From: Bryum argenteum
Taxonomy: Eukaryota; Streptophyta; Bryopsida; Bryales; Bryaceae
Assembly: GCA_037043015.1 (NCBI GenBank)
Contig: CM073327.1
Span: 11,948,727 to 12,012,726 of the forward strand
DNA: 64,000 nt
Reading direction: 5' to 3'
This document shows, in pieces, positions 1 through 64,000 of the stretch. The translations under genes and the position numbers were made by a program. A model generated the notes under the pieces. It had not been told where the DNA came from and did not search any database. It saw nothing but the letters and a program-made list of their open reading frames with translations. The stretch's first letter is position 1. Every line of letters begins with the position of its first letter.

Positions 1-1
1 C

Positions 2-487
2 CCTCAGGTTTTGGATGACAGGTCCTGCCAAAGATTAATTTCTGGCATTGACACAAAAAATAAGGGAAAAACTTTGCTCTATGCCGATCTTTATCAAGAA
101 GAAAGCAATAGACTACAACAGGTTTGCAACTTCCCAAAACTTTGTAGTATAATTGATTGCATATTTTAGAGTTTTTAGTTTCCCAACATTTTGTGTGAAT
201 TTCTTTTTTTTTTGTAGAAGTTCGAGTGTAAGACGGCTAATGCGATTCAAAATGGGCAATGTGAACTCAAAGAACTCCCCAACCCTAACATTGCAGATGT
301 GAAGACAAGAGACACAATTCGGAGGTTATCAATTGATGCATGTCAAGTAACCAATAGTTCCAGTGCACAGGAAGGGAATGGGTCATTTTCATTTGAAAAT
401 CTGTCTGGTTGTCAAATCTTCAATTTTGGAAGTATCATTGATTCTGCGGTTGTGCTCGATCTGATGAAAAATTGTAAGAAAATATAG
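2..487 (+). CDS. 3' end of an unidentified gene (two exons)
   Basis: Two exons can be joined: 2-121 (enters from outside the window, open in frame 2) and 218-487, with a GT donor at 122 and a TAG acceptor ending at 217 after a pyrimidine-rich tract. The intron is phase 0 and the frame closes at the TAG at 485-487. The 130 visible residues are hydrophilic, with a glutamine/glutamate-rich stretch in the first exon and a C-terminal segment reading NLSGCQIFNFGS followed by a hydrophobic helix-like tail. I do not recognise the family. The start and most of the gene lie upstream of the window. It is followed by short direct repeats (AGATTGTAGCATTTGTAG twice within 505-590). Confidence 0.5.
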
Positions 488-614
488 AATCCCATGTCGT
501 GGATTAGATTGTAGCATTTGTAGAACCATTTGTAGAGTATGTACTGGAATAGATTGTAGCATTTGTAGTAGCACTTGTAGAGATTGTGCTAAAATAGATA
601 TATTTTATATGAAG

Positions 615-1338
615 GTAGGGTACTTGAAGAAGCCAGAAGATGAGGAAGCAACCGAATTCTGCGTCACTGATGCCTAAAGAGGGCAGCACGGGTCCAACGA
701 AGGCGCCACGGAGAAGGGTATTGAGCAACTGGAAAATGGCTTGACCACTGATCCAGGTGTGGATCCCGAACCAGCCACAAGCCACGAGGGCGTGCAAGGA
801 GAGACGACACATTGGCGCTGCGGATGCCGAAAACAGACCGTGCGAGGACGGGGAATGGGACGCCGTATTTGGTGCCTGCGTGACCACTCAACACCATGGG
901 CACCAACACCACCAGGTTTCCGATCAGCACCGTGAGAATGCCCTGCCACCACGACATCCCCATCTCCACCAAGCTCTCCGCCATGTAGTACGTCGGCACC
1001 CCGACCACCAACCCTATCCAAAGACACGCCATGTCCCACACCGTAAAAATCCGGTCGCCCGCCATTGTGGGTACGAAGTCTGCGTTGTAGAGTCCGCTGT
1101 CCGGGTCGTGAGGTTGCTGGGGCTCGATGGGCTCCAGCAATCCGGCCAACAATCCGTCACCTCCATTGCTGCTAATGGCGCGGACTTCTATTCTTCGTCT
1201 CTCCAACGATATCCGCAACTTCGAATCCCTGATTCCGAATACAGCTTGTTGCTTGCTCGGATGAAGGGTGCGGCGATTCCGAAGAGGTGGTGAGAGCGAG
1301 GGCGTCAGCCGCACGGCTTGCACTGAAATGCAAGCCAT
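615..1338 (-). pseudogene. NCS1: Truncated plastid NCS1 nucleobase transporter
   Basis: Reading the minus strand from the ATG at 1336-1338 gives a serine/arginine-rich N-terminus of about 60 residues that resembles a plastid transit peptide. It is followed by the start of a nucleobase:cation symporter-1 protein (uracil/purine uptake, related to Arabidopsis PLUTO): [20 protein letters not shown], then [17 protein letters not shown] one-base insertion near 792-796 shifts the frame. The next segment, [19 protein letters not shown], continues the family in the neighbouring frame down to about 615. There homology stops, roughly a third of the way into the usual 12-TM protein, and nothing matching the rest is present. 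The frameshift plus missing C-terminus make it a gene fragment. The segment is much richer in GC than its flanks, as expected for a copied piece of coding sequence. Confidence 0.8.
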
Positions 1339-2751
1339 TGCGGGATTCGAATGATGCGCAAAATGGGTGGAATGTGGTGAATGTGGCCTCTGGCTAATCC
1401 ATCCCACCCCAGCAATCAAAAAAAATTCTTCGTCATCTCCGACATGCGAGTCTGTGATCTCCCCCCATAGAGTTGGAGTATTGAAATTTCGGCAAAGTAA
1501 GAGTTTCACTGGAGAACGACACCTGAAAGAATTTTGTGTGTCCGATCCACACGGAACGCATCGCGCCCTTCAACTGTGGTGGATGGATGATAAAGTACGT
1601 ATTGACACACTCAGTACCGGGGTCGATTCTTCATCCAAGCTACTTTTCGGTTGTTGCTTTTCGGTTGTTGCTTTTAATTTCTGCATAGAGAATTTGTGAA
1701 TTTTGAGTGAATTTGTTTGCGAGTGTGAAGACTATTGACAAAACGATTTGAAAGATTCTCAAGTAGGTAGTTTCCCAAAGGCACACATTTCCATGTACAT
1801 GTAGTACACTTATATACTAGGTCATTTCAAGATGGTCTATTTCAAGATGGTTTACATTAAATAATGAGATGATATTTTTTGAAAATAGATTGAGGATAGT
1901 CATTTCACAAATTCTTCAAAGGATTCAAAACTTTTGGGCTCAAACCAACAATACATGCCTCAAGGTAGTCAAAAATTGAGTTGTGGGGAACTAAAAACAA
2001 AAGATGGGAACCATGAACAAGAGTTTGGAGGTAGAAAACCAATAAGAAAAAAATGAAGAATGGAGAATCACAATATAGGACGAGGAACTGGGAACAATGG
2101 ACCAAGGGAACGGGGGACATGCTACAAATCTTCAAAAACACGGGGAACCCAAAAGGCAAGAACGAAGGACATGCTATAATCTTAAGTAACATGGAGTCAG
2201 AACTTTGAAGCAAGGAACTTGCATATTGATTGCATATCACAAACTGATTTCAACATAACCAAAAACCTCCATTTTTGAATTTTTTTTATACCTAGGTCTG
2301 GATTTTTTGTACATTTTATAAATTTCAAATTGACCTTTTTGATGTCCATGTCCACGGGTAAGGACTTGTACCATATATTTGAAATTATCATCTTCTTTAT
2401 ATTATAATATTATATTTTAGTTTATTGATACGATTTTAAAACTTTACTCACACAAAGATTGGAGCTTGTGTCTTTCCAAATTGTGGCACTTTTATCATCA
2501 AGTTTTTACAATTTTAGGTTGCATCAAACCACTTACCCTAAAGTTGGCTCTTGAGCACTTTTCTGCTTCAAGTTAATGTCATTTTGCCACCCTCCTTTTT
2601 CCACCTTTTTTGTCACCCTCCGTTTGAGACTCAAAGAAAGATTCTTGTGCGGATTTTTTTGTAATACGGACAAAAATGGTGAAGTGCTTGAGAGGTAATT
2701 AAGTCGCTCACATTTTACTCAACCATGAGGTCTTCATATCCTTTTATTGTA
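1339..2751. other. Gene-free interval
   Basis: 1339-1700 may be the copied 5' flank or leader of the NCS1 fragment. The rest is AT-rich, with only short ORFs lacking any family resemblance, and I see no gene or clear element. Confidence 0.5.
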
Positions 2752-2951
2752 ATTTTATGAAGCACATATCACCATCAGTTGTCCTTCATCTTTTCTTGCT
2801 ATTTTATTGTAAGCACACTATCATTAGGTCTCCATATCTTTTGGTTGTAGTCTTATCGTGCACACACTACCATCAAGTATCTATCTCTTTTTGTTGTTAT
2901 TTTATCGTGCGCACATTACCATCAGGTGTTTTAACCTTTTGTTATTATTTT
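2752..2951 (+). repeat. ~49-bp tandem repeat, left part
   Basis: About four imperfect units of 48-50 bp share the pattern ATTTTATYGTG, then CACACTACCATCA, then a T-rich stretch. The same array resumes at 18316-18420. The last left unit (ending TATTGTGACA) joins the first right unit (CACTACCATCA) exactly in register, so both parts were one array before the 15.3-kb element inserted. Confidence 0.8.
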
Positions 2952-2960
2952 ATTGTGACA

Positions 2961-2994
2961 GGGGAAACCACCGGTGTGAGTGTTGAGCGGTGAG
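2961..2994 (+). repeat. MULE left terminal inverted repeat
   Basis: Begins GGGGAAACCACCG and continues into the 21-base block shared with the right end. It is followed by extra copies of GAGCGGT up to about 3020, a short internal tandem repeat absent from the right end. Confidence 0.8.
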
Positions 2995-3856
2995 CGGTGA
3001 GCGGTAAAGTTTGAGCGGTAAGGAAAAAAAAAAAAAATTAATGGCCCTATTACCATGGAATGGGTGGTTCTGAAAATTTGAAATGGTTATTTTTAGGCAT
3101 AAAGGTACCCAAAACCGTGGATATAGGTCCTTTATGCACTTCCTTACATGGTATTGGGGTCCTACAATATTTCATAAATAATCCACATTTGTAAGTTTAA
3201 ATAAAATTAAATTAAATTAGGGTAAACATCATCATATGTAACCCATACAATTCAAATCATATACTGGCCTCGTTCACTCAGAAATACAAAACTTAAACCG
3301 AAATCTTGGAGGGCTCATTAGGACATCAATAAATTTACTTTAATTATTTTAAAATTTATAGTATAATTAGGGCTGACGTCATCAATTTCCTATCTCACTT
3401 ATCAAACTTATATGTAAATGCTTCGGTATATATAATATAAAGTTTATAACTTCAAGTCGTCTTTTCGTGTCTCCTTGTAGTAGAAGGGCAGAAAGACATT
3501 CACGTGGCATTGTAGTGGTCCGAGTTCGATTCTCCTCGGGCTCGTTTGAGCGTTGCAGTGCGTCGTAAAGCAGCTATCCTGAGTTATACAAATACTGAAC
3601 TAGCTCCTCTACCAACATTGACTAGATTCAATTATTCCAATTGAAAATAAAGAAACGTTTTGAAACTTTTAGTTTGCATTGAGTTTAAAATTTAAACATT
3701 TCGATATAAATTACGAAAGCCTCAAACGTTCATGATAAATAGGTAAACGTCATATATAGATATAAAAACATATAATAAAACCACATATATGACTAATGCC
3801 GTAGGGCAACTATATGACCCTACGTAGTCCAAACCAAACCTGGAAAATAAAAACAC
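2995..3856. other. MULE left subterminal non-coding region
   Basis: AT-rich, no ORF of note. Around 3465-3545 there is a tRNA-like stretch with a box-B-like GAGTTCGATTCTC, possibly a decayed tRNA-derived insertion. 3717-3856 is the presumed 3' UTR of the minus-strand gene that ends at 3857. Confidence 0.5.
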
Positions 3857-6800
3857 CTAGGATGCTGATGGTGAACGACCATTAAAGTGTTGGTCACACT
3901 GATCAGCCTCATCGTCTATAAACGCAAGCACTCTCGAGCTAAAGCGTCGACGTCTACTACTGTCCGATAAGACGGGAGAAGGGGCAGCGACAAATTCCTG
4001 AGCTATCCGCTCCGCATAAGATGGTAGGGTGAAGGTTTGCGGAGGACTGCTGTAGACACTACTGTCGCCAATCAAGCGTCGATTGGAACCTGCGATCCTA
4101 AAAGTACAGAAAAAGTCAGTACCAATAAATTTCTAGCAAGTGAAGGTGACAGTAGAAGGGGGGGAAAGTAAGAGATAATTACGCACAAAATGTTGGGCGT
4201 TGCTTCTTCTGAAGCGGTTCAGAAGTGTCACTGTCGTAGTCATAAACTGGAACCGAATCGCCGCTTTCTTCCTCAAAAGCGGTACCATCCACGTATGCCG
4301 ATAGAAGTCCGTCAAATATCTCTTCATCAGCTTCAACAGCAATGAGATGACGGTTCGATCGCGCGCAGGCAATCACGGAAGCACCTACATACCAGCAACC
4401 AACATCAGAACTACAATATTGAAGAAGTTGAATGAGAGTTGGTGTTAGCAACAACTAACCTGTACTAGGGCTCCAGTCAAAGATGATTCCCCGCTCATCT
4501 GTGAGAGAATCAATGAAACATTGGATGATGGAGGGATCCTTCTCTCGCGAGCCACGCCACGGAGTACCATCTTCCTTCTTACGAATGGAGTCATTGCTCG
4601 CAAAATTGAAAACATGGTCCTCCTCGTCGGGAAGAATGGGTACACCTGCGTACTCTTTTGCAACCTGTCTTATGGAGAATCTGGTGGCAAAAGACTTCCG
4701 AACAAAGACCTTAATGTGGAAGTTGTGAGTCTGCAAAATTCAATAGATGAGAGAGATTTAAAAAACGTTGTAAATAATAATGAATGATGATTTGAATGCA
4801 GAATGAAGACCATACCGTTTTCACGTGGGGGTTCGTCGAGGCCATTGGCATCGGATTATATCCCCACCAATCTCGCACCATTCGGAATTCGAAAGCCTTC
4901 GACTCGGCATCCAGAGCTTTCTCGACTCGACGATCTTTGGGATGCATAACAAGTATCGCACCCTCGTCTGTCAAATTGTAGAAAGCAAAAAAGAACACAC
5001 TCTCGAAGTAGCTTTTCTCTCGCTTGTTCCATGAAGGGATATCGACGGGCGACACGTCAGGCACGGGTAAGTTCTCGGGAACGTCTGCGTAGATGAGATC
5101 AATGTCGGGATGCGGGTGTTTTGTGCCCATCTCCTTACATGGGTACTTCCTGTCCTTGCCAATCTTTAGAAATCACAAAAAGTTAGACATGTTGTAAACG
5201 ATATGTTCCAAACAGAATTTCAGAAATAAAAGAATGTAATAAGAGATTTAGGACATAATACCTTTCTGATGTGGTTAATGATGTCCATGACTTGCGTGTC
5301 CCAATCTTTTGTTTCATGAGCTGCCTTTTGAACAGAAGCTCCGATATCCCCTTTTTCCAAGTACATTGGGAGAGAAATAGTAATCTCAGAAGACAAGCAC
5401 TCTCCAACATGCTTCGGTTCAAGAAATGGGAGTGAAGCGAACTTCTTTCCGGAGCTGTGGTCGACAGTGACAGATTGAGGAGGGGACCCCCCATTCGTAA
5501 GAGCGCCTACAGAAATCTGAGTCAATGGTCGACCGCGTCTACCTGCATTGTTGGTCGCTCCATGTGAAGCCTGAGTCAAATCAGCTTCTTCTGGACTTGC
5601 AACGTCTTGATGGAGCGGACCGATTTCATCGGGTTCTTGATCTAGATCAACGACAGGCTCCGCAGCGGCGTTGCGTCGCTTTCTGTTTGCTCGGGTTCTA
5701 GGTTGTGCAACCGGTGAAGGAGGTTCGGAGGGTGAGACAAGTGCGCTTGGTAAAATGGAGACGTCTTCGTCGTCATCGTCATCGATCTCCATAGCTGCAT
5801 TGTCTGGTGCGTTCGAAGTGAGGTTCCGAAGCAGATGTCTCTCTTCCTTGTGCACAAAGATATCGTTGCACTCTAGAAACCAACCACCGGTCAGCAACTG
5901 TGAGTTGGAGAACCGTCTCTGTTGGACTTCGGAGAAGATGCTGAATGGATCATTTGAGACGGCTACATCCTCGAGCTCAGGTGGGATGGACCAGGAAGCC
6001 AAGGCTCCTTTGCCAACAAGCTCCTGTTTCAAGTACCTACAATGAAGAAAACATAGTACAATGACAAAATTCAGTATATCGTACTGATTTTGGTAATCAG
6101 CAAAATGAGTAGGAAATTGAAAAGCCAAGTGAATACATACCGGAATAAGAGCCGTTTAGTAGTAACCTTGCCACCAGTAAACTTCTGAATATCGGATCCT
6201 TTGATGAACTTGGGGCTGGCATTTTGAGCGAGGTAGTTCCCGAATGCTTTTTCACATAAAAACAATCTCCATTTCTCAACATACGCGGATGGCTTTAGTA
6301 CCGCATCCGTCCACTAAATGGAAATTCTGCCATCCTCCACAAGTTGTTGTATTGCACTTTCGAGGGATTGTTGGAACTGCATTTGAACCCGTTAGAAAAA
6401 GTAGATAGTGCATGACAGGAGTACATTAATGACAGAAGTTCAGTACAATATACCTGAGCCCAGAGAGAAGCGCGATGGAGAAAGGCAAGCAATGTTTTAT
6501 CCTTCATAGGGCGCTCTACTGGGAAGTGGACAGATCGACGAACATCATCTGGCGCATTCCACCATTGGAGCCACTTCCCCTTAAAATCGAAGTGGACATT
6601 GGTCGTGGCTACCATGTGCAACCGTTCGATTGTCATATCGGGCTTCAGGTTTTGGCTGTAGTGAGAGTAGATCTGCACATAGAACAAATCGAAGTAATTA
6701 ATTTAAGTATTAATCAATAACAGTATTGAGTCTCCTTAGAAACTAAGTAGACAAAATTATTTACCTCTTTCGGGAATACTTTCCCAAGTTGGTTGTTGGC

Positions 6801-9800
6801 CACAGCAACCATCTTGTCGAACTTTTTGTCACGGATAGATTTGATTTCCGCTTTGATGGCGTTATCCATGGCACTCCAAACTCCTGACCCTGTTTGCTTT
6901 TCTTTAGGGGTAGTGGCGTAGTAAGTAGCCTCGGCATGATCCAATGCTTTCGCTAACCTCCTCTACATGGCACAAAAGTAGTAGTAAGAAATTGTAATGA
7001 AATGAGTACAAGATAGAAGTGTTTAGTACGTATTAAGAAGTCTTACCGCGTATAAGAACTTGACGAAGACGTCCAGTGTGACAAGATACCATGTTTCTTT
7101 CTTTGCTTTAGCGTTTTTGCAAATTTGGTAATCCTCCGGGGTAATGAGATCCTTGAAATCTTCAAGTTTCAACTTACCGAACTTCCGCATGCGTTGCAAC
7201 TTCGCACATAAGCTGTCTTCGACGTGGTCATGTTCGGTAGACCTGTATAGCGGAAAAGTAGTCCTATATATGAGAATACGCCGAGGTTACAAGTATTTGG
7301 TATACAAATAAATCGAAAAAATGTTTGAAGTACTTACCAATTTATGTCATTCATGGCGTCAAGAAGGAGATTGCTTTGTCCGCGAGCATCGAGTACGATG
7401 CAATCAACTGAGATGTACCATGATGGATCCATCAGGTGGTACCTCTCTATGTGACGCATCCACGCCGTCAGACGGTGGTTTCCTTCGTATACATAGAAGT
7501 ATTTGCCACTGAGATGATGAAAATCAGGATCCGCCATCAAAGACTTCTCGAACTCTTCATTTGCATCTCTCCATAGCGGATTCTCCCACACACTGTCTCC
7601 TGCATCAACTTTTTTTTCTCTTCCTTTCCTATCGAATGGAGATACATACATTACCCGATCTCCTTCTCGATAACCTTTGTTGAACTCGTTCTCGAGTTTC
7701 CGCACGTCTTATTCGGAGATAGGCCGAACCTTTGGGTAACAAACCAAACGGCACAATGAAATTAGCATACGAGACTTCTTAACAGGTTTGAATCGGAACC
7801 TGTTGATGACTGCAATGGAATCACTTTTGTGAATCATCCGCATCTCGTTCGCACTCCAATCAGGATCTTTGTTTTGGAGATGGGGTGGCATGTGAACTAT
7901 GCCGACGTTGACACTCCCTGGCAAAGCAGAGTCTTCGTCATCCGAAGGGGACTCGTGTCCATCGGGATCTTACAAAGCCTCCGGAGAGGGCTCGGTGTCG
8001 ATAGGAGTATCACGCGGAACAGGAGAAGACATGTGTTCTTCAATTCCTTGTTGTACTGGTGCGCTATCATCTTCTTCAGGAACCGGACTTGACTGAAAGT
8101 TCTGAAGAGAGATGTCTTCTTCGTCTTGTAGAGATTGAAGCTCGGATATACTCATCTGAGAAAGGAAGAAACAAAATACAACACCAAACTGAAATCATAA
8201 GAATAAATCGGAATGGTACTAAAATATTAAATCATATATCAAGTCGATCATAATGTAGATAAATGATAGTACAATCAAGTAGTGTTATTTTAGAACTATA
8301 TAAATTTCAGCTTCGCCGCAAGTCGCGGTGACCGACGTGGTGTAATTAACTCTAGCAAATGCCTTAGCCTCATCTCTACGAGCTTTCGCTTGAATGTAAT
8401 AATTGCGCATGCGCTTCGCTCGTGCAACCCGATCAAAGTCATCACGTGAAGTGTGGCTGACACGTGGGGCAAGAGGCGGAGTTTCGGGAACCGAGGACAA
8501 TGGTATTACTAAACGCCGGGACTCTACATAAGCCAAGACATTCTCTCTCAAAACCGATAAGTCGCTGTCGGCATCAGATTCTTCCTCCTCAGGGACAACT
8601 TTAAGTGTCTTTAGGTCCTGCAAAGAACATTGAACATATTTATCACCGACAATTGCCAAACTATTGACATAAATAAATTAGATATAACTATCAATCAAAA
8701 AGCAAAAAATGCGTCCAGAATCAACATATCCAAATCAAAAAAGAGTACCGGTGCCACACTACAAAAACGGAAGCCACAGACTAGAAAATGGTAATCAAAA
8801 ATTCAAATGCAAACCAAGAGGGCCCTTATAGAAAACCAGAGATCTGCACTTCAGCAACGAGAAAGGGCCCCTTTTGAATGCATCCTGCCTCAGCAGTATC
8901 AGGCTTGCGGTGCCGCAGACAAGAAAGAAAGCCACATATCGGAAAATGATCATCAAAAATTAAAAGAAAAACACCGACAGGCTCTTCCTCGAGCATCCTA
9001 CCTCATTCGGTATTAGACTTGCGGTGCCGCAGACATGAAGGAAGAAAAAAATTAAAAAAAAGAAACCGACGGGCCCACTCCGAATGCATCCCAGCCTCAG
9101 TCTGTATAAGACTTGCGGTGCCGCAGACAAGAAGGAAGCACAGATCGAAGCGCAGTGCATCAAAAAAATGTAAAAAATAAATCCACGGGGTCCATCCGAA
9201 TGCATCCCTGCCTCAGTCTGGATTAGACTTGCGGTGCCGCAGACATGAAACGAAGCACAGATCGAAACAAGAGGAGCAAAAAATAAAAAAAACAAACCGA
9301 CGGGCCCACTCCGAATGCATCCCAGCCTCAGTCAGTATTAGACTTGCGGTGCCGCAGACAAGAAGGAAGCACAGATCGAAGCGCAGTGCATAAATAAATA
9401 TATAAAAAAAAACACGGACAGGCTCCTTCCTCGAGCATCCTGCCTCAATCGGTATTAGACTTGCGGTGCCGCAGACATGAAACGAAGCACAGATCGAAAC
9501 AAGAGCAGCAAAATTTATAAAAAAAATAAACTGACGGGCTCCATCCGAATGCATCCCTGCCTCAGTCGGTGTTAGACTTGCGGTGCCGCAGGCATGAAGG
9601 AAGCCCAGATCGAAACAAGAGGAGCAGAATATTAAAAAAAAGAAACCGACGGACTCCATCCGAATGCATCTTTGCCTCAGTCGGTGTTAGACTTGCGGTG
9701 CCGCAGACATGAAACGAAGCACATATCGAAACAAGAGGAGAAAAAAAAAAAAAAGAAACCGACGGGCTCCACTCCGAATGCATCCCTGCCTCAGTCTGGA

Positions 9801-12034
9801 TTAGACTTGCGGTGCCGCAGACATGAAACGAAGCACAGATCGAAACAAGAGGAGCAAATATTAAAAAATAACAAACCGACGGGCCCCCTCCGAATGCATC
9901 CCTGCCTCAGTCTGTATTAGACTTGCGGTACCACAGACAAGAAGGAAGCCCAGATCGAAACAAGAGCAGCAAAATTTATAAAAAAAAACCGATGGGCTCA
10001 TCCCGAAGGCATCTTGCCTCAGTCGGTATTAGACCTGCACTGCCGCAGACAAGAAGAAAGCACAGATCGAAGCGTAGTGCATCAAAAAAATGTAAAAAAT
10101 AAACCGACGGGCTCCATCCGAATGCATCCCTGCCTCGGTCGGTGTTAGACTTGCGGTGCAGCAGACATGAAGGAAGCCCAGATCGAAAAAATAGGAGCAA
10201 AAAATAAAAGAAAAAAAACCGACGGGCTCCATCCGAATGCATCCCTGCCTCAGTCTGGATTAGACTTGCGGTGCCGCAGACATGAAACGAAGCACAGATC
10301 GAAACAAGAGGAGCAAATAATAAAAAAAACAGACCGACGGGCCCCCTCCGAATGCATCCCTGCCTCAATCTGTATTAGACTTGTGGTGCCGCAGACAAGA
10401 AGGAAGCACAGACCGAAACAAGAGGAGCAAAAAATAAAAAAAAAGAAACCGACGGGCCCACTCTGAATGCATCCCAGCCTCAGTCTGTATTACACTTGCG
10501 GTGCCGCAGACAAGAAGGAAGCCCAGATCGAAACAAGAGCAGCAAAATTTATAAAAAAAAAACCGATGGGCTCATCCCGAAGGCATCTTGCCTCAGTCGG
10601 TATTAGAGCTGCGGTGCCGCAGACAAGAAGGAAGCACAGATCGAAGCCCAGTGCATCAAAAAAATGTAAAAAATAAACCGATGGGCTCCATCCGAATGCA
10701 TCCCTGCAACAATCGGTGTTAGACTTGCGGTGCCGCAGACATGAAGGAAGCCCAAATCGAAACAATAGGAGCAAAAAATTTAAAAAAAAAGAAACCGACG
10801 GGCTCCATCCGAAGGCATCCCTGCCTCAGTCTGGATTAGACTTGCGGTGCCGCAGACATGAAACGAAGCCCAGATCGAAACAAGAGGAGCAAAAAATAAA
10901 AAAAACGAAACCGACGGGCCCACTTCGAATGCATTCCAGCCTCAATCTGTATTAGACTTGCGGTGCCGCAGACAAGAAGGAAGCACAGATCGAAACAAGA
11001 GCAGCAAAATTTATAAATAAAAAACCGATGGGCTCATCCCGAAGGCATCCTGCCTCAGTCGGTATTAGACCTGCGGTGCCGCAGACAAGAAGGAAGCACA
11101 GATCGAAGCCCAGTGCATCAAAAAAATGTAAAAAATAAACCGACTAGTTCCATCCGAATGCATCCCTGCAACAGTCAGTGTTAGACTTGCGGTGCCGCAG
11201 ACATGAAAGGAAGCACAATTCGAAACGTAGAGCATAAAAAAATATAAAAAAAAATCACGGACAGGCTCCTTCCTCGAGCACCCTGCCTCAGTATGGATTA
11301 GACTTGCGGTGCCGCAGACAATAATGGACGCACAGATCGAAACAAGAGCAGCAAAATTTATTTAAAAAAAAAACCGATGGGCTCCTCCCGAAGGCATCCT
11401 GCCTCAGTCAGAATTAGACTTGCGGTGGAGCAGACAAGAAGGAAGCACAGATCGAAACAAGAGGAGCAAAAAATAAAAAAATAACACCGACGGGCTCCAT
11501 CCGAATGCATCCCTGCTTCAGTCTGTATTAGACTTGCGGTGCCGCAGACATGAAACGAAGCACAGATCGAAACAAGAGCAGCAAACATATGAAAACAAAA
11601 ACCGACAAGCTCCTTCCTCGAGCATCCTGCCTCAGTCGGTATTAGACTTGCGGTGCCGCAGACAAGACGGGAAGCGCAGATCGAAAATTGACAATCAAAA
11701 ATTCAAACGCAAACCTCGAAGGCCCGGCCCGAAATCCATCATGCCGCAGTCATTTACGGACTTGCGGTGCCCAGGTCAAGAAATGAAGCAACAGATCAGA
11801 AGTTCACTATCAACAAGGGCCATTTAGGTTAGAAATTCTAACCTTGAAATTGCGGGAGTACCATCTCTCCAACTCTGAGCGCGTCTTGACTGCTTCGCCA
11901 TGAGCGTAGCGATGACATCTGTAAAACTCGGCAAACAAACTGGAATCCGAATCTGAACTCACATTCTCTAAAGTTGTGTTCACGTCCTCTCCTCCATGGA
12001 CCATCGCCACTTCTTCTTCCACAGAGTTCGCCAT
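3857..12034 (-). pseudogene. ParB-like / DNA methyltransferase-like gene on the MULE
   Basis: Twelve exons can be spliced on the minus strand: 12034-11843, 8617-8351, 8155-7338, 7242-7047, 6962-6765, 6672-6454, 6376-6141, 6036-5262, 5163-4816, 4730-4460, 4384-4183, 4097-3857. All use GT-AG, all phases agree, and the total of 3963 nt closes at a TAG (1320 codons). The donor at 8350 is the least certain. Visible parts, in order: an acidic N-terminus; around residue 378, EGNHRLTAW, the signature of ParB/sulfiredoxin-like domains; an aspartate-rich stretch, then GRRGRPLTQ, an AT-hook-like motif (exon 8); DIDLIYADVPEN at about residue 990, in the place of the DPPY motif IV of N6/N4 DNA methyltransferases; and IIFDWSPSTGASVIACARS at about 1167, in the place of the AdoMet-binding motif I. 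Motif IV before motif I is the beta-class order. In-frame stops at 7970-7972, 7709-7711 and 6314-6316 indicate a dead copy or readthrough. Catalytic residues are altered (DVPE for DPPY). Confidence 0.65.
8751..11806. repeat. ~115-bp satellite array, about 26 units, inside intron 1
   Basis: Units repeat every 113-117 bp and are marked by GACTTGCGGTGCCGCAGAC, seen near 8902, 9015, 9109, 9225, 9341, 9458, 9575, 9689, 9804, 9919, 10032 and so on to 11758. The core contains the inverted pair TGCGG/CCGCA. Most units also carry CACAGATCGAA (a GATC site), an A-rich spacer and CCGACGGGCTCCATCCGAA. Edge units (8751-8890 and 11690-11806) are diverged and share a different spacer (AATCAAAAATTCAAA). Unit subtypes recur in order about every 4-5 units, a higher-order repeat. 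The array fills most of the 3.2-kb intron between exons 1 and 2 of the ParB/methyltransferase-like gene. Confidence 0.9.
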
Positions 12035-12354
12035 GTCTCCTTCCTCCTCTCGATCTGCTTCTGCTTCCTTCACACTCTACGGAACAAAATGTTTCAAAAA
12101 CTTCAAGTTTCACACACTCCTTCTTCTGGATGCAAAAGTTCGTCATACTATTCTTGACGTACATAGCTGTCCTCAAATTCTCACTACAGTGCTTCCTACT
12201 CTCCCTTCCTAATTTAGGACCTGCCAAAGCTGCTCCATCAATCCAGGAAGGCCTAATCGTTCGAATGCCAACTAGGGTTTTGGCTGCCATCGCGGCCATC
12301 CTCCTGTCCCGCCGCTCGCCACTCTGCAAGACTCCGAGCCGACTGAGCAGCGCT

Positions 12355-12545
12355 TACCTACCCGGCCTCTACTCCCCCACAGATACCCGGCCCGGCACCG
12401 GCTCCTCAATGGCCCAGAACCGGCACCGGCCCGGCGTCGGCACCTCACCGGCCCGGCACCGGCACTGCCAATCAAATCTATACCGGCCTCACCAATACCG
12501 GTCGGGCCAGCACCGACGGACACGGGACCGCTAACAGTACCGGTC
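12355..12545. repeat. GC-rich CCGGC low-complexity tract
   Basis: Irregular repeats of CACCGGCCCGG and ACCGG lie just upstream of the methyltransferase-like gene start (12034, minus strand). This may be a promoter CpG-rich tract or simple-sequence expansion; no ORF here is credible. Confidence 0.6.
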
Positions 12546-12758
12546 TCGCCACAACACACTAATTTTTAGTTACTAATAACTCCAATTAAGAAAATTAAAT
12601 AAATACAAATTATGTATGTTCTGAAAATAATACAAATACAAATTAAACAAGTACAAACTTGGGACCCCCAAGTACGAACTTGGGACCCGTAATTTATTAC
12701 TCAGTACGGGGTTCATATATTTTATGAAACCCTCTTAAATACATATGAAAAGTCAACA

Positions 12759-13522
12759 CTACTTCATATTGAAGAAAGGACTCTCATTGATTGTATACTT
12801 AATCAACCCTAAGTCCTCCCAGTAAACGAGGAAGTAGGGTTTCTCATGTACCTCCTCTAATTCTTCGACACTTGGCTCAAATTCATCCGCAACGTCATTC
12901 TGTGTCCCGTGCTGAGAAGAGGCTTCTGCTCTCTCGCCCATATCAGTGACTCTTTTTTCTTCAAAAGTTTTTGCTTCATCTCCAGATCCATATTCTTCCT
13001 CTTCCAATCTTTTGCGATGCTGAAGTCAACACATGGTGTTATTATTCCATATACATATTCCAGAATATGTTGAGCTTTACGAACAATTTCGAACAAACAC
13101 TATTTTATTACCTCATGTGTAGAGTCCACACCTCCATCGTCATCCCCATCCGCACAAACTGTCTCGCTTGACGTCCTGAACTGCCCTCTACTCCTTTCCT
13201 CTTCCTCTTCTTCAGCTTCGTCAGTCCCGACACTCTCCGGGACACTGTCGAGGTTGAGCGAACGCATTTTGATAGTCCGCCTGAATGGTGGTAGCACATC
13301 ATCGTCGATCAAGATATCGTACCCGTCTGGCTCGTGATCATCGCCGCTAGAGCTTCTCCCATCGCGCCTCCGCATAGCACTACGCCTCTGTGTTTTAGAA
13401 TTAGTGAACTTTGTTCCACCCCTCCGCTTCTTCTTTCTCTGACCTATCTCCTTTCCTCTCTCACTACCGCTAGCGGTTTCGTCCATGCCGCTTGCAATGA
13501 GATAACTTTTCACACGTTCCAC
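12759..13522 (-). CDS. Small acidic protein of unknown function, MULE cargo
   Basis: Two exons, 13522-13112 and 13019-12759, joined by a phase-0 GT-AG intron, give 224 codons ending in TAG. The frame is open a little above 13522 without an ATG. The first ATG inside it is at 13484-13486, so either translation starts there or a 5' exon is missing. An acceptor-like TTTGCAG lies at about 13541-13547. The protein has a basic patch (KKKRRGG, RRSAMRRR), then long glutamate/aspartate runs (EEEEEE; EPSVEELEEVHE) and ends in an aromatic-rich tail. It has no stop codons or shifts, unlike its two neighbours. It lies divergent from the transposase and upstream of the methyltransferase-like gene. The composition suggests a nuclear or chromatin-associated protein, but I do not recognise a family. 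Confidence 0.5.
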
Positions 13523-14010
13523 TAAACGAGTCCAAGTGTTCTCACTGCAAATGAAGAGGTTGAACTATGATTTTCAACTCCATTATATAAGTTCCCCCAT
13601 GCGGCTAGGAAACCCTAATCAGCCAACGCGTATTCCCTAACATCCCGCTATCACCGTCTCTGACAATCCAAAATAAGTTAACTTCTGAACGCATCTATTA
13701 TCCAACTAAATCTCTGACAATGACTGCCGCCGTCACTTTACCTTCTCCACCTACTTATTTTATCGACGGATCTCATATTTTTAATCGTGACTACTTAATG
13801 CAATTCCGTCAGTCCAGATATTTTAAGTATTATAAGTAATGTGCTTTTAAATGATCCTGCTCACGATTAAGAGTATCGGGTATATATACGTTTTATTATA
13901 AGAAATTACGTTCAATAAGTATTCAATACGTATGCAAACACCCTACACCAATTTCTTGTATTTGAACATTCGAAACGCACCTCAGACTCTCTTTCTCCGC
14001 GCACTTGTTG
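13523..14010. promoter_or_regulatory. Divergent promoter region of MULE genes
   Basis: A 490-bp interval between the starts of the acidic-protein gene (-) and the transposase (+). It has TATATAA-like sequences near 13585 (reading minus) and TATATATACG near 13881-13890 (reading plus). Inferred from gene orientation, with no experimental support. Confidence 0.35.
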
Positions 14011-17000
14011 ATGTTGTCTTTCTCGCCTTCGTCTATCATGGCATCCTCCGCTCCCCTGCCTCCCGCTGCAGACGTTATTGCCATTAGATCTGAAGACTTA
14101 AGTCCTCCCATCTGCATTCCTCCGGGGGTGGATGGTGTGGCTGAAGTCACTCCGTCTTGGCTAGCAATTCGTTTCGGGTTTGATGAGTCCTCTCTTTGGT
14201 TAGAGAAACATATCTTGGATCCAAACACTAATCTTGTTAGGTACTCTGTCCTTGTCGAACCAGTCGACCTAGAGAGTAACTGTAGAATGTATAAGCTACA
14301 GCCCGGACAGTATCGACTGTTCGGCTTGACAGAGTCTGTCATGAACGCCTCCACCGTCCTCCTTACTCCTCGTAGTTCTTCTTCCATCTTCAATGTTATT
14401 CCAGTTTATCCTCGTGTCAAGGTCGAACCCGGACTCGAAGTCCGAATTGATATTTCTGATTCATCCGACGATGAAAGAAAAGCGTCCATCCAGTCCCGTC
14501 GACTATCATCGAATCTGCCCCCCCCTTCGTCTCGTTCTGAACACAGTCTCAGAACCACCCCCGTTTCTCTTCCCGCTTCCAAAGTCGAAAAACATAAAAA
14601 CATTCTTTCCTCGCTCCGTAGACTAGGTAGCATGTCTCGCAACAAAACTATACTCAAAAAAATAGATTTCCATTCCATTCGTACTCACAGCGTATCTTTC
14701 CTACCTCCCACTTTCAACGGTGATGTCCTGTACATTCTCCCTCCCGTTCTACCAACTACTGCTGTCAAGGTAGCCAAATCTATGGAAGGGATGGACAAAA
14801 GATACGACGGTCATGTGTGGACCAGGACAATGACTACTAACATTAGTAACAACCTCGGTTTGTCTTTCCGCTACTCTAACTGTGTAGGTCATCTTCAATG
14901 CCACAATGAGAACTGCGGCTTCTTGCTACGACCTAACCGTAGAGCTCAAGTGAATGAAGTGGAGTTCGAGGGCTTCACCAAGGACCCCTTCCCTGTCGGC
15001 GATGCGCCTCCTCCTTCTTCTACACTCGTCTATAAGATCTGCAAAGAACCTCCCGTTTGTGTTGCTCTATGCCCTTCTAAAATATTTTACGTATTCGGAG
15101 AGGAGAGTCAAGAGCGGGCGTGTGTGCATATCGGTATGCACGAACATCCTGTCAAGGTCGGAGACTACAGATGCGCACGTAAAATAATTGATGAGTTAAT
15201 AGAGGAGCACGTAGAACATAACCTACAAGCTACCACTTCCAAAATAGTCATGGGGGCAAGCAAGGACTTACTCGGAAACTTACTTCTCCGTGAAGAAGGT
15301 GACCCTGTAACCTCCAAGCTCACCCTCCAAGAGCTAGAACCTATCTTCGATCAATGTAAGGAGCTGAACTCTCCCAGCGTCAGAAATCATATTACCACTT
15401 TTAAGCACTTGCGCAGATACGGTGTTCTTGATGGGATCACCAAGCTTCGCGGCCTCAGCAACTAGGCTTACATCCAACGTAACCAATTCCCGGCCAAGGA
15501 GATGAAAGTGACAAAGTGTTCATTTTCAAGATGTCTGAGGTCGGCCCCGGAAGCGGTGTTGACCTTGTTCGTCGTATGCAGCCCCGAGGCGACCTGTCCC
15601 ACGCGTGGTTGATGTTCGACCACGTCAAGCGTGTCAAGAACTGGACCACCATGGCGTGCCACGTTTATGACTCAAAAATCTGCCGCATTCTAACTATTGT
15701 ATGCTGTGATTTCCAGTCTGAAGACGGATAAGCTCAGATCGTCTTCTGGAAAAACCTAAACCACGTCATGGGCAGGAACGGAGTGGAAGCGCCGCACTTT
15801 CAAGGGTTCATGGCTGACAGTGCGCAAGCCAACTGGAACGCTGTGCGGATCATTTACGGCTCCGGAGACCCTAAAGTGCCTATGGAAGGCCGCGAGCAGT
15901 GACTACTTCCATTGGACGCAATCCCTAGAGAAACACACTAAACAATACATCGTGCACGAGCTGCAGGATCAACATCGACATCTTTGTAAGCAATACAAAG
16001 ATGCACGCACCATAGCTCAGGCAGAGACAAGATATTCGGCGATCCGAGCATGGTGGGCGTCGGCGCAGGCCACTTCCGACGTTGGATTAGGTCATCTCGA
16101 ACACTGGCTTGCATTCTGGCACTTCCGATATAGGCAGTGGGGTGGCTTCATGGAATTGGTGAGTCCACACTCATTGTAGCAATTATGTACATGTGCATGT
16201 ATGTCTAGTAACTCTGAAAAATTTATTTACCCGTTTTAGTAAAGAATATTCTGCTTATTTGAATTTTATCAGTAACAATTATTTTTTTTTATTTTTTTTT
16301 AAAATCTATTTTTAGATCAGCCTTGCGGTGCAGCAAGTCTAACCCGCTCTAGATATCGTGATCAACTTCTTTTGTTACTAAGTCAAAAGTCTTTGCACCT
16401 TGCAGGAAAATAAATATTCTGCGGAGGAGCTGGCGGAGATGCCTTCATGTAACCTTGCGGAATCTATCCATAACAAATGGTTGCAAGCGTCCAGCAAGAA
16501 GGGTGGGGACTTGTACGTTGCAGCTGTTGATGATTATGTTCGTGCTTTCCTCCAAGTTGTGGGTTACCACGACTTCAACTGAGGTGGTAAGGGTGGTAAT
16601 GGACCAACATCCGAAGAACTATTACTTCGTGTTGCCCATAAAGCTCAACGAACTGGCGATCCATCAGGCCTCACAAAGGCAGTTTCTGAATATCCATGAG
16701 CTGAAAATATTTGTACCCGCGACGCCCACCTTGAGGGGGCCGAGGTGTTCGGATCCAAGAAACGTAAGGCTGATGTTCCAATTGGAGCTGATGATAAAAC
16801 GCACAGACCTGACACCGTGAGCTACTCACGTCCTCGAATTGGGAGAAGGGTTACCCGAGCTTGTGCTGAAAATCTTAGTACTATCCATGAAGAGGATGAA
16901 GTTGAGGAGCCACCGACAATACCATCCACTTTTGCTGGACCTAGTATTGAACGTGTGACCGATGTTCAAGAGACTAAAGTAGACAAGAGGCTGTGGCACA

Positions 17001-17845
17001 TTGCCCGTTTGAGGGAGAATTCTGCCAAGGCTTGTTGGGGTATCATGCGAAAGAGTAAAAAAATATGTGACTTACGAATTATTCAGAAGGGGAAGGCGAC
17101 CGCAGCTCCAACTTACACCGGAGTATGGCAACGCCCTCAAGAGGGGCCAAGAAAGATTGATCAGTTTTTTTTTTGTGCGGATGATATTGATAGGTGTGTG
17201 AAGGGTCATCATCGCAAGTGGATTGAGCCATTCTCTCTAAGCGAGGATAGACCCCCTATTCCTTCAATATGGCCTGTTAAGATAGGGACTAACCTTACAC
17301 GTGATGAGATGGAGGCGTTAGAGAATGCGGGCTTCCGACTACCCCAAAAAGAACAGCTTCCTACGAACCGCACATTCAATAATGCTGCCCCACCCAGAGA
17401 CTTGTCCCATATTCCAGTCCCGAAGAAGCCGGACGTGTTCCCTAGGTCAAGAAGATCGAAGAACATGAAACGCATTCCAGCTATGACTTCAAAGCACATG
17501 AAGAATATTGAGTCTGCCACCTCAATGCAGGCCAAAATTCTGAAGGTGACCATCATCCCGCAGCCCGGATTTGGATGTATCGTAGACTTGGAGTCGGATT
17601 CGGATGCAGTTTATAGACTTTCAATTAGTAAATTCCCGGATTGCTCATGCCCAGTGTTCAAGAAAACAATTTCTTCGTTAGGACGGAGAGATCCATACCG
17701 ACCGTGCAAGCACCTATACTTCATCACGGTATTGGTTTGCAAATTTGATCCGGACGCTGACCTCTTTATCCACGCGGCTACTCTTAGTTTCAACGAGGTG
17801 AAGAAGATTTTGGAGGGTGGAATCCTAGACCATGCTACAGATTAG
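14011..17845 (+). pseudogene. MULE transposase with zinc finger and SWIM domain, six lesions
   Basis: Coding sequence runs from the ATG at 14011 (or 14038, better context) to 16158, then a GT-AG intron 16159-16405, then 16406-17845 ending TAG. Parts in order: a variable N-terminus; YDGHVW then CVGHLQC and GMHEHP (14803-15150), a C2H2-type GCM1/WRKY-like DNA-binding finger; the catalytic region with MACHVYDSK, CDFQSEDG, FMADSAQANWNAV and FHWTQSLEKHTKQYI (15640-15960); and a SWIM finger CSC...CKH at 17642-17713. The catalytic aspartates are visible, but I did not assign the glutamate. Lesions: TAG at 15463, a one-base loss near 15508, TAA at 15729, TGA plus frameshift near 15900, TGA at 16580 and TGA at 16697. 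Each time the family reading resumes, so this was an intact transposase that has decayed. Confidence 0.8.
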
Positions 17846-18271
17846 AATGCATTAAATCTTCTCATCTACATACGCTATATGTTAGTCCTATGATTGTGTG
17901 CTTCACACTCTATGTGATATTTTTTTCACAACTGATTAAAAATATGTATACCAGTACCTACATGTACTGCAAACCTTGCCAATTTGTCTTACTTGGAGTA
18001 CTAAACACTTAGAAACATTACCTTAGAAACCTCTTGACATTTACAAATTGTGATTTATTGTCGAGTTTTGAGCTCAAGTCTAACCAACTTCAGGGAATTT
18101 GAACCTTATTTCCACGGGTTTGGGTCCCTAAATCCACGGTAATAAGTCTAGAATATTCGAATATTCTCGAGAATATTCGGGAATAATTCCCTAATAAAAA
18201 TAGTATACTATTTTTAGAATTTTTTATACTAAAAATACAAAGTCAGCCATAAAAATTCTGAAATCTTACCA
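17846..18271. other. MULE right subterminal non-coding region
   Basis: AT-rich 3' flank of the transposase. An imperfect palindrome built from GAATATTC lies at about 18150-18190. No ORF. Confidence 0.5.
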
Positions 18272-18305
18272 CTCACCGCTCAACACTCACACGGTAGCAA
18301 CGTCC
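18272..18305 (-). repeat. MULE right terminal inverted repeat
   Basis: Reverse complement reads GGACGTTGCTACC followed by the same 21-base block as the left end. The 10-bp TSD TATTGTGACA abuts it at 18306-18315. Confidence 0.8.
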
Positions 18306-18315
18306 TATTGTGACA

Positions 18316-18420
18316 CACTACCATCAACTGTAGTAAATCTTTTTTTGTCATTTTATTATTGTACACACAATACCATCACATCTTCTTTACCTTTTGTTGT
18401 CATTTTATCTATGGTGTGCA
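18316..18420 (+). repeat. ~49-bp tandem repeat, right part
   Basis: Two further units (CACTACCATCA... ATTTTATTATTGTACACACAATACCATCA...) continue the array of 2752-2951 in register. Confidence 0.75.
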
Positions 18421-18782
18421 AACTACCATGAGGTGCCACACCATTCTCTGATACACCATAGATACACAGAATACACCATGATTCCATGTGAGCACGTATG
18501 TAGGATTTGGTGTGACAAAATGGCACATGGCACAGTGCCATTTTAACGGAATTGAGGTTGCATCCATTGGTGTTATCTGGTGTAGCAGTAATGGCGACTA
18601 GCAACACACCAACTCAGTTGTCCATCACTGCATCACGACCACGGCAGAACGAAATGGGGTTTTTGGGCATCTTGGGCATCTCGTATTTGAGCCTGTCATG
18701 CGCTCACGTACTCGTGAGCGTTCAAATCTAGCTTTCATGGCAGCAGTGCTAGCTAATCCAGCCTTTCTACAAGTCCTAACAG

Positions 18783-19066
18783 CCACTAGTACAATTTGAG
18801 GGGGTTTGCAACGTTTTCTTCTCAAACGTTGCTCAAGTCTAGCAACGTTTTGGAACTTGCTTGAGCAACGTTCTCAAGAAAATAAGCAACGTTATCTGAT
18901 CACCGTTATCTGATCACCAAGTAACGTTATTTATAATCTAATTGAGAACGTTGCTTATTTTCTTGAGAACGTTGCTCAAGCAAGTTCTAAAACGTTGCTA
19001 GACTTGAGCAACGTTTACTCAAATGCAACGTTTGTGGCATTGCAAACCCCCCTTCTTTCTAGTAGT
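18783..19066. mobile_element. Foldback MITE with repeated AACGTT
   Basis: The two halves are near-perfect inverted copies around a centre at about 18925. The outer ends read CACTAGTACAATTTGAGGGGG and, in reverse, CTACTAGAAAGAAGGGGGG followed by TTTGCAA. The hexamer AACGTT recurs many times on both arms (for example CAACGTTTT, GAGCAACGTTCTC). No ORF. It interrupts the coding remnant around it. Confidence 0.7.
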
Positions 19067-19758
19067 AAGCGCAAGTCTGATATTCTAAACATCAAGTGTG
19101 TGTCACGACCTTGGTCAGCTTGGTTTGCAAAACAACATCACCACCATAACATTGCTCGTAGCGAAGTTAAGTATGCTGATTTCTACTTCCCGTTGCTGGA
19201 CAAGGTGAAATTGCCTGCAGGGATATGGCCAGATGGAGGGTAACGTTCTCGCATATTGTACCAGCTTTGTGTGGAAGTAAATCCTGAGAATGTCTACTCT
19301 TGATAGGTATAAATACACTTCATGCTGAACCTTCCACCTGATCTCAAACTCCGTTTATTGGTACCATCTGAACTAACGTGCACTGGATGCGGCCCCTCTT
19401 CGTCATCGAATTGATTGAGTTCAGGAATGGGCTCTACTGGAACAAAATGCTGGAAATATCACGTGCTCGAGGATCCTTTTCGAAAGAGGTTATGAAGCTG
19501 ATCCTTGAAGCATTCTCTGTCTTAAATTAAGTGCAAATCATTGCCGGGTACCGTAGTACTGTACCGTATCGATTTGGAAACATGTGAACTTCAATTCACT
19601 ACTCCAAGTTCAGACGTCATCTGATGGTATGTTGTTGTCTTGCACAGGCCTATGCTCATATGGATCGTGTCATTGGGAAACTGAATGCTGCACACAAGCT
19701 GTTGATGTTTATTGATGGCACTGGAGCCCGAGAACCAGGCTGCAGTATTGATTAATAC
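19056..19758 (+). pseudogene. Decayed coding remnant of unknown origin
   Basis: Three segments read as protein in different frames: 19064-19243 (…FYFPLLDKVKLPAGIWPDGG), about 19385-19530 (…LFVIELIEFRNGLYWNKM…, ending TAA) and 19649-19758 (AYAHMDRVIGKLNAAHKLL…, preceded by an acceptor-like CTTGCACAG). A further piece before the MITE (about 18640-18790) reads GHLVFEPVMRSRTRERSNLA. They lie in one order and orientation, consistent with one split gene carried by the inverted-repeat element. I do not recognise it; stops and shifts make it non-functional. Confidence 0.35.
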
Positions 19759-19843
19759 TGCATTATTTATGCAATAATGGACTTATATCGTCTCCATTAT
19801 GAACATTTTCTCATCATTACTTGTATTGAGATGACTGCGACAA

Positions 19844-20048
19844 GCGTGGGGCGCGGCCCTGCCGCGCGAGTGCCTGGCACTCGCTCCGCTCGCGCTTTCC
19901 CACACTGAGCTTTAGCCTGTCCTAGCGTCCTTGAGTCCTTTTTCTTTTTTCTAGATTTCTTGTAGTCTTGTGCCCAGGCCACTTGTGGCTGGGGATGTAT
20001 ATTATCTCATGCAATGAAAGTACTTTCATTTGTGTCAAAAAAAAAAAA
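19844..20048 (+). mobile_element. 5'-truncated LINE-type retrotransposon tail
   Basis: A ~205-bp insert ends in about 13 A residues and is flanked by a 15-bp direct repeat, AGATGACTGCGACAA, at 19829-19843 and 20049-20063. The 3' end has the typical plant L1 tail (GGCTGGGGATGTATATTATC... ATGAAAG). Target-site duplication plus poly(A) tail identify target-primed retrotransposition. Confidence 0.75.
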
Positions 20049-20154
20049 AGATGACTGCGACAAAAACCTCAATTCCATTAAAATGGCACACTGCCATGTG
20101 CCATTTTGTCACACAAATCTTACATATGTGCTCACATGGAATGGTGTATTCTGT

Positions 20155-21639
20155 AATATCACAAATTTTTCGATAATATCACTCATTTATATACATTGTC
20201 ACTCATTTTTCATTATATTACCTTCAAATTCTGTTATATCACATGGTTTTTAAACTACACTTCAGAAAGTTGAGGTAGCATTTTAGCATCATAATGCCAT
20301 TTTAACGGAATTGGGGATCAAAGCGGAAGAGGTTAGCACGAGGGCGTGCAGATTCAGTGGTCACCACAAGTGTTCGAAGAGCGAGTGATATTTCGGAAAT
20401 AGGAAGAGCAGTGATAAAAAAGTCAACTTGTAGGGGATTTTTTGGCTTGCATTAATGACAAAGAACATATGGCATCTAATTAGCAACATGTCTTTCAAAA
20501 TTAGCCACATGAAAGCTTCCCAAAATGAAATGGGGAAATGTCTGCAGGCGGTGTGTACAACTTAATTATGCACACAAGTTGTGCACACCACCACCATCTT
20601 AACGCTAACATTGTTTTTAAAGATTTCATGTGCAACACCTTTTGAGGTTTGGAGAGAGGTTTCTCGTGGCTCATAATGGCTCCTAGCAAATCTCAATTAC
20701 AATTCAATGTAATAATTACTGTATGTCCTATGCATACGTTTCTGATGTATAATAAGTTGTACATCTTGTAACATATGGTTTCAATTTACAAAATTGTCAT
20801 ACACAATTTTAGTATATATTTTGTCATATGAACCATATAGACCATATGAATAGTCATTCCATTAATATGGCATTTTTTTCATTTGCCATTTTGGCCCGCG
20901 TTCTAAAACATGTCACTTTAAACACGTATCTAGCTTTGCCTCTAAAATGGCACATTTTTTAAATATTGTAATATCACCAAAAATTCCCTAATATTACACA
21001 TTCTCATGGTTTTTGACCTTTGATAGTTGTCAAAGAGGTGAACTATAGTTGAGAAATATTGTTGTTTCTAAACGGCCGTTGAGGAATATATCGTCAAAGG
21101 GAAAAATATTCCTTAACACCTATTCAAAAGCATTGAACGGCAATTGAGAATTATTTGCCCTTTCCTGGGTTCAATGGTTAAAGACCAACAAAAACCTATG
21201 TCATTTGTTTTGAGCACCCCAAAATGAGTAATTTTGACAGAATTGAGGTTTAGGTTTATGATATTTGCTATATAGGCTATGTATTATACCATGCTCCACA
21301 AAAAGGGGAACTTTGGACGAACTTGTTGGTGACATTTCAAAAAGCTGTTTATAACCAAAATGAAATAACAAATCAAACTATTGTATATTTTTCAAATTGA
21401 GTTCTAGAGCCATATAATTTTCCCACATAATAAGATATGTATACCTTCTTGTTATTCACTCGATTCCTTTATATTTCTAATTGCACTCCCTAGTGAATGG
21501 GATATAAAAAGTCTAGTTTCAAGTGTTGGTTCTGGACTTGTAGATTGGAGAACAATTTCAAAATATCCATATAGATTGACTAACAATCTCTTATTTGTTT
21601 TTTGTATTTTCAATCATAAGGTCTTTTAACTACCTTTAA
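20155..21639. other. Gene-free interval with MITE fragments
   Basis: AT-rich. It contains partial copies of the 18466 family terminus (around 20285-20310 and 20860-20900) and runs of ATATCAC motifs. No ORF of note. Confidence 0.5.
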
Positions 21640-21745
21640 GGCACCACAAGCCTTGGCTTGGTGGTTAGGGCTTAGGCCCCCAATGAGGAGGTCGAGGGTT
21701 CTATTCCCCATGCCGGCATGGTGCTCACCATCGTTGTATCAGTAC
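21640..21745 (+). mobile_element. tRNA-derived SINE head
   Basis: GGCACCACAAGCCTTGGCTTGGTGG followed 40 bp later by GAGGGTTCTATTCCCC matches the spacing and sequence of Pol III boxes A (TGGCNNAGTGG) and B (GGTTCRANNCC). A second, longer copy is at 49805-50140. It abuts the copia relic, whose coding sequence stops here. Confidence 0.6.
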
Positions 21746-21759
21746 TTGGTACAATTGTT

Positions 21760-22980
21760 TGGATCTGGAGCTTGTACATAGTGCCCTCTATGACTCCTTC
21801 GATTAGAGTTTTGTCATTCTTGATGATTTTGCATCCAGACTTAGAGTGAACAATGTCGATGTCCAATATTGCTTCTTTCCAAACAGAAAAGAGGTTGTGA
21901 CCAATTCCGGCGACATGCATAACACCTTGGAGAATTGCCATCTTCCATTGCTTGCCATTATATGTCTTGATGTGGATGTCACCAAGACCATAGACAAGTT
22001 ATATGCACCGCCAATGCCCTTGATGTGTCTGCATTTGTGTGAGATATCTTGGTACGTAGCAAGCGAAAAACGCTTGTCCGTCATATAATCCATATAACCA
22101 CTATCAGCTATCTATGAATGGCCGCTCAAAGTGAACACAGAATTGGTGGCCATATATCCACGATAAGATGTGGTTATATCTCTGCTAATCGTTCTAGATG
22201 ATAAAGTTGTATCTAAAGTCCACTCGAGAGCTACTTGTCATCTTTAACGTTATTCTTGCATTCTTTAGTCTGATGTCCACGCTAGAGCTTGCAACATAAG
22301 TTGCAAACAAATTGCTTTGTTGCTCTCAAACTTGCATTCCCTTTTGTCGCATCTCTTCTCGAACAAGTTGTATAAGGAATTTATTCAAGGTTTTATCAAT
22401 TTGAGCAGTGCTATCCCAAGTAGAATGAAAATGGTTTTATGTGTCTGGAATATTGCCAAGAACCTTAGCTATAAAACTTAACTCACTAGGACTAGTGTCT
22501 CTAAGACAATGCAACTGACTTTTCAACACCTCTACTTTGTTGATGAACAATGATATGGAATTTGTGCTCTCAAAGTTGCACTGATAGAACTTCACTTGAA
22601 GAACATGGATATTGTCATTGGCTCTTTGGTCATGGATTATTTTCAAGTAATCTCAAATAGCCTTGGACGACTTGCAATGACAAACAAGATCAAGAATGGA
22701 ATCGTCTAATGCAGAGCAAAGAAAGAAATGGCTTGACCATCTTTCTTTAGCCACTCTCTTAGTTCTGGTGCTAGCTACCATCTTTCTTTAGCCACTCTGT
22801 TAATTTTGGTCTTGTAGTGATTGGGGGTTTTGATGTTGTACCATCAACCACGTCGATGAGGTCCTTTTCCAAGAAGAGAGCTCGAATTTCGAAGCTCCAA
22901 AGATGAAAATTTTGACCATTAAAACGTTTAATAGCAGTGGTGATTCTTGTAATATCCATATTGAATACGCTACAATACAC
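21760..22980 (-). mobile_element. Ty1/copia retrotransposon relic
   Basis: Minus-strand pieces are in copia order. Gag start at 22980-22771 reads ITTAIKRFNGQNFHLWSFEIR…LIDVVDG; gag continuation at 22646-22437 is QVKFYQCNFESTNSISLFINK; a zinc-knuckle remnant CNLC…RGHQTKEC, with an internal stop, lies near 22255-22310; the protease/integrase linker is at 22093-21770 (YQDISHKCRHIKGIGG, then HVAGIGHNLFS). Multiple stops and shifts; reverse transcriptase and most of integrase are missing. The cut coincides with the SINE at 21640-21745. Confidence 0.8.
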
Positions 22981-23179
22981 GGGTTTTTGTGATTACATAA
23001 AGCGAAAGAAATAAAATGAGAAACAAAATCTGAGTGTTATGCAATAGACAAAAGTACGCATGAAAAAGGGCCCATGACCTAATAAAAGCCACTCAGAAAT
23101 GCACCAACAGGCAACACCTTCCAAGCATGTGACTCACTTGGCAAGTAAAACAAAACAGCATTCTCCATATCTCATTATA

Positions 23180-23476
23180 TGAAGAAAAATGAGATAAGCA
23201 TCAATTACAGTCTTTGAACAAGAACACAGTTTGTAAGCTACAAAGCATACAACCTTTCACATCATGAATCCTTATATAGCTTCAATTGTAACTAACTAAA
23301 ACTTATAACTTCTTAGTCTAACTCTAAATAAGCCAGCCACGTGGAGCATATAGATAAGGCACTCTACACCGTATGATTCATTGTACAGACACATAGATAT
23401 TGTTTATAAGCAATACAAAATGTGAACACAACTAGGTGTCTCATGCATGTTCTTGACTCAATTCCCTTACACTGGT
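23180..23476 (-). repeat. Possible 5' LTR of the copia relic
   Basis: Read on the minus strand, this segment starts TGTAAGGGAATTGAG, has a TATA box (CTATATAAGG) at about 23271-23280 and lies 200 bp upstream of the gag start. I found no second copy in the window and no clear primer-binding site, so the boundaries are approximate. Confidence 0.4.
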
Positions 23477-24300
23477 AACATCATGCTATACCTCACAATG
23501 TGAAACTCTTTTCGGTGCCACTCAGCCTTTCAATGAAAACACAACCCAAAGTTTGTACCACTATTCCCAGAGAAATCTTAAATCACAAGGACTCTTTATT
23601 GTACGAACTTGACAAGATAGGTACAGAGTCCAAAAAATTTACGAGCAGATTTTTCACCATACTGAAGAAAAAAAATCATCAGTTACCGTGAATTTTGAGG
23701 AGAATCTGGTCATAGTCACCACTGACAGCAGACCCAATCATGACCACTAACTTCGTGTACATGGGAGGAAAAAAGCATATGGATCAGCTCTAGCAGGCCA
23801 AAAGCTTGACCACAATGGTGAATATCAATAAAAATTTCAACAAGTAAGCGGTGAGGAGAGTTCACAACTTGACAAGGAATGGAAACAGCAACCTTTTGGC
23901 TCGGTTTCTAATACCAAAGTTAGCTTTCAAAACCTGCGATCGATTCTAAGTGTGAAATCTGATACTCATGAAATCTGATACTTGCGGTAAGTATCAGATT
24001 CTTAATTGCAAGATACAAAACGTGGATAAATTGCAACGTCTATTGACACACAAAAAAGAAATTTTAAAAATCATTGCACCGTCGTCAATCAACGTGCACA
24101 GTGAGCAATATGGAACCAAAAGCAATCACGTGTGTGCATTCCGATTGATTCAAAGTCATTGACGTGCGATGTTGAATCATGGCGACGTACCCAACGCACC
24201 GCCGGCCGCTAGCGCGCCCCAGCGGACACGGCGCCCACTTGATCCGCCGCCTCTCCATCTCATTGCTCTTGCTCACGCTACAGTTCGATCCACTCTGCCA

Positions 24301-24316
24301 GTAATTATATAAACAA
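24301..24316 (+). promoter_or_regulatory. TATA box of the aspartic protease gene
   Basis: AATTATATAAAC lies about 110 bp upstream of the ATG at 24419, a normal position for a plant core promoter with a ~75-nt leader. Confidence 0.5.
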
Positions 24317-24418
24317 TCCTCACTCTTCTCATTCTCCTCATCGATCCAGCTCCTGGCTTCCGTTTCAATTTCGATCAGAGTCCGATCGAGTGAATCGATT
24401 GTTGTGTGACAGAGCACC

Positions 24419-26995
24419 ATGGCGAAAGGTGGTGTGACTGCACTTGTTCTGCTCCAGCTGCTGCTGCTGCGCTTTTCGCAGTGTCACGTCCAGGCAGCAA
24501 GCATGCACCGTGATCTCTTGGGTTCGAATACTATGGTAAGATTGTCAACATCAGTCCATCCCCATGCATGCATGCTACCGACTGAGTTCATCATCGGTGC
24601 TGGATAGTACCTCTAGATTTTAAATGTGATGTGAGTTGGCAGATTATGCTCCAATACATTCTGAATGAAACGATTGGATTGCATCGTATTCGAATTCGGC
24701 TATTGTCTTGCTGTATGGCAGATGGTATTCAACCTCAAAAGTATACCTCGAGGTATCTTTCGAAAGAAAAGATGAACCTTAAAAGAGAAAGTAGGCATGC
24801 TTAACCTGATTTGATTGAGAGTTTCTAGGATTATCATTTTTATCTTGCGTTATTGATTGTTGCTGTGGTGGTGGCAGGTGGTGAGAGGCTCTTTGAAGGC
24901 CAGAGACAGTGGGAGCAATACGACAGCAAGTGAGAGACTCTTAGCAGCTGCAAAACGAAGCCTACTACGAGCCACGCAAGTGGAAAAGAATCTGCGAGCA
25001 CATATAGGAGGAGGGTCGACCGTGCATACAGACGCCACAGACGCCCAAAGCCCCGTTGTGTCGGCCGGACCGGAATACATCATGACGATCGGCCTCGGCA
25101 CACCGGCGAAGCAATTTGTGGTCATCGCTGACACCGGCAGCGACTTGAATTGGGTCCAATGCACCCCATGCACCAGTTGCTCCAAGGGAGTCAACCCTCC
25201 TTTCAACCCTTCTTCCTCGAGCACCTACAAGCTGAGCACCTGCAGCGATCCTTTGTGTCAGGTACGTGAACACCATTGCATTGCACTGACTGATCACAAA
25301 AGCACTTTTTCATCGTCCTACAATTGCAATATTTACGTCAAGAATCTTCCAAACACACCAATTTTATGTCTAAAACTACAAGTATCTTGATGAGATTTGA
25401 TCTAGTAAAGAACATATCTCTAACGAGACTATCTAACAAGATTTTGGGAAAGTGTCATCGGTTTCAGGAGTATGCCTTGTGAGTGCTAGTAAAAAGTAAC
25501 ATAACGTAATTCAACTTAGCTTAACTCAAATGAGGCAATGCCTAGGTGAGTGCCAGAAAAACCACATTGAAGAGCTAGAACGTTTTAGAATGTTCTCTAA
25601 ATATTGTTACTTTCTTGAACGTGTTGTTATGCAAACTTATTTCAAACTAGTTGCTGAAAAATGAGTTCCAAACTTCTAGAGACTCCTTTGAGACAAGAGT
25701 ATAGATGAACTTGTCTGTTCGATTTAGAACATAAAAACTCAAGACCTTCGGTTTTGGAATACTAAATCATTCTAAACATGTGTCACATTCACATGGATAT
25801 TTGGTATAGGCCCTTTACTCAAGGACTTGCAGCACGAGAAACACTTGTCAGTATTCATACAGTTATGGCGATGGTTCCAACACACAAGGAGATTTGGCTT
25901 ATGAGACGATGACGTTAGGGAACACAGCAATCCCGCGTGTGGGTTTTGGTTGTGGAAACAACAATAAACAACAAGGCTCCACACTACCGTGGGATGGGCT
26001 TGTGGGCTTAGGCCAGGGCCCCCTCTCGTTGCCCTCGCAACTCAGCCCCTCCATCCCCAAAGTCTTCTCCTACTGCTTGACTTCCCGCGGTTCCTCAAAG
26101 AACTCCTCCATCATTTTTGGGAACTCTGCCCTCAATACCAATGTAAGTACAAATTTCAAAAACTAATTGTGCACAATTTATCCTCTCAAAAACCAACACC
26201 AATTTGGTTTTGAGATTCATTCATATCTAAATATGTGTGTTTTCAACTTGCTTACAATGGTTATGGAAAGAGGTAACTACTTAGTTGACTTCTATAAAGT
26301 AAGCACAATCATTGCAAGTAAGACTCTTGTGTTGTTTGATTTGAGTACTTCCAATGGATTTTTCTTGACAATGTAAAATTGAGGTTTTGTTAAAAAAAAA
26401 TGAGGTTATTACTTTTATCTTTTTTCCTCAGATGATTTCTTTTATGTGGCACTAGGTGAAATACACGCCGTTGGTGGTTAATTCTTTGGCTCCATCTGCC
26501 CCATATTATTACATCGAGGTGACGGGGATCAGTGTTGGTGGACGCGCCATATCTTATCCATCCTCAGCCCTACAGATAGATAGCAATGGCATGGGTGGGA
26601 CCATAATGGATTCGGGTACCACTCTAACGTTATTAACACAATCGGTTCTCAATCCCATCCTAGCAGCTATCCGGCAACAAGTCAAGTACCCCGAATCAAG
26701 CTATGTTCCACCAGGTTGGGCCTTGTGCTACAACACCGCGGGTGTTCCAACATCAAGTCTGACATTCCCATCAATGGTGATCAAAATGAAGAATAACCTT
26801 GACTATCTTGTTCCTCCAGAAAACTTATTCGTACCTATTGACAACAGAGGTAGTAGATATTGTCTTTCAATGGCAAGTAGTAACTCGCTATCCATATCCA
26901 TCATTGGGAACATCCAACAACAAAATATCCTTCTCGTGCATGACTTGGTTAATAAGCGCATTGGCTATCAAGCAAAGCAATGTGATAAGATGTAA
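24419..26995 (+). CDS. Nepenthesin-like aspartic protease (family A1)
   Basis: Four exons, 24419-24535, 24878-25261, 25810-26142 and 26456-26995, all phase 0 with GT-AG introns, encode 457 residues. Residues 1 to about 27 form a secretory signal peptide (MAKGGVTALVLLQLLLLRFS). A propeptide of about 80 residues follows, then the two-lobed pepsin fold: first catalytic site ADTGSDLNW (Asp near 124), the plant-specific insertion CTPCTSC in the nepenthesin cysteine-rich loop, the flap region YSYGDGS, and the second site IMDSGTTL (Asp near 330). The C-terminus NIQQQNILLVHDLVNKRIGY is typical of the family. Both catalytic aspartates and the cysteines are present, so it should be an active, secreted or vacuolar endopeptidase. 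The start was chosen as the first ATG, in good context (ACCATGG). No operon-like context is expected; neighbours are unrelated. Confidence 0.9.
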
Positions 26996-28264
26996 TTCCG
27001 CATATACATCCATGGAAGTTAATAAACACGCTTGTCATATATTATATGTCGAGATGACAAGTTAAAATAAAGGTTGCTTGCACAATGAGATGGTCTCACT
27101 CCCATTGATTGTCAGTTTTGACAAGTTGGAATAAAGGTTGCTTACGGAATCAGATGAACTCACTCCCATTGATTGTCAGTGTAGCCAACCGCGACCTCTG
27201 TATTGTGCTTTCTTTATCAACCATATGGTTTGGTATACACATACATTCATGGGTGTCAAAATGTTTAAAATATACTTGCCATGCATTGTGTGACAAGTTG
27301 GGATGATGACTCATTTAACTACTTCTATACGGGAAGCAATACAGCAATAAGATACTAGGACTTGGAAGATCTCAGGAAAATATTAACCCTTTCACACCGA
27401 GGCGACCATTTTTGGTTGACCCTAGTTGACCCTATCCCTCTTCATGTAGGCGATAGAAAGATTTGAACATTCAAATCCTTATTCAAATCCTTGTTAAGAG
27501 GGTTAAGATACTCACATCTCAGCTCTAAATTTCCACTTAATGTAGTGCTTGTTCCACAAAATTGAAAATTCCAAAATTTGCTCCAATCTAGTCCAGATGA
27601 GTTCAGATTTAGTTAAATGTGGCATGATGAAGGTTGTTTACATTACCGTATCCAACTTCGCAGAATCGCATAGTTTGGAGTGTATCATAATGTGTTGCTT
27701 CAATTTCGAAATGGTAACAACGTTCTATTAGATCACAGATTATTCTTACTACACATGTAGAGCTCCAACTACCGCAGCTACCCGGAAAAATTGAATGATG
27801 ACACCCTGTTTCAATTACACTCCATACTTCAAAGTGAAAAATAGAACTCTGCGTGCTCCCATTCAAATCTACACTCTGGACAACAGGTGCATTGTCCTAC
27901 AAAATTTGAGGTGTAGCAAGATAAGCAAGCAAAAGAACTGTCTTGTTCAAATGCAGCAATAGCTTCATACTCCGACATTGCACGAGCGCTTTGATGAACC
28001 ACAAGCAGTTGTAACACTTAAAAATTTCCAACTGCAGCTAATCACACTAACTCCATACTTTACAAGGAAAGTGGAACTCTGCACGCTCCCCTTGAGCTGC
28101 CAGAGCTTCATCGAATCTACTAGGTGCGATCCTACAAATTTCACGGTGTAGCCAAATTAGCAAGGTACAACCATAGTTACCAGCAATTATGAATGAATGT
28201 AGGCAAAGAAGCAAACATTCAATCGCCTGCGTGCATTACATTACACCTGATGACGAAGATTGTT
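26996..28264. other. Intergenic, small tandem duplications and a TTAA-flanked segment
   Basis: A ~58-bp unit is duplicated at about 27068-27123 and 27128-27182 (AAAGGTTGCTTRC…CTCACTCCCATTGATTGTCAG). A diverged ~200-bp duplication spans 27760-28190 (CTCCATACTT…GAACTCTGCRYGCTCCC). 27387-27502 is bounded by TTAA and begins CCCTTTC and ends AGAGG, possibly another small TTAA-type MITE, weakly supported. No ORF is convincing. Confidence 0.5.
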
Positions 28265-28843
28265 TCATGAGCTTGTAGCAGCAGCTGCAGCAGCAACTTT
28301 AGTTGCATCTGTAGTTGCAGAGACGGAGATTTGAGAGGAAGAAGTAGCACCAGGCGGAAGCATGCTTGTCCCTGCACCACCTCTCACACGAGCACCTGGC
28401 GGACCTGTGAGCGTTTCTCCACGTAAAGCTGCAGCATACCGGTCTTCTGTGTTCTCTTTGCGCTGAATCTCTCCCAACAATTGTCCTAGTCTCTCCTTGT
28501 TCACTCTCCCCACCATCTGCAATCCGAATCAACCAATCAATCAGAATCCCTTGATCACCAAACAATGCTCTCAATGAAGCAATACAAGTCATCCAGAAGT
28601 AAAGAATGCAGAGAAAGATGAAAGGTGGTCACGGGCTCTAACCATGGAGTCTGATCTGCCTCGTTTCCGAAGCTCTTCATCTAGCTCAGTTTGAGTGAGG
28701 TTGGTGGTTCGCATCACAGCCTCTCCGAGCGCCCAGGAGCCTACGAAACAGAGACTCGTGAAAGCCAGAAAGAAGCCCTTGTTGTACTTGCTATTCATCA
28801 CCACCCATCGCCATGTCCCGCTCTTCTCCCACAAGTACGACAT
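28265..28843 (-). CDS. 150-aa single-pass membrane protein, function unknown
   Basis: Two exons, 28843-28643 and 28516-28265, with a phase-0 GT-AG intron, encode 150 residues. The N-terminal 20 residues are polar and tryptophan-rich, followed by one transmembrane helix (GFFLAFTSLCFVGSWALGE, about 22-42). A conserved-looking amphipathic segment follows (TELDEELRKRGR, then VNKERLGQLLGEIQRKENTEDRY), and then an alanine/threonine-rich low-complexity tail. The layout suggests a small organellar or ER membrane-anchored protein with a soluble C-terminus. I believe it belongs to a conserved plant family but cannot name it. The second exon could begin at MMVGRV or at the following methionine with little change. 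Confidence 0.7.
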
Positions 28844-31516
28844 CCTGAATACTCCACTGCACAATAAATAAAAATCTTCACTTAGACTCAACAAAAAAAC
28901 GACAAAAGACTCTTCTCCAAATGAAATCGTTAACCCTAAACTAAACTCTAAACATGTTAACCCTGAATTAAACAGCGTAACACCACTAGTGATTCCAGAG
29001 TGCACAGCAGACACTACAAAGGACAACCCTAATTAAAACTCATCACGTAGGGTTCCCCAGACAGTAAGTTAGTCACTGTTAAGCTCCATCGTTTAACAAG
29101 AGTCTTTTGAAGTTGAATTTCCGAAGCTCAAACAAATTGAGAAAGTCAAAAACATAAAGAGTATGTAAAAAGAAACGAATTATGGAAAAACTCTTTCAAA
29201 ATGACTGCGGGAGTCCAAACTTGAAACTGCAATTGTCCTGAGTGGCAAAAACAGGGCACCGGCTCACTAAAAAATTAGATTGCTATGACATCCAGCAAAC
29301 GAACAGCCGGATTTCCTCTTGCTATTCCTGAATTGGTAAGCGAAACATCAATTGCGGAGGACGCATTCTCAAGAACCCTAACTTGAGTCTTAAAAGTAAG
29401 AATTCATCAATTAGGGCTCACAGAACAATGAAGCTCCATCAATTTTACAGGAGCCTAATTTCGAAGCTCAGATTAACAGACAGACATAAATTCACCAAAT
29501 CGCTGTTGCGGACTGAAAGAGATCGTAATCCACAGGATAAGAAAACATTTCTATCACCTTTGTCAGAATGAACGCGCAATTTAGTCTGTTTTTGAAAATG
29601 CAAGTGTATCGAGCGAAGCTCAAAATCGACGGACCTTTGCGAGAACTTTAATCACTTGCGTACTACTTGTGATTGTAAGACGGAAACGAACAACGAGAAA
29701 ATTGTGTCAAATTGCTTTTTGCAAAGTATGCGCAGGTACAGATATGATAATACCTTACACGAAGAATGACTCGTCACCCTCTCAACGAATTTCGACGCCA
29801 ATTCGATTGCAACCACCGCTCCGCAGATGTCGAATTCGGTGCGTTTCCTTCTGTCGACGTGCGTGACGGCCACGCTCTGCTTCTATTTTGTGTGATTTAA
29901 TATAGTGTGGGTACTATTACTGTGGTAAATGAGTTTTTTGAATTAACTGCAGATACCTCCTATCATGTCAGAAGTAACATGGAGTTCACGCCGGCCTCTA
30001 AATAGGTTGGAGTATCTCTTCTTCTTCTAAAAACTGAGAAAGGCTTGGGTGCATGTACATATGCACCCCTCCTTCCTCTGTGATGTCACACTTATGTAAT
30101 ATTGATAATAATGAGTTTAAATTCTAGAATGAGCTTGTTGTAAGTTTTCATTGTTAACCAATATTTTTAACCTCTACATTTGTCAAGATGAGAAACCTTT
30201 AATAGTTTGAAATCAATGCTCTTAGTAATTTTTTTGTAAGGAGTAAGAACTTACAGCATTTTCAAATCTTATAAAAATCTAGCACTAATCTACCTATTTA
30301 GTGTAGTTATGATCCAACTTATAAAGAGGTTTGCTTGTGGGTGGAGTTCATTGATGACGAATAACCTAATATCTGTGGCACTAACCTCCAAAAATTCAAG
30401 TAGATTACTAATCATTGATTACCTAATGAGTAGTAATGGACTTGAAGTATACCTTTGTTATAAATCGGCACTAGCATAAATCTTACAAAAATAAATAGGT
30501 ACTATAATGGATAGGTAATATCCATGGAAATTTTGATCTTTAGAACTTTTGGAGGAATCTGAAAATAACATAGTAATAAAGGGGCTACAATTTATTTTTT
30601 TATTTTTTTCCTACTCTTTTATCTACAATAGCATTATTAATAATGACTAACAAGTCTAATGCTCAGACCTATTATAGTAGAGTGTTATGAAATGAAGCAA
30701 GTTCCATAATGGAGCTCTAGTAATCATCACTCATAAGCACGTAATAGCTTTCTCATACAGCAGTACCATGTACTCACTACAAACATCATGGGGTATCACT
30801 TTAGGGCACCATTTTAGGAACACCTATATATCCAACTTCAAAAATTCCTATCTCATTGTAGAAGAGTCCCAAAATGATCATTCCACTTGCTCTATCTTCC
30901 TTATAATTTTCCCAATTTTATCCATGCACAAAAATTGCTTGCCCTGGTAACATCCCTGTAGATTTCCCTTGCTGAAAACTGAGTCACTGTTGAACACCTT
31001 ACTATATACTACAGTGTTCTTACACATCTACACATTATGGATGAAAAACGTCAGCGTCACAAGATGAAGAGGATGGATGTTATCCTTCGGCAACATCATA
31101 TGGTTACTGGCAGTTAAGCAAAACCAGATTGTTAAGACCATGAAACCAGCAATCTACAAAACCAACGGCAAAGATGGTCCAATTTCCAAGACAATCCGGC
31201 AGTTAAGCTAACCACCATCTCCCTTCCACAGTTAAAATCCATCGAACCCCCAGAACCTCCGGATGCTTCTGCTGATTCAATCCAAATTCGCACACCAGAT
31301 CCAAAACTCACTTTTATCAAACATTCAAACTCACCGACCCACTCGATCGCACTACAATATACAGATTCAACACTCACTTTTCAAACTATCCAAGCTCACC
31401 GACCCACTCAATCACACTACGATATACCACCTCGTTTACAGATCCAGAAGAAAATCACACTCAGAATTTTCGAATAGTTGAAACTCCGACTCAGCGGGGA
31501 CTCGGTCGATCGGTGA
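28844..31516. other. Intergenic region with a SINE tail
   Basis: 28844-29880 is probably leader and promoter of the 150-aa gene. 29985-30033 (TTCACGCCGGCCTCTAAATAGG, then TCTTCTTCTAAAAA) is a 3' fragment of the SINE seen complete at 49805-50140. 30100-31400 is AT-rich without a credible gene. Confidence 0.5.
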
Positions 31517-33156
31517 ATGGGGAGCAAGGCAGCGGAGGTGTGGAGATTCGTGGTGCCCGTGATCCCGTGCAGTGCGGCCAGCAAGTATAAATCGGCGAGT
31601 AGAGCGAGGGCGAAGAAGAGCGTGAGTGATATTGAGGGCGAGATCGCTGCTGTCGGTGCGAGAGTGAGTTACATCGAGGAGCAGATGGAGAATATCAAGG
31701 CCGCTCTGCCGCATCTGGATAGTAAGATTGGGTATGCTAGCTTGGGTATGCCTGTGAGCTCGTTCTCGTTGGAGGAGATGCAGATCTTGAAGCGGATTCA
31801 CTTCCAGTTGCTGCAGTTTTGGGAGGATTTGAGTCGGAAGCAACTGGAGAAGCTCGAGTTTCTCTCGCATTGTAAGCCTCGACCCGCCATTCGAATTCAA
31901 ATTTCGTCTTGCTCATTGCTCTTTTCTCGTACCACCATGAGAAGTGAACTCATGTGTAAGAGATGTTTGTTACCCTATATAGCCATGGCAATCCTTGATG
32001 AGGAGAGATTTTTCCGAAGTATACCTGCATACATCAATTACTATCATCATCCACAAGGTGGATAAAGATGAGAAATCATAATCTTCGATTAAGCTATTTT
32101 TCCCTACTAGCTATGGATTTCGGTAAATGACCAATTTACCAATTGGATTGGACTTGAGCAACTGTGGTTTAGTGGATCTTAAAGTGGAAGGTTCATGAAA
32201 ATCAATAATTTAGTGGATCTTAAAGTGGAAGGTTCATGAAAATTAATAATCAAGTCACTCATAGATGAGATGTTGCTGCATAGTGACCTTCATTGTGCAG
32301 CAACATTAATTAATTAGTTTGAAGCTTTTCATTTGCCACATGGACCCTTGAGGGGATGCCACATGGACCCCATGGGTGATGTCACGTGATATTTTCATTT
32401 TGATCCATGAGTGAACCCCCAACCCTAACCCTCTTGTATGTTTTCATAAATGCGAGCAGTTACAAACAATATGGGATAAATAGTTACAAACAATATGGGA
32501 TAAATTCCAGAGCCCTGAGACCCCTGCTCCCAAGACCCCGCCCCAAGACCCCTCCATTCTTTCATACTCTCAATAACGATGTAGACTCAAATATCTTTCA
32601 CATCTGCATCATAGCTCAGATTTCAGTTTCATGCTCCATAGCTGATGACTGTGATGCAGGTTTGGAAGTACTGGAGGATCAAAGGGCAGGGGGCAAACAA
32701 GAGCAGGAAGAAGGAAAAGGATTCGGACACAACGTCAACGAAAAGCTACAAAAAGACCTTCGGAAGAATCAGGAACTGGAGATGCAGATGTACCTCGACA
32801 GGATTCGCATCGTTTCCGATTCCAGCAGCAAACCAACACCGCACATATCTCAAATACCTCCCGAACGAGGTACCATCCAATCCCTCTCGAAATTGTGCAA
32901 CAGCGACTGTTCACACGTCTACAATCTCATATGTGCATGTGTTGTTGAAAAAGGTCCACGGCGCGAGCAAATGAGACCAGAAAGGAAGAATGCAAGCGAG
33001 TCCAGATTGCCATTACTAACAACAAAGGTTAGCTTTTCATCGGAACATCAAAGCCCAATAGATCGTCACCAGCAGGGGTGCAAACTAGAAGATTCCACTG
33101 CCTCCTCGACTCCAGTGCTTCACCCCATTCAAATGCCAAGACGAATCAAAGTATAA
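31517..33156 (+). CDS. Coiled-coil protein of unknown function (model partly uncertain)
   Basis: Exon 1 (31517 to about 31869) starts MGSKAAEVWRFVVPVIP and contains a basic region (KYKSASRARAKKS) and a clear heptad coiled coil (DIEGEIAAVGARVSYIEEQMENI, then LEEMQILKRIHFQLLQFWED). The donor is ATT|GTAAGC (phase 1). The best acceptor is GATGCAG at about 32659, which keeps a frame reading LEVLEDQRAGG… to the stop at 33156. The alternative +1 frame of exon 2 is also open to 32974 and cannot be excluded without transcripts. No family recognised. The gene converges on the CPN60 beta gene, with only about 360 bp between stop codons. Tandem duplications of 41 bp (32168-32252) and 22 bp (32460-32505) lie in the intron or its edge. 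Confidence 0.5.
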
Positions 33157-33519
33157 AAACTGAGAAAGAAATTAAAATGGCGACTACAAAGCATTATAGG
33201 ATTTGACACTGTCCATGAAATTCAGAGGAGAGGGGTGATGGAGACAAAAATATGGTTGTAAATTTTCCAGCGAATGGGCGAACTTACATGCCTTGTTGAA
33301 AAATGCTACTGTGTCCTATTGTACCTGAATAAAAAGCTGACTGGTAGCTCTGGAACTCGCATAAATCTAAGAAGCAACTGGCTCTTAAAACGTGAAAGAT
33401 TCCGCTGCTCTCTATGAATATTCCCGTTTCTACAGAAACCGTCTACGGAGAGGTCGGTCCAAGTATCCTCTTCTAAAAAAACACGGATGGGACCTCCATT
33501 ACAATAATGCTCCGCCTAT

Positions 33520-36099
33520 CTAGTAACCGTAACCTGATGCGTCCATGGGGTTGCCTCCTGTTGGCACCTGCATCTCCTCCTTGATCTCGGTCACTACCAC
33601 ATCGGATGTCAAGAAGATCTTGGCTACCGAGGCAGCATGCTCCAGGCAGCACCTCACCACCTGCATCGAAATCACAATACAAAACCATCAGCTCCAGAAA
33701 CAAGGCCCTTCATTGTACAATAAAAACAGGATTAGTTCCAAAGTCGAGGAAAGGATTGCATGTTATGGTAAAAGCTTACCTTAGCGGGGTCAATGATACC
33801 AGCGACCATCAGGTCCTCATAGACACCAGTGGCAGCGTTGTAGCCGAAGGATGGGTTGTCGTTTGCCAACACCTGGTGATCAGAAAAACCAAAATCAATA
33901 CCCCTGAGATACAAAAGACATTCATGATGGAACAGATCCAGAAAGGATTCAAACTGAATTGTAAACCAGAACAAGGAACCGGAAACCCACCTTCTCAACC
34001 ACAACACTTCCGTTTACGCCGGCATTCTTGGCGATCAACTTCAGAGGGTAGCACAAAGCGCGCCTCACAATCTCTGAGCCAACCTGCAAATCAAAGAATA
34101 TAAAAAATCAGCAACTTGCATGAGGGAGGCTTGCCAGTTGCATACTTAAGAGGACTGCGATAGATGTGGTTGGGAATAATGATTTGTGCTGACCTTCTGT
34201 TCGTCGTTGTCGAGGGTAGCCTTGATAGCATCAACTTTGCTGGCTAATCTCAAGAGGGTGCAGCCACCACCAACAACAATGCCTTCCTCAACGGCGGCCT
34301 TGGTGGCATTAAGCGCATCCTCAACACGGAGCTTCTTCTCCTTCAACTCGGTTTCTGTCTGGGCACCAACTTGGATAATGGCCACACCACCAGATAGCTT
34401 AGCAATGCGCTCATTCAACTTCTCCCTCTCGTAGTCTTGCTCGGCAATTTCAATCAAGTTCCGAATCTGGGTCACACGCTTGTTGACAGCGTCTTGCGTG
34501 CTGCCGTCACCCACGATGGTGGTTGCGTCCTTGGTGATGCTCACCTTCGCGGCCGTGCCGAGCACCTCGGTACCGACCTTGTCCAACGCCAAACCAATCT
34601 CATCGCGGATCACAGTTCCGTTAGTCAGAATAGCGATGTCGTCCAAGTACTGGCTCTTCCTCTCTCCGAACCCGGGTGCCTTCAAGGCAGCCACCTTCAA
34701 TGAACCGCGAAGCTTGTTGACGACGAGCGTGGAGAGCGCCTCCTGCTCGATGTCCTCGGCGATGATCAAGAGTGGGAATCCGCCACGGATCGTCTCCTCC
34801 AAGATTCCGATCATGTCACGGGCAGTGGTGATCTTCTTGTCAACCAAAAGCAACTGCAGGAGGACAACTAGAGTTAGTACGGGCCTTCGATTCCAGAAGT
34901 TTGAAGGAAGTTTCGAAAGGGGAGGTGCAGACCTTGCAGTTGTCGTAGTCGACGGACATCTTCTCAGGGTCGGTGACGAAGTAAGGTGAGATGTAGCCGC
35001 GGTCGAATTGCATGCCCTCAACAACATACAAGTTGTTCTCGGCGCTCTTTCCTTCTTCCAGGGTCACCACACCTCTGCGTCCCACCTTGGCCATAGCTTC
35101 GGCAATCATCTGTCCGACCTCTGGGTTGTTGCCGGCACTCACAGCGGCGACATCCGCCAACTCACTGTCCTCAACCTGTCACCACAATAATAAACAAGAT
35201 AAGAATCAAAGAATTGAAGGAGAGGATAAGAATAAAACAAGTTAGTGAGGGGGTCGGTCGTGAGATGGCTACCTCCTTGGACAGCTTCTTCAACTCCTTG
35301 ACGAGAGCCACGACAGTCTTGTCAATTCCGCGAGTAATTTGCACGGGGTTAGCTCCGGCAGCAACCACCTTGACACCCTCGGCAATCAGTCCTTGCGCAA
35401 GCACAACGGAAGTCGTGGTTCCATCACCAGCCAAGTCGTTCGTCTTGGCAGCAGCCTGACGAACCAACTTCGCACCAATGTTCTCCACTGCATCCTCAAG
35501 CTCAACCTAAGAACACCAAAACACACGTCAATTACACCACTCCAATGACGCGCAGGGCCAAATGTCTACTCACCATTCAGGATTTACATGGCAGAAGGGA
35601 GAATAATCACTTTTACTCACCTCCTTGGCCACAGTCACACCATCGTTCACAATCTTCGGCGACCCGTACTTGCTCTCCAACACAACATTGCGCCCCTTGG
35701 GACCCAATGTAACACCGACGAGATCCGCAAGCTTGTCAACTCCCGCCTGCGCACAGAAGCCCGAACTTTAATGACCAAAAAATGACCAAAAATTGTAATA
35801 AGAACCCACAGAATGTTACGAGAAACCACAAATTGCAATAAGCACCCACAAAATGTAATGGGAACCGGAATTGCGGGCAGAATCCGGACCTGCATTCTCT
35901 TGATAGCCGAGCCATCCTTGTTGAAGTGAAGCTCCTTGGCGGCCTTCACCACAGTGGAGGAGCGGCGGGTGCTGGGAGCAACGCGAGCAGGGCGGAAGGC
36001 AACGCGGCTGATGGCAGCGGAAGAGCTCAAGGAGGCCTTGTCCACGACTCGGAGAGAGCCAGTGGAGGAGCCCGCCATAGCCATGGTTGAGGCAGCCAT
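33520..36099 (-). CDS. CPN60B: Plastid chaperonin 60 subunit beta
   Basis: Eight exons on the minus strand: 36099-35890, 35746-35621, 35506-35273, 35175-34933, 34853-34194, 34083-33991, 33872-33780, 33660-33520. All phase 0, total 1800 nt, 599 residues, the usual length of the family. The first ~50 residues are a serine/arginine-rich plastid transit peptide. The mature protein shows the group I chaperonin ATP-site motifs [13 protein letters not shown] and [16 protein letters not shown], the apical-domain stretch [15 protein letters not shown] and the intermediate-domain [12 protein letters not shown]. The C-terminus is the beta-type [12 protein letters not shown] rather than a GGM tail. It folds imported and plastid-made proteins, including Rubisco large subunits, as a tetradecamer with CPN60 alpha and CPN20/CPN10. 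No lesions. Confidence 0.97.
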
Positions 36100-38935
36100 T
36101 GTAGCAGGTCAATCTATCTCTCTATCCACTAGCAGTGTGCGGAATTGGAATGTGGGAATGTGAGAGATAAGATGGGCTTGAAATGGCGCTGCAACTGAAT
36201 GAGGAGAAGGCTCTCGAGGATGACGATGAGGCTCTCCAGAACGTTCTGAAACCCTGAGAGAGCGAGACGAGGTTTTGGGTCTTGGGTTTTAGGTCCTCTT
36301 TTTTGTAACCACCCACCTTCCATCGCTTCCATCGATCCTCTTCCTGCCCCCCCCCCCCCCATGCGGATAACCTTCTGATGGGTTCCCCATCTGATACCCT
36401 GGTGAGACCCGGTATTGTACCCGGATGGCATCTGATCCAGAAACTTGGAGAGACCTCGTTCTCATATACCCTGGCGAGACCACGTCTTATACCTGTCTTT
36501 GTCCCGGTCCTGGGCTTCGTCCCCTTTTGTGGTGAGCAGGTAATATAGTAGAGTGGTCTAAAATAGATGAGGCATTTTAATTGTGCATTTTTTTGTATGT
36601 CCCTAACGATAACCCGGGAATTTCCTTTTAAGTAAAAAAATATAAAACTAAAATTGGTTTCAAATTGTAAACAAAAAGAACATATAAATTAAATTGGAAT
36701 TGAAAGTTCATAGAGTCTATTAGGTGTAATACTTTACTTTAATTATACAAATATACAGTATATTGACTTATTAAAGCATGGTGCCCATGACTTCGTACTT
36801 TCACATCCACTATCAAATATCTATTTCACCTCAAAATTTGATTTCAAAGATTCCAATGTACATGGAATGATGTTATCGTTATAATACTTCAAGCCCTAAT
36901 TTTTCTCTATTAAAGGACTTATAGCCTTCACACCCATCACAATTCGTAATTTGTTTCGCTTCAAAAATTGTTCCAAAGATTATAGTGAACATGAAATGAT
37001 GGCTTTGTGACCTTTTAGTCTCTCAGCATCAAAAAATGATTTAGGCACCCACACTCATTACAATTCATCACTCTATCACTCTAAAAAATGATTCAAAGAT
37101 TATACTATACTTGAAACAATGTTGTTGTGATAATTTAGTATCCACCGTCACATAATGATTTACACCTCTATACTCATCATAGTTCATCACTTCATTTCAC
37201 CTCAATATTTCTTCCAAAGAATCCAACGCACACAAGGTGATGGCATTGTGACAATTTATTTCTCACCATGGAATAGTGATTTAGGCCTATTATAATCCAT
37301 CACACCTATTATAATCCATCAGTCTAATCCACCTCAAAATTGATACAAAAATTATAGTGTTTTTGAGATTATGGCATTGCAAAAGTATACAAAACATTAG
37401 TACAAGGCTTTACTCATATATTTATGTTGTCATATATAGTTAAACCACAAACACCACACAATCCAATTATTAATTATTTTGCAACATAAAAACATCAAGA
37501 ACTTGAGATTTCCTCTCAATGTATTGAATTCTAGCAACCAATTGTTTTTGTTCATTTTAATTTGCAAAAATCAATAAACTTAGGACAATAATTTATAGTT
37601 GTTACATTTTTTTTGGTCTTTTAGAGGTTAGGCATGATCATATTACCAGTTTCCATTTTCTCAATAAAACTACCCATTATTTATTTTGTGATTGATGTGA
37701 TTGCAATCATAGAATGTTATGCTTACTACTTGGCCACAACTCACAATTCTACCCATTGTTTTACAAAGTAAATATTTCAAGTGTGTTTATAAAGGTACTA
37801 TAATACTTGTATTATCTCTTTCAAAGGGTCTTGTATTCACATATGTATAAGCTCAACTAGGTTCAAACAAATGTTGAGGTATTCAAACAAATGCATATTA
37901 TATGTTAATTTAAATTTTCGACAAGCAAGGATGCACTAGCCCCATCAAGAACAAGAATAACCCACCATACTTAATTAGCCAAGCTTTTAAAAGTCCTCAC
38001 GAGTAGACATTCTAGGTTGCATCATTTGGGCAACACCTACAAGTCCAATGTCCAAAATTCATAACAAATATTTGAAGAGACCAATAATGGTGATTCAAAT
38101 TGATTCTATCTTCCACTTACTTTGCCCATGCACACAAATTACTCGCACACCTTCACTACAAATATACCATACTGAAATTTGCGACATACTAAACCTTACA
38201 AATGTACCATAAACCAAGGGCAAGTGCTCAATAATGGCTCAAATTTCAGATTTCCTTGTAAATGTAGTGGAGTAAACATTGTAAGCAATATTTGTGCAAG
38301 GAGAAAATAAATGGAAGTATAATCAAAGTGGATTCATCATTTTTGAACTCTTCTATAATTTGTTATAAATTTTTGAAAGTAGTCTCAATGGTGCCCTAAT
38401 TCTGCACCCTATAACATTTACAGTGAGTACCCTTGTCCGGTGGCCATCGGGATATTAGCATTATGAACGGACACTTCATTCACGCCGGCCCCTTAGAAAG
38501 GGACCGGAGTTTCTATCTATCTATCTATCTACAGTGAGTACATGCTAGTGTAGAGTGACGAAGCCTAGCACTCCATTATTGGTATCGCTCCAGTTTTGAG
38601 CACTCTGATGCAAACATTGTACCAACTTACAACAGTCAGCTAAAAATGAACAGGTCTAGTAGGAACATGATCCTCGTTAACCTTCCTTGTCGGTGAGAAG
38701 GGAGGCACATCTACGCCCTACGTACATCCTCTAGCCCCTACGTAAAAGAAGGAACGTCCAATCTCAACCAATCCGATCATCGAACGAGATAAAGAAGGGG
38801 AGTCTTGAGTAAAAGACGGGGCCCCAGCTTCCTCCCCCTCTATCGGTTGCCCTGAAGAAAGCTCCGTTGCAATCGACCGGATTGATCCTCTTTCTTAACA
38901 TCTCGATCGATCGAGCACAGGAGCGGATCGGCACC
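36100..38935. other. Intergenic region with poly(C) and a diverged ~120-bp tandem repeat
   Basis: 36100-36500 is the CPN60 beta leader/promoter and contains a run of about 14 C at 36347-36360. 36780-37385 holds about five diverged units of 110-130 bp (CATCACAATTCATCAC…CACCTCAAAATTTGATTCAAAGATTATAGTG…ATGATGGCATTGTGA). 38440-38532 resembles the SINE 3' part (CATTCACGCCGGCCCC) followed by a (TATC) microsatellite. No gene recognised. Confidence 0.6.
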
Positions 38936-41573
38936 ATGAGCGCTATCGCATCAGTCCCAGGGGTACCGATCGATCGAATCATTTCTCACGCATTTTTCAT
39001 GCTCTTTCGATCGATCTTGCTGTCTCTCTTTTCCGTTGTCTCCAAGCATTATTGTCTCCCAGTCATTTCGCCGTCTGTTAACCTTATAACCTCCGAGTAA
39101 TCAAAAATTATGAATGGAGCGGAAGTATTGCGTTTTTTGATCGAAGAGCCCTAGAAACCCTAGATTAGGTTAATCTTTATATCGTACTCCGCATTTTACG
39201 ATGAAGGCTTTGAATATTGCAATGGCAGGCCGATCTTGCTTCTTTATTGTGATCGATTGAGCTACCAGTGATATAAGCAATCTTGGTGATTAGTTTAGAG
39301 TATCGTGAGTGATTTTGTGTTGAGGTGCAATTGTAGCCTGTTATGAGCTTTATTGTGGTTTTGTGTATGCAGGCCGGGGGGCTGTTTTCAGGTTTTACCC
39401 GCCTTTCCAAGGGGCTCGCGGCAGTCCTGGTCACGGGCTGCTTGGCAAATGCCCTCTTCCCTCATACTATCTCTGATACTTTCTCTCTAGTACCTGGAAA
39501 GTAAGTGCTCTTACAATGGCTTGCTGGTCAGTGTAGATATTGTACGGTTCAGGGTGCTTTTAACTTGTCTTTGAAAGATGGCATTGGGTAAGAATTGATC
39601 GTTTGAAGCTAGAAACTCAGCATGTAGAGTGAGCTTAAATTTAGGTCTTGTGTTTTTTTTACTGCAATCGGTCCATCAGCGAGTTGGAAGCTGTGTAATC
39701 GATCGTGTAGTTTGCTTCAGCTGCTATCTGGCTAGTCCAAACAAATCTTGATCTGTACACTATGTTATTGTTTAGAATTAAGAAGTTGTAGAAATGACTG
39801 ATAAGCCATTGCATTTCTTTACTGGTGTAGTTGGCCTCAGTGTGTACTGTTTATAAGTGAGATTTGAGGTTTTTCTTATGAGTTTCTGACCCCTGTGCAG
39901 ATTCATACCATATGTTTGGAATATCGTCACGGCTGGCTATCTTGAGACATCTGTTTTTGGTGTAAGCTACTTCGTGATTATCTGCAGGTTTTGGTTGTTG
40001 CTTTGTGTTGTATTATTGTGGTGCATTGGCATGTAATAAATCCATGTTTCTGTTTTTGCAGTTGGGAGCGAGCATAGCAGCTTTGCTTCTGGCCGGAAGA
40101 TATTTGGAGCCATTTTGGGGTTCAAGAGAGTTCGTGAAGTTTATCATCTTCGTCAATTTGTTCACTTGCTTAAGCACCTTCGTACTTGCTGTCTTTCTTT
40201 ACGTCATCACCAGACAAGGAGGTTATTTGTAAGTTGAGCTACTATCATGACCTTCTGCTTGAAATTGGAATGAGGTGTTCACTGACATGCTTGAGATTTC
40301 TTGGTTGATGTGATCAATTTTTCTTGATTTTTCTGTTGACCGTGAGTTCCATGTTGCAGATATGCTCACATATCAGGGTTCCATGGAATATTAGCTGGCT
40401 TTCTAGTTGCAGTCAAGCAGATCAATCCAGAACAAGAAGTACCATTCCTGAAACTGCGTGCAAAGGTTAGCATTCTTGGATCAACTAATGCTCATAGAGG
40501 ATTCAAATGTGCACAATTGGTCATTTTCAGAACTATGGGAATCTGCAGTAGATCATTTCATACTGAGGAGAAGTCTAACACTACATGTGGAACAATAGAA
40601 ATACTTATGGAATCTACTACAAACAGAAATCAATCGCTTTTGTATGGAACAACAGGATGTGTTTTGATTATCACTCGTGGTGTGTTTGATGGTTGCAGTG
40701 GTCTCCCTCCCTCTTCGTGGCCATTGCGTTACTCAGTAGCCTATTCTCGTCGTCGCCAATTCAGTTCTTGCCCTTCATTGTGTTTGGAACTTATGGAGCC
40801 TGGATGTATCTGCGGTACTTCCAGAGGAAGCCTGAGGCAGGCCTTAAAGGCGACACCAGCGCTGAATTCGCCTTTGCATCCTTTTTCCCTGGACCCCTGC
40901 AGTATGTCTCTTCACCTACCCATATAAAATGCTTGCACATTGTCGTTTATAACAGCAGTTTCTATCTCCATTAAGTTTTGCCTTTTCTTTAATAGCGGAT
41001 ATTGAGATCCAAATCTAGCACTTCTGTAACACAATGTGCGTGTGCTTCAGGAGCTTCGTTAATCCAATCTCAACAGTCTTGGAGAAATTATGCTGCGGGC
41101 AAAGGAGTCAACCAACACCTAACGACGTTCCTATTGGTGCTCCCGGAAAGCCCCTGCCTGGATCCGACTCTGTGGAGGCTAGCAGACGCAGGTACACAAC
41201 ATTTCGTATTACCATACCACTTCAGTGCCAAAGATCTTAGTGTAGTTTGTAACATTGTGACACTGAATAATGTGAGTTGCAGAGCCCAACAACGAAACTG
41301 TGACAGAAGACCCGTCTTACTCATCTCATTTGTGTACAAATAACAGAAGTCGGTTTGAGAGCGATTCTTCCAAAAAAAATGAGACAAGAGAGATCTGGGC
41401 AGTTCAATATCTTCCTCATCTAAGTTTGTATACATGTGTGTGGAAACAGGGAACGAGGAGCTCGTGCTCTTGAGGAAAGATTAGGCAGTTTCAGTGGAGT
41501 TCCGGAAGGCCTCCCAGTGTCCAAGGGTCCCTCCAAAGAAGACCATGAATCAAAAGCTGATGACCTTGTTTAA
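38936..41573 (+). CDS. TMEM115: TMEM115/DUF1751 Golgi membrane protein, rhomboid-like
   Basis: Eight exons, 38936-38962, 39373-39500, 39901-39961, 40062-40228, 40360-40465, 40699-40901, 41051-41191 and 41450-41573, give 957 nt and 318 residues with all phases consistent. Family features: GLFSGFTRLSKGLAAVLV at the N-terminus, WNIVTAGYLETSVFG, GRYLEPFWGSREFVKFIIFV, the rhomboid-like GFHGILAGFLVAVKQ, then FIVFGTYGAWMYLRYFQRKPE and the cytosolic tail LPGSDSVEASRRRERGARALEERL. Around six transmembrane helices are visible. The family is related to rhomboids but lacks the Ser-His catalytic dyad; in animals it is a Golgi protein needed for retrograde traffic and glycosylation. The first exon is only nine codons and rests on a GGG|GTACCG donor; the other exons are secure. 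Confidence 0.9.
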
Positions 41574-42486
41574 TGCAACAGAGTTTTTCTTATCATTCAG
41601 AGTTTCTTTTTTGGATCTAGTCTGTCTTTCCTTGTACATGGCGAAAATAAATGCATTATTAGTATGTACGAAATCGGTTGTTACTACTTTAGACAGTTTT
41701 CCTGCTTTTCTTTATGAATATTGATCTGCCGTATCCTTATTTAATGACACTGGTCATGGTTGATGCAACAGTACAAATGCAGAGTGAGGTATGTTCATCT
41801 GATAAGGCACTCATGTGATTTGTTTCACTGTTGAGGGTGCTATAATGCGATACATTGATGTGTACAGGCTATAAGATTCTTGGACCCTGTTACATTATCA
41901 TCTAACAATCCCTCTTACAATTGACGCTTCAATGGTGCAAGAGTGCGATCAGGAAGAGCGAAGCTATGGAGCATGATCTGATGAAAGAATACACGAAGTA
42001 TCTTACAGGTGATGGATGTGATTGGACCTTTGGAGATGAAGTAAAGAATTCCACAAACCTTTAAGATTTAGCTGATTGTTTATGATCTGTTATTAGTGAT
42101 TAATAACTGAAGTCGGGTATCAGTTAAGATGGAGAGTAGCCACCGAAAACTAACATGTAATTTTCCAGCTTAGGAGGATTCTGTTGTTGTCGGAAGGTTG
42201 AGTTTTGTGAGATTAACTTTCAATCGTATCGTTTCTTAATAAACTTATAATCACAATGCTCTGTGAAGATTGAGTTTTGTGAGATGAACTTTCATTCGTA
42301 TCTTTTCCTAATAAGCTTATAATCACAATGCTTGGTGTACGAGCACACCCTCTAGCCTTTCAGGGTGTGCTCGTACATCTCTTTTGTAATACGATGTACT
42401 TTACAATGAGAATCTCCAATTTGGATCTAAAATGTGACAATTTCTATCACCAAAAAGTCACCAAGTTGAGGTGCCTCAGGATTACA

Positions 42487-45400
42487 TCACTTGGAAGCTG
42501 GTTTGGAGGTCTCTCCTTTGAATTCCACAGTCACAACACTAGAGGCAGAAGCACCAGCTCCCCCACCCATTCTAGAAGCTGGTGATTTCGATCTTCCCTT
42601 TGGAGTGCTAGCTACTGATTGTTCACCTGTACAATCAAGCACCATAGTAAGTAAATCAAACTAATCTAATTAAGGTCATTAACCCTTAAACGCCCACGGG
42701 CAGCCCAAAATTGTATCACAACATCTTTTGAACTTGGGCATCATGAATGAACCAATCAATGATGAGCTTGCAACCTCCTTCAAGGCTATTTACAACCTAC
42801 CAACCTACCTACCTACTACAATTCTTTCTAACCACACAAAACCATTCCTACAAAGTGTGATCCAAATTATAAAATTCAATGAAGGTGACCAGTTTGACAT
42901 CAAGATACAAGTGAAAAGTTGAGTACAATGAGAACTACATAGCAGAAAAAAAGAACCCCTTGGGCTTGCTTGGACGTTTAAGGGTTAACCAAAAGGATAG
43001 GATGTTCTACTAAATACAAAAGGTAACAAACAAACAAAGATAGCAAGTTGTTATGTGTATAGTGATTTTTAGTGGTGTTGCAATCCTTGTTGCGATTGAT
43101 ATAATTTAGTTGTTAACCCCTAACTTTCCTTAAAACCCGAAACGGGTTTGGAGGTTCGAAACTAAGCCAACTTTGACCACTATAATCTCACAAATGAGGA
43201 AGAATGAACGGTTCAAATTTGGTATGTGAGAAGAATGTCAAGTGAAATTTGAGATCTTACGGTTGAATATTTTAAATAATGCTTAGATTGAAATTTTTTG
43301 AGCTTAATGGTCAAATTTTATGACTTGGTCCATTTTGCAACAAGGAAATTTAGGGGTTAACCCCTAACTCTCCTTAAAACCCGAATCGGGTTTGGAGGTT
43401 CCCGCAGGAGAAAAACTCAGCCAACTTTGACCATTATAATCTCACAAATGAGGAAGAATGAACGGTTCAAATTTGGTATGTGAGAAGAATGTGAAGTGAA
43501 CTTTGAGATCTTACGGTTGAATCTTTTAAATAATGCTTGGATTGAGATTTTTTGAGCTTAATCTAAAGGAAGGTCAAATTTTGTGACTTGGACCGTTTTG
43601 CAACAAGGAGAGTTAGGGGTTAAATGATCACCTGAGGCTCCAGAGCGTGCACTTCCAGGGCCAGTGGGAAGCTTGAATCCTTCACTCACAACTCGAGATT
43701 GAATAACTGGAGCATAATCAGGATTCTCCATCGCCAATTGTTGCAATTTGTAAAGAACATCTTTTGTTGACTCTTTGAGCTCTGACAATACAAACTCACC
43801 TCTCACTCGCCTTGCTATTTCTGGCCTGTATTTTTGGACAATAAAATGTCATAGAAAGCTTTACAATACAATCTCCATCAATATTGAATCATTTGAAAAA
43901 TCAAACTTAGTTCAATTAGTTAATAACAACCCTATAAAGATTGAGTAATAAGCTGTTGATCATTGTTGTCTTATCATACAAAATTCTTATTCTAATCTAT
44001 TATATTATGTTCTGTTGTCAGACACCATTTACATGAGATGTTCTATTGTCAGACACCATTTAGATGAGATGTACATCTAAGACGTTATCAATGTATTAAA
44101 TGTACATCTTGTGTAGATTGTGTTTAACTAATGAATAAGAGTTTTGTTTGATAAGAGAGCGCTGCCAAATGAATAGGTTTGTTGGATAAGGGAACGTTGC
44201 CAAATGAATAGGAGTTTTGTTTGAAAAGAGAACGCTGCCGATGACTCATTAGGATGTATATAGACAAATACTAGGAAAAATAATGGGTTAATTTTTTTTG
44301 CTTGTAGTATGAAGTGGGCTTTTATTTGTGGAATTGAGGTTTTGTGATGTATTAATGTATTGGAGAGTGGAGCATACGAAGCTTTTTCTTGAAGCTCCTT
44401 CATAAGAAAGTTGAGACGAGCAGCCGCTCTTTTGCGTTTTACTGATTGCTCGTCTTGGCCTTTTACAGCATGTTCGATTCTGTATTCTAAAGTCTCACTA
44501 TTTTTGACAGCCGTTGCAAACTCTTGTTCTTTTGTTTTTATTTTGCTTTCCACCTCTCCTACATCCTAGTACAACAAAAAAAAATCTGTGTTTGGCCATA
44601 ATAAAGACATGAATAAACACCTAAAACTTTGAAAATAGATGCCATCTACAAGATCAAATCCATGTCATTTGATAATGTTTTTGAATGGTTCTTACTTGAA
44701 GCAAAGACTTCTCTTCTCTTTGTTTGAACCGTGCCCTTTCTCTTGATTTTTGTAGTTCTTCTTTGAGCTTCTTTGCTTCTTCATCGAGCTCAATGGTTCT
44801 TTCAGTTTCATTGAGACTTGTTCGAAGGTTATTGTTCGAATCTATAATTTGTTTCGTGGCACTTTCGAGAAATTTGACATCAACCCTTGTCTACATTATT
44901 AAAATATCAATAATTAGCATAAAAATTTACAAAAAGTTAGAATCTTATTTAGCAAAGAAGAAGACCTTACAATATTCCAAAAAATCTATTAGGTTATTTT
45001 TTTAAAAGCAAGTACCTTCTTCAATTCTTCATTGAGACTCAAACCCTTTTTTTGAATCTCTTCTCTAGTAGACTTCAATTTGTTTAAGAAAAACTCGGCT
45101 GTAAGTTCCACACCATCAGCAGATTTCATTCGTGCTCTAAGACAATCATATTTACATTGGAGCTGCAATTGAATCAATTTTTTAAGTTTAATAAGAACCA
45201 CATGCAATTTGGAACAATTTTAAAATAATAATAATTGGGGTTTAGAAGAATTGAATAACATCAATAATCCTACTTATAAAACAAAGATATGGAAACAAGT
45301 TTTCAATTTAAAACCCTATTTATTATTAAAATTCAAAGAACCTTTTCAACTTTCAAAATCAAATTTTGGCGTTTGCACTTGAGGTCATGGAGTTCTTCGG

Positions 45401-48400
45401 CAATCATTTTCATTTCTTGGTGTTGAATTGCTTGACGAGCATCCACCTCAGCTTTTCGGTCTTCCATATTTTGATTCAAACGTTTCTTCAAAAGGTCCAA
45501 GTTGTAAACTTCATCTATTATAAAAAATGTTACTGGTGCTTAGTGAATTTTTCTAGATTTAGTTTAACGCAAAATTACTCTAAGATTACAAAAAAAAAAA
45601 AAAAAAAAAAAAAAAGAAAAAAAAAGAAAAAAAAAAAAAACATTCTAGACCACTTCTTAGCCTGAACGTTAAAACTAGATGTTAGGTTGGTCTCACAATA
45701 TATTGTGAAGAATGTATTGTGGACGTATCGTCAAGAGTAGGTTAAACAGGGCATTTATTTACGTCAACCCCAAAAGTGGCTTGGTGGTCTTATTTATTTC
45801 AACCATAAACAAGTAAAGGGCCCTGCCAATTTTGTGGGGGGTAAAAAAGTTGTAAGTACTCATTTGGAAATAAAACTACTTTTCAGTAATTGTCGTTTTT
45901 TAGAATGTCACCGCTTCCTCTCTATGATGTTACCGGTGAACCCTATCACAAATGGCCATGCCTTCGACCGCCTTGGAAATCTTATTTTTTTTTATTACAT
46001 AGTAGATAGATGTATTGTGAATGGTTAAAATTATCTTGGGGGCATACCAGCTTTTAGATGCAATAAGTCAGTTAACCTTTGTACTTCCATTTGTAATAGA
46101 TCAGCCTCCAAAGCCACTTCCTCCCTTTCTTTCGTCATTGCCTAACAATGAGTATACATTTTTCTATGACTTCATAAAAACCACTAAAGTAATCCTTAAT
46201 TAATAAGTTACCTCCATTTTGTCGAGCAAATACATTTTCAAACAAACTCTATATGTTTTAATTAATGTAAATAAAACTTAAGAAAACTAAATTCTATGAA
46301 TGCACTTTTGTATACCTTATTCCCAATCATTCCGGCATCACATTCGAGACTAAGCTCGGCATTTCTATCATTCAACATCTTGTTCTTTGCTTCGAGTTCT
46401 TCTTTCCTACAACTACTCTTGCGCATGTCATTCAATGACTTCTTCATCTGAATTACAAAATAAAAAAAACATTGAGTATGAAAATTAATGTTATAATATC
46501 TATCACATTTTTTAAAGAAGTCTTTTATACGTCTGAAATACAACAAGACTTAGTCTTTGTCATATTGTTGTCCGTTTGTCTATTTGTCCGTCACCCATTT
46601 TTTAGCACTACACTTATGAAAGTAGGATTCCTTACCTTTGATACCTAAGTTTTTGGTGTAACTTCTAAGTGATTCGATCAAGAGAAGAAGAGAAACCCCA
46701 ACCTATTTAGTGGCATGCGTGAATAGAGTGTTCGTTCGACCTATTCTTGAATGATTGTATGCCTGGAGCTAATCACACCAATGGCAAGACTACTAACCCC
46801 TCTCGAGGTGAACACTATGTTGGTTCTTACCTAGCCACTAGTGCCGTAAAGATACCCGACATGGTATCCACCCAAAGTGCAGCAGTTCGATTACATTATG
46901 CTTTTGCAACACTCCAACTCTAGATTAAAACATTGTTTTAAAAAAAAAACAATATCAAATTACCATCAAAATAACTTCAAAGAGCTAATGTGTAAAACAA
47001 TAGATACTCATCCCTCTTGGGGTGAACACTATGCTAGTTCCTACCTAGCCACTAGTGCCTTAGAGATATCCCCCAAAGGGCAACAACAGTTCCATTAGAC
47101 TATGCTTTTGCAACACTCTAATCAACTTTAGATAAAAACAAATTTTTCTTTTTATAAGTTTTAAAATAATATCAAATTATCATCAAAATAACTTGAGAGA
47201 ACTAATGTGTAGAAGAATAGATGATTGATTTCAATGGTAAACAAAATTAAAGAATCTAGGATTTATCAAGAACAAAGAAAAAGCACCCAACTTGGTCATT
47301 GATTGCATGTTCTTCACGTTTTGCAGTTGCTAATTCGGCTTCAAGTTGTTTGATTTGCTTTTCCGTTTCGACTTCTTCCGCATTACTACGCTCACCACTT
47401 GCTCTTGCTACTTTCCCTTCCAATAATTGAATTTGGAAGTCTGCTGCATAAAGTTTCTCCTCCTTTTTTAGCAGCTCTATTTCAAGTGATGCAATTCGGT
47501 TCACCAACGTCTTGGCTATTGATTTCCCACTCTTGATTTCATACATGGTATCTCCTTCTGCAAAAATCCAATAAAAAGAAAAATAATATATATTTTAGAT
47601 CATGAAAACAAATAACCCAATATTTTTTACCCACAAAAAGATGAAAAGGTTACAATAATTGTGACACAAGTCTTATATCACTAGAAGAAAGTATAGCCCG
47701 GTAGTCGCTATCCATATTTAGTTAACCCTTCAACACCCGTGGGGTCTGAAACGGGCAGCCCAAAATTGTATCACAACATCTTCTGGACTTGGGCATCATG
47801 AATAGTGCACTTTTTGAACTTGGGCATCATGAATGAACCAATCAATGAATGATGAGCTTGCAACCTCCTACAAGGTTATGTACAACCCACCCTACCTTTC
47901 ACAGCACACAAAATCACTCATACAAATTGTGATTTGAATTGGAAAATCACACTTTTTGAATGCACTGTAAGAAGGTGACCAATTTGAAATTAAAATATAA
48001 GTGAGAAGTTGAGTACAATGAGAGCTACAAAGCAAATTCTAATGAAAACAAGGCCCTTCTAATGTATCTCATATAAACATAAGAGTGCTATGTGTAGAGT
48101 CTAAAGAAAGTGAGTTATAGTAGTGTTGAAAGTGAGGGGGAACAATTATTTGATGAAGTTTGTTTTTGGCCATATTTGTCATATTGAGACGTTTTTGACG
48201 AAGAAAGAAAAATCCGTGATTTCACCACCACAATATTTCATGACAATAAGATTTGATTAAAAGTCTCAATATAACAAATTTGGTTACGTTTTTTCAACCT
48301 ACCCACCAGCTGCTCGCAATGAGAACAACTTTTCAGATCCTTTGTAATGTCTATCTTGTAAATCGGCTACTTCTTTTTTTGCAAGTTTGAGGTTAAGTTC

Positions 48401-51400
48401 TTCCGTATGCAACAATTTGTTGAGCGTATGAGTTCGTTGTTCTAATGTGTCTAGATGGGCATACTCTTCTTCCACAGTCTTCCTCATTTTCTCCAACTTT
48501 TTTCTTGCATCTAGATACATGTTCTTTTGTCGCACAATTTCCTTCATAGAAAGTGCGAAGTAGATTCAAACAATTAGTTGAAAAAATCCAACAATTATTT
48601 GTGATGAAACTATAAGAAAAATTTGATTGTAAGAGATTATAGGTTCAAGATGTAAATCCACCTTACTTCTTGAAAAAAGACCTTCCTCGCAACTTCCTTT
48701 GCATAGCGATGTTGAGCTCGAAAATGTTCAGCTTTGATATTCACTACCGCCTCCCGGTCTCTTTTCAATCTATTCATCAACACAACAGAAAATAAAAACA
48801 AAACACGACTTAAAATGCAAATTTTTCTAAGCAAGATATAGATGTTTTAAATTATTTCACAATTTAATTTCTTAAGAATCAAATAAGTGAAGTACAATTT
48901 TGTCCACATTTTATTTACCTTTCCATATCTACCCTTAGAGTTTCTTTTAGCTTTTGAGCTTCCAAGTTCTTGACCTCAATGTCTTTTTGCATATCTGCCT
49001 GATGGCATAGAATATACAAAGATTAAGTGTAATAATTAATAAGTTACTAAGTGTGCATAAATAAATTAACTTGCTACTATTGAAGTTGATTATTGTGTTT
49101 GTAATTCAATCACTTCGCTTGATTATCCAAGAGAGAATATTGTTATTGGATTGAGTATCTTGACAATTGCACACTTCAAACTATAAGTTTTGATACTTGT
49201 TTCAAATTCCAATAATCAAATCTTTCATTGGAAATCATAGTTACCCCATAATATTGAGAGCATTTAGAGCCTTCCAAACCAAAAAAAAGGAATTAGATTC
49301 AAGTGAATGGGTTTTTCTCTTGCATTTTTTTCTTGCTCGTTGTAAAGCTTCAAATCAAGATTGTCAAGGAGCCGTTTTTGTTTCCGAAGGTTCTGTTGAT
49401 TTGATGAAAATTCCTCTGTAAGTTTGTGAATCTCTTCATCACGTTGATGCACCAGGGCAATGGAAGTCTCCCATTGTTTGATTACTTCTTGTCTCTCCGC
49501 ATGTAATTGCCTGAAAAATGCAATTCCAATTAAAACATAAGCAAGCATGAGATAGATATTCAAAGTCCAGTGTTGTTTTACTAGACAAAATTCTTATTCA
49601 TTTGTCAAACACAACTTAGATGAGATGTACATTTGATACATTGAAAACATCTTCAATGCACAACTCATCTAAATTGTGTCTGAGAAATAAATAAGAATTT
49701 TGTTTGATAAAACAACCCTGGTTTTTAATATAACTTTCTGTTGATGTAGCTTATCATGTTATATAACCGATGTCTTTGTCTGTCATAGAGTAGTATCCTC
49801 TTGCTAAGGCACCACAAGCATTGGCTTTGTGGTTAGGGCTCATGGTTCCAATGAGGAGGACGTGGGTTCTATTTCCCATGCCAATGTAGTGCTCACCACA
49901 ACTATGGTCAGGGGTTCTCGAACCTCGTTGTATGGATATCTCAAATCCCTTTGAGGCGATACCATGTCATGTATCTCTAAGGCACTAGTGGCTAAGTAGG
50001 AATTGGCATAGTGTTCACTATGAGAGGGGTCAGCAATCACGCCACAGGTGTGATGATCTCCAGGCATACATCCAAGGATAGGTCAAACAAACACTCTATT
50101 CACGCCGGCCTCTAAATAGGTTGAAGTTTCTCTTCTAAAAAGATTGTCTACCTGAATTCCACAGCAGTTTTATCAAGTGCAACTTGGTAGCTTTGGGTTT
50201 CCGACATCTCAGCCTCAAGCAAGTCACGGATTTTGGCCAACTCTCCCGAGCACATTTGTTCTTCAAGCCTCAGAGCCTTAATTCGTGTGTCATCATATTT
50301 GTGATAGCTCTCAAGAGCAACGAAATCCTCATCTTTTTGAAGTGCAGCTTGAATCCATTGTTCCAACTCTTGCTGTAAAACACCCCCCCCCCCCCCCATT
50401 TGCTGTTCAACATCCTTCCTTGTAGGATGTCTCCTCAAACCTTTCATACAGAACTATTGAAGTTACTGAAGATTAGTAAAGAATCTGATTGATTGATGGG
50501 TTACCTCATTCCATTGTTGAACTTGACGGAACTTTTCTAATTTATCATTGCCGGATAGAATCGCTGCTCGATAGTGCCGCAAACGCTCCACCATCTCATG
50601 CATCTCGGTTTCCATTTTTCCAACTTCTCTCTGCACACATAAATTCAATCAAGATGAAGATGATACAAAAGGAGAGAAATATCATAGATTGGATTGGTTT
50701 TGAAGCCAATGTAGGTTAAACTTGACGAAAGGAAAACTAGTTTAGTTTGAGTTGTTTCAGAAAAATGTACTACCTTAAGTCTTGCGGCCTGAAAGGTTGT
50801 CATAGTTTTCAAATGGTCCTCTGTTGCAATTTCCTTTCTCTTTGCCTCGACTCGTTGTTGTGTTGCGGTGATTTCTTCTTGAACTCGTTTCATGTGGTCT
50901 TCCATCACGGTTGTTCGATCATCTTGCTCTTGAGTAGCATCCTAGTGCAAACCAAAAATTGTTTGTAACATGAAAGAGGACCTACGGAAACGGTGACATT
51001 CAAGAGAAAAGAGAAAACCACGAACATGATCATGAAGAAAAGTGGAAGGACATACAAACGTACTTCGATGTCATGCAACTCGCGCTCGGCCTCTTGAATC
51101 ATGATATTAAGAGCTTGATTCTCCCTGTTAGCAAACGCGGGCAAGAAGCGTGTACTGATATCTTTCATGAGCTCAAACTGCTTGTCGGTGTTGTAAGACG
51201 ACGGAGTGGCATCGGAGCCTCGCGTGGCTCGCTCGAAATCAGGGTCGGGGAGTAACGTCCTGCCGGGCTGAATGGGGCGAGGCGGGCCCATGTGTGTGGC
51301 CCATGCCTCTCGCTCGTCGCCTCGCGCTGCCGCGTCTCCTATCGGGAGGTTCACTGCCCAGTCTCCTGGCAACTCGCCGCCGTGTGCCTCCATTTGCTGC

Positions 51401-52899
51401 AAAAAAGAAACACTATCAGAATTGAACGATCTGCAATCAGAAATTTACATTGCACGCATCAGCCTCGTGAGCTCAAACTTCTACTTGACATACTAAGCTA
51501 GCGTTAATGTACATTTACGCACTCATTGTGCTTATTGTCCATGATCATTATGATGCTCAGTGTAGTTTCGATGATATCAATTACAAGAAGGTATGCCACA
51601 TTGAACGAATTCAGGAAGGTTGAACCAAGCGAGGTTTTTGCTTTCTCTTTCATGTCTGTGACATATGGAATAGGTTTCTTGAATATCTATCTTGGGGAAT
51701 ATAAGCAGTTGAATCCTGAATGTATACTTAGATTGATTGAATAGATTATGGGCATACCCATTGAAGTATCCAATGACCAAGGAGGTCAATCATGGAATAC
51801 AAAAAGGAAAAGAGAAACTTTGAAAGGAAAGGATGTATTTTTTACCATAGTAACATGTGAGCACGCTTCCCATTACTATGTGCTGAGTATGAGCACATTA
51901 ATGGTTGAGGAGTCCAAAATTTATCCCATTGAAAGGAGCAAGTTAGAAGCGAACCATGTTTTGGAGGAGTTCGAGTTCGTAAGCAGTCATGGGGAGGCGC
52001 TGCTGCTGCTGACGCACGCGCGGCGGGACGGGCGCGCCGGCGCCGCGCCCTGGAGGCGCGGTGCGCTCCTCCGGCCCCCACTCATCCCCAGGCTCGCCCT
52101 CCCACCCGAAGTTCTCCGCGAACGTATCGTCCTCACGCGGGCCCGCACCGAGGACGCCTTCCCCATCCGGAATTTGCCGTCGAATGTCCTCCGGATTCTG
52201 CGTGCGCGCCCACTCGTCCTCTTCCCCTGCCCGCAACAGTGCCAACCTCTCCTGCTCACCCCTCGGCGTGCCCATCCCCCTCGCGGCCGTCTCCTCCGTC
52301 CCCTCCCGGGCTCCCTGACCGAAATCAAATCCCGAGGCCATGGGTTGCCCAGCCGCGCGCGGCGTGAGCACGCCCTCAGCCGGCGGTGGGGTAGCCCGAT
52401 GCGGCTCCTCGATGATCCAGCCTTGTGGGTTATCCGCCCACTCGATATCCTCCGGAAGTATTCCCGCGAACGGGTTCCGCCCCGCGGCCGCGAGCTCCTC
52501 CAGGCGCTGCTCCTCCGAGCGCGGGAGCCCCACTCCGCGCGCGGCCGGCGTGGGCGCCTCCGGCTCCCAGTTGTCCACCGGCGCCCACGCGAACGTCTCG
52601 CTCACCTCGCGGCCCGCCGCGACGAGTGGCGAGACTACGCCTTCTGCGGGTGGGTCCGCGAGGCGAGCCTCGAAGCCGTCGTCCCAGCTCACCCCTGCTG
52701 CTCGCGGCGCGCCCGCGCCTCGCAGCGCGGGGGCTGCTGCGGCGGTCGGCCAGGGCTCGTCGTCCTCGTCCCAGGATGTTGTGGGTGAGATTGCGGTTTC
52801 TCGCAGCGCTGGCGCCAGCACGTCCTCCATGGGATTCCCGTCACCCCCTCCTCCCCAGTCGCCCAAATTGTCCCAGTCCTCATCGGACTCGGACGCCAT
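42487..52899 (-). CDS. CCDC40: CCDC40/FAP172-like axonemal coiled-coil protein
   Basis: Eighteen exons on the minus strand: 52899-51955, 51396-51064, 50941-50774, 50630-50505, 50372-50152, 49510-49324, 48998-48919, 48769-48667, 48541-48307, 47557-47292, 46447-46316, 46141-46077, 45514-45342, 45162-45016, 44890-44696, 44565-44378, 43825-43632, 42626-42487; about 1300 residues. The first 315 residues are acidic and proline/glycine-rich with repeats of ARGxGxPR. The rest is almost continuous coiled coil with family-like stretches: QWIQAALQKDEDFVALESYH, LHAERQEVIKQWETSIALVH and RDEEIHKL. With CCDC39/FAP59 this protein forms the 96-nm ruler that places inner dynein arms and nexin links on ciliary doublets, so it should be expressed in spermatogenous cells. 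Two oddities: exon 6 appears to use a GC donor, and the exon 12-13 junction (46077/45514) leaves a one-base phase conflict, suggesting a missed microexon or an error. CCDC39 or a related ruler protein is the alternative. Confidence 0.75.
42683..42984. mobile_element. TTAA-flanked MITE, family 1
   Basis: Bounded by TTAA at 42679-42682 and 42985-42988. Ends are CCCTTAAACGCCCA and, in reverse, CCCTTAAACGTCCA. TTAA duplication and CCC termini fit piggyBac-type elements. Lies in the last intron of the CCDC40-like gene. A related left end is at 47726. Confidence 0.7.
43117..43356. mobile_element. TTAA-flanked MITE, family 2, copy A
   Basis: TTAA at 43113-43116 and 43357-43360. Termini CCCCTAACTTTCCTT and, in reverse, CCCCTAAATTTCCTT. 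About 240 bp, no ORF. Confidence 0.75.
43361..43619. mobile_element. TTAA-flanked MITE, family 2, copy B
   Basis: Shares the TTAA at 43357-43360 with copy A and ends at TTAA 43620-43623. Termini CCCCTAACTCTCCTT perfect in both orientations. About 88 percent like copy A by eye, with an 11-14-bp extra segment near each end. It sits 8 bp inside the donor of CCDC40-like exon 17. Confidence 0.75.
43970..44165. mobile_element. hAT-like MITE copy (intron 16 of CCDC40-like gene)
   Basis: Inverted ends TTATCATACAAAATTCTTATTC and, in reverse, TTATCAAACAAAACTCTTATTC flank a core with GTCAGACACCATTTAGATGAG duplicated once. Same family as 49568-49720. Confidence 0.55.
45586..45643. repeat. A-rich microsatellite
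   Basis: About 55 bases almost purely A with scattered G, in intron 12 of the CCDC40-like gene next to exon 13. Confidence 0.8.
46660..46890 (-). mobile_element. SINE copy, minus orientation
   Basis: Reverse complement contains ACTCTATTCACGC, AAATAGGTTGGGGTTTCTCTTC and the body (AGTGTTCACCTCGAGAGGGG) of the element at 49805-50140. The head with Pol III boxes is not evident. Confidence 0.6.
46990..47120 (-). mobile_element. SINE body fragment, minus orientation
   Basis: TGAACACTATGCTAGTTCCTA followed by CCTAGCCACTAGTGCCTTAG matches, in reverse, the middle of the 49805-50140 SINE and repeats part of the 46660-46890 copy. Confidence 0.55.
47726..48010. mobile_element. TTAA-type MITE, family 1, one-ended copy
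   Basis: TTAA at 47722-47725 then CCCTTCAACACCCGTGGGG and the same interior as 42683-42984 (GGGCAGCCCAAAATTGTATC). The right terminus is not recognisable; the end coordinate is approximate. Confidence 0.5.
49568..49720. mobile_element. hAT-like MITE
   Basis: Near-palindromic, with ends CAGTGTTGTTTTACTAGAC and, in reverse, CAGGGTTGTTTTATCAAAC, continuing inverted for over 45 bp. CAGRG-type ends suggest hAT. No clear 8-bp duplication found. Confidence 0.6.
49805..50140 (+). mobile_element. Near-complete tRNA-derived SINE
   Basis: Head AAGGCACCACAAGCATTGGC with box A-like TTGGCTTTGTGG and box B-like TGGGTTCTATTTCCC, a ~200-bp body and tail TTCACGCCGGCCTCTAAATAGG…TCTCTTCTAAAAAG. Partial copies at 21640, 29985, 38450, 46660 and 46990 share head, body or tail. 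The tail ends about 10 bp from the donor of CCDC40-like exon 5. Confidence 0.65.
50382..50398. repeat. Poly(C) tract
   Basis: About 17 consecutive C, i.e. a G run in the transcript, a few bases upstream of the acceptor of CCDC40-like exon 5. Confidence 0.85.
51403..51954. other. First intron of the CCDC40-like gene
   Basis: 550 bp with several ORF fragments on the plus strand, none recognisable as a family. Confidence 0.4.
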
Positions 52900-53455
52900 C
52901 GCTCACTTTCCCTTAATCCAACCGCCACATTAATCAATCAACACAAGCATTCTCCCATTCCGCATTTCTCATGGCAATTCAGCCTGTAGGTCCAACCATT
53001 CAAAGCTCACATTTCTTTTTCTCGTCGATGTCTCCTCAGCAGCAAAGGTGAGTATCTCGGCAAACAATTCATCGTCTTCCTCCTGGATCTTGTTATCAGA
53101 TTACTCCAAAAGTTTCCACTTGGATTCTTCATTGTCAAACTGGAGACGATGACTGATGAATCTTCATATTGCTTGGGGATTCATCGTCATGTGGCTCCTG
53201 ATATTCGTTACCAGATTACATCAGTGCAACATAATGCAGCAACACCGAATCTCGTGCTGCACTGTTTCCAAGCGTATCCATCTTCTGCCTGAGCGTTTCG
53301 TTTGTGCATTTACAGCAACTCTGATGACCAAGCTTTTCCACAGGAGGACACACAATGCAAACCCTAGGCAAGAGGGCCGATTTCAGCAGAATTATGTAAC
53401 TGTCTCGATAATATAGACATGTCAAGTGTAAAAAAGAACAGTATGGAGGTAAACT

Positions 53456-53529
53456 TGCTCCCGGGGGGGCTCGAACCCACGACCTTCGGCTCATAAGACC
53501 GATGCTCTAACCAGCTGAGCTACGGGGGC
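53456..53529 (-). tRNA. trnI-UAU: tRNA-Ile (anticodon UAU by position)
   Basis: Reverse complement folds as a 74-nt tRNA without intron: acceptor GCCCCCG/CGGGAGC with one C-A mismatch, D-stem GCTC/GAGC, anticodon stem TCGGT/GCCGA with loop CTTATGA, variable AGGTC, T-arm GTGGG-TTCGAGC-CCCCC with one mismatch, discriminator A. Box A (TAGCTCAGCTGG) and box B (GGTTCGAGCCC) are intact. Position 37 is G where A is usual for Ile, and the two mismatches leave open a decayed or atypical tRNA. Confidence 0.75.
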
Positions 53530-54901
53530 ATGACTGCTAGGCCGTTGGATGATCCACCTTCTCGACTTTCTGCTCTTATAGAGTATAAGCCCCCAGGAAG
53601 TGGCTCCAAAACCGGCACTTTTCTCGCCATAACGAGCGGAAGGTACTCCCTCCATACAGCAGTTCTGAGGTATGATAGGTCAGGCGAGGATGTGAACATG
53701 TTTCAGAATGTGAGTGTAGGAAATTCAGGTCAGAGTATGGCAATGGAATCGTGAAGAACCCTACTCCATGAACTCTTCCAATAGTTTTTATTCACACTTT
53801 TTACTCGTATGTTTTGTGCTCAGAGAAGTCTTTGCAAGATCTGAGTTTCATGAAAACGCCCAATCATGTGAACTCAGAATCACTTCATGTGTTAAAGCGA
53901 CTCTTCGCACTTGATTTAAGGTTGAATCTTCTCCAACTTTTCTGACCTTTCTGTACTTTGTCCTCAATTTTCACATCATCTCCGACGCGGTGTAATGAGT
54001 GATATCAATAGACGTAAGTCGGCATATGCCGCGGCATGCGCCTGAATTCTCGCAGCTTCGCTTCTGAACTAGCTATCCTCAGATTCTCTGGTGTCCTTCA
54101 GGGCAAGGCATAAATTTGACACCCTGGGGGGGTTGTATTTAGCCTCCAAGAGTAGCCTCCAAGAGTGTCCTAAGACACCCAATTGTAAGAGAGTTGCAAT
54201 GACGAAATCAACGTTGCAGATTTGATTTTCAACAAGTTTAGATAAAGTCGTGTGCCATGAAATCCTAAAAAAAGAACCATCCATTTTGATTGGGTTTCAA
54301 TTGATTGAGGCACTATGGACAAGTCACGCATTTTTTCTAGTAGTAAAAGGTTGTTGCTTCAAGACATGTATAATCTAAATTTCTAACAGAAACAATTGAA
54401 AGCAAGACATGTATTATCTAAATATCTAACGGAAACATTTGAAAAAAGATATGATTCATAAATGTGATTTTAGAAATTATAGCATGCATTACTTGAAATT
54501 GTGGCTATTTGGAGATAGTAAAAGTGCAAGGGACACCCAAAAATTGGAATTGGGTGTCATTTTGACACCCAGAATTTGGCAGATAGACGCACAGCTACCC
54601 CAAAGAGATTCCACAATTCCACAAATTGGCACGTGCGAGGACCAGAAATCACATGAAACAATGTGACAACAGGAGTATATCAAAAGTGAAGGAGAGAGTG
54701 AGTGAGCACCGGATGAAAAAATGCATTTGACATTATTAGTTCTCTACAGGAAGTCAAATTGAGTAAGAGAGTAACAACAAGCCAGCACTCAACCTTTTAA
54801 GTTAATAGTATAGCAACCTCTCTCCCCCGAAGAGGGAAAAACAGGGGGAGGGGGGGTGTGAGCACCTCTATCAGTCAAACTTTTTTGTCATAGGACTTTT
54901 G
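53530..54901. other. Intergenic region
   Basis: 3' flank of the DUF632 gene and sequence beyond the tRNA. Short ORFs only; GACACCC motifs in both orientations at about 54118, 54172, 54531 and 54573 hint at a decayed MITE but no boundaries can be set. Confidence 0.4.
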
Positions 54902-57900
54902 TCAAACTTTGTTCAGTTTGTCATACACATCGCCTTCCATATTGACGAAGGAAATCACAGCTTGGAACAACCTCGGCAGCTCCACCTGCAGCTTGTTCAG
55001 AGTAAAAGTTCTCGTATCAATGTACGCTTTCTTCTCATTCGCATGCTCCTGCTCCAGCTTCTGTCTGGTATTTTCATACTTGGCCCGCTTCTCGGCCACT
55101 TCGGCTCCAAAAGCACCAGCTCCATCGCCGTTCGCCACCACCATATCGAACCTGCGATTGTCAGTGTCGCTCCCAGTGCCGGTAGTGGGAGATCGAGGGA
55201 CTGGCTCCCGTTGAACTGCGACTTGGAGTGCTTGTTCCCGACGCTCAAGCTCTCGTTGCAGATTCTCCACTTTCTTTTTGATTCGGAGCTCTTCTACCTG
55301 CAAGCCCAGCATTTGTTTGACTACCGTTGTGAAGGCTCCGATGGCTTCTGTCGCTGGACGATCTGATACCTTGGCTAGCTCGTCTTGCCATTGCTGGCAA
55401 AGCTCGTAGATCCGGGAAGGTCCCACGCTGTAGAACGGAGAGCGTGGTGATTGGGAAGGGGAGCGAGAACCGCTTCTTTGACGATTGTCTTGCGGCACCT
55501 CGTCGTCCCCGAATTGCATTAGACTTAGTCGTAGCCATGATGTTAGGTTTCGTAAGTATTCTTTCTGAGACTGTACATTCCTGCTCGTCGCCTCTGACCA
55601 CCTGCACACCGCCACTCCGATCAGTCACAACAGAGCACACAGAGCTGATCACACTTTATGAATACCCATTCCCTGCGTACCCTCAAAATCTGTCCTCTTG
55701 GTGGACCGTAGTTCTTTTCTATGGAGAGAAGATGATTAAGATCAGAGCAGTTTTCTATGTGATAAGTGAGATATTTGAGCACTTGTTGTTGAGAGAACGG
55801 AAGAACAAGGGGCGTACTTGTTAAGAGCAAGCTCCAGTTGGGACGTCGCTTGACGATGGGAGCTCGTAGTAGGCATTGAAGCAACCGTTTCATCGAGCCT
55901 TCCAATCGCTTGCACAGCTCTCAACTGAGCCTCATGACATGCCGACATCTCCCTCCACATCGTCCCCATTCTGCACAGATCAATATCCCAGAACCATCTT
56001 CAAAATCGTGCAAAGCAAACACCCAGGCATTCGAAACAAGGAAACAAACAGTAGTCGGATTTTCCATGCATGGAATCATGTTCTTGCAACAATGAGATAG
56101 GTTTTGATGCAATTCACTTACGCATCAAGCAACTCCAGAAGCTGTGGGTAGAGTTCGTCGTCCCGGAGCTTCTGCACCTGGGAGTAACAATTATCGACAG
56201 CTTGGATGGCGACTGACATTCGAGTCTGGAGGGCATCAATAGCCGCACGAGTTTTGTCGATGCTACTACGTTCCTCGTTTTTCGCATCTTGGCCTTTCAG
56301 GATGTTCAACTTCCTCCCCAATTCCACTCTAAGATTCTCCGCTTGCTGCAAGATTCCATCCCACAACAGCCCGTCACTAACAAAAAAGTCGAACCTTTTC
56401 TAAATCTCCACAAAACATACCACCAGTCTAAAGCTGCTCACATATTGTTTCAGGAAAGGGTTTTGCGAGATACGCACCTTGACTTCTAAGTACAGCTTCT
56501 TCTCCCACGCCAACAATCTGACCAGAGAATGTGTATGACTGTGAATCTCTTCACTGAATCGTTGGCTGCTGATCCTTTGACTGCTCAAGTTGCTTACACT
56601 TCTTCGCATGCTCATTATGTTCGGAGAATCATCTGTTAACACGCTCATACTACTCAAACTACTCATGTTACTGGAAGTTCTAAAACTAGTTGAGCCCGCT
56701 TTCATTGAGAGCCTCCGCAAGTTCATCCTCGCAGACTCACCCACACCTGGCAAAACCACCACCAAAAGATAAGCACATGGAAAACAAGGAGAGGTTGAAA
56801 CGACGAGGAAATGGGGAGATTGTGCACCTTTCCAGCCATCGGCGAAGGACGATGGGTAGTTTGAAGCTTTCTTAGTCTCCAGCATGCGAGAGACAACCTC
56901 GCCGCACTTGGCGGCATTCAAGAAGCAGTCATCGACTTCTCTGAGCACGTCCAGGAGGTCGCGCCCGGAGCGCTCCGGAAACACCATCGCCAGATTGCTG
57001 TTGGTTTTCACAAACGTGGGTTCAGGCTTGGGTGGTCGCCCTGGCGGCGTCTTCGCCTTCGGTTTCACCTTCGGCGATGGCGTTGGTGGTGGCGGAGCCT
57101 CCACTACTATCTCCGGTGGTGGTGGTGGAGGTGGAGGTGGTGGCTCCACTACCTTCGGCGATGGAGGCTTCACTACCTTCGGCGATGGCGTTTTGGGTGG
57201 TGGAGTCTCAACCTTGGGTGGTGTTGGAGGCGCCTTGGGAGGCGACTCTGCTTTTGGTGGGGTGGGTGGCGCCTTCGGTGGCGATTCGGCCTTCGGAGGC
57301 GTTGGTGGCGCCTTCGGTGGCGATTCGGCCTTCGTAGGCGTTGGTGGCGCCTTGGGTGGCGTTTCTACCTTAGCTGGCGCCGGTGGTGGAGCCGCTACCT
57401 TTGCTGGCGCCTTGGGTGGCGTCACTACTTTCGGTGGCGCTGGCGGCTCCGGCTTGATCTCTGGTGGCGCTGGCGGCTCCGGCTTGATCTCTGGTGGCGC
57501 CGGCGCTGGTTGCTTCACCACTTTGCTAACAAAATCCTGTTCGCACAACAAGAGAATATAAGCTAATGAGAACTAAATCATGGATTCATGCACTTGTTGT
57601 TGCCATTTCTCACTGTGACGAAGTTCTGATGTGGGGGTTAAGTATGGGCAGGGGTTTAAGTAAAGGCGTGCCTTAGGAGGTGGTCCGTCGACGTCGGTGT
57701 CGTCATCGACATCTTCAAGCTCGGGGATCTCGTCTTCAAGATTGGGCATGCCATAGTGGTGGTGGACAGGCAGGGATCTGGCGTCGACGATCTTGACAGG
57801 GGGCGGCCGGTGATGGACCTCATGCACGCGCTTCTGCTCCATCTCTCGAGCACGCAGATCCTGCTCCTCGTGAAACCTCTGAAGCTCCTGTTGCCTCCTC

Positions 57901-58908
57901 TTCGCCGCCATGTCCGCCTCCCTGAGCTCCGCCTCCTTCCTCCGTCGCTGCTCCTCCTCCACCTTCCTACGCCGTTGCTCGTCGTCCGACCTCCTCACCT
58001 GCTAGCAGTGAGCTATGAGTCCAATGAAACAGCAATCACACAACGAGAGTTTTCAGGAGAGGCTTCAGCAGCACTGACTGACCTCAGTGTCCAAACTTCG
58101 TCTCTCATCCCCCATGTAGCTGTAACTCACAGGAGCAGGACGAAACGGGTCCAGAAACAAGTCACCCCAGCTGGAGCGCTGCACGGGGGGAGGAGGCGGC
58201 GGGGCCGCGTTGTGACCTCGCACCGGCTGCCGATGCGTACTTGAGCTTCTCCCGTACCGCCAAGCGTCGTCGTATTGCACTGGTTGTATCAACGGCGGTG
58301 GAGCGTCGTCTTCAATTCTATACGTTTTCATATAAGAGTTTCCCGTTGAGGGGTCCTCGAGCCTGTAAATTCTGGTCGGGATCACAGGAGGCGTATGCTC
58401 CATCCTATTCACTGGGAGCATGCACAACGATCAGGGCGCAAGTCCGAGCGGGGCGAATAGATAGCTAGCAAGTGCAAGTGGTGTGAGCGTTACCTGTGAA
58501 GGTGGGCGGTGGGGGTGGGGGTGGCAAGAAATCAACTATGCCGCTGTCAGGCGAGCTAACGGAGCGAGTGATGGGCGATCGGGGGTGGAACCGAAGCGCG
58601 GAGAGGCGCGTCTGCGGGGACAAAGGTAGATGAGCACCACCACCATTACTGGTATTATTCTTCACAGGCGGAGTGCGTGGCGTGTTGGTCTCCGTGGTGG
58701 AGTACACCAACGAGTGCGAGTCGCCTTTCGACTCCCCCTCCGCGAATTGCCGAAACGCTGCCCCCACGCCCTTGAGCGCGATCATGTAGAGCGCGTGCGA
58801 CGCGGCCAAGCTGTCCCGCGACGCCACGGCTTGCTTCATCAACCTCTTCCTCTGCTTGCATCTTGCCACTCCCTCCTCAGTACTCACCTTGGAGTTTGTG
58901 CACCCCAT
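54902..58908 (-). CDS. DUF630/DUF632 (NRG2/bZIP-like) protein
   Basis: Eight exons on the minus strand: 58908-58494, 58411-58083, 57998-57594, 57536-56828, 56746-56478, 56345-56122, 55970-55818, 55601-54902; 3204 nt, 1067 residues, phases consistent. The third donor (57593) is the least certain. The N-terminus is the DUF630 domain MGCTNSKVSTEEGVARCKQR, with Gly2-Cys3 as a likely myristoylation/palmitoylation site. A proline-rich linker follows, then a charged Arg/Glu coiled coil (RRRKVEEEQRRRKEAEL), a long tandem proline-rich block (units of SPPKAPPTPPKAE), and the DUF632 domain from about DLLDVLREVDDCFLNAAKCG through RLLAWEKKLYLEVK, ELYPQLLELLDA and CHEAQLRAVQAI to FQAVISFVN. Arabidopsis relatives include NRG2, a regulator of nitrate signalling, and proteins proposed to act at the plasma membrane and nucleus. 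No lesions. Confidence 0.9.
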
Positions 58909-60240
58909 TGCTTCCTCACTAACAAAATTCCACTCTCATCAATCCCTGCACACCAACACTCCCCTTATCAAAACAAGCCCAAATTCCACTCAATAGAACC
59001 TTACAGTAGCCAAAAGGTCACCACCACTAATCGCTGCCCACTGAGACTCACCACGCTCAAGAATCTGGTTGCGATACTCACAATCCACGACCTCTGCACA
59101 TCACGCCCCACAAGCCGACTGTCATGCAACTTCTTCGATCAAGCCCTAAGCTCCAATTTCGTAATGAAAATTTCCGCGTTGACAAGTCAACTTGGGTCGA
59201 TTATGCTCTTGCAAAGAGAATCACCAGAGCCCTAAGGGTGGTGCCCATTCCACCAAACTTCCTAGCTACTGATCAGAAGAGATTCCGAAGCTAAGTGTTG
59301 CGTGTTGCGGTGGATTATGTGGCAATCAGAACACAAACCTAAAGCTGCTTTGACTGGCTGGCCGGCCGGCCGGCGATTATTATTCGATGATCGAACTAAT
59401 GGGGCGCCAGTCACCACCACCGACACAAGAAGAACAAGACGAAGAAGGAGTCGCGGCGACAACTAAAAATTGGAACGCCGCCCCACCCCGGAGGCATTGA
59501 CTGAACCCACCGCCGTGCTTGTCACGGCACACCAGTCGTCCTCTTGAAGAAACAGAGCCCAGCCCAGCGTCGTGGGAGCTCATCCAAGCCTGCTCAACCA
59601 CTCTGCTCAAAACACACAAAACACCCCCAAACACATAGACACAAACAATCGCTCTCCGCCACTAAACACACTTACTCAATCATCTATCATCTCTCCTCGC
59701 TCGAAGCCAATTCCTTCTCATCAAAGCTCCCAAATTTGGTATAAAACGCGCAAATTGGAGTGGCAAGGTCGGTGCGAAGCGAGTGAGAGGAAAGAGCTCC
59801 AAGATGGCTGCTTTTATGAATGGCTGCAAGAGTAGGAGTAAGAGTAGGAGGAGTGGTCTAAAGCGGCAGCGGCAACGTGCGTAAGGGAAGTGCGAGAGAA
59901 GGTGAGGGAGGAGGAGAGTATGAAGAGGAGGGGGAGAGAGGAAGGAAGGACAAGTGCAACAGCCATCCCAACAAACGTTGGCATCAGCAATCGCTTCCGT
60001 CACAGCGCACCAGCACTGCAAGGAGGGGCCTGGGCCTTTGCTTGCCTGCTTTGCAGTGTGGACCCTCCCGTCCCGTCCCTGCCCCGAGGGCTCCTTCTCA
60101 GACATTCAGACAAACACACATACGTGTATGAGAATACTGTATCGTATCATACGGTCGATTCTTTTGCCGCTTTTATTGTTGTAGACAGAGAAGAGAAGAG
60201 AGGGAGTCCTCGATATCTTCCTTAAAAAAAGTTGCACATT
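58909..60240. other. Promoter/leader region of the DUF632 gene
   Basis: Contains a (GGCC) tract at about 59361-59373 and CT-rich stretches. A non-coding first exon is possible. ORFs on both strands are low-complexity and unconvincing. Confidence 0.4.
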
Positions 60241-60530
60241 TTATTGTTGATTCATTCTGCTTTGATTGTGCACATTCTGAAGGTTTGTTTGAATGTGGGG
60301 ACGTTCACCCTTTGGTTCATATTCTACTACTAGTTAAGGTTTTGGTAGTGTCAAGGAATCATGACAAAAACACTTATGTTATTTTATTCATTGAAATTCA
60401 CTGTGTGAAAGTGATAGAAAGGAAATTATTCTGGAAACAATATAGTTTGTTGTATCAAATAAGAGCATCTGCAGTGGGAAGAAGAACGGAGGGTGTTCGT
60501 TACTATGTTGTTGTTTTTTAGATCTGAATA

Positions 60531-60848
60531 ATAGCATTTGTAGTGGACAGGTCAGAGGAATAGAGGATGTTTTGGTTTACAATGTCGTTGTCTTTCAAAC
60601 TTGTGCATGCAAGGTAGTTATTCCTTCACCTCTATCTACAAGACGATCATATTTCAACACATCAAGTTCAAGATTGGTACCTTACATGATAATAGCATTT
60701 GCATTGGGTTGGAAAGAATAGAGGGTGTTTTGGTTTACAAAGTCGTTGTCTTTCAAATTTGTGCATACAAGGTAGTTATTCCTTCACCTTTGTCTACAAG
60801 TGCATCATACTTTGACACATCAAGTTGATTATTGGTATCTTTCACGAG
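60531..60848 (+). repeat. ~160-bp tandem duplication
   Basis: Two copies (60531-60691 and 60692-60848) share TAGCATTTG…GGTGTTTTGGTTTACAA…TTCCTTCACCT…CAAGTT. A diverged third start lies at about 60465. Confidence 0.75.
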
Positions 60849-60879
60849 CATCTAGACTTCTTATCTGCCTCTGACGAAG

Positions 60880-61295
60880 GTTTATCTGAAGATCCAAGTT
60901 TGAGGGCAACCAATAGGCCCACAGTCGTGTTACTAATGGCTAAGCAATACTTTCTTAAAAGTGGTATCAACGCGTGCTATTTAGAAGAATAAACATTGTT
61001 TAAGCTTCTTATCCCCTGCAGAGACATTTAGGCTGAGAGCAACCATTGAGACAAAAGCCATATTATGATAAAGGTCCGAGGCTGAGAGCTATGCCCAAAG
61101 TCCTCTTATCACAAATGCTCAAGGTTAAAACCACTAGATCGAAAGTCTTGTTATCGAGAAGGTCCGAGGTTGTAAGCAACCATTTAGCCATTCTTATCCC
61201 CCTCCCATCATGCTTTACTGAAAGGTCCAGATTGAGAGCAACCACAAGGCCTAAGGTCTTGTCATCATGAATGTACAAGGTTATGAACTACCACT
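60880..61295 (+). repeat. Degenerate ~55-bp tandem repeats
   Basis: Recurring AAGGTCCGAGGYTGAGAGCAACCA and AAAGTCTTGTTATCA at about 60895, 61030, 61072, 61140 and 61220. Confidence 0.55.
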
Positions 61296-62080
61296 TCGCT
61301 GTGCAATAGTTTGTGGTATTAGAGAATTGTATTTGCAGTGTGGATTATTAAAAAGCAAAGATAGTATTTCATTTTAAAATATACTTGTTCACAAGTTTGT
61401 AATTATGAGGTGTTTTCTATTCACATTTGTTTGTACAAGAAGGCAAAGTCTAAATCACATCAACTACAAGATTTTTATGCTTTCAAAGCATCTATGATTT
61501 GGACCCCTCGACGTCAATTTTTGATAATTTTGAATTCAGTCCCAAATTACGCTCAGAGTCTACACCTTGGCATTTTAAACCTAGGAAACACCCCCCAACA
61601 ACTGCCCCCAAAAAAAACTTGTAGGAATGATTTAGAGTGATTGTCTTATATGGACTTCTTTTATCCATATAAAGAAGCTGCAGAATTTGTTAATTCATTT
61701 TGCTTAGATAGTGAACATTGTTAAGGTTTGGTTGAAAGTGCATGGGGGAGTTCACCCTTAGTTTATAATTTGTAGCGAGTTGGTTGGCTAATGTTATCAC
61801 TAATAGAAAAGTGGCTCGATAAGACCAAACCATTATACCATATTTTCGGCTCTCTTGAAATTTGGAATCAATTTATGAAGGTCAAATTATAGGTGGTTTT
61901 GAAATGGTGCCCAAGAATGACACCTTGAACTTTTCATTTTGAGTATATGGTGTTAAAGCTATTAAATACCTTTCAGTTATAAGGTGTGAAGAGCCCTTAT
62001 TGTTACCGAGTTGATTTAGAGCACTTTGCCTTAAGTTAAAAGCATCACGAAGTTTTTGTTCACATGAGTTTTTTTCCTCT
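61296..62080. other. Gene-free AT-rich interval
   Basis: 61684-61780 is a diverged direct copy of about 60236-60330 (ATTCATTYTGCTT…GAACATT…TTCACCCTT), so 60236-61780 may be bounded by direct repeats. No gene. Confidence 0.4.
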
Positions 62081-62084
62081 TTAA

Positions 62085-62672
62085 CCCTTAACTATCCTTG
62101 CAGACTGATATTGTCTTTTGCCATTCCAAGCACCCTAGGTTTTTGGATTGAAATGAATATTTTTGACTAAGATTTTTATTGAGTGTTTTCTATACTACAA
62201 GGTGTGTGTGCAACAAATTGGAAAGTTAAATTCTTGTTTTTTAACGCAAATTTTAGTTTTCACACCCAAGGCGGGCACAAAAAAACTTTTTATTTTTCAG
62301 AATTTTTACTTTTTAAAAAAAAGAAATATGGTCATAACAAAATCACTATTTGAGTTCCAAAAGGCCTTGCGTCAAAAAATCTACGAGTTCTACAAGGGCA
62401 ACCTCGAAACTTTCTGAGAGCAAGCTTCAAAGTTTTCTGAAGTTTCAGTAAAAAAGTTTGCACAAACTTTGGATGTCAGGATCTTACAAATGATAATCAT
62501 CCAACAATGAATTTTTGGACTAGTAATTAAAAATAGGCTTGTTTATAAGATCTTACGGTTGAAACTATTAAAATAGTTTCAAAACTTGCTTCACAGCCCC
62601 GGGAGTGCATATGGGTAGAAAATCGCAGTTTTGAGGTGTCAAGCTCCAAAAACACACGAGGAAATTTAGGGG
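62085..62672. mobile_element. Larger TTAA-flanked element of MITE family 2
   Basis: TTAA at 62081-62084 and 62673-62676. Ends CCCTTAACTATCCTTG and, in reverse, CCCCTAAATTTCCTCG. About 588 bp, sharing termini and the AGATCTTACGGTTGAA motif with 43117-43619 but with a longer interior and no transposase ORF. Confidence 0.6.
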
Positions 62673-62676
62673 TTAA

Positions 62677-64000
62677 ATCATTGACAAGGTAGAGAGGCAC
62701 CTTCAAGCCATGTCGGTTATGGAAGTAGATGATAGGGGATGGATGACAATGTAGTTATCATAATAGGTTGGTCACTTTGGCTCTTTGGTGATTTCAAAAA
62801 ATTAAAAATTAAAATATAAGCTTATATAATGCTTATCAAATCAATGCAAAGAAACTTTGTGAAATAAATTGTATGGTTGCAATTTATTGACAAGAGTTTT
62901 TCTCTTTTAGGAGTTTTCAAATTTGGAGTCGATTATATGCTAACAAACACAATTGTTAAGATTGGTTACTAGAATAAAAATTCTCCTTGTGTTTTGATGA
63001 ATCATTAACAACTATCATTAATCTTGAATACAATTGAAGCTTGAAATATTAGAGATTTTGGCTTAGTCATTATGTTATAACAATCAATCTTTGGATTTTC
63101 TCAATATCACCAAAGGTAATTCTTCAAAGTAAGAATTCACCTATTAAATGACCCAAGGCGATATTATTGCCAATGTTTGACATGGAAACAAAGATGTGAG
63201 TCCCCAAAGGAAATGATGTTAGAGTTGAAATGACACAATGCAAAAAAGTGTTAGTCTTTGAAGGTAATGATGTTCAAGTTGAAATGACACGAAGCAAAGA
63301 CAATGTTAAAAGGTAATTATGTCAAAGGGACATAGTTGTCACTACCCCAAAGAACTGTCAATGCCCAAAGTTAATGATGTCAAAGACCAAGTTGAGATTC
63401 ACTTCTAACATCTCCACCTCTCAACACTGAAAAGGAAAGGTACCATTTGTATCAGTGAGAATACACATAAAGCAAGTTGGTCACAAGCTCCAACTTCTGT
63501 GGTTTCTTAGGGTTTTTTAAATTATGGAGTTTGTACAAGTTTTTAGACCTCTCTAGAATCTTTGTAGCAAACAAATGCTTGCTTGGACACGCATTGCCTT
63601 CCAAAAATAATAATATAAAAATGCAAAAAGTATCATGTGAGGCAAAGAAATATTACTCTTCAACTCAAATGTTCCCCTTACAAAGTTTTAGTGAGGCCAA
63701 CTTTGTCGATGAAATATCGTAATATGTGAATATTGGGTTGCCAAATGCGATCCAAGATTGTCAAAAATTCTCAACAGGATATGTTTTTTATCTCTTCTCA
63801 TATCGACCCAATTCTCCTCCAAATTCTTCGACATTCAAACATGCAAAAAAAATTCTTAGACGGGCGGTTACAGGCACCATTTGGAAAATGTCTTTACTAA
63901 CTTACGTATGTTTGGCTGGAAACTTCAAGTCACATGGAAACTGCAACGAAGAAAAAAATGAAAATAAAAAAATAAATAATAAGTATTTAGCCCCTCGAGA
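62677..64000. other. Gene-free AT-rich interval
   Basis: Loose repeats of AATGATGTYAAAGTTGAAATGACAC at about 63205-63300. No gene recognised. Confidence 0.4.

Follow-up and report, generated by a model that had tools for sequence, protein, structure and literature searches.

A transposon-borne gene joining ParB-like and methyltransferase-like regions in Bryum argenteum: a possible new kind of transposon helper protein

A stretch of 64,000 nucleotides from Bryum argenteum (the window) raises the question of what a protein combining two domains of bacterial type does for the DNA that carries it. A sequence-only reading had proposed that twelve spliced exons form a single 1320-codon frame, in which a ParB-like fold is joined to a beta-order DNA methyltransferase-like domain, and that this modification gene was captured from a phage or bacterium by a plant MULE. 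The carrier was delimited by comparison with better preserved copies, in which similarity begins at 2961 and ends at 18305/6, giving an element of ~15.3 kb (2961–18305) flanked by identical target-site duplications (TATTGTGACA) at 2951–2960 and 18306–18315. Its terminal inverted repeats, with approximate inner bounds, are located at 2961–3012 (plus strand, imperfect) and 18255–18305 (minus strand), and their 28 nt arms (2974–3001 and 18265–18292) are 93% complementary. Target-site duplications of 8–11 bp and terminal inverted repeats are hallmarks of MULEs, and the 10-bp duplication and imperfect inverted ends observed here conform to both. A transposase-like gene with a SWIM-like C-terminus occupies 13966–17845 on the plus strand, as open reading frames which are interrupted in the window copy and longer in other copies, reaching 803 aa. 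In two identity groups the gene of interest, here termed A2, frequently adjoins this transposase gene in divergent orientation. The limits of copy similarity, the inverted ends, the duplication and the transposase linkage all agree with carriage by a transposon, as had been proposed, and A2 is best explained as serving a MULE-like DNA transposon as an accessory gene. The assignment to MULEs holds for the duplication and the ends. The Pfam MULE transposase profile had no match among the element's proteins and the transposase-like gene reached only E 0.58 with Pfam SWIM, under the cut-off; we apply the label on the basis of the 10-bp duplications and of sequence motifs.

A2 itself is shorter than had been proposed. 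Comparison of splice sites with other copies places ten exons on the minus strand between 3857 and 8155 (8155–7338, 7242–7047, 6962–6765, 6672–6454, 6376–6141, 6036–5262, 5163–4816, 4730–4460, 4384–4183 and 4097–3857), and in the uninterrupted copy L031 the gene comprises 1,168 codons. The first two of the twelve exons are part of a different gene, A1, the remaining ten being A2. On the minus strand, A1 has its last exon at 8285–8617 (end approximate in the window copy, with the stop at the matching place elsewhere), an earlier exon at 11843–12034, placed by comparison with other copies, and probable further exons, recognized by eye only, at 13564–13100 and near 13025–12759. A TAG stop occurs at the equivalent place in all ten other aligned copies (local frame only), preceded by a PRRSPRLAAK-like reading, and in one family-2 copy A1 ends in PRRSPRLAAKSKSK followed by the stop. 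Judged from these alignments, A1 is a gene separate from A2, with a conserved stop, and the twelve exons appeared joined because of a 4-nt length difference immediately before the A1 stop position in the window copy. The rest of the proposed splicing survives, the minus strand showing open stretches bounded by plausible splice sites, once the start of exon 7 is corrected to 6376 and the donor of exon 11 to 4183 (exon numbers follow the count of twelve), and GNHRLTAW, GRRGRPL, IYADVPEN and DWSPSTGASV do lie in that order within a single spliced frame.

Most of the A2 copies read are broken; three in-frame stops precede the final one in the window copy, and two of the 21 copies read within the same genome are uninterrupted. 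The gene is kept by purifying selection, with a dN/dS of 0.12–0.14 across its full length and of 0.12 for a pair of intact copies whose proteins are 69% identical, and is present in at least four diverged families within the genome. When exon 9 was used as a query (952 candidates, of which 150 were scored and listed), 131 of the 150 matches listed had no stop, as counted by hand. Chance occurrence of the motifs is rejected in view of these matches, of the dN/dS values and of the profile matches to DpnA and CcrM given below.

Near the N-terminus of A2, the region carrying GNHRLTAW (7338–7918, minus strand, within exon 3; the bounds are those of the modelled stretch) is predicted to adopt a ParB/sulfiredoxin fold. 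An AlphaFold2 model of the equivalent region in L031 reached a pLDDT of 75.3 and a pTM of 0.70, and ParB/Srx rows dominated the fold search made with it, in which a phage Vincenzo protein labelled as a DNA methylase ranked ninth and no Foldseek match fell below E 0.001. The model and the fold matches support the ParB-like fold that had been proposed, although the Pfam ParB_N profile had no match in the own genome at E ≤ 1. Of the traits of ParB proper, the GNHR-type motif was the one observed in A2. Alignments of the ParB-like part, run as profiles against the PDB, gave no matches, a phage search with this part returned three records at E 9, and short-pattern searches found no relatives in viral contigs or bacterial genomes.

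The methyltransferase-like domain lies at 4183–5163 (minus strand), as defined by motif matches and by PF01555 and profile searches. A motif IV-like DVPE in exon 9 is followed in exon 10 by a motif X-like REKDPS and a motif I-like FDWSPST, the remainder of the latter being found in exon 11, and this order (IV, X, I) is colinear with CcrM. A four-family profile, A7, matches DpnA (3.6e-7, positions 166–224) and CcrM (1.5e-6, 11–222), and a phage search matched 251 records at E ≤ 0.1, with all 20 of those listed annotated as DNA methylase or methyltransferase; searches for relatives in viral contigs gave none. Pfam gave no domain in either A1 or A2 other than N6_N4_Mtase (PF01555, curated cut-off 26.7 bits). 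The element's own family remains below that cut-off, with a best score of 19.6 bits (E 9.2e-4) and matches at E ≤ 10 in three of six members, whereas the sister family L041 exceeds it, with 28 bits on one contiguous exon and 31.8 bits (E 1.7e-7) on a hand-made two-exon join, both matches spanning profile positions 163–215 of 221 only. A PF01555 match at C5 18.443 Mb (L045) was judged by eye to be another sequence. A six-row profile (also named A1, distinct from the gene) had no PDB matches other than dynein light chains, at E 0.022, and an AlphaFold2 model of the L041 methyltransferase read-through, which includes intron letters, had a pLDDT of 43. Taken from sequence comparison, homology of the A2 C-terminal domain to beta-order amino-methyltransferases is supported, in line with the proposed placing of motif IV before motif I, and A2 does unite the ParB-like and methyltransferase-like parts in one protein. 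Capture from a phage or bacterium does not follow from these data, with the gene spread over diverged families of the same genome and the ParB-like part having returned no relatives from viral contigs, phages or bacterial genomes in the searches described above.

The catalytic motif IV of beta-class enzymes is (D/N/S)PP(Y/F/W). In A2 it reads D[VA]PE in six rows aligned from families 1 and 2, with DVPD in another two copies, DIPE in L042 and DTPF in the sister family L041/L044; in all of these except DTPF, the consensus has lost both its second proline and its aromatic residue. Motif I has another residue in place of its first glycine, and a motif X-like EK...F.Q and a motif I-like D...STGA are invariant across four families. 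With D[VA]P[ED] at motif IV in the element's family, catalysis by A2 appears doubtful, which speaks against the working DNA-modification enzyme that had been envisaged.

A candidate binding site is found next to the gene. Within an A1 intron, a tandem array of a 115-bp unit (9046–11686, plus strand, 22.9 copies) carries the hyphenated palindrome TGCGG-TG-CCGCA in 20 exact copies, and 25 sites with at most two mismatches occur between 8860 and 11800. The palindrome is conserved in the arrays of other family-1 copies despite diverged flanks; elsewhere in the element it occurs once, at 16324, and it was not found at the element ends. It is not common to all A2 families, since it was not found in the 3.5 kb examined of L048, a single element of family 2, which has a different repeat (45-bp x 3.1). 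A2 is the inferred binder of the array, but this could instead be A1 or the transposase.

Several explanations of A2 have to be weighed against these observations. An active N6-adenine/N4-cytosine methyltransferase marking its own element, with target specificity lent by the ParB-like part, would be in keeping with the invariant motif X-like and motif I-like sequences, with the L041/L044 family that passes the PF01555 cut-off and has DTPF at motif IV, and with the bacterial-type 4mC enzymes which are reported to function in bdelloid rotifers and the liverwort Marchantia (PMC8885841). The motif IV forms D[VA]PE, DVPD and DIPE and the replaced motif I glycine make such an enzyme unlikely, however. 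The divergent linkage of A2 with the transposase, together with the known MULE accessory genes mudrB, vanB and vanC (PMC6446971), would suit a mudrB-like protein required for transposition, one that would attach to the ends or to the array and aid the transposase complex or integration; with the palindrome in the internal array and at 16324 but absent from the ends, we regard this role as somewhat unlikely.

The scarcity of uninterrupted copies might point to a functionless captured passenger gene of the Pack-MULE style, an explanation which is scarcely credible and already contradicted by the low dN/dS over the full length and by the recurrence of the gene both in families sharing 69% protein identity and in others further removed. 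It is also very improbable that the methyltransferase and ParB resemblances are superficial, with small motifs set in an unrelated fold. The dynein light chain matches, the silent ParB_N profile, the low pLDDT of the methyltransferase model and the lack of a ParB-model Foldseek match below E 0.001 would agree with this, but profile A7 finds DpnA and CcrM, the phage matches listed are all methylases or methyltransferases, and ParB/Srx rows fill the fold search.

The reading that we tentatively favour, at slightly under even confidence, is that A2 is a transposon-encoded DNA-binding accessory protein with a role like that of VANC built from other domains, as suggested by its sequence, the fold model and analogy. 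A2 would act mainly as a sequence-specific DNA-binding protein, its ParB-like part loading on the palindrome array that the element itself carries, with its methyltransferase-derived part assisting as a DNA- or SAM-binding module. Once bound, it would keep the region open or oppose silencing, which would parallel VANC on VANDAL repeats with different domains; an anti-silencing role, as for Arabidopsis VANC, is perhaps to be expected by analogy. A narrower proposal, which at present seems improbable, is a ParB/parS-like system, where the ParB fold with a retired methyltransferase would load on ~20 palindromic sites adjoining the transposase gene, spread over the element and exclude silencing marks.

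Fusions of ParB-like and N6/N4 methyltransferase domains are a known general type in phages and bacteria, and likewise unite both parts in one protein; A2 differs from them in being split by eukaryotic introns and located in a transposon, and in having a long linker and a degraded motif IV. CcrM (6pbd) and DpnA (5hfj) are beta-class adenine methyltransferases, and the similarity of A2 to CcrM is colinear from motif IV through motif I, but A2 lacks the catalytic DPPY and has a changed motif I glycine. VANC of the Arabidopsis VANDAL MULEs is likewise an accessory transposon gene, and VANDAL elements have tandem repeats, both inside introns and upstream of the transposase, that share a conserved short motif; family 1 resembles them in the array held by a non-coding stretch between its genes. 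A2 seems to differ from VANC in its Pfam domain content (N6_N4_Mtase only), and the site beside it is a hyphenated palindrome. With mudrB of maize MuDR, A2 has no known domain link. Both are second genes of a MULE (PMC6446971 for mudrB), but A2 and its transposase gene are divergent. N4CMT of bdelloid rotifers and the Marchantia 4mC methyltransferase are, like the A2 domain, eukaryotic and of the bacterial amino-methyltransferase kind; according to the bdelloid study they are active host genes, N4CMT with a chromodomain and the Marchantia enzyme without extra domains, and no eukaryotic homologs of N4CMT are reported there, Marchantia being the one other case named (PMC8885841). A2, by comparison, is transposon-borne, ParB-fused and probably inactive.

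In the titles and abstract openings of the literature searched, no matching transposon gene was described, and A2 looks like a new kind of transposon helper protein. Few cases of transposon accessory proteins directed against host silencing are known, VANC among them. A2 is abundant, conserved over large divergence, represented by intact copies and composed of two bacterial-type domains, and a candidate binding site occurs ~20 times beside it. Amino-methyltransferase-type domains of bacterial kind are few in eukaryotes, and A2 extends them by a lineage carried on a transposon; if the ParB/parS-like proposal were true, it would constitute a eukaryotic DNA-binding regulator of a new class, made from bacterial parts.

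Splicing and comparison between copies have upheld only part of the sequence-only reading, which had joined twelve exons into a single 1320-codon frame with ParB-like and methyltransferase-like parts, borne by a MULE. Exons 3-12 form one gene, A2, running on the minus strand from an ATG at 8155 to 3857 once two splice borders are corrected, and exons 1 and 2 belong to a neighbouring gene, A1. The TAG ending A1 recurs at an identical position in each of the ten further copies that align over this stretch, as well as in one copy of the second family of A2-bearing elements (family 2; the window element belongs to family 1), and a 4-nt length difference has been detected at this place in the window copy. 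A basic KKKRRGGT-type ORF at 13100-13564 (-), for which the family-2 element L048 has an equivalent, is probably the first exon of A1.

Ten other copies were compared with the element, and the better preserved among them share its sequence from 2961 through 18305/6; it has imperfect inverted repeats at its ends and an exact 10-bp duplication, TATTGTGACA, at both borders (2951-2960 and 18306-18315); copy c7_12.04 likewise carries an exact 10-bp duplication, as judged by eye. The flanking sequence contains a 49-bp tandem repeat (2722-2957), and the element has inserted where it ends. Just beyond the element, at 18824-19016, lies an inverted repeat whose two 73-nt arms are 97% complementary and separated by 47 nt; it is possibly a small MITE-like insertion. 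The transposase-like gene is found at 13966-17845 (+). Among the Pfam results for its pieces there was no MULE match, SWIM being the sole and weak match (E 0.58), and the MULE label is our assumption from TSD length and characteristic motifs. Elsewhere in the window, ORFs at 34146-35063 (-) and 24857-26995 (+) presumably resemble host chaperonin-60 and a host aspartyl protease, respectively.

The A2 frame contains three in-frame stops in the window, and intact copies, proposed as a check on the earlier reading, do occur in the same genome (258.8 Mb in 25 contigs). Twenty-one copies were read, picked as good matches rather than at random: the window copy, ten more of 20 kb each and ten loci of 4.4 kb. 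Two are uninterrupted (L031, 1,168 aa, and L040); L034 has no internal stops but is missing the expected ATG and one acceptor, and the remaining 18 are interrupted, incomplete or both. L031 and L040 share 802 of 1160 aligned residues, with dN 0.210, dS 1.769 and a ratio of 0.119, and the ratios for L031-L034 and L040-L034 are 0.122 and 0.140; dS is near saturation for L031-L040 and L031-L034, and undefined in several 100-codon windows. In a search with exon 9, which gave 952 candidates, 150 matches were scored (identity 100% down to 68%), and at least 131 matches, all among these 150, are stop-free by our own count. Among the matches listed, at least 42 of the 150 places have a divergent transposase match within 20 kb (at least 34/119 and 8/31 by identity group, compared to 0.985 and 0.24 under random placement, maxima 4 and 2), and at least 48 have one in either orientation; these counts are lower bounds, since scoring covered 150 of 1075 candidates for the transposase. 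A2 is a transposon gene under selection, often adjoining a transposase.

The A2 protein combines a region of ParB/Srx fold with a domain derived from a methyltransferase. The Pfam N6_N4_Mtase profile matches window A2 at E 0.0097 and L031 at E 9.2e-4 (19.6 bits, under the cut-off of 26.7), with a match of any kind in three of six members of the element's own family. Across the whole genome it gives 15 matches at E<=1, two of them above the cut-off, one being L041 (with L043), a diverged homologue matching along much of the A2 length. L041 scores 28 bits when one contiguous exon is used, rising to 31.8 bits (E 1.7e-7) for our two-exon join; it also matches PHROG methyltransferase families, down to 1.8e-10, and 251 phage records by tblastn (E<=0.1, identity under 60%), the best 20 of which all carry a DNA methylase or methyltransferase label. 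A four-family profile recovers DpnA (3.6e-7, last quarter alone) and CcrM (1.5e-6, positions 11-222 of 229). Against this relationship, a narrower profile, also labelled A1 but distinct from the gene, matched dynein light chains only (E 0.022). Structure prediction of the methyltransferase part yielded no confident model (pLDDT 43). Motif I is common to the four families as D..[AP]STGA, and motif IV reads DVPE or DAPE in families 1 and 2 (six rows), DVPD in copies c3_6.4 and c1_22.1, DIPE in L042 and DVSE in one broken copy. A2 is a descendant of an N6/N4 methyltransferase but, by catalytic definition, is not one itself. The sister family of A2 (L041, L043 and L044; G000 C4 20.498 Mb, C7 9.878 Mb), in which motif IV is DTPF and the Pfam methyltransferase score exceeds the cut-off, may retain catalysis. 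Two further loci are mosaics: the ParB parts of L035 and L039 are 52% and 59% identical to L031, whereas L035 exon 9 is 86% identical to the window and the L039 methyltransferase part 87% identical to L031, which suggests recombination between element families.

A palindrome array accompanies A2 in one family. The stretch separating the A1 exons, which is upstream of the transposase gene, contains 22.9 copies of a 115-bp unit. This array holds 20 exact TGCGG-TG-CCGCA palindromes, or 25 when <=2 mismatches are allowed, and at this tolerance the sole site elsewhere in the element is at 16324. This single palindrome (16317-16343, one mismatch), within the transposase gene region, is flanked by part of the array unit in inverted orientation. 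Motif-independent repeat finding has placed the exact palindrome in the array consensus of copies with 14.7, 6.0, 7.6 and 43.8 units; the consensus lacks it in c6_15.9, c1_10.4 and c10_0.1 (3, 4 and 7 mismatches), c1_10.4 bearing a similar motif inverted, and no array was found by this means in c3_0.67, c2_11.9, c3_6.4 or c1_22.1. Seven copies, the window's included, agree at 11-12 of 12 core positions and at 20-47 of 72 in the flanks, figures in which anchoring on the motif (<=2 mismatches) inflates conservation inside it and ungapped comparison understates flank matches. In tests on five arrays, shuffled 12-mers gave 0.0-0.2 matches on average, although individual shuffles reached 14. The exact 19-mer occurs 45 times genome-wide in six clusters, five inside copies read and the sixth at C6 16.022 Mb, with a transposase match some 16 kb away; the reversed 19-mer does not occur in the genome. 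The palindrome was not found in 3.5 kb of L048, a stretch that stops some 1.3 kb before the transposase match of that element; another short repeat (45-bp x 3.1) occurs at L048:1582-1720.

No description of a transposon gene combining a ParB/Srx-fold and a methyltransferase-derived domain with such an array was found in the titles and abstract openings searched, and C5 DNA methylase matches are present in the host genome. Among working systems, VANC offers the closest analogy: it binds motifs in tandem repeats that lie in introns and ahead of the transposase gene, and it removes silencing (PMC5735166; PMC10398659). Both systems have a tandem-repeat motif in an intron, upstream of a transposase; VANC binds its motif, and the A2 protein would bind the palindrome array. 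A2 may work like VANC.
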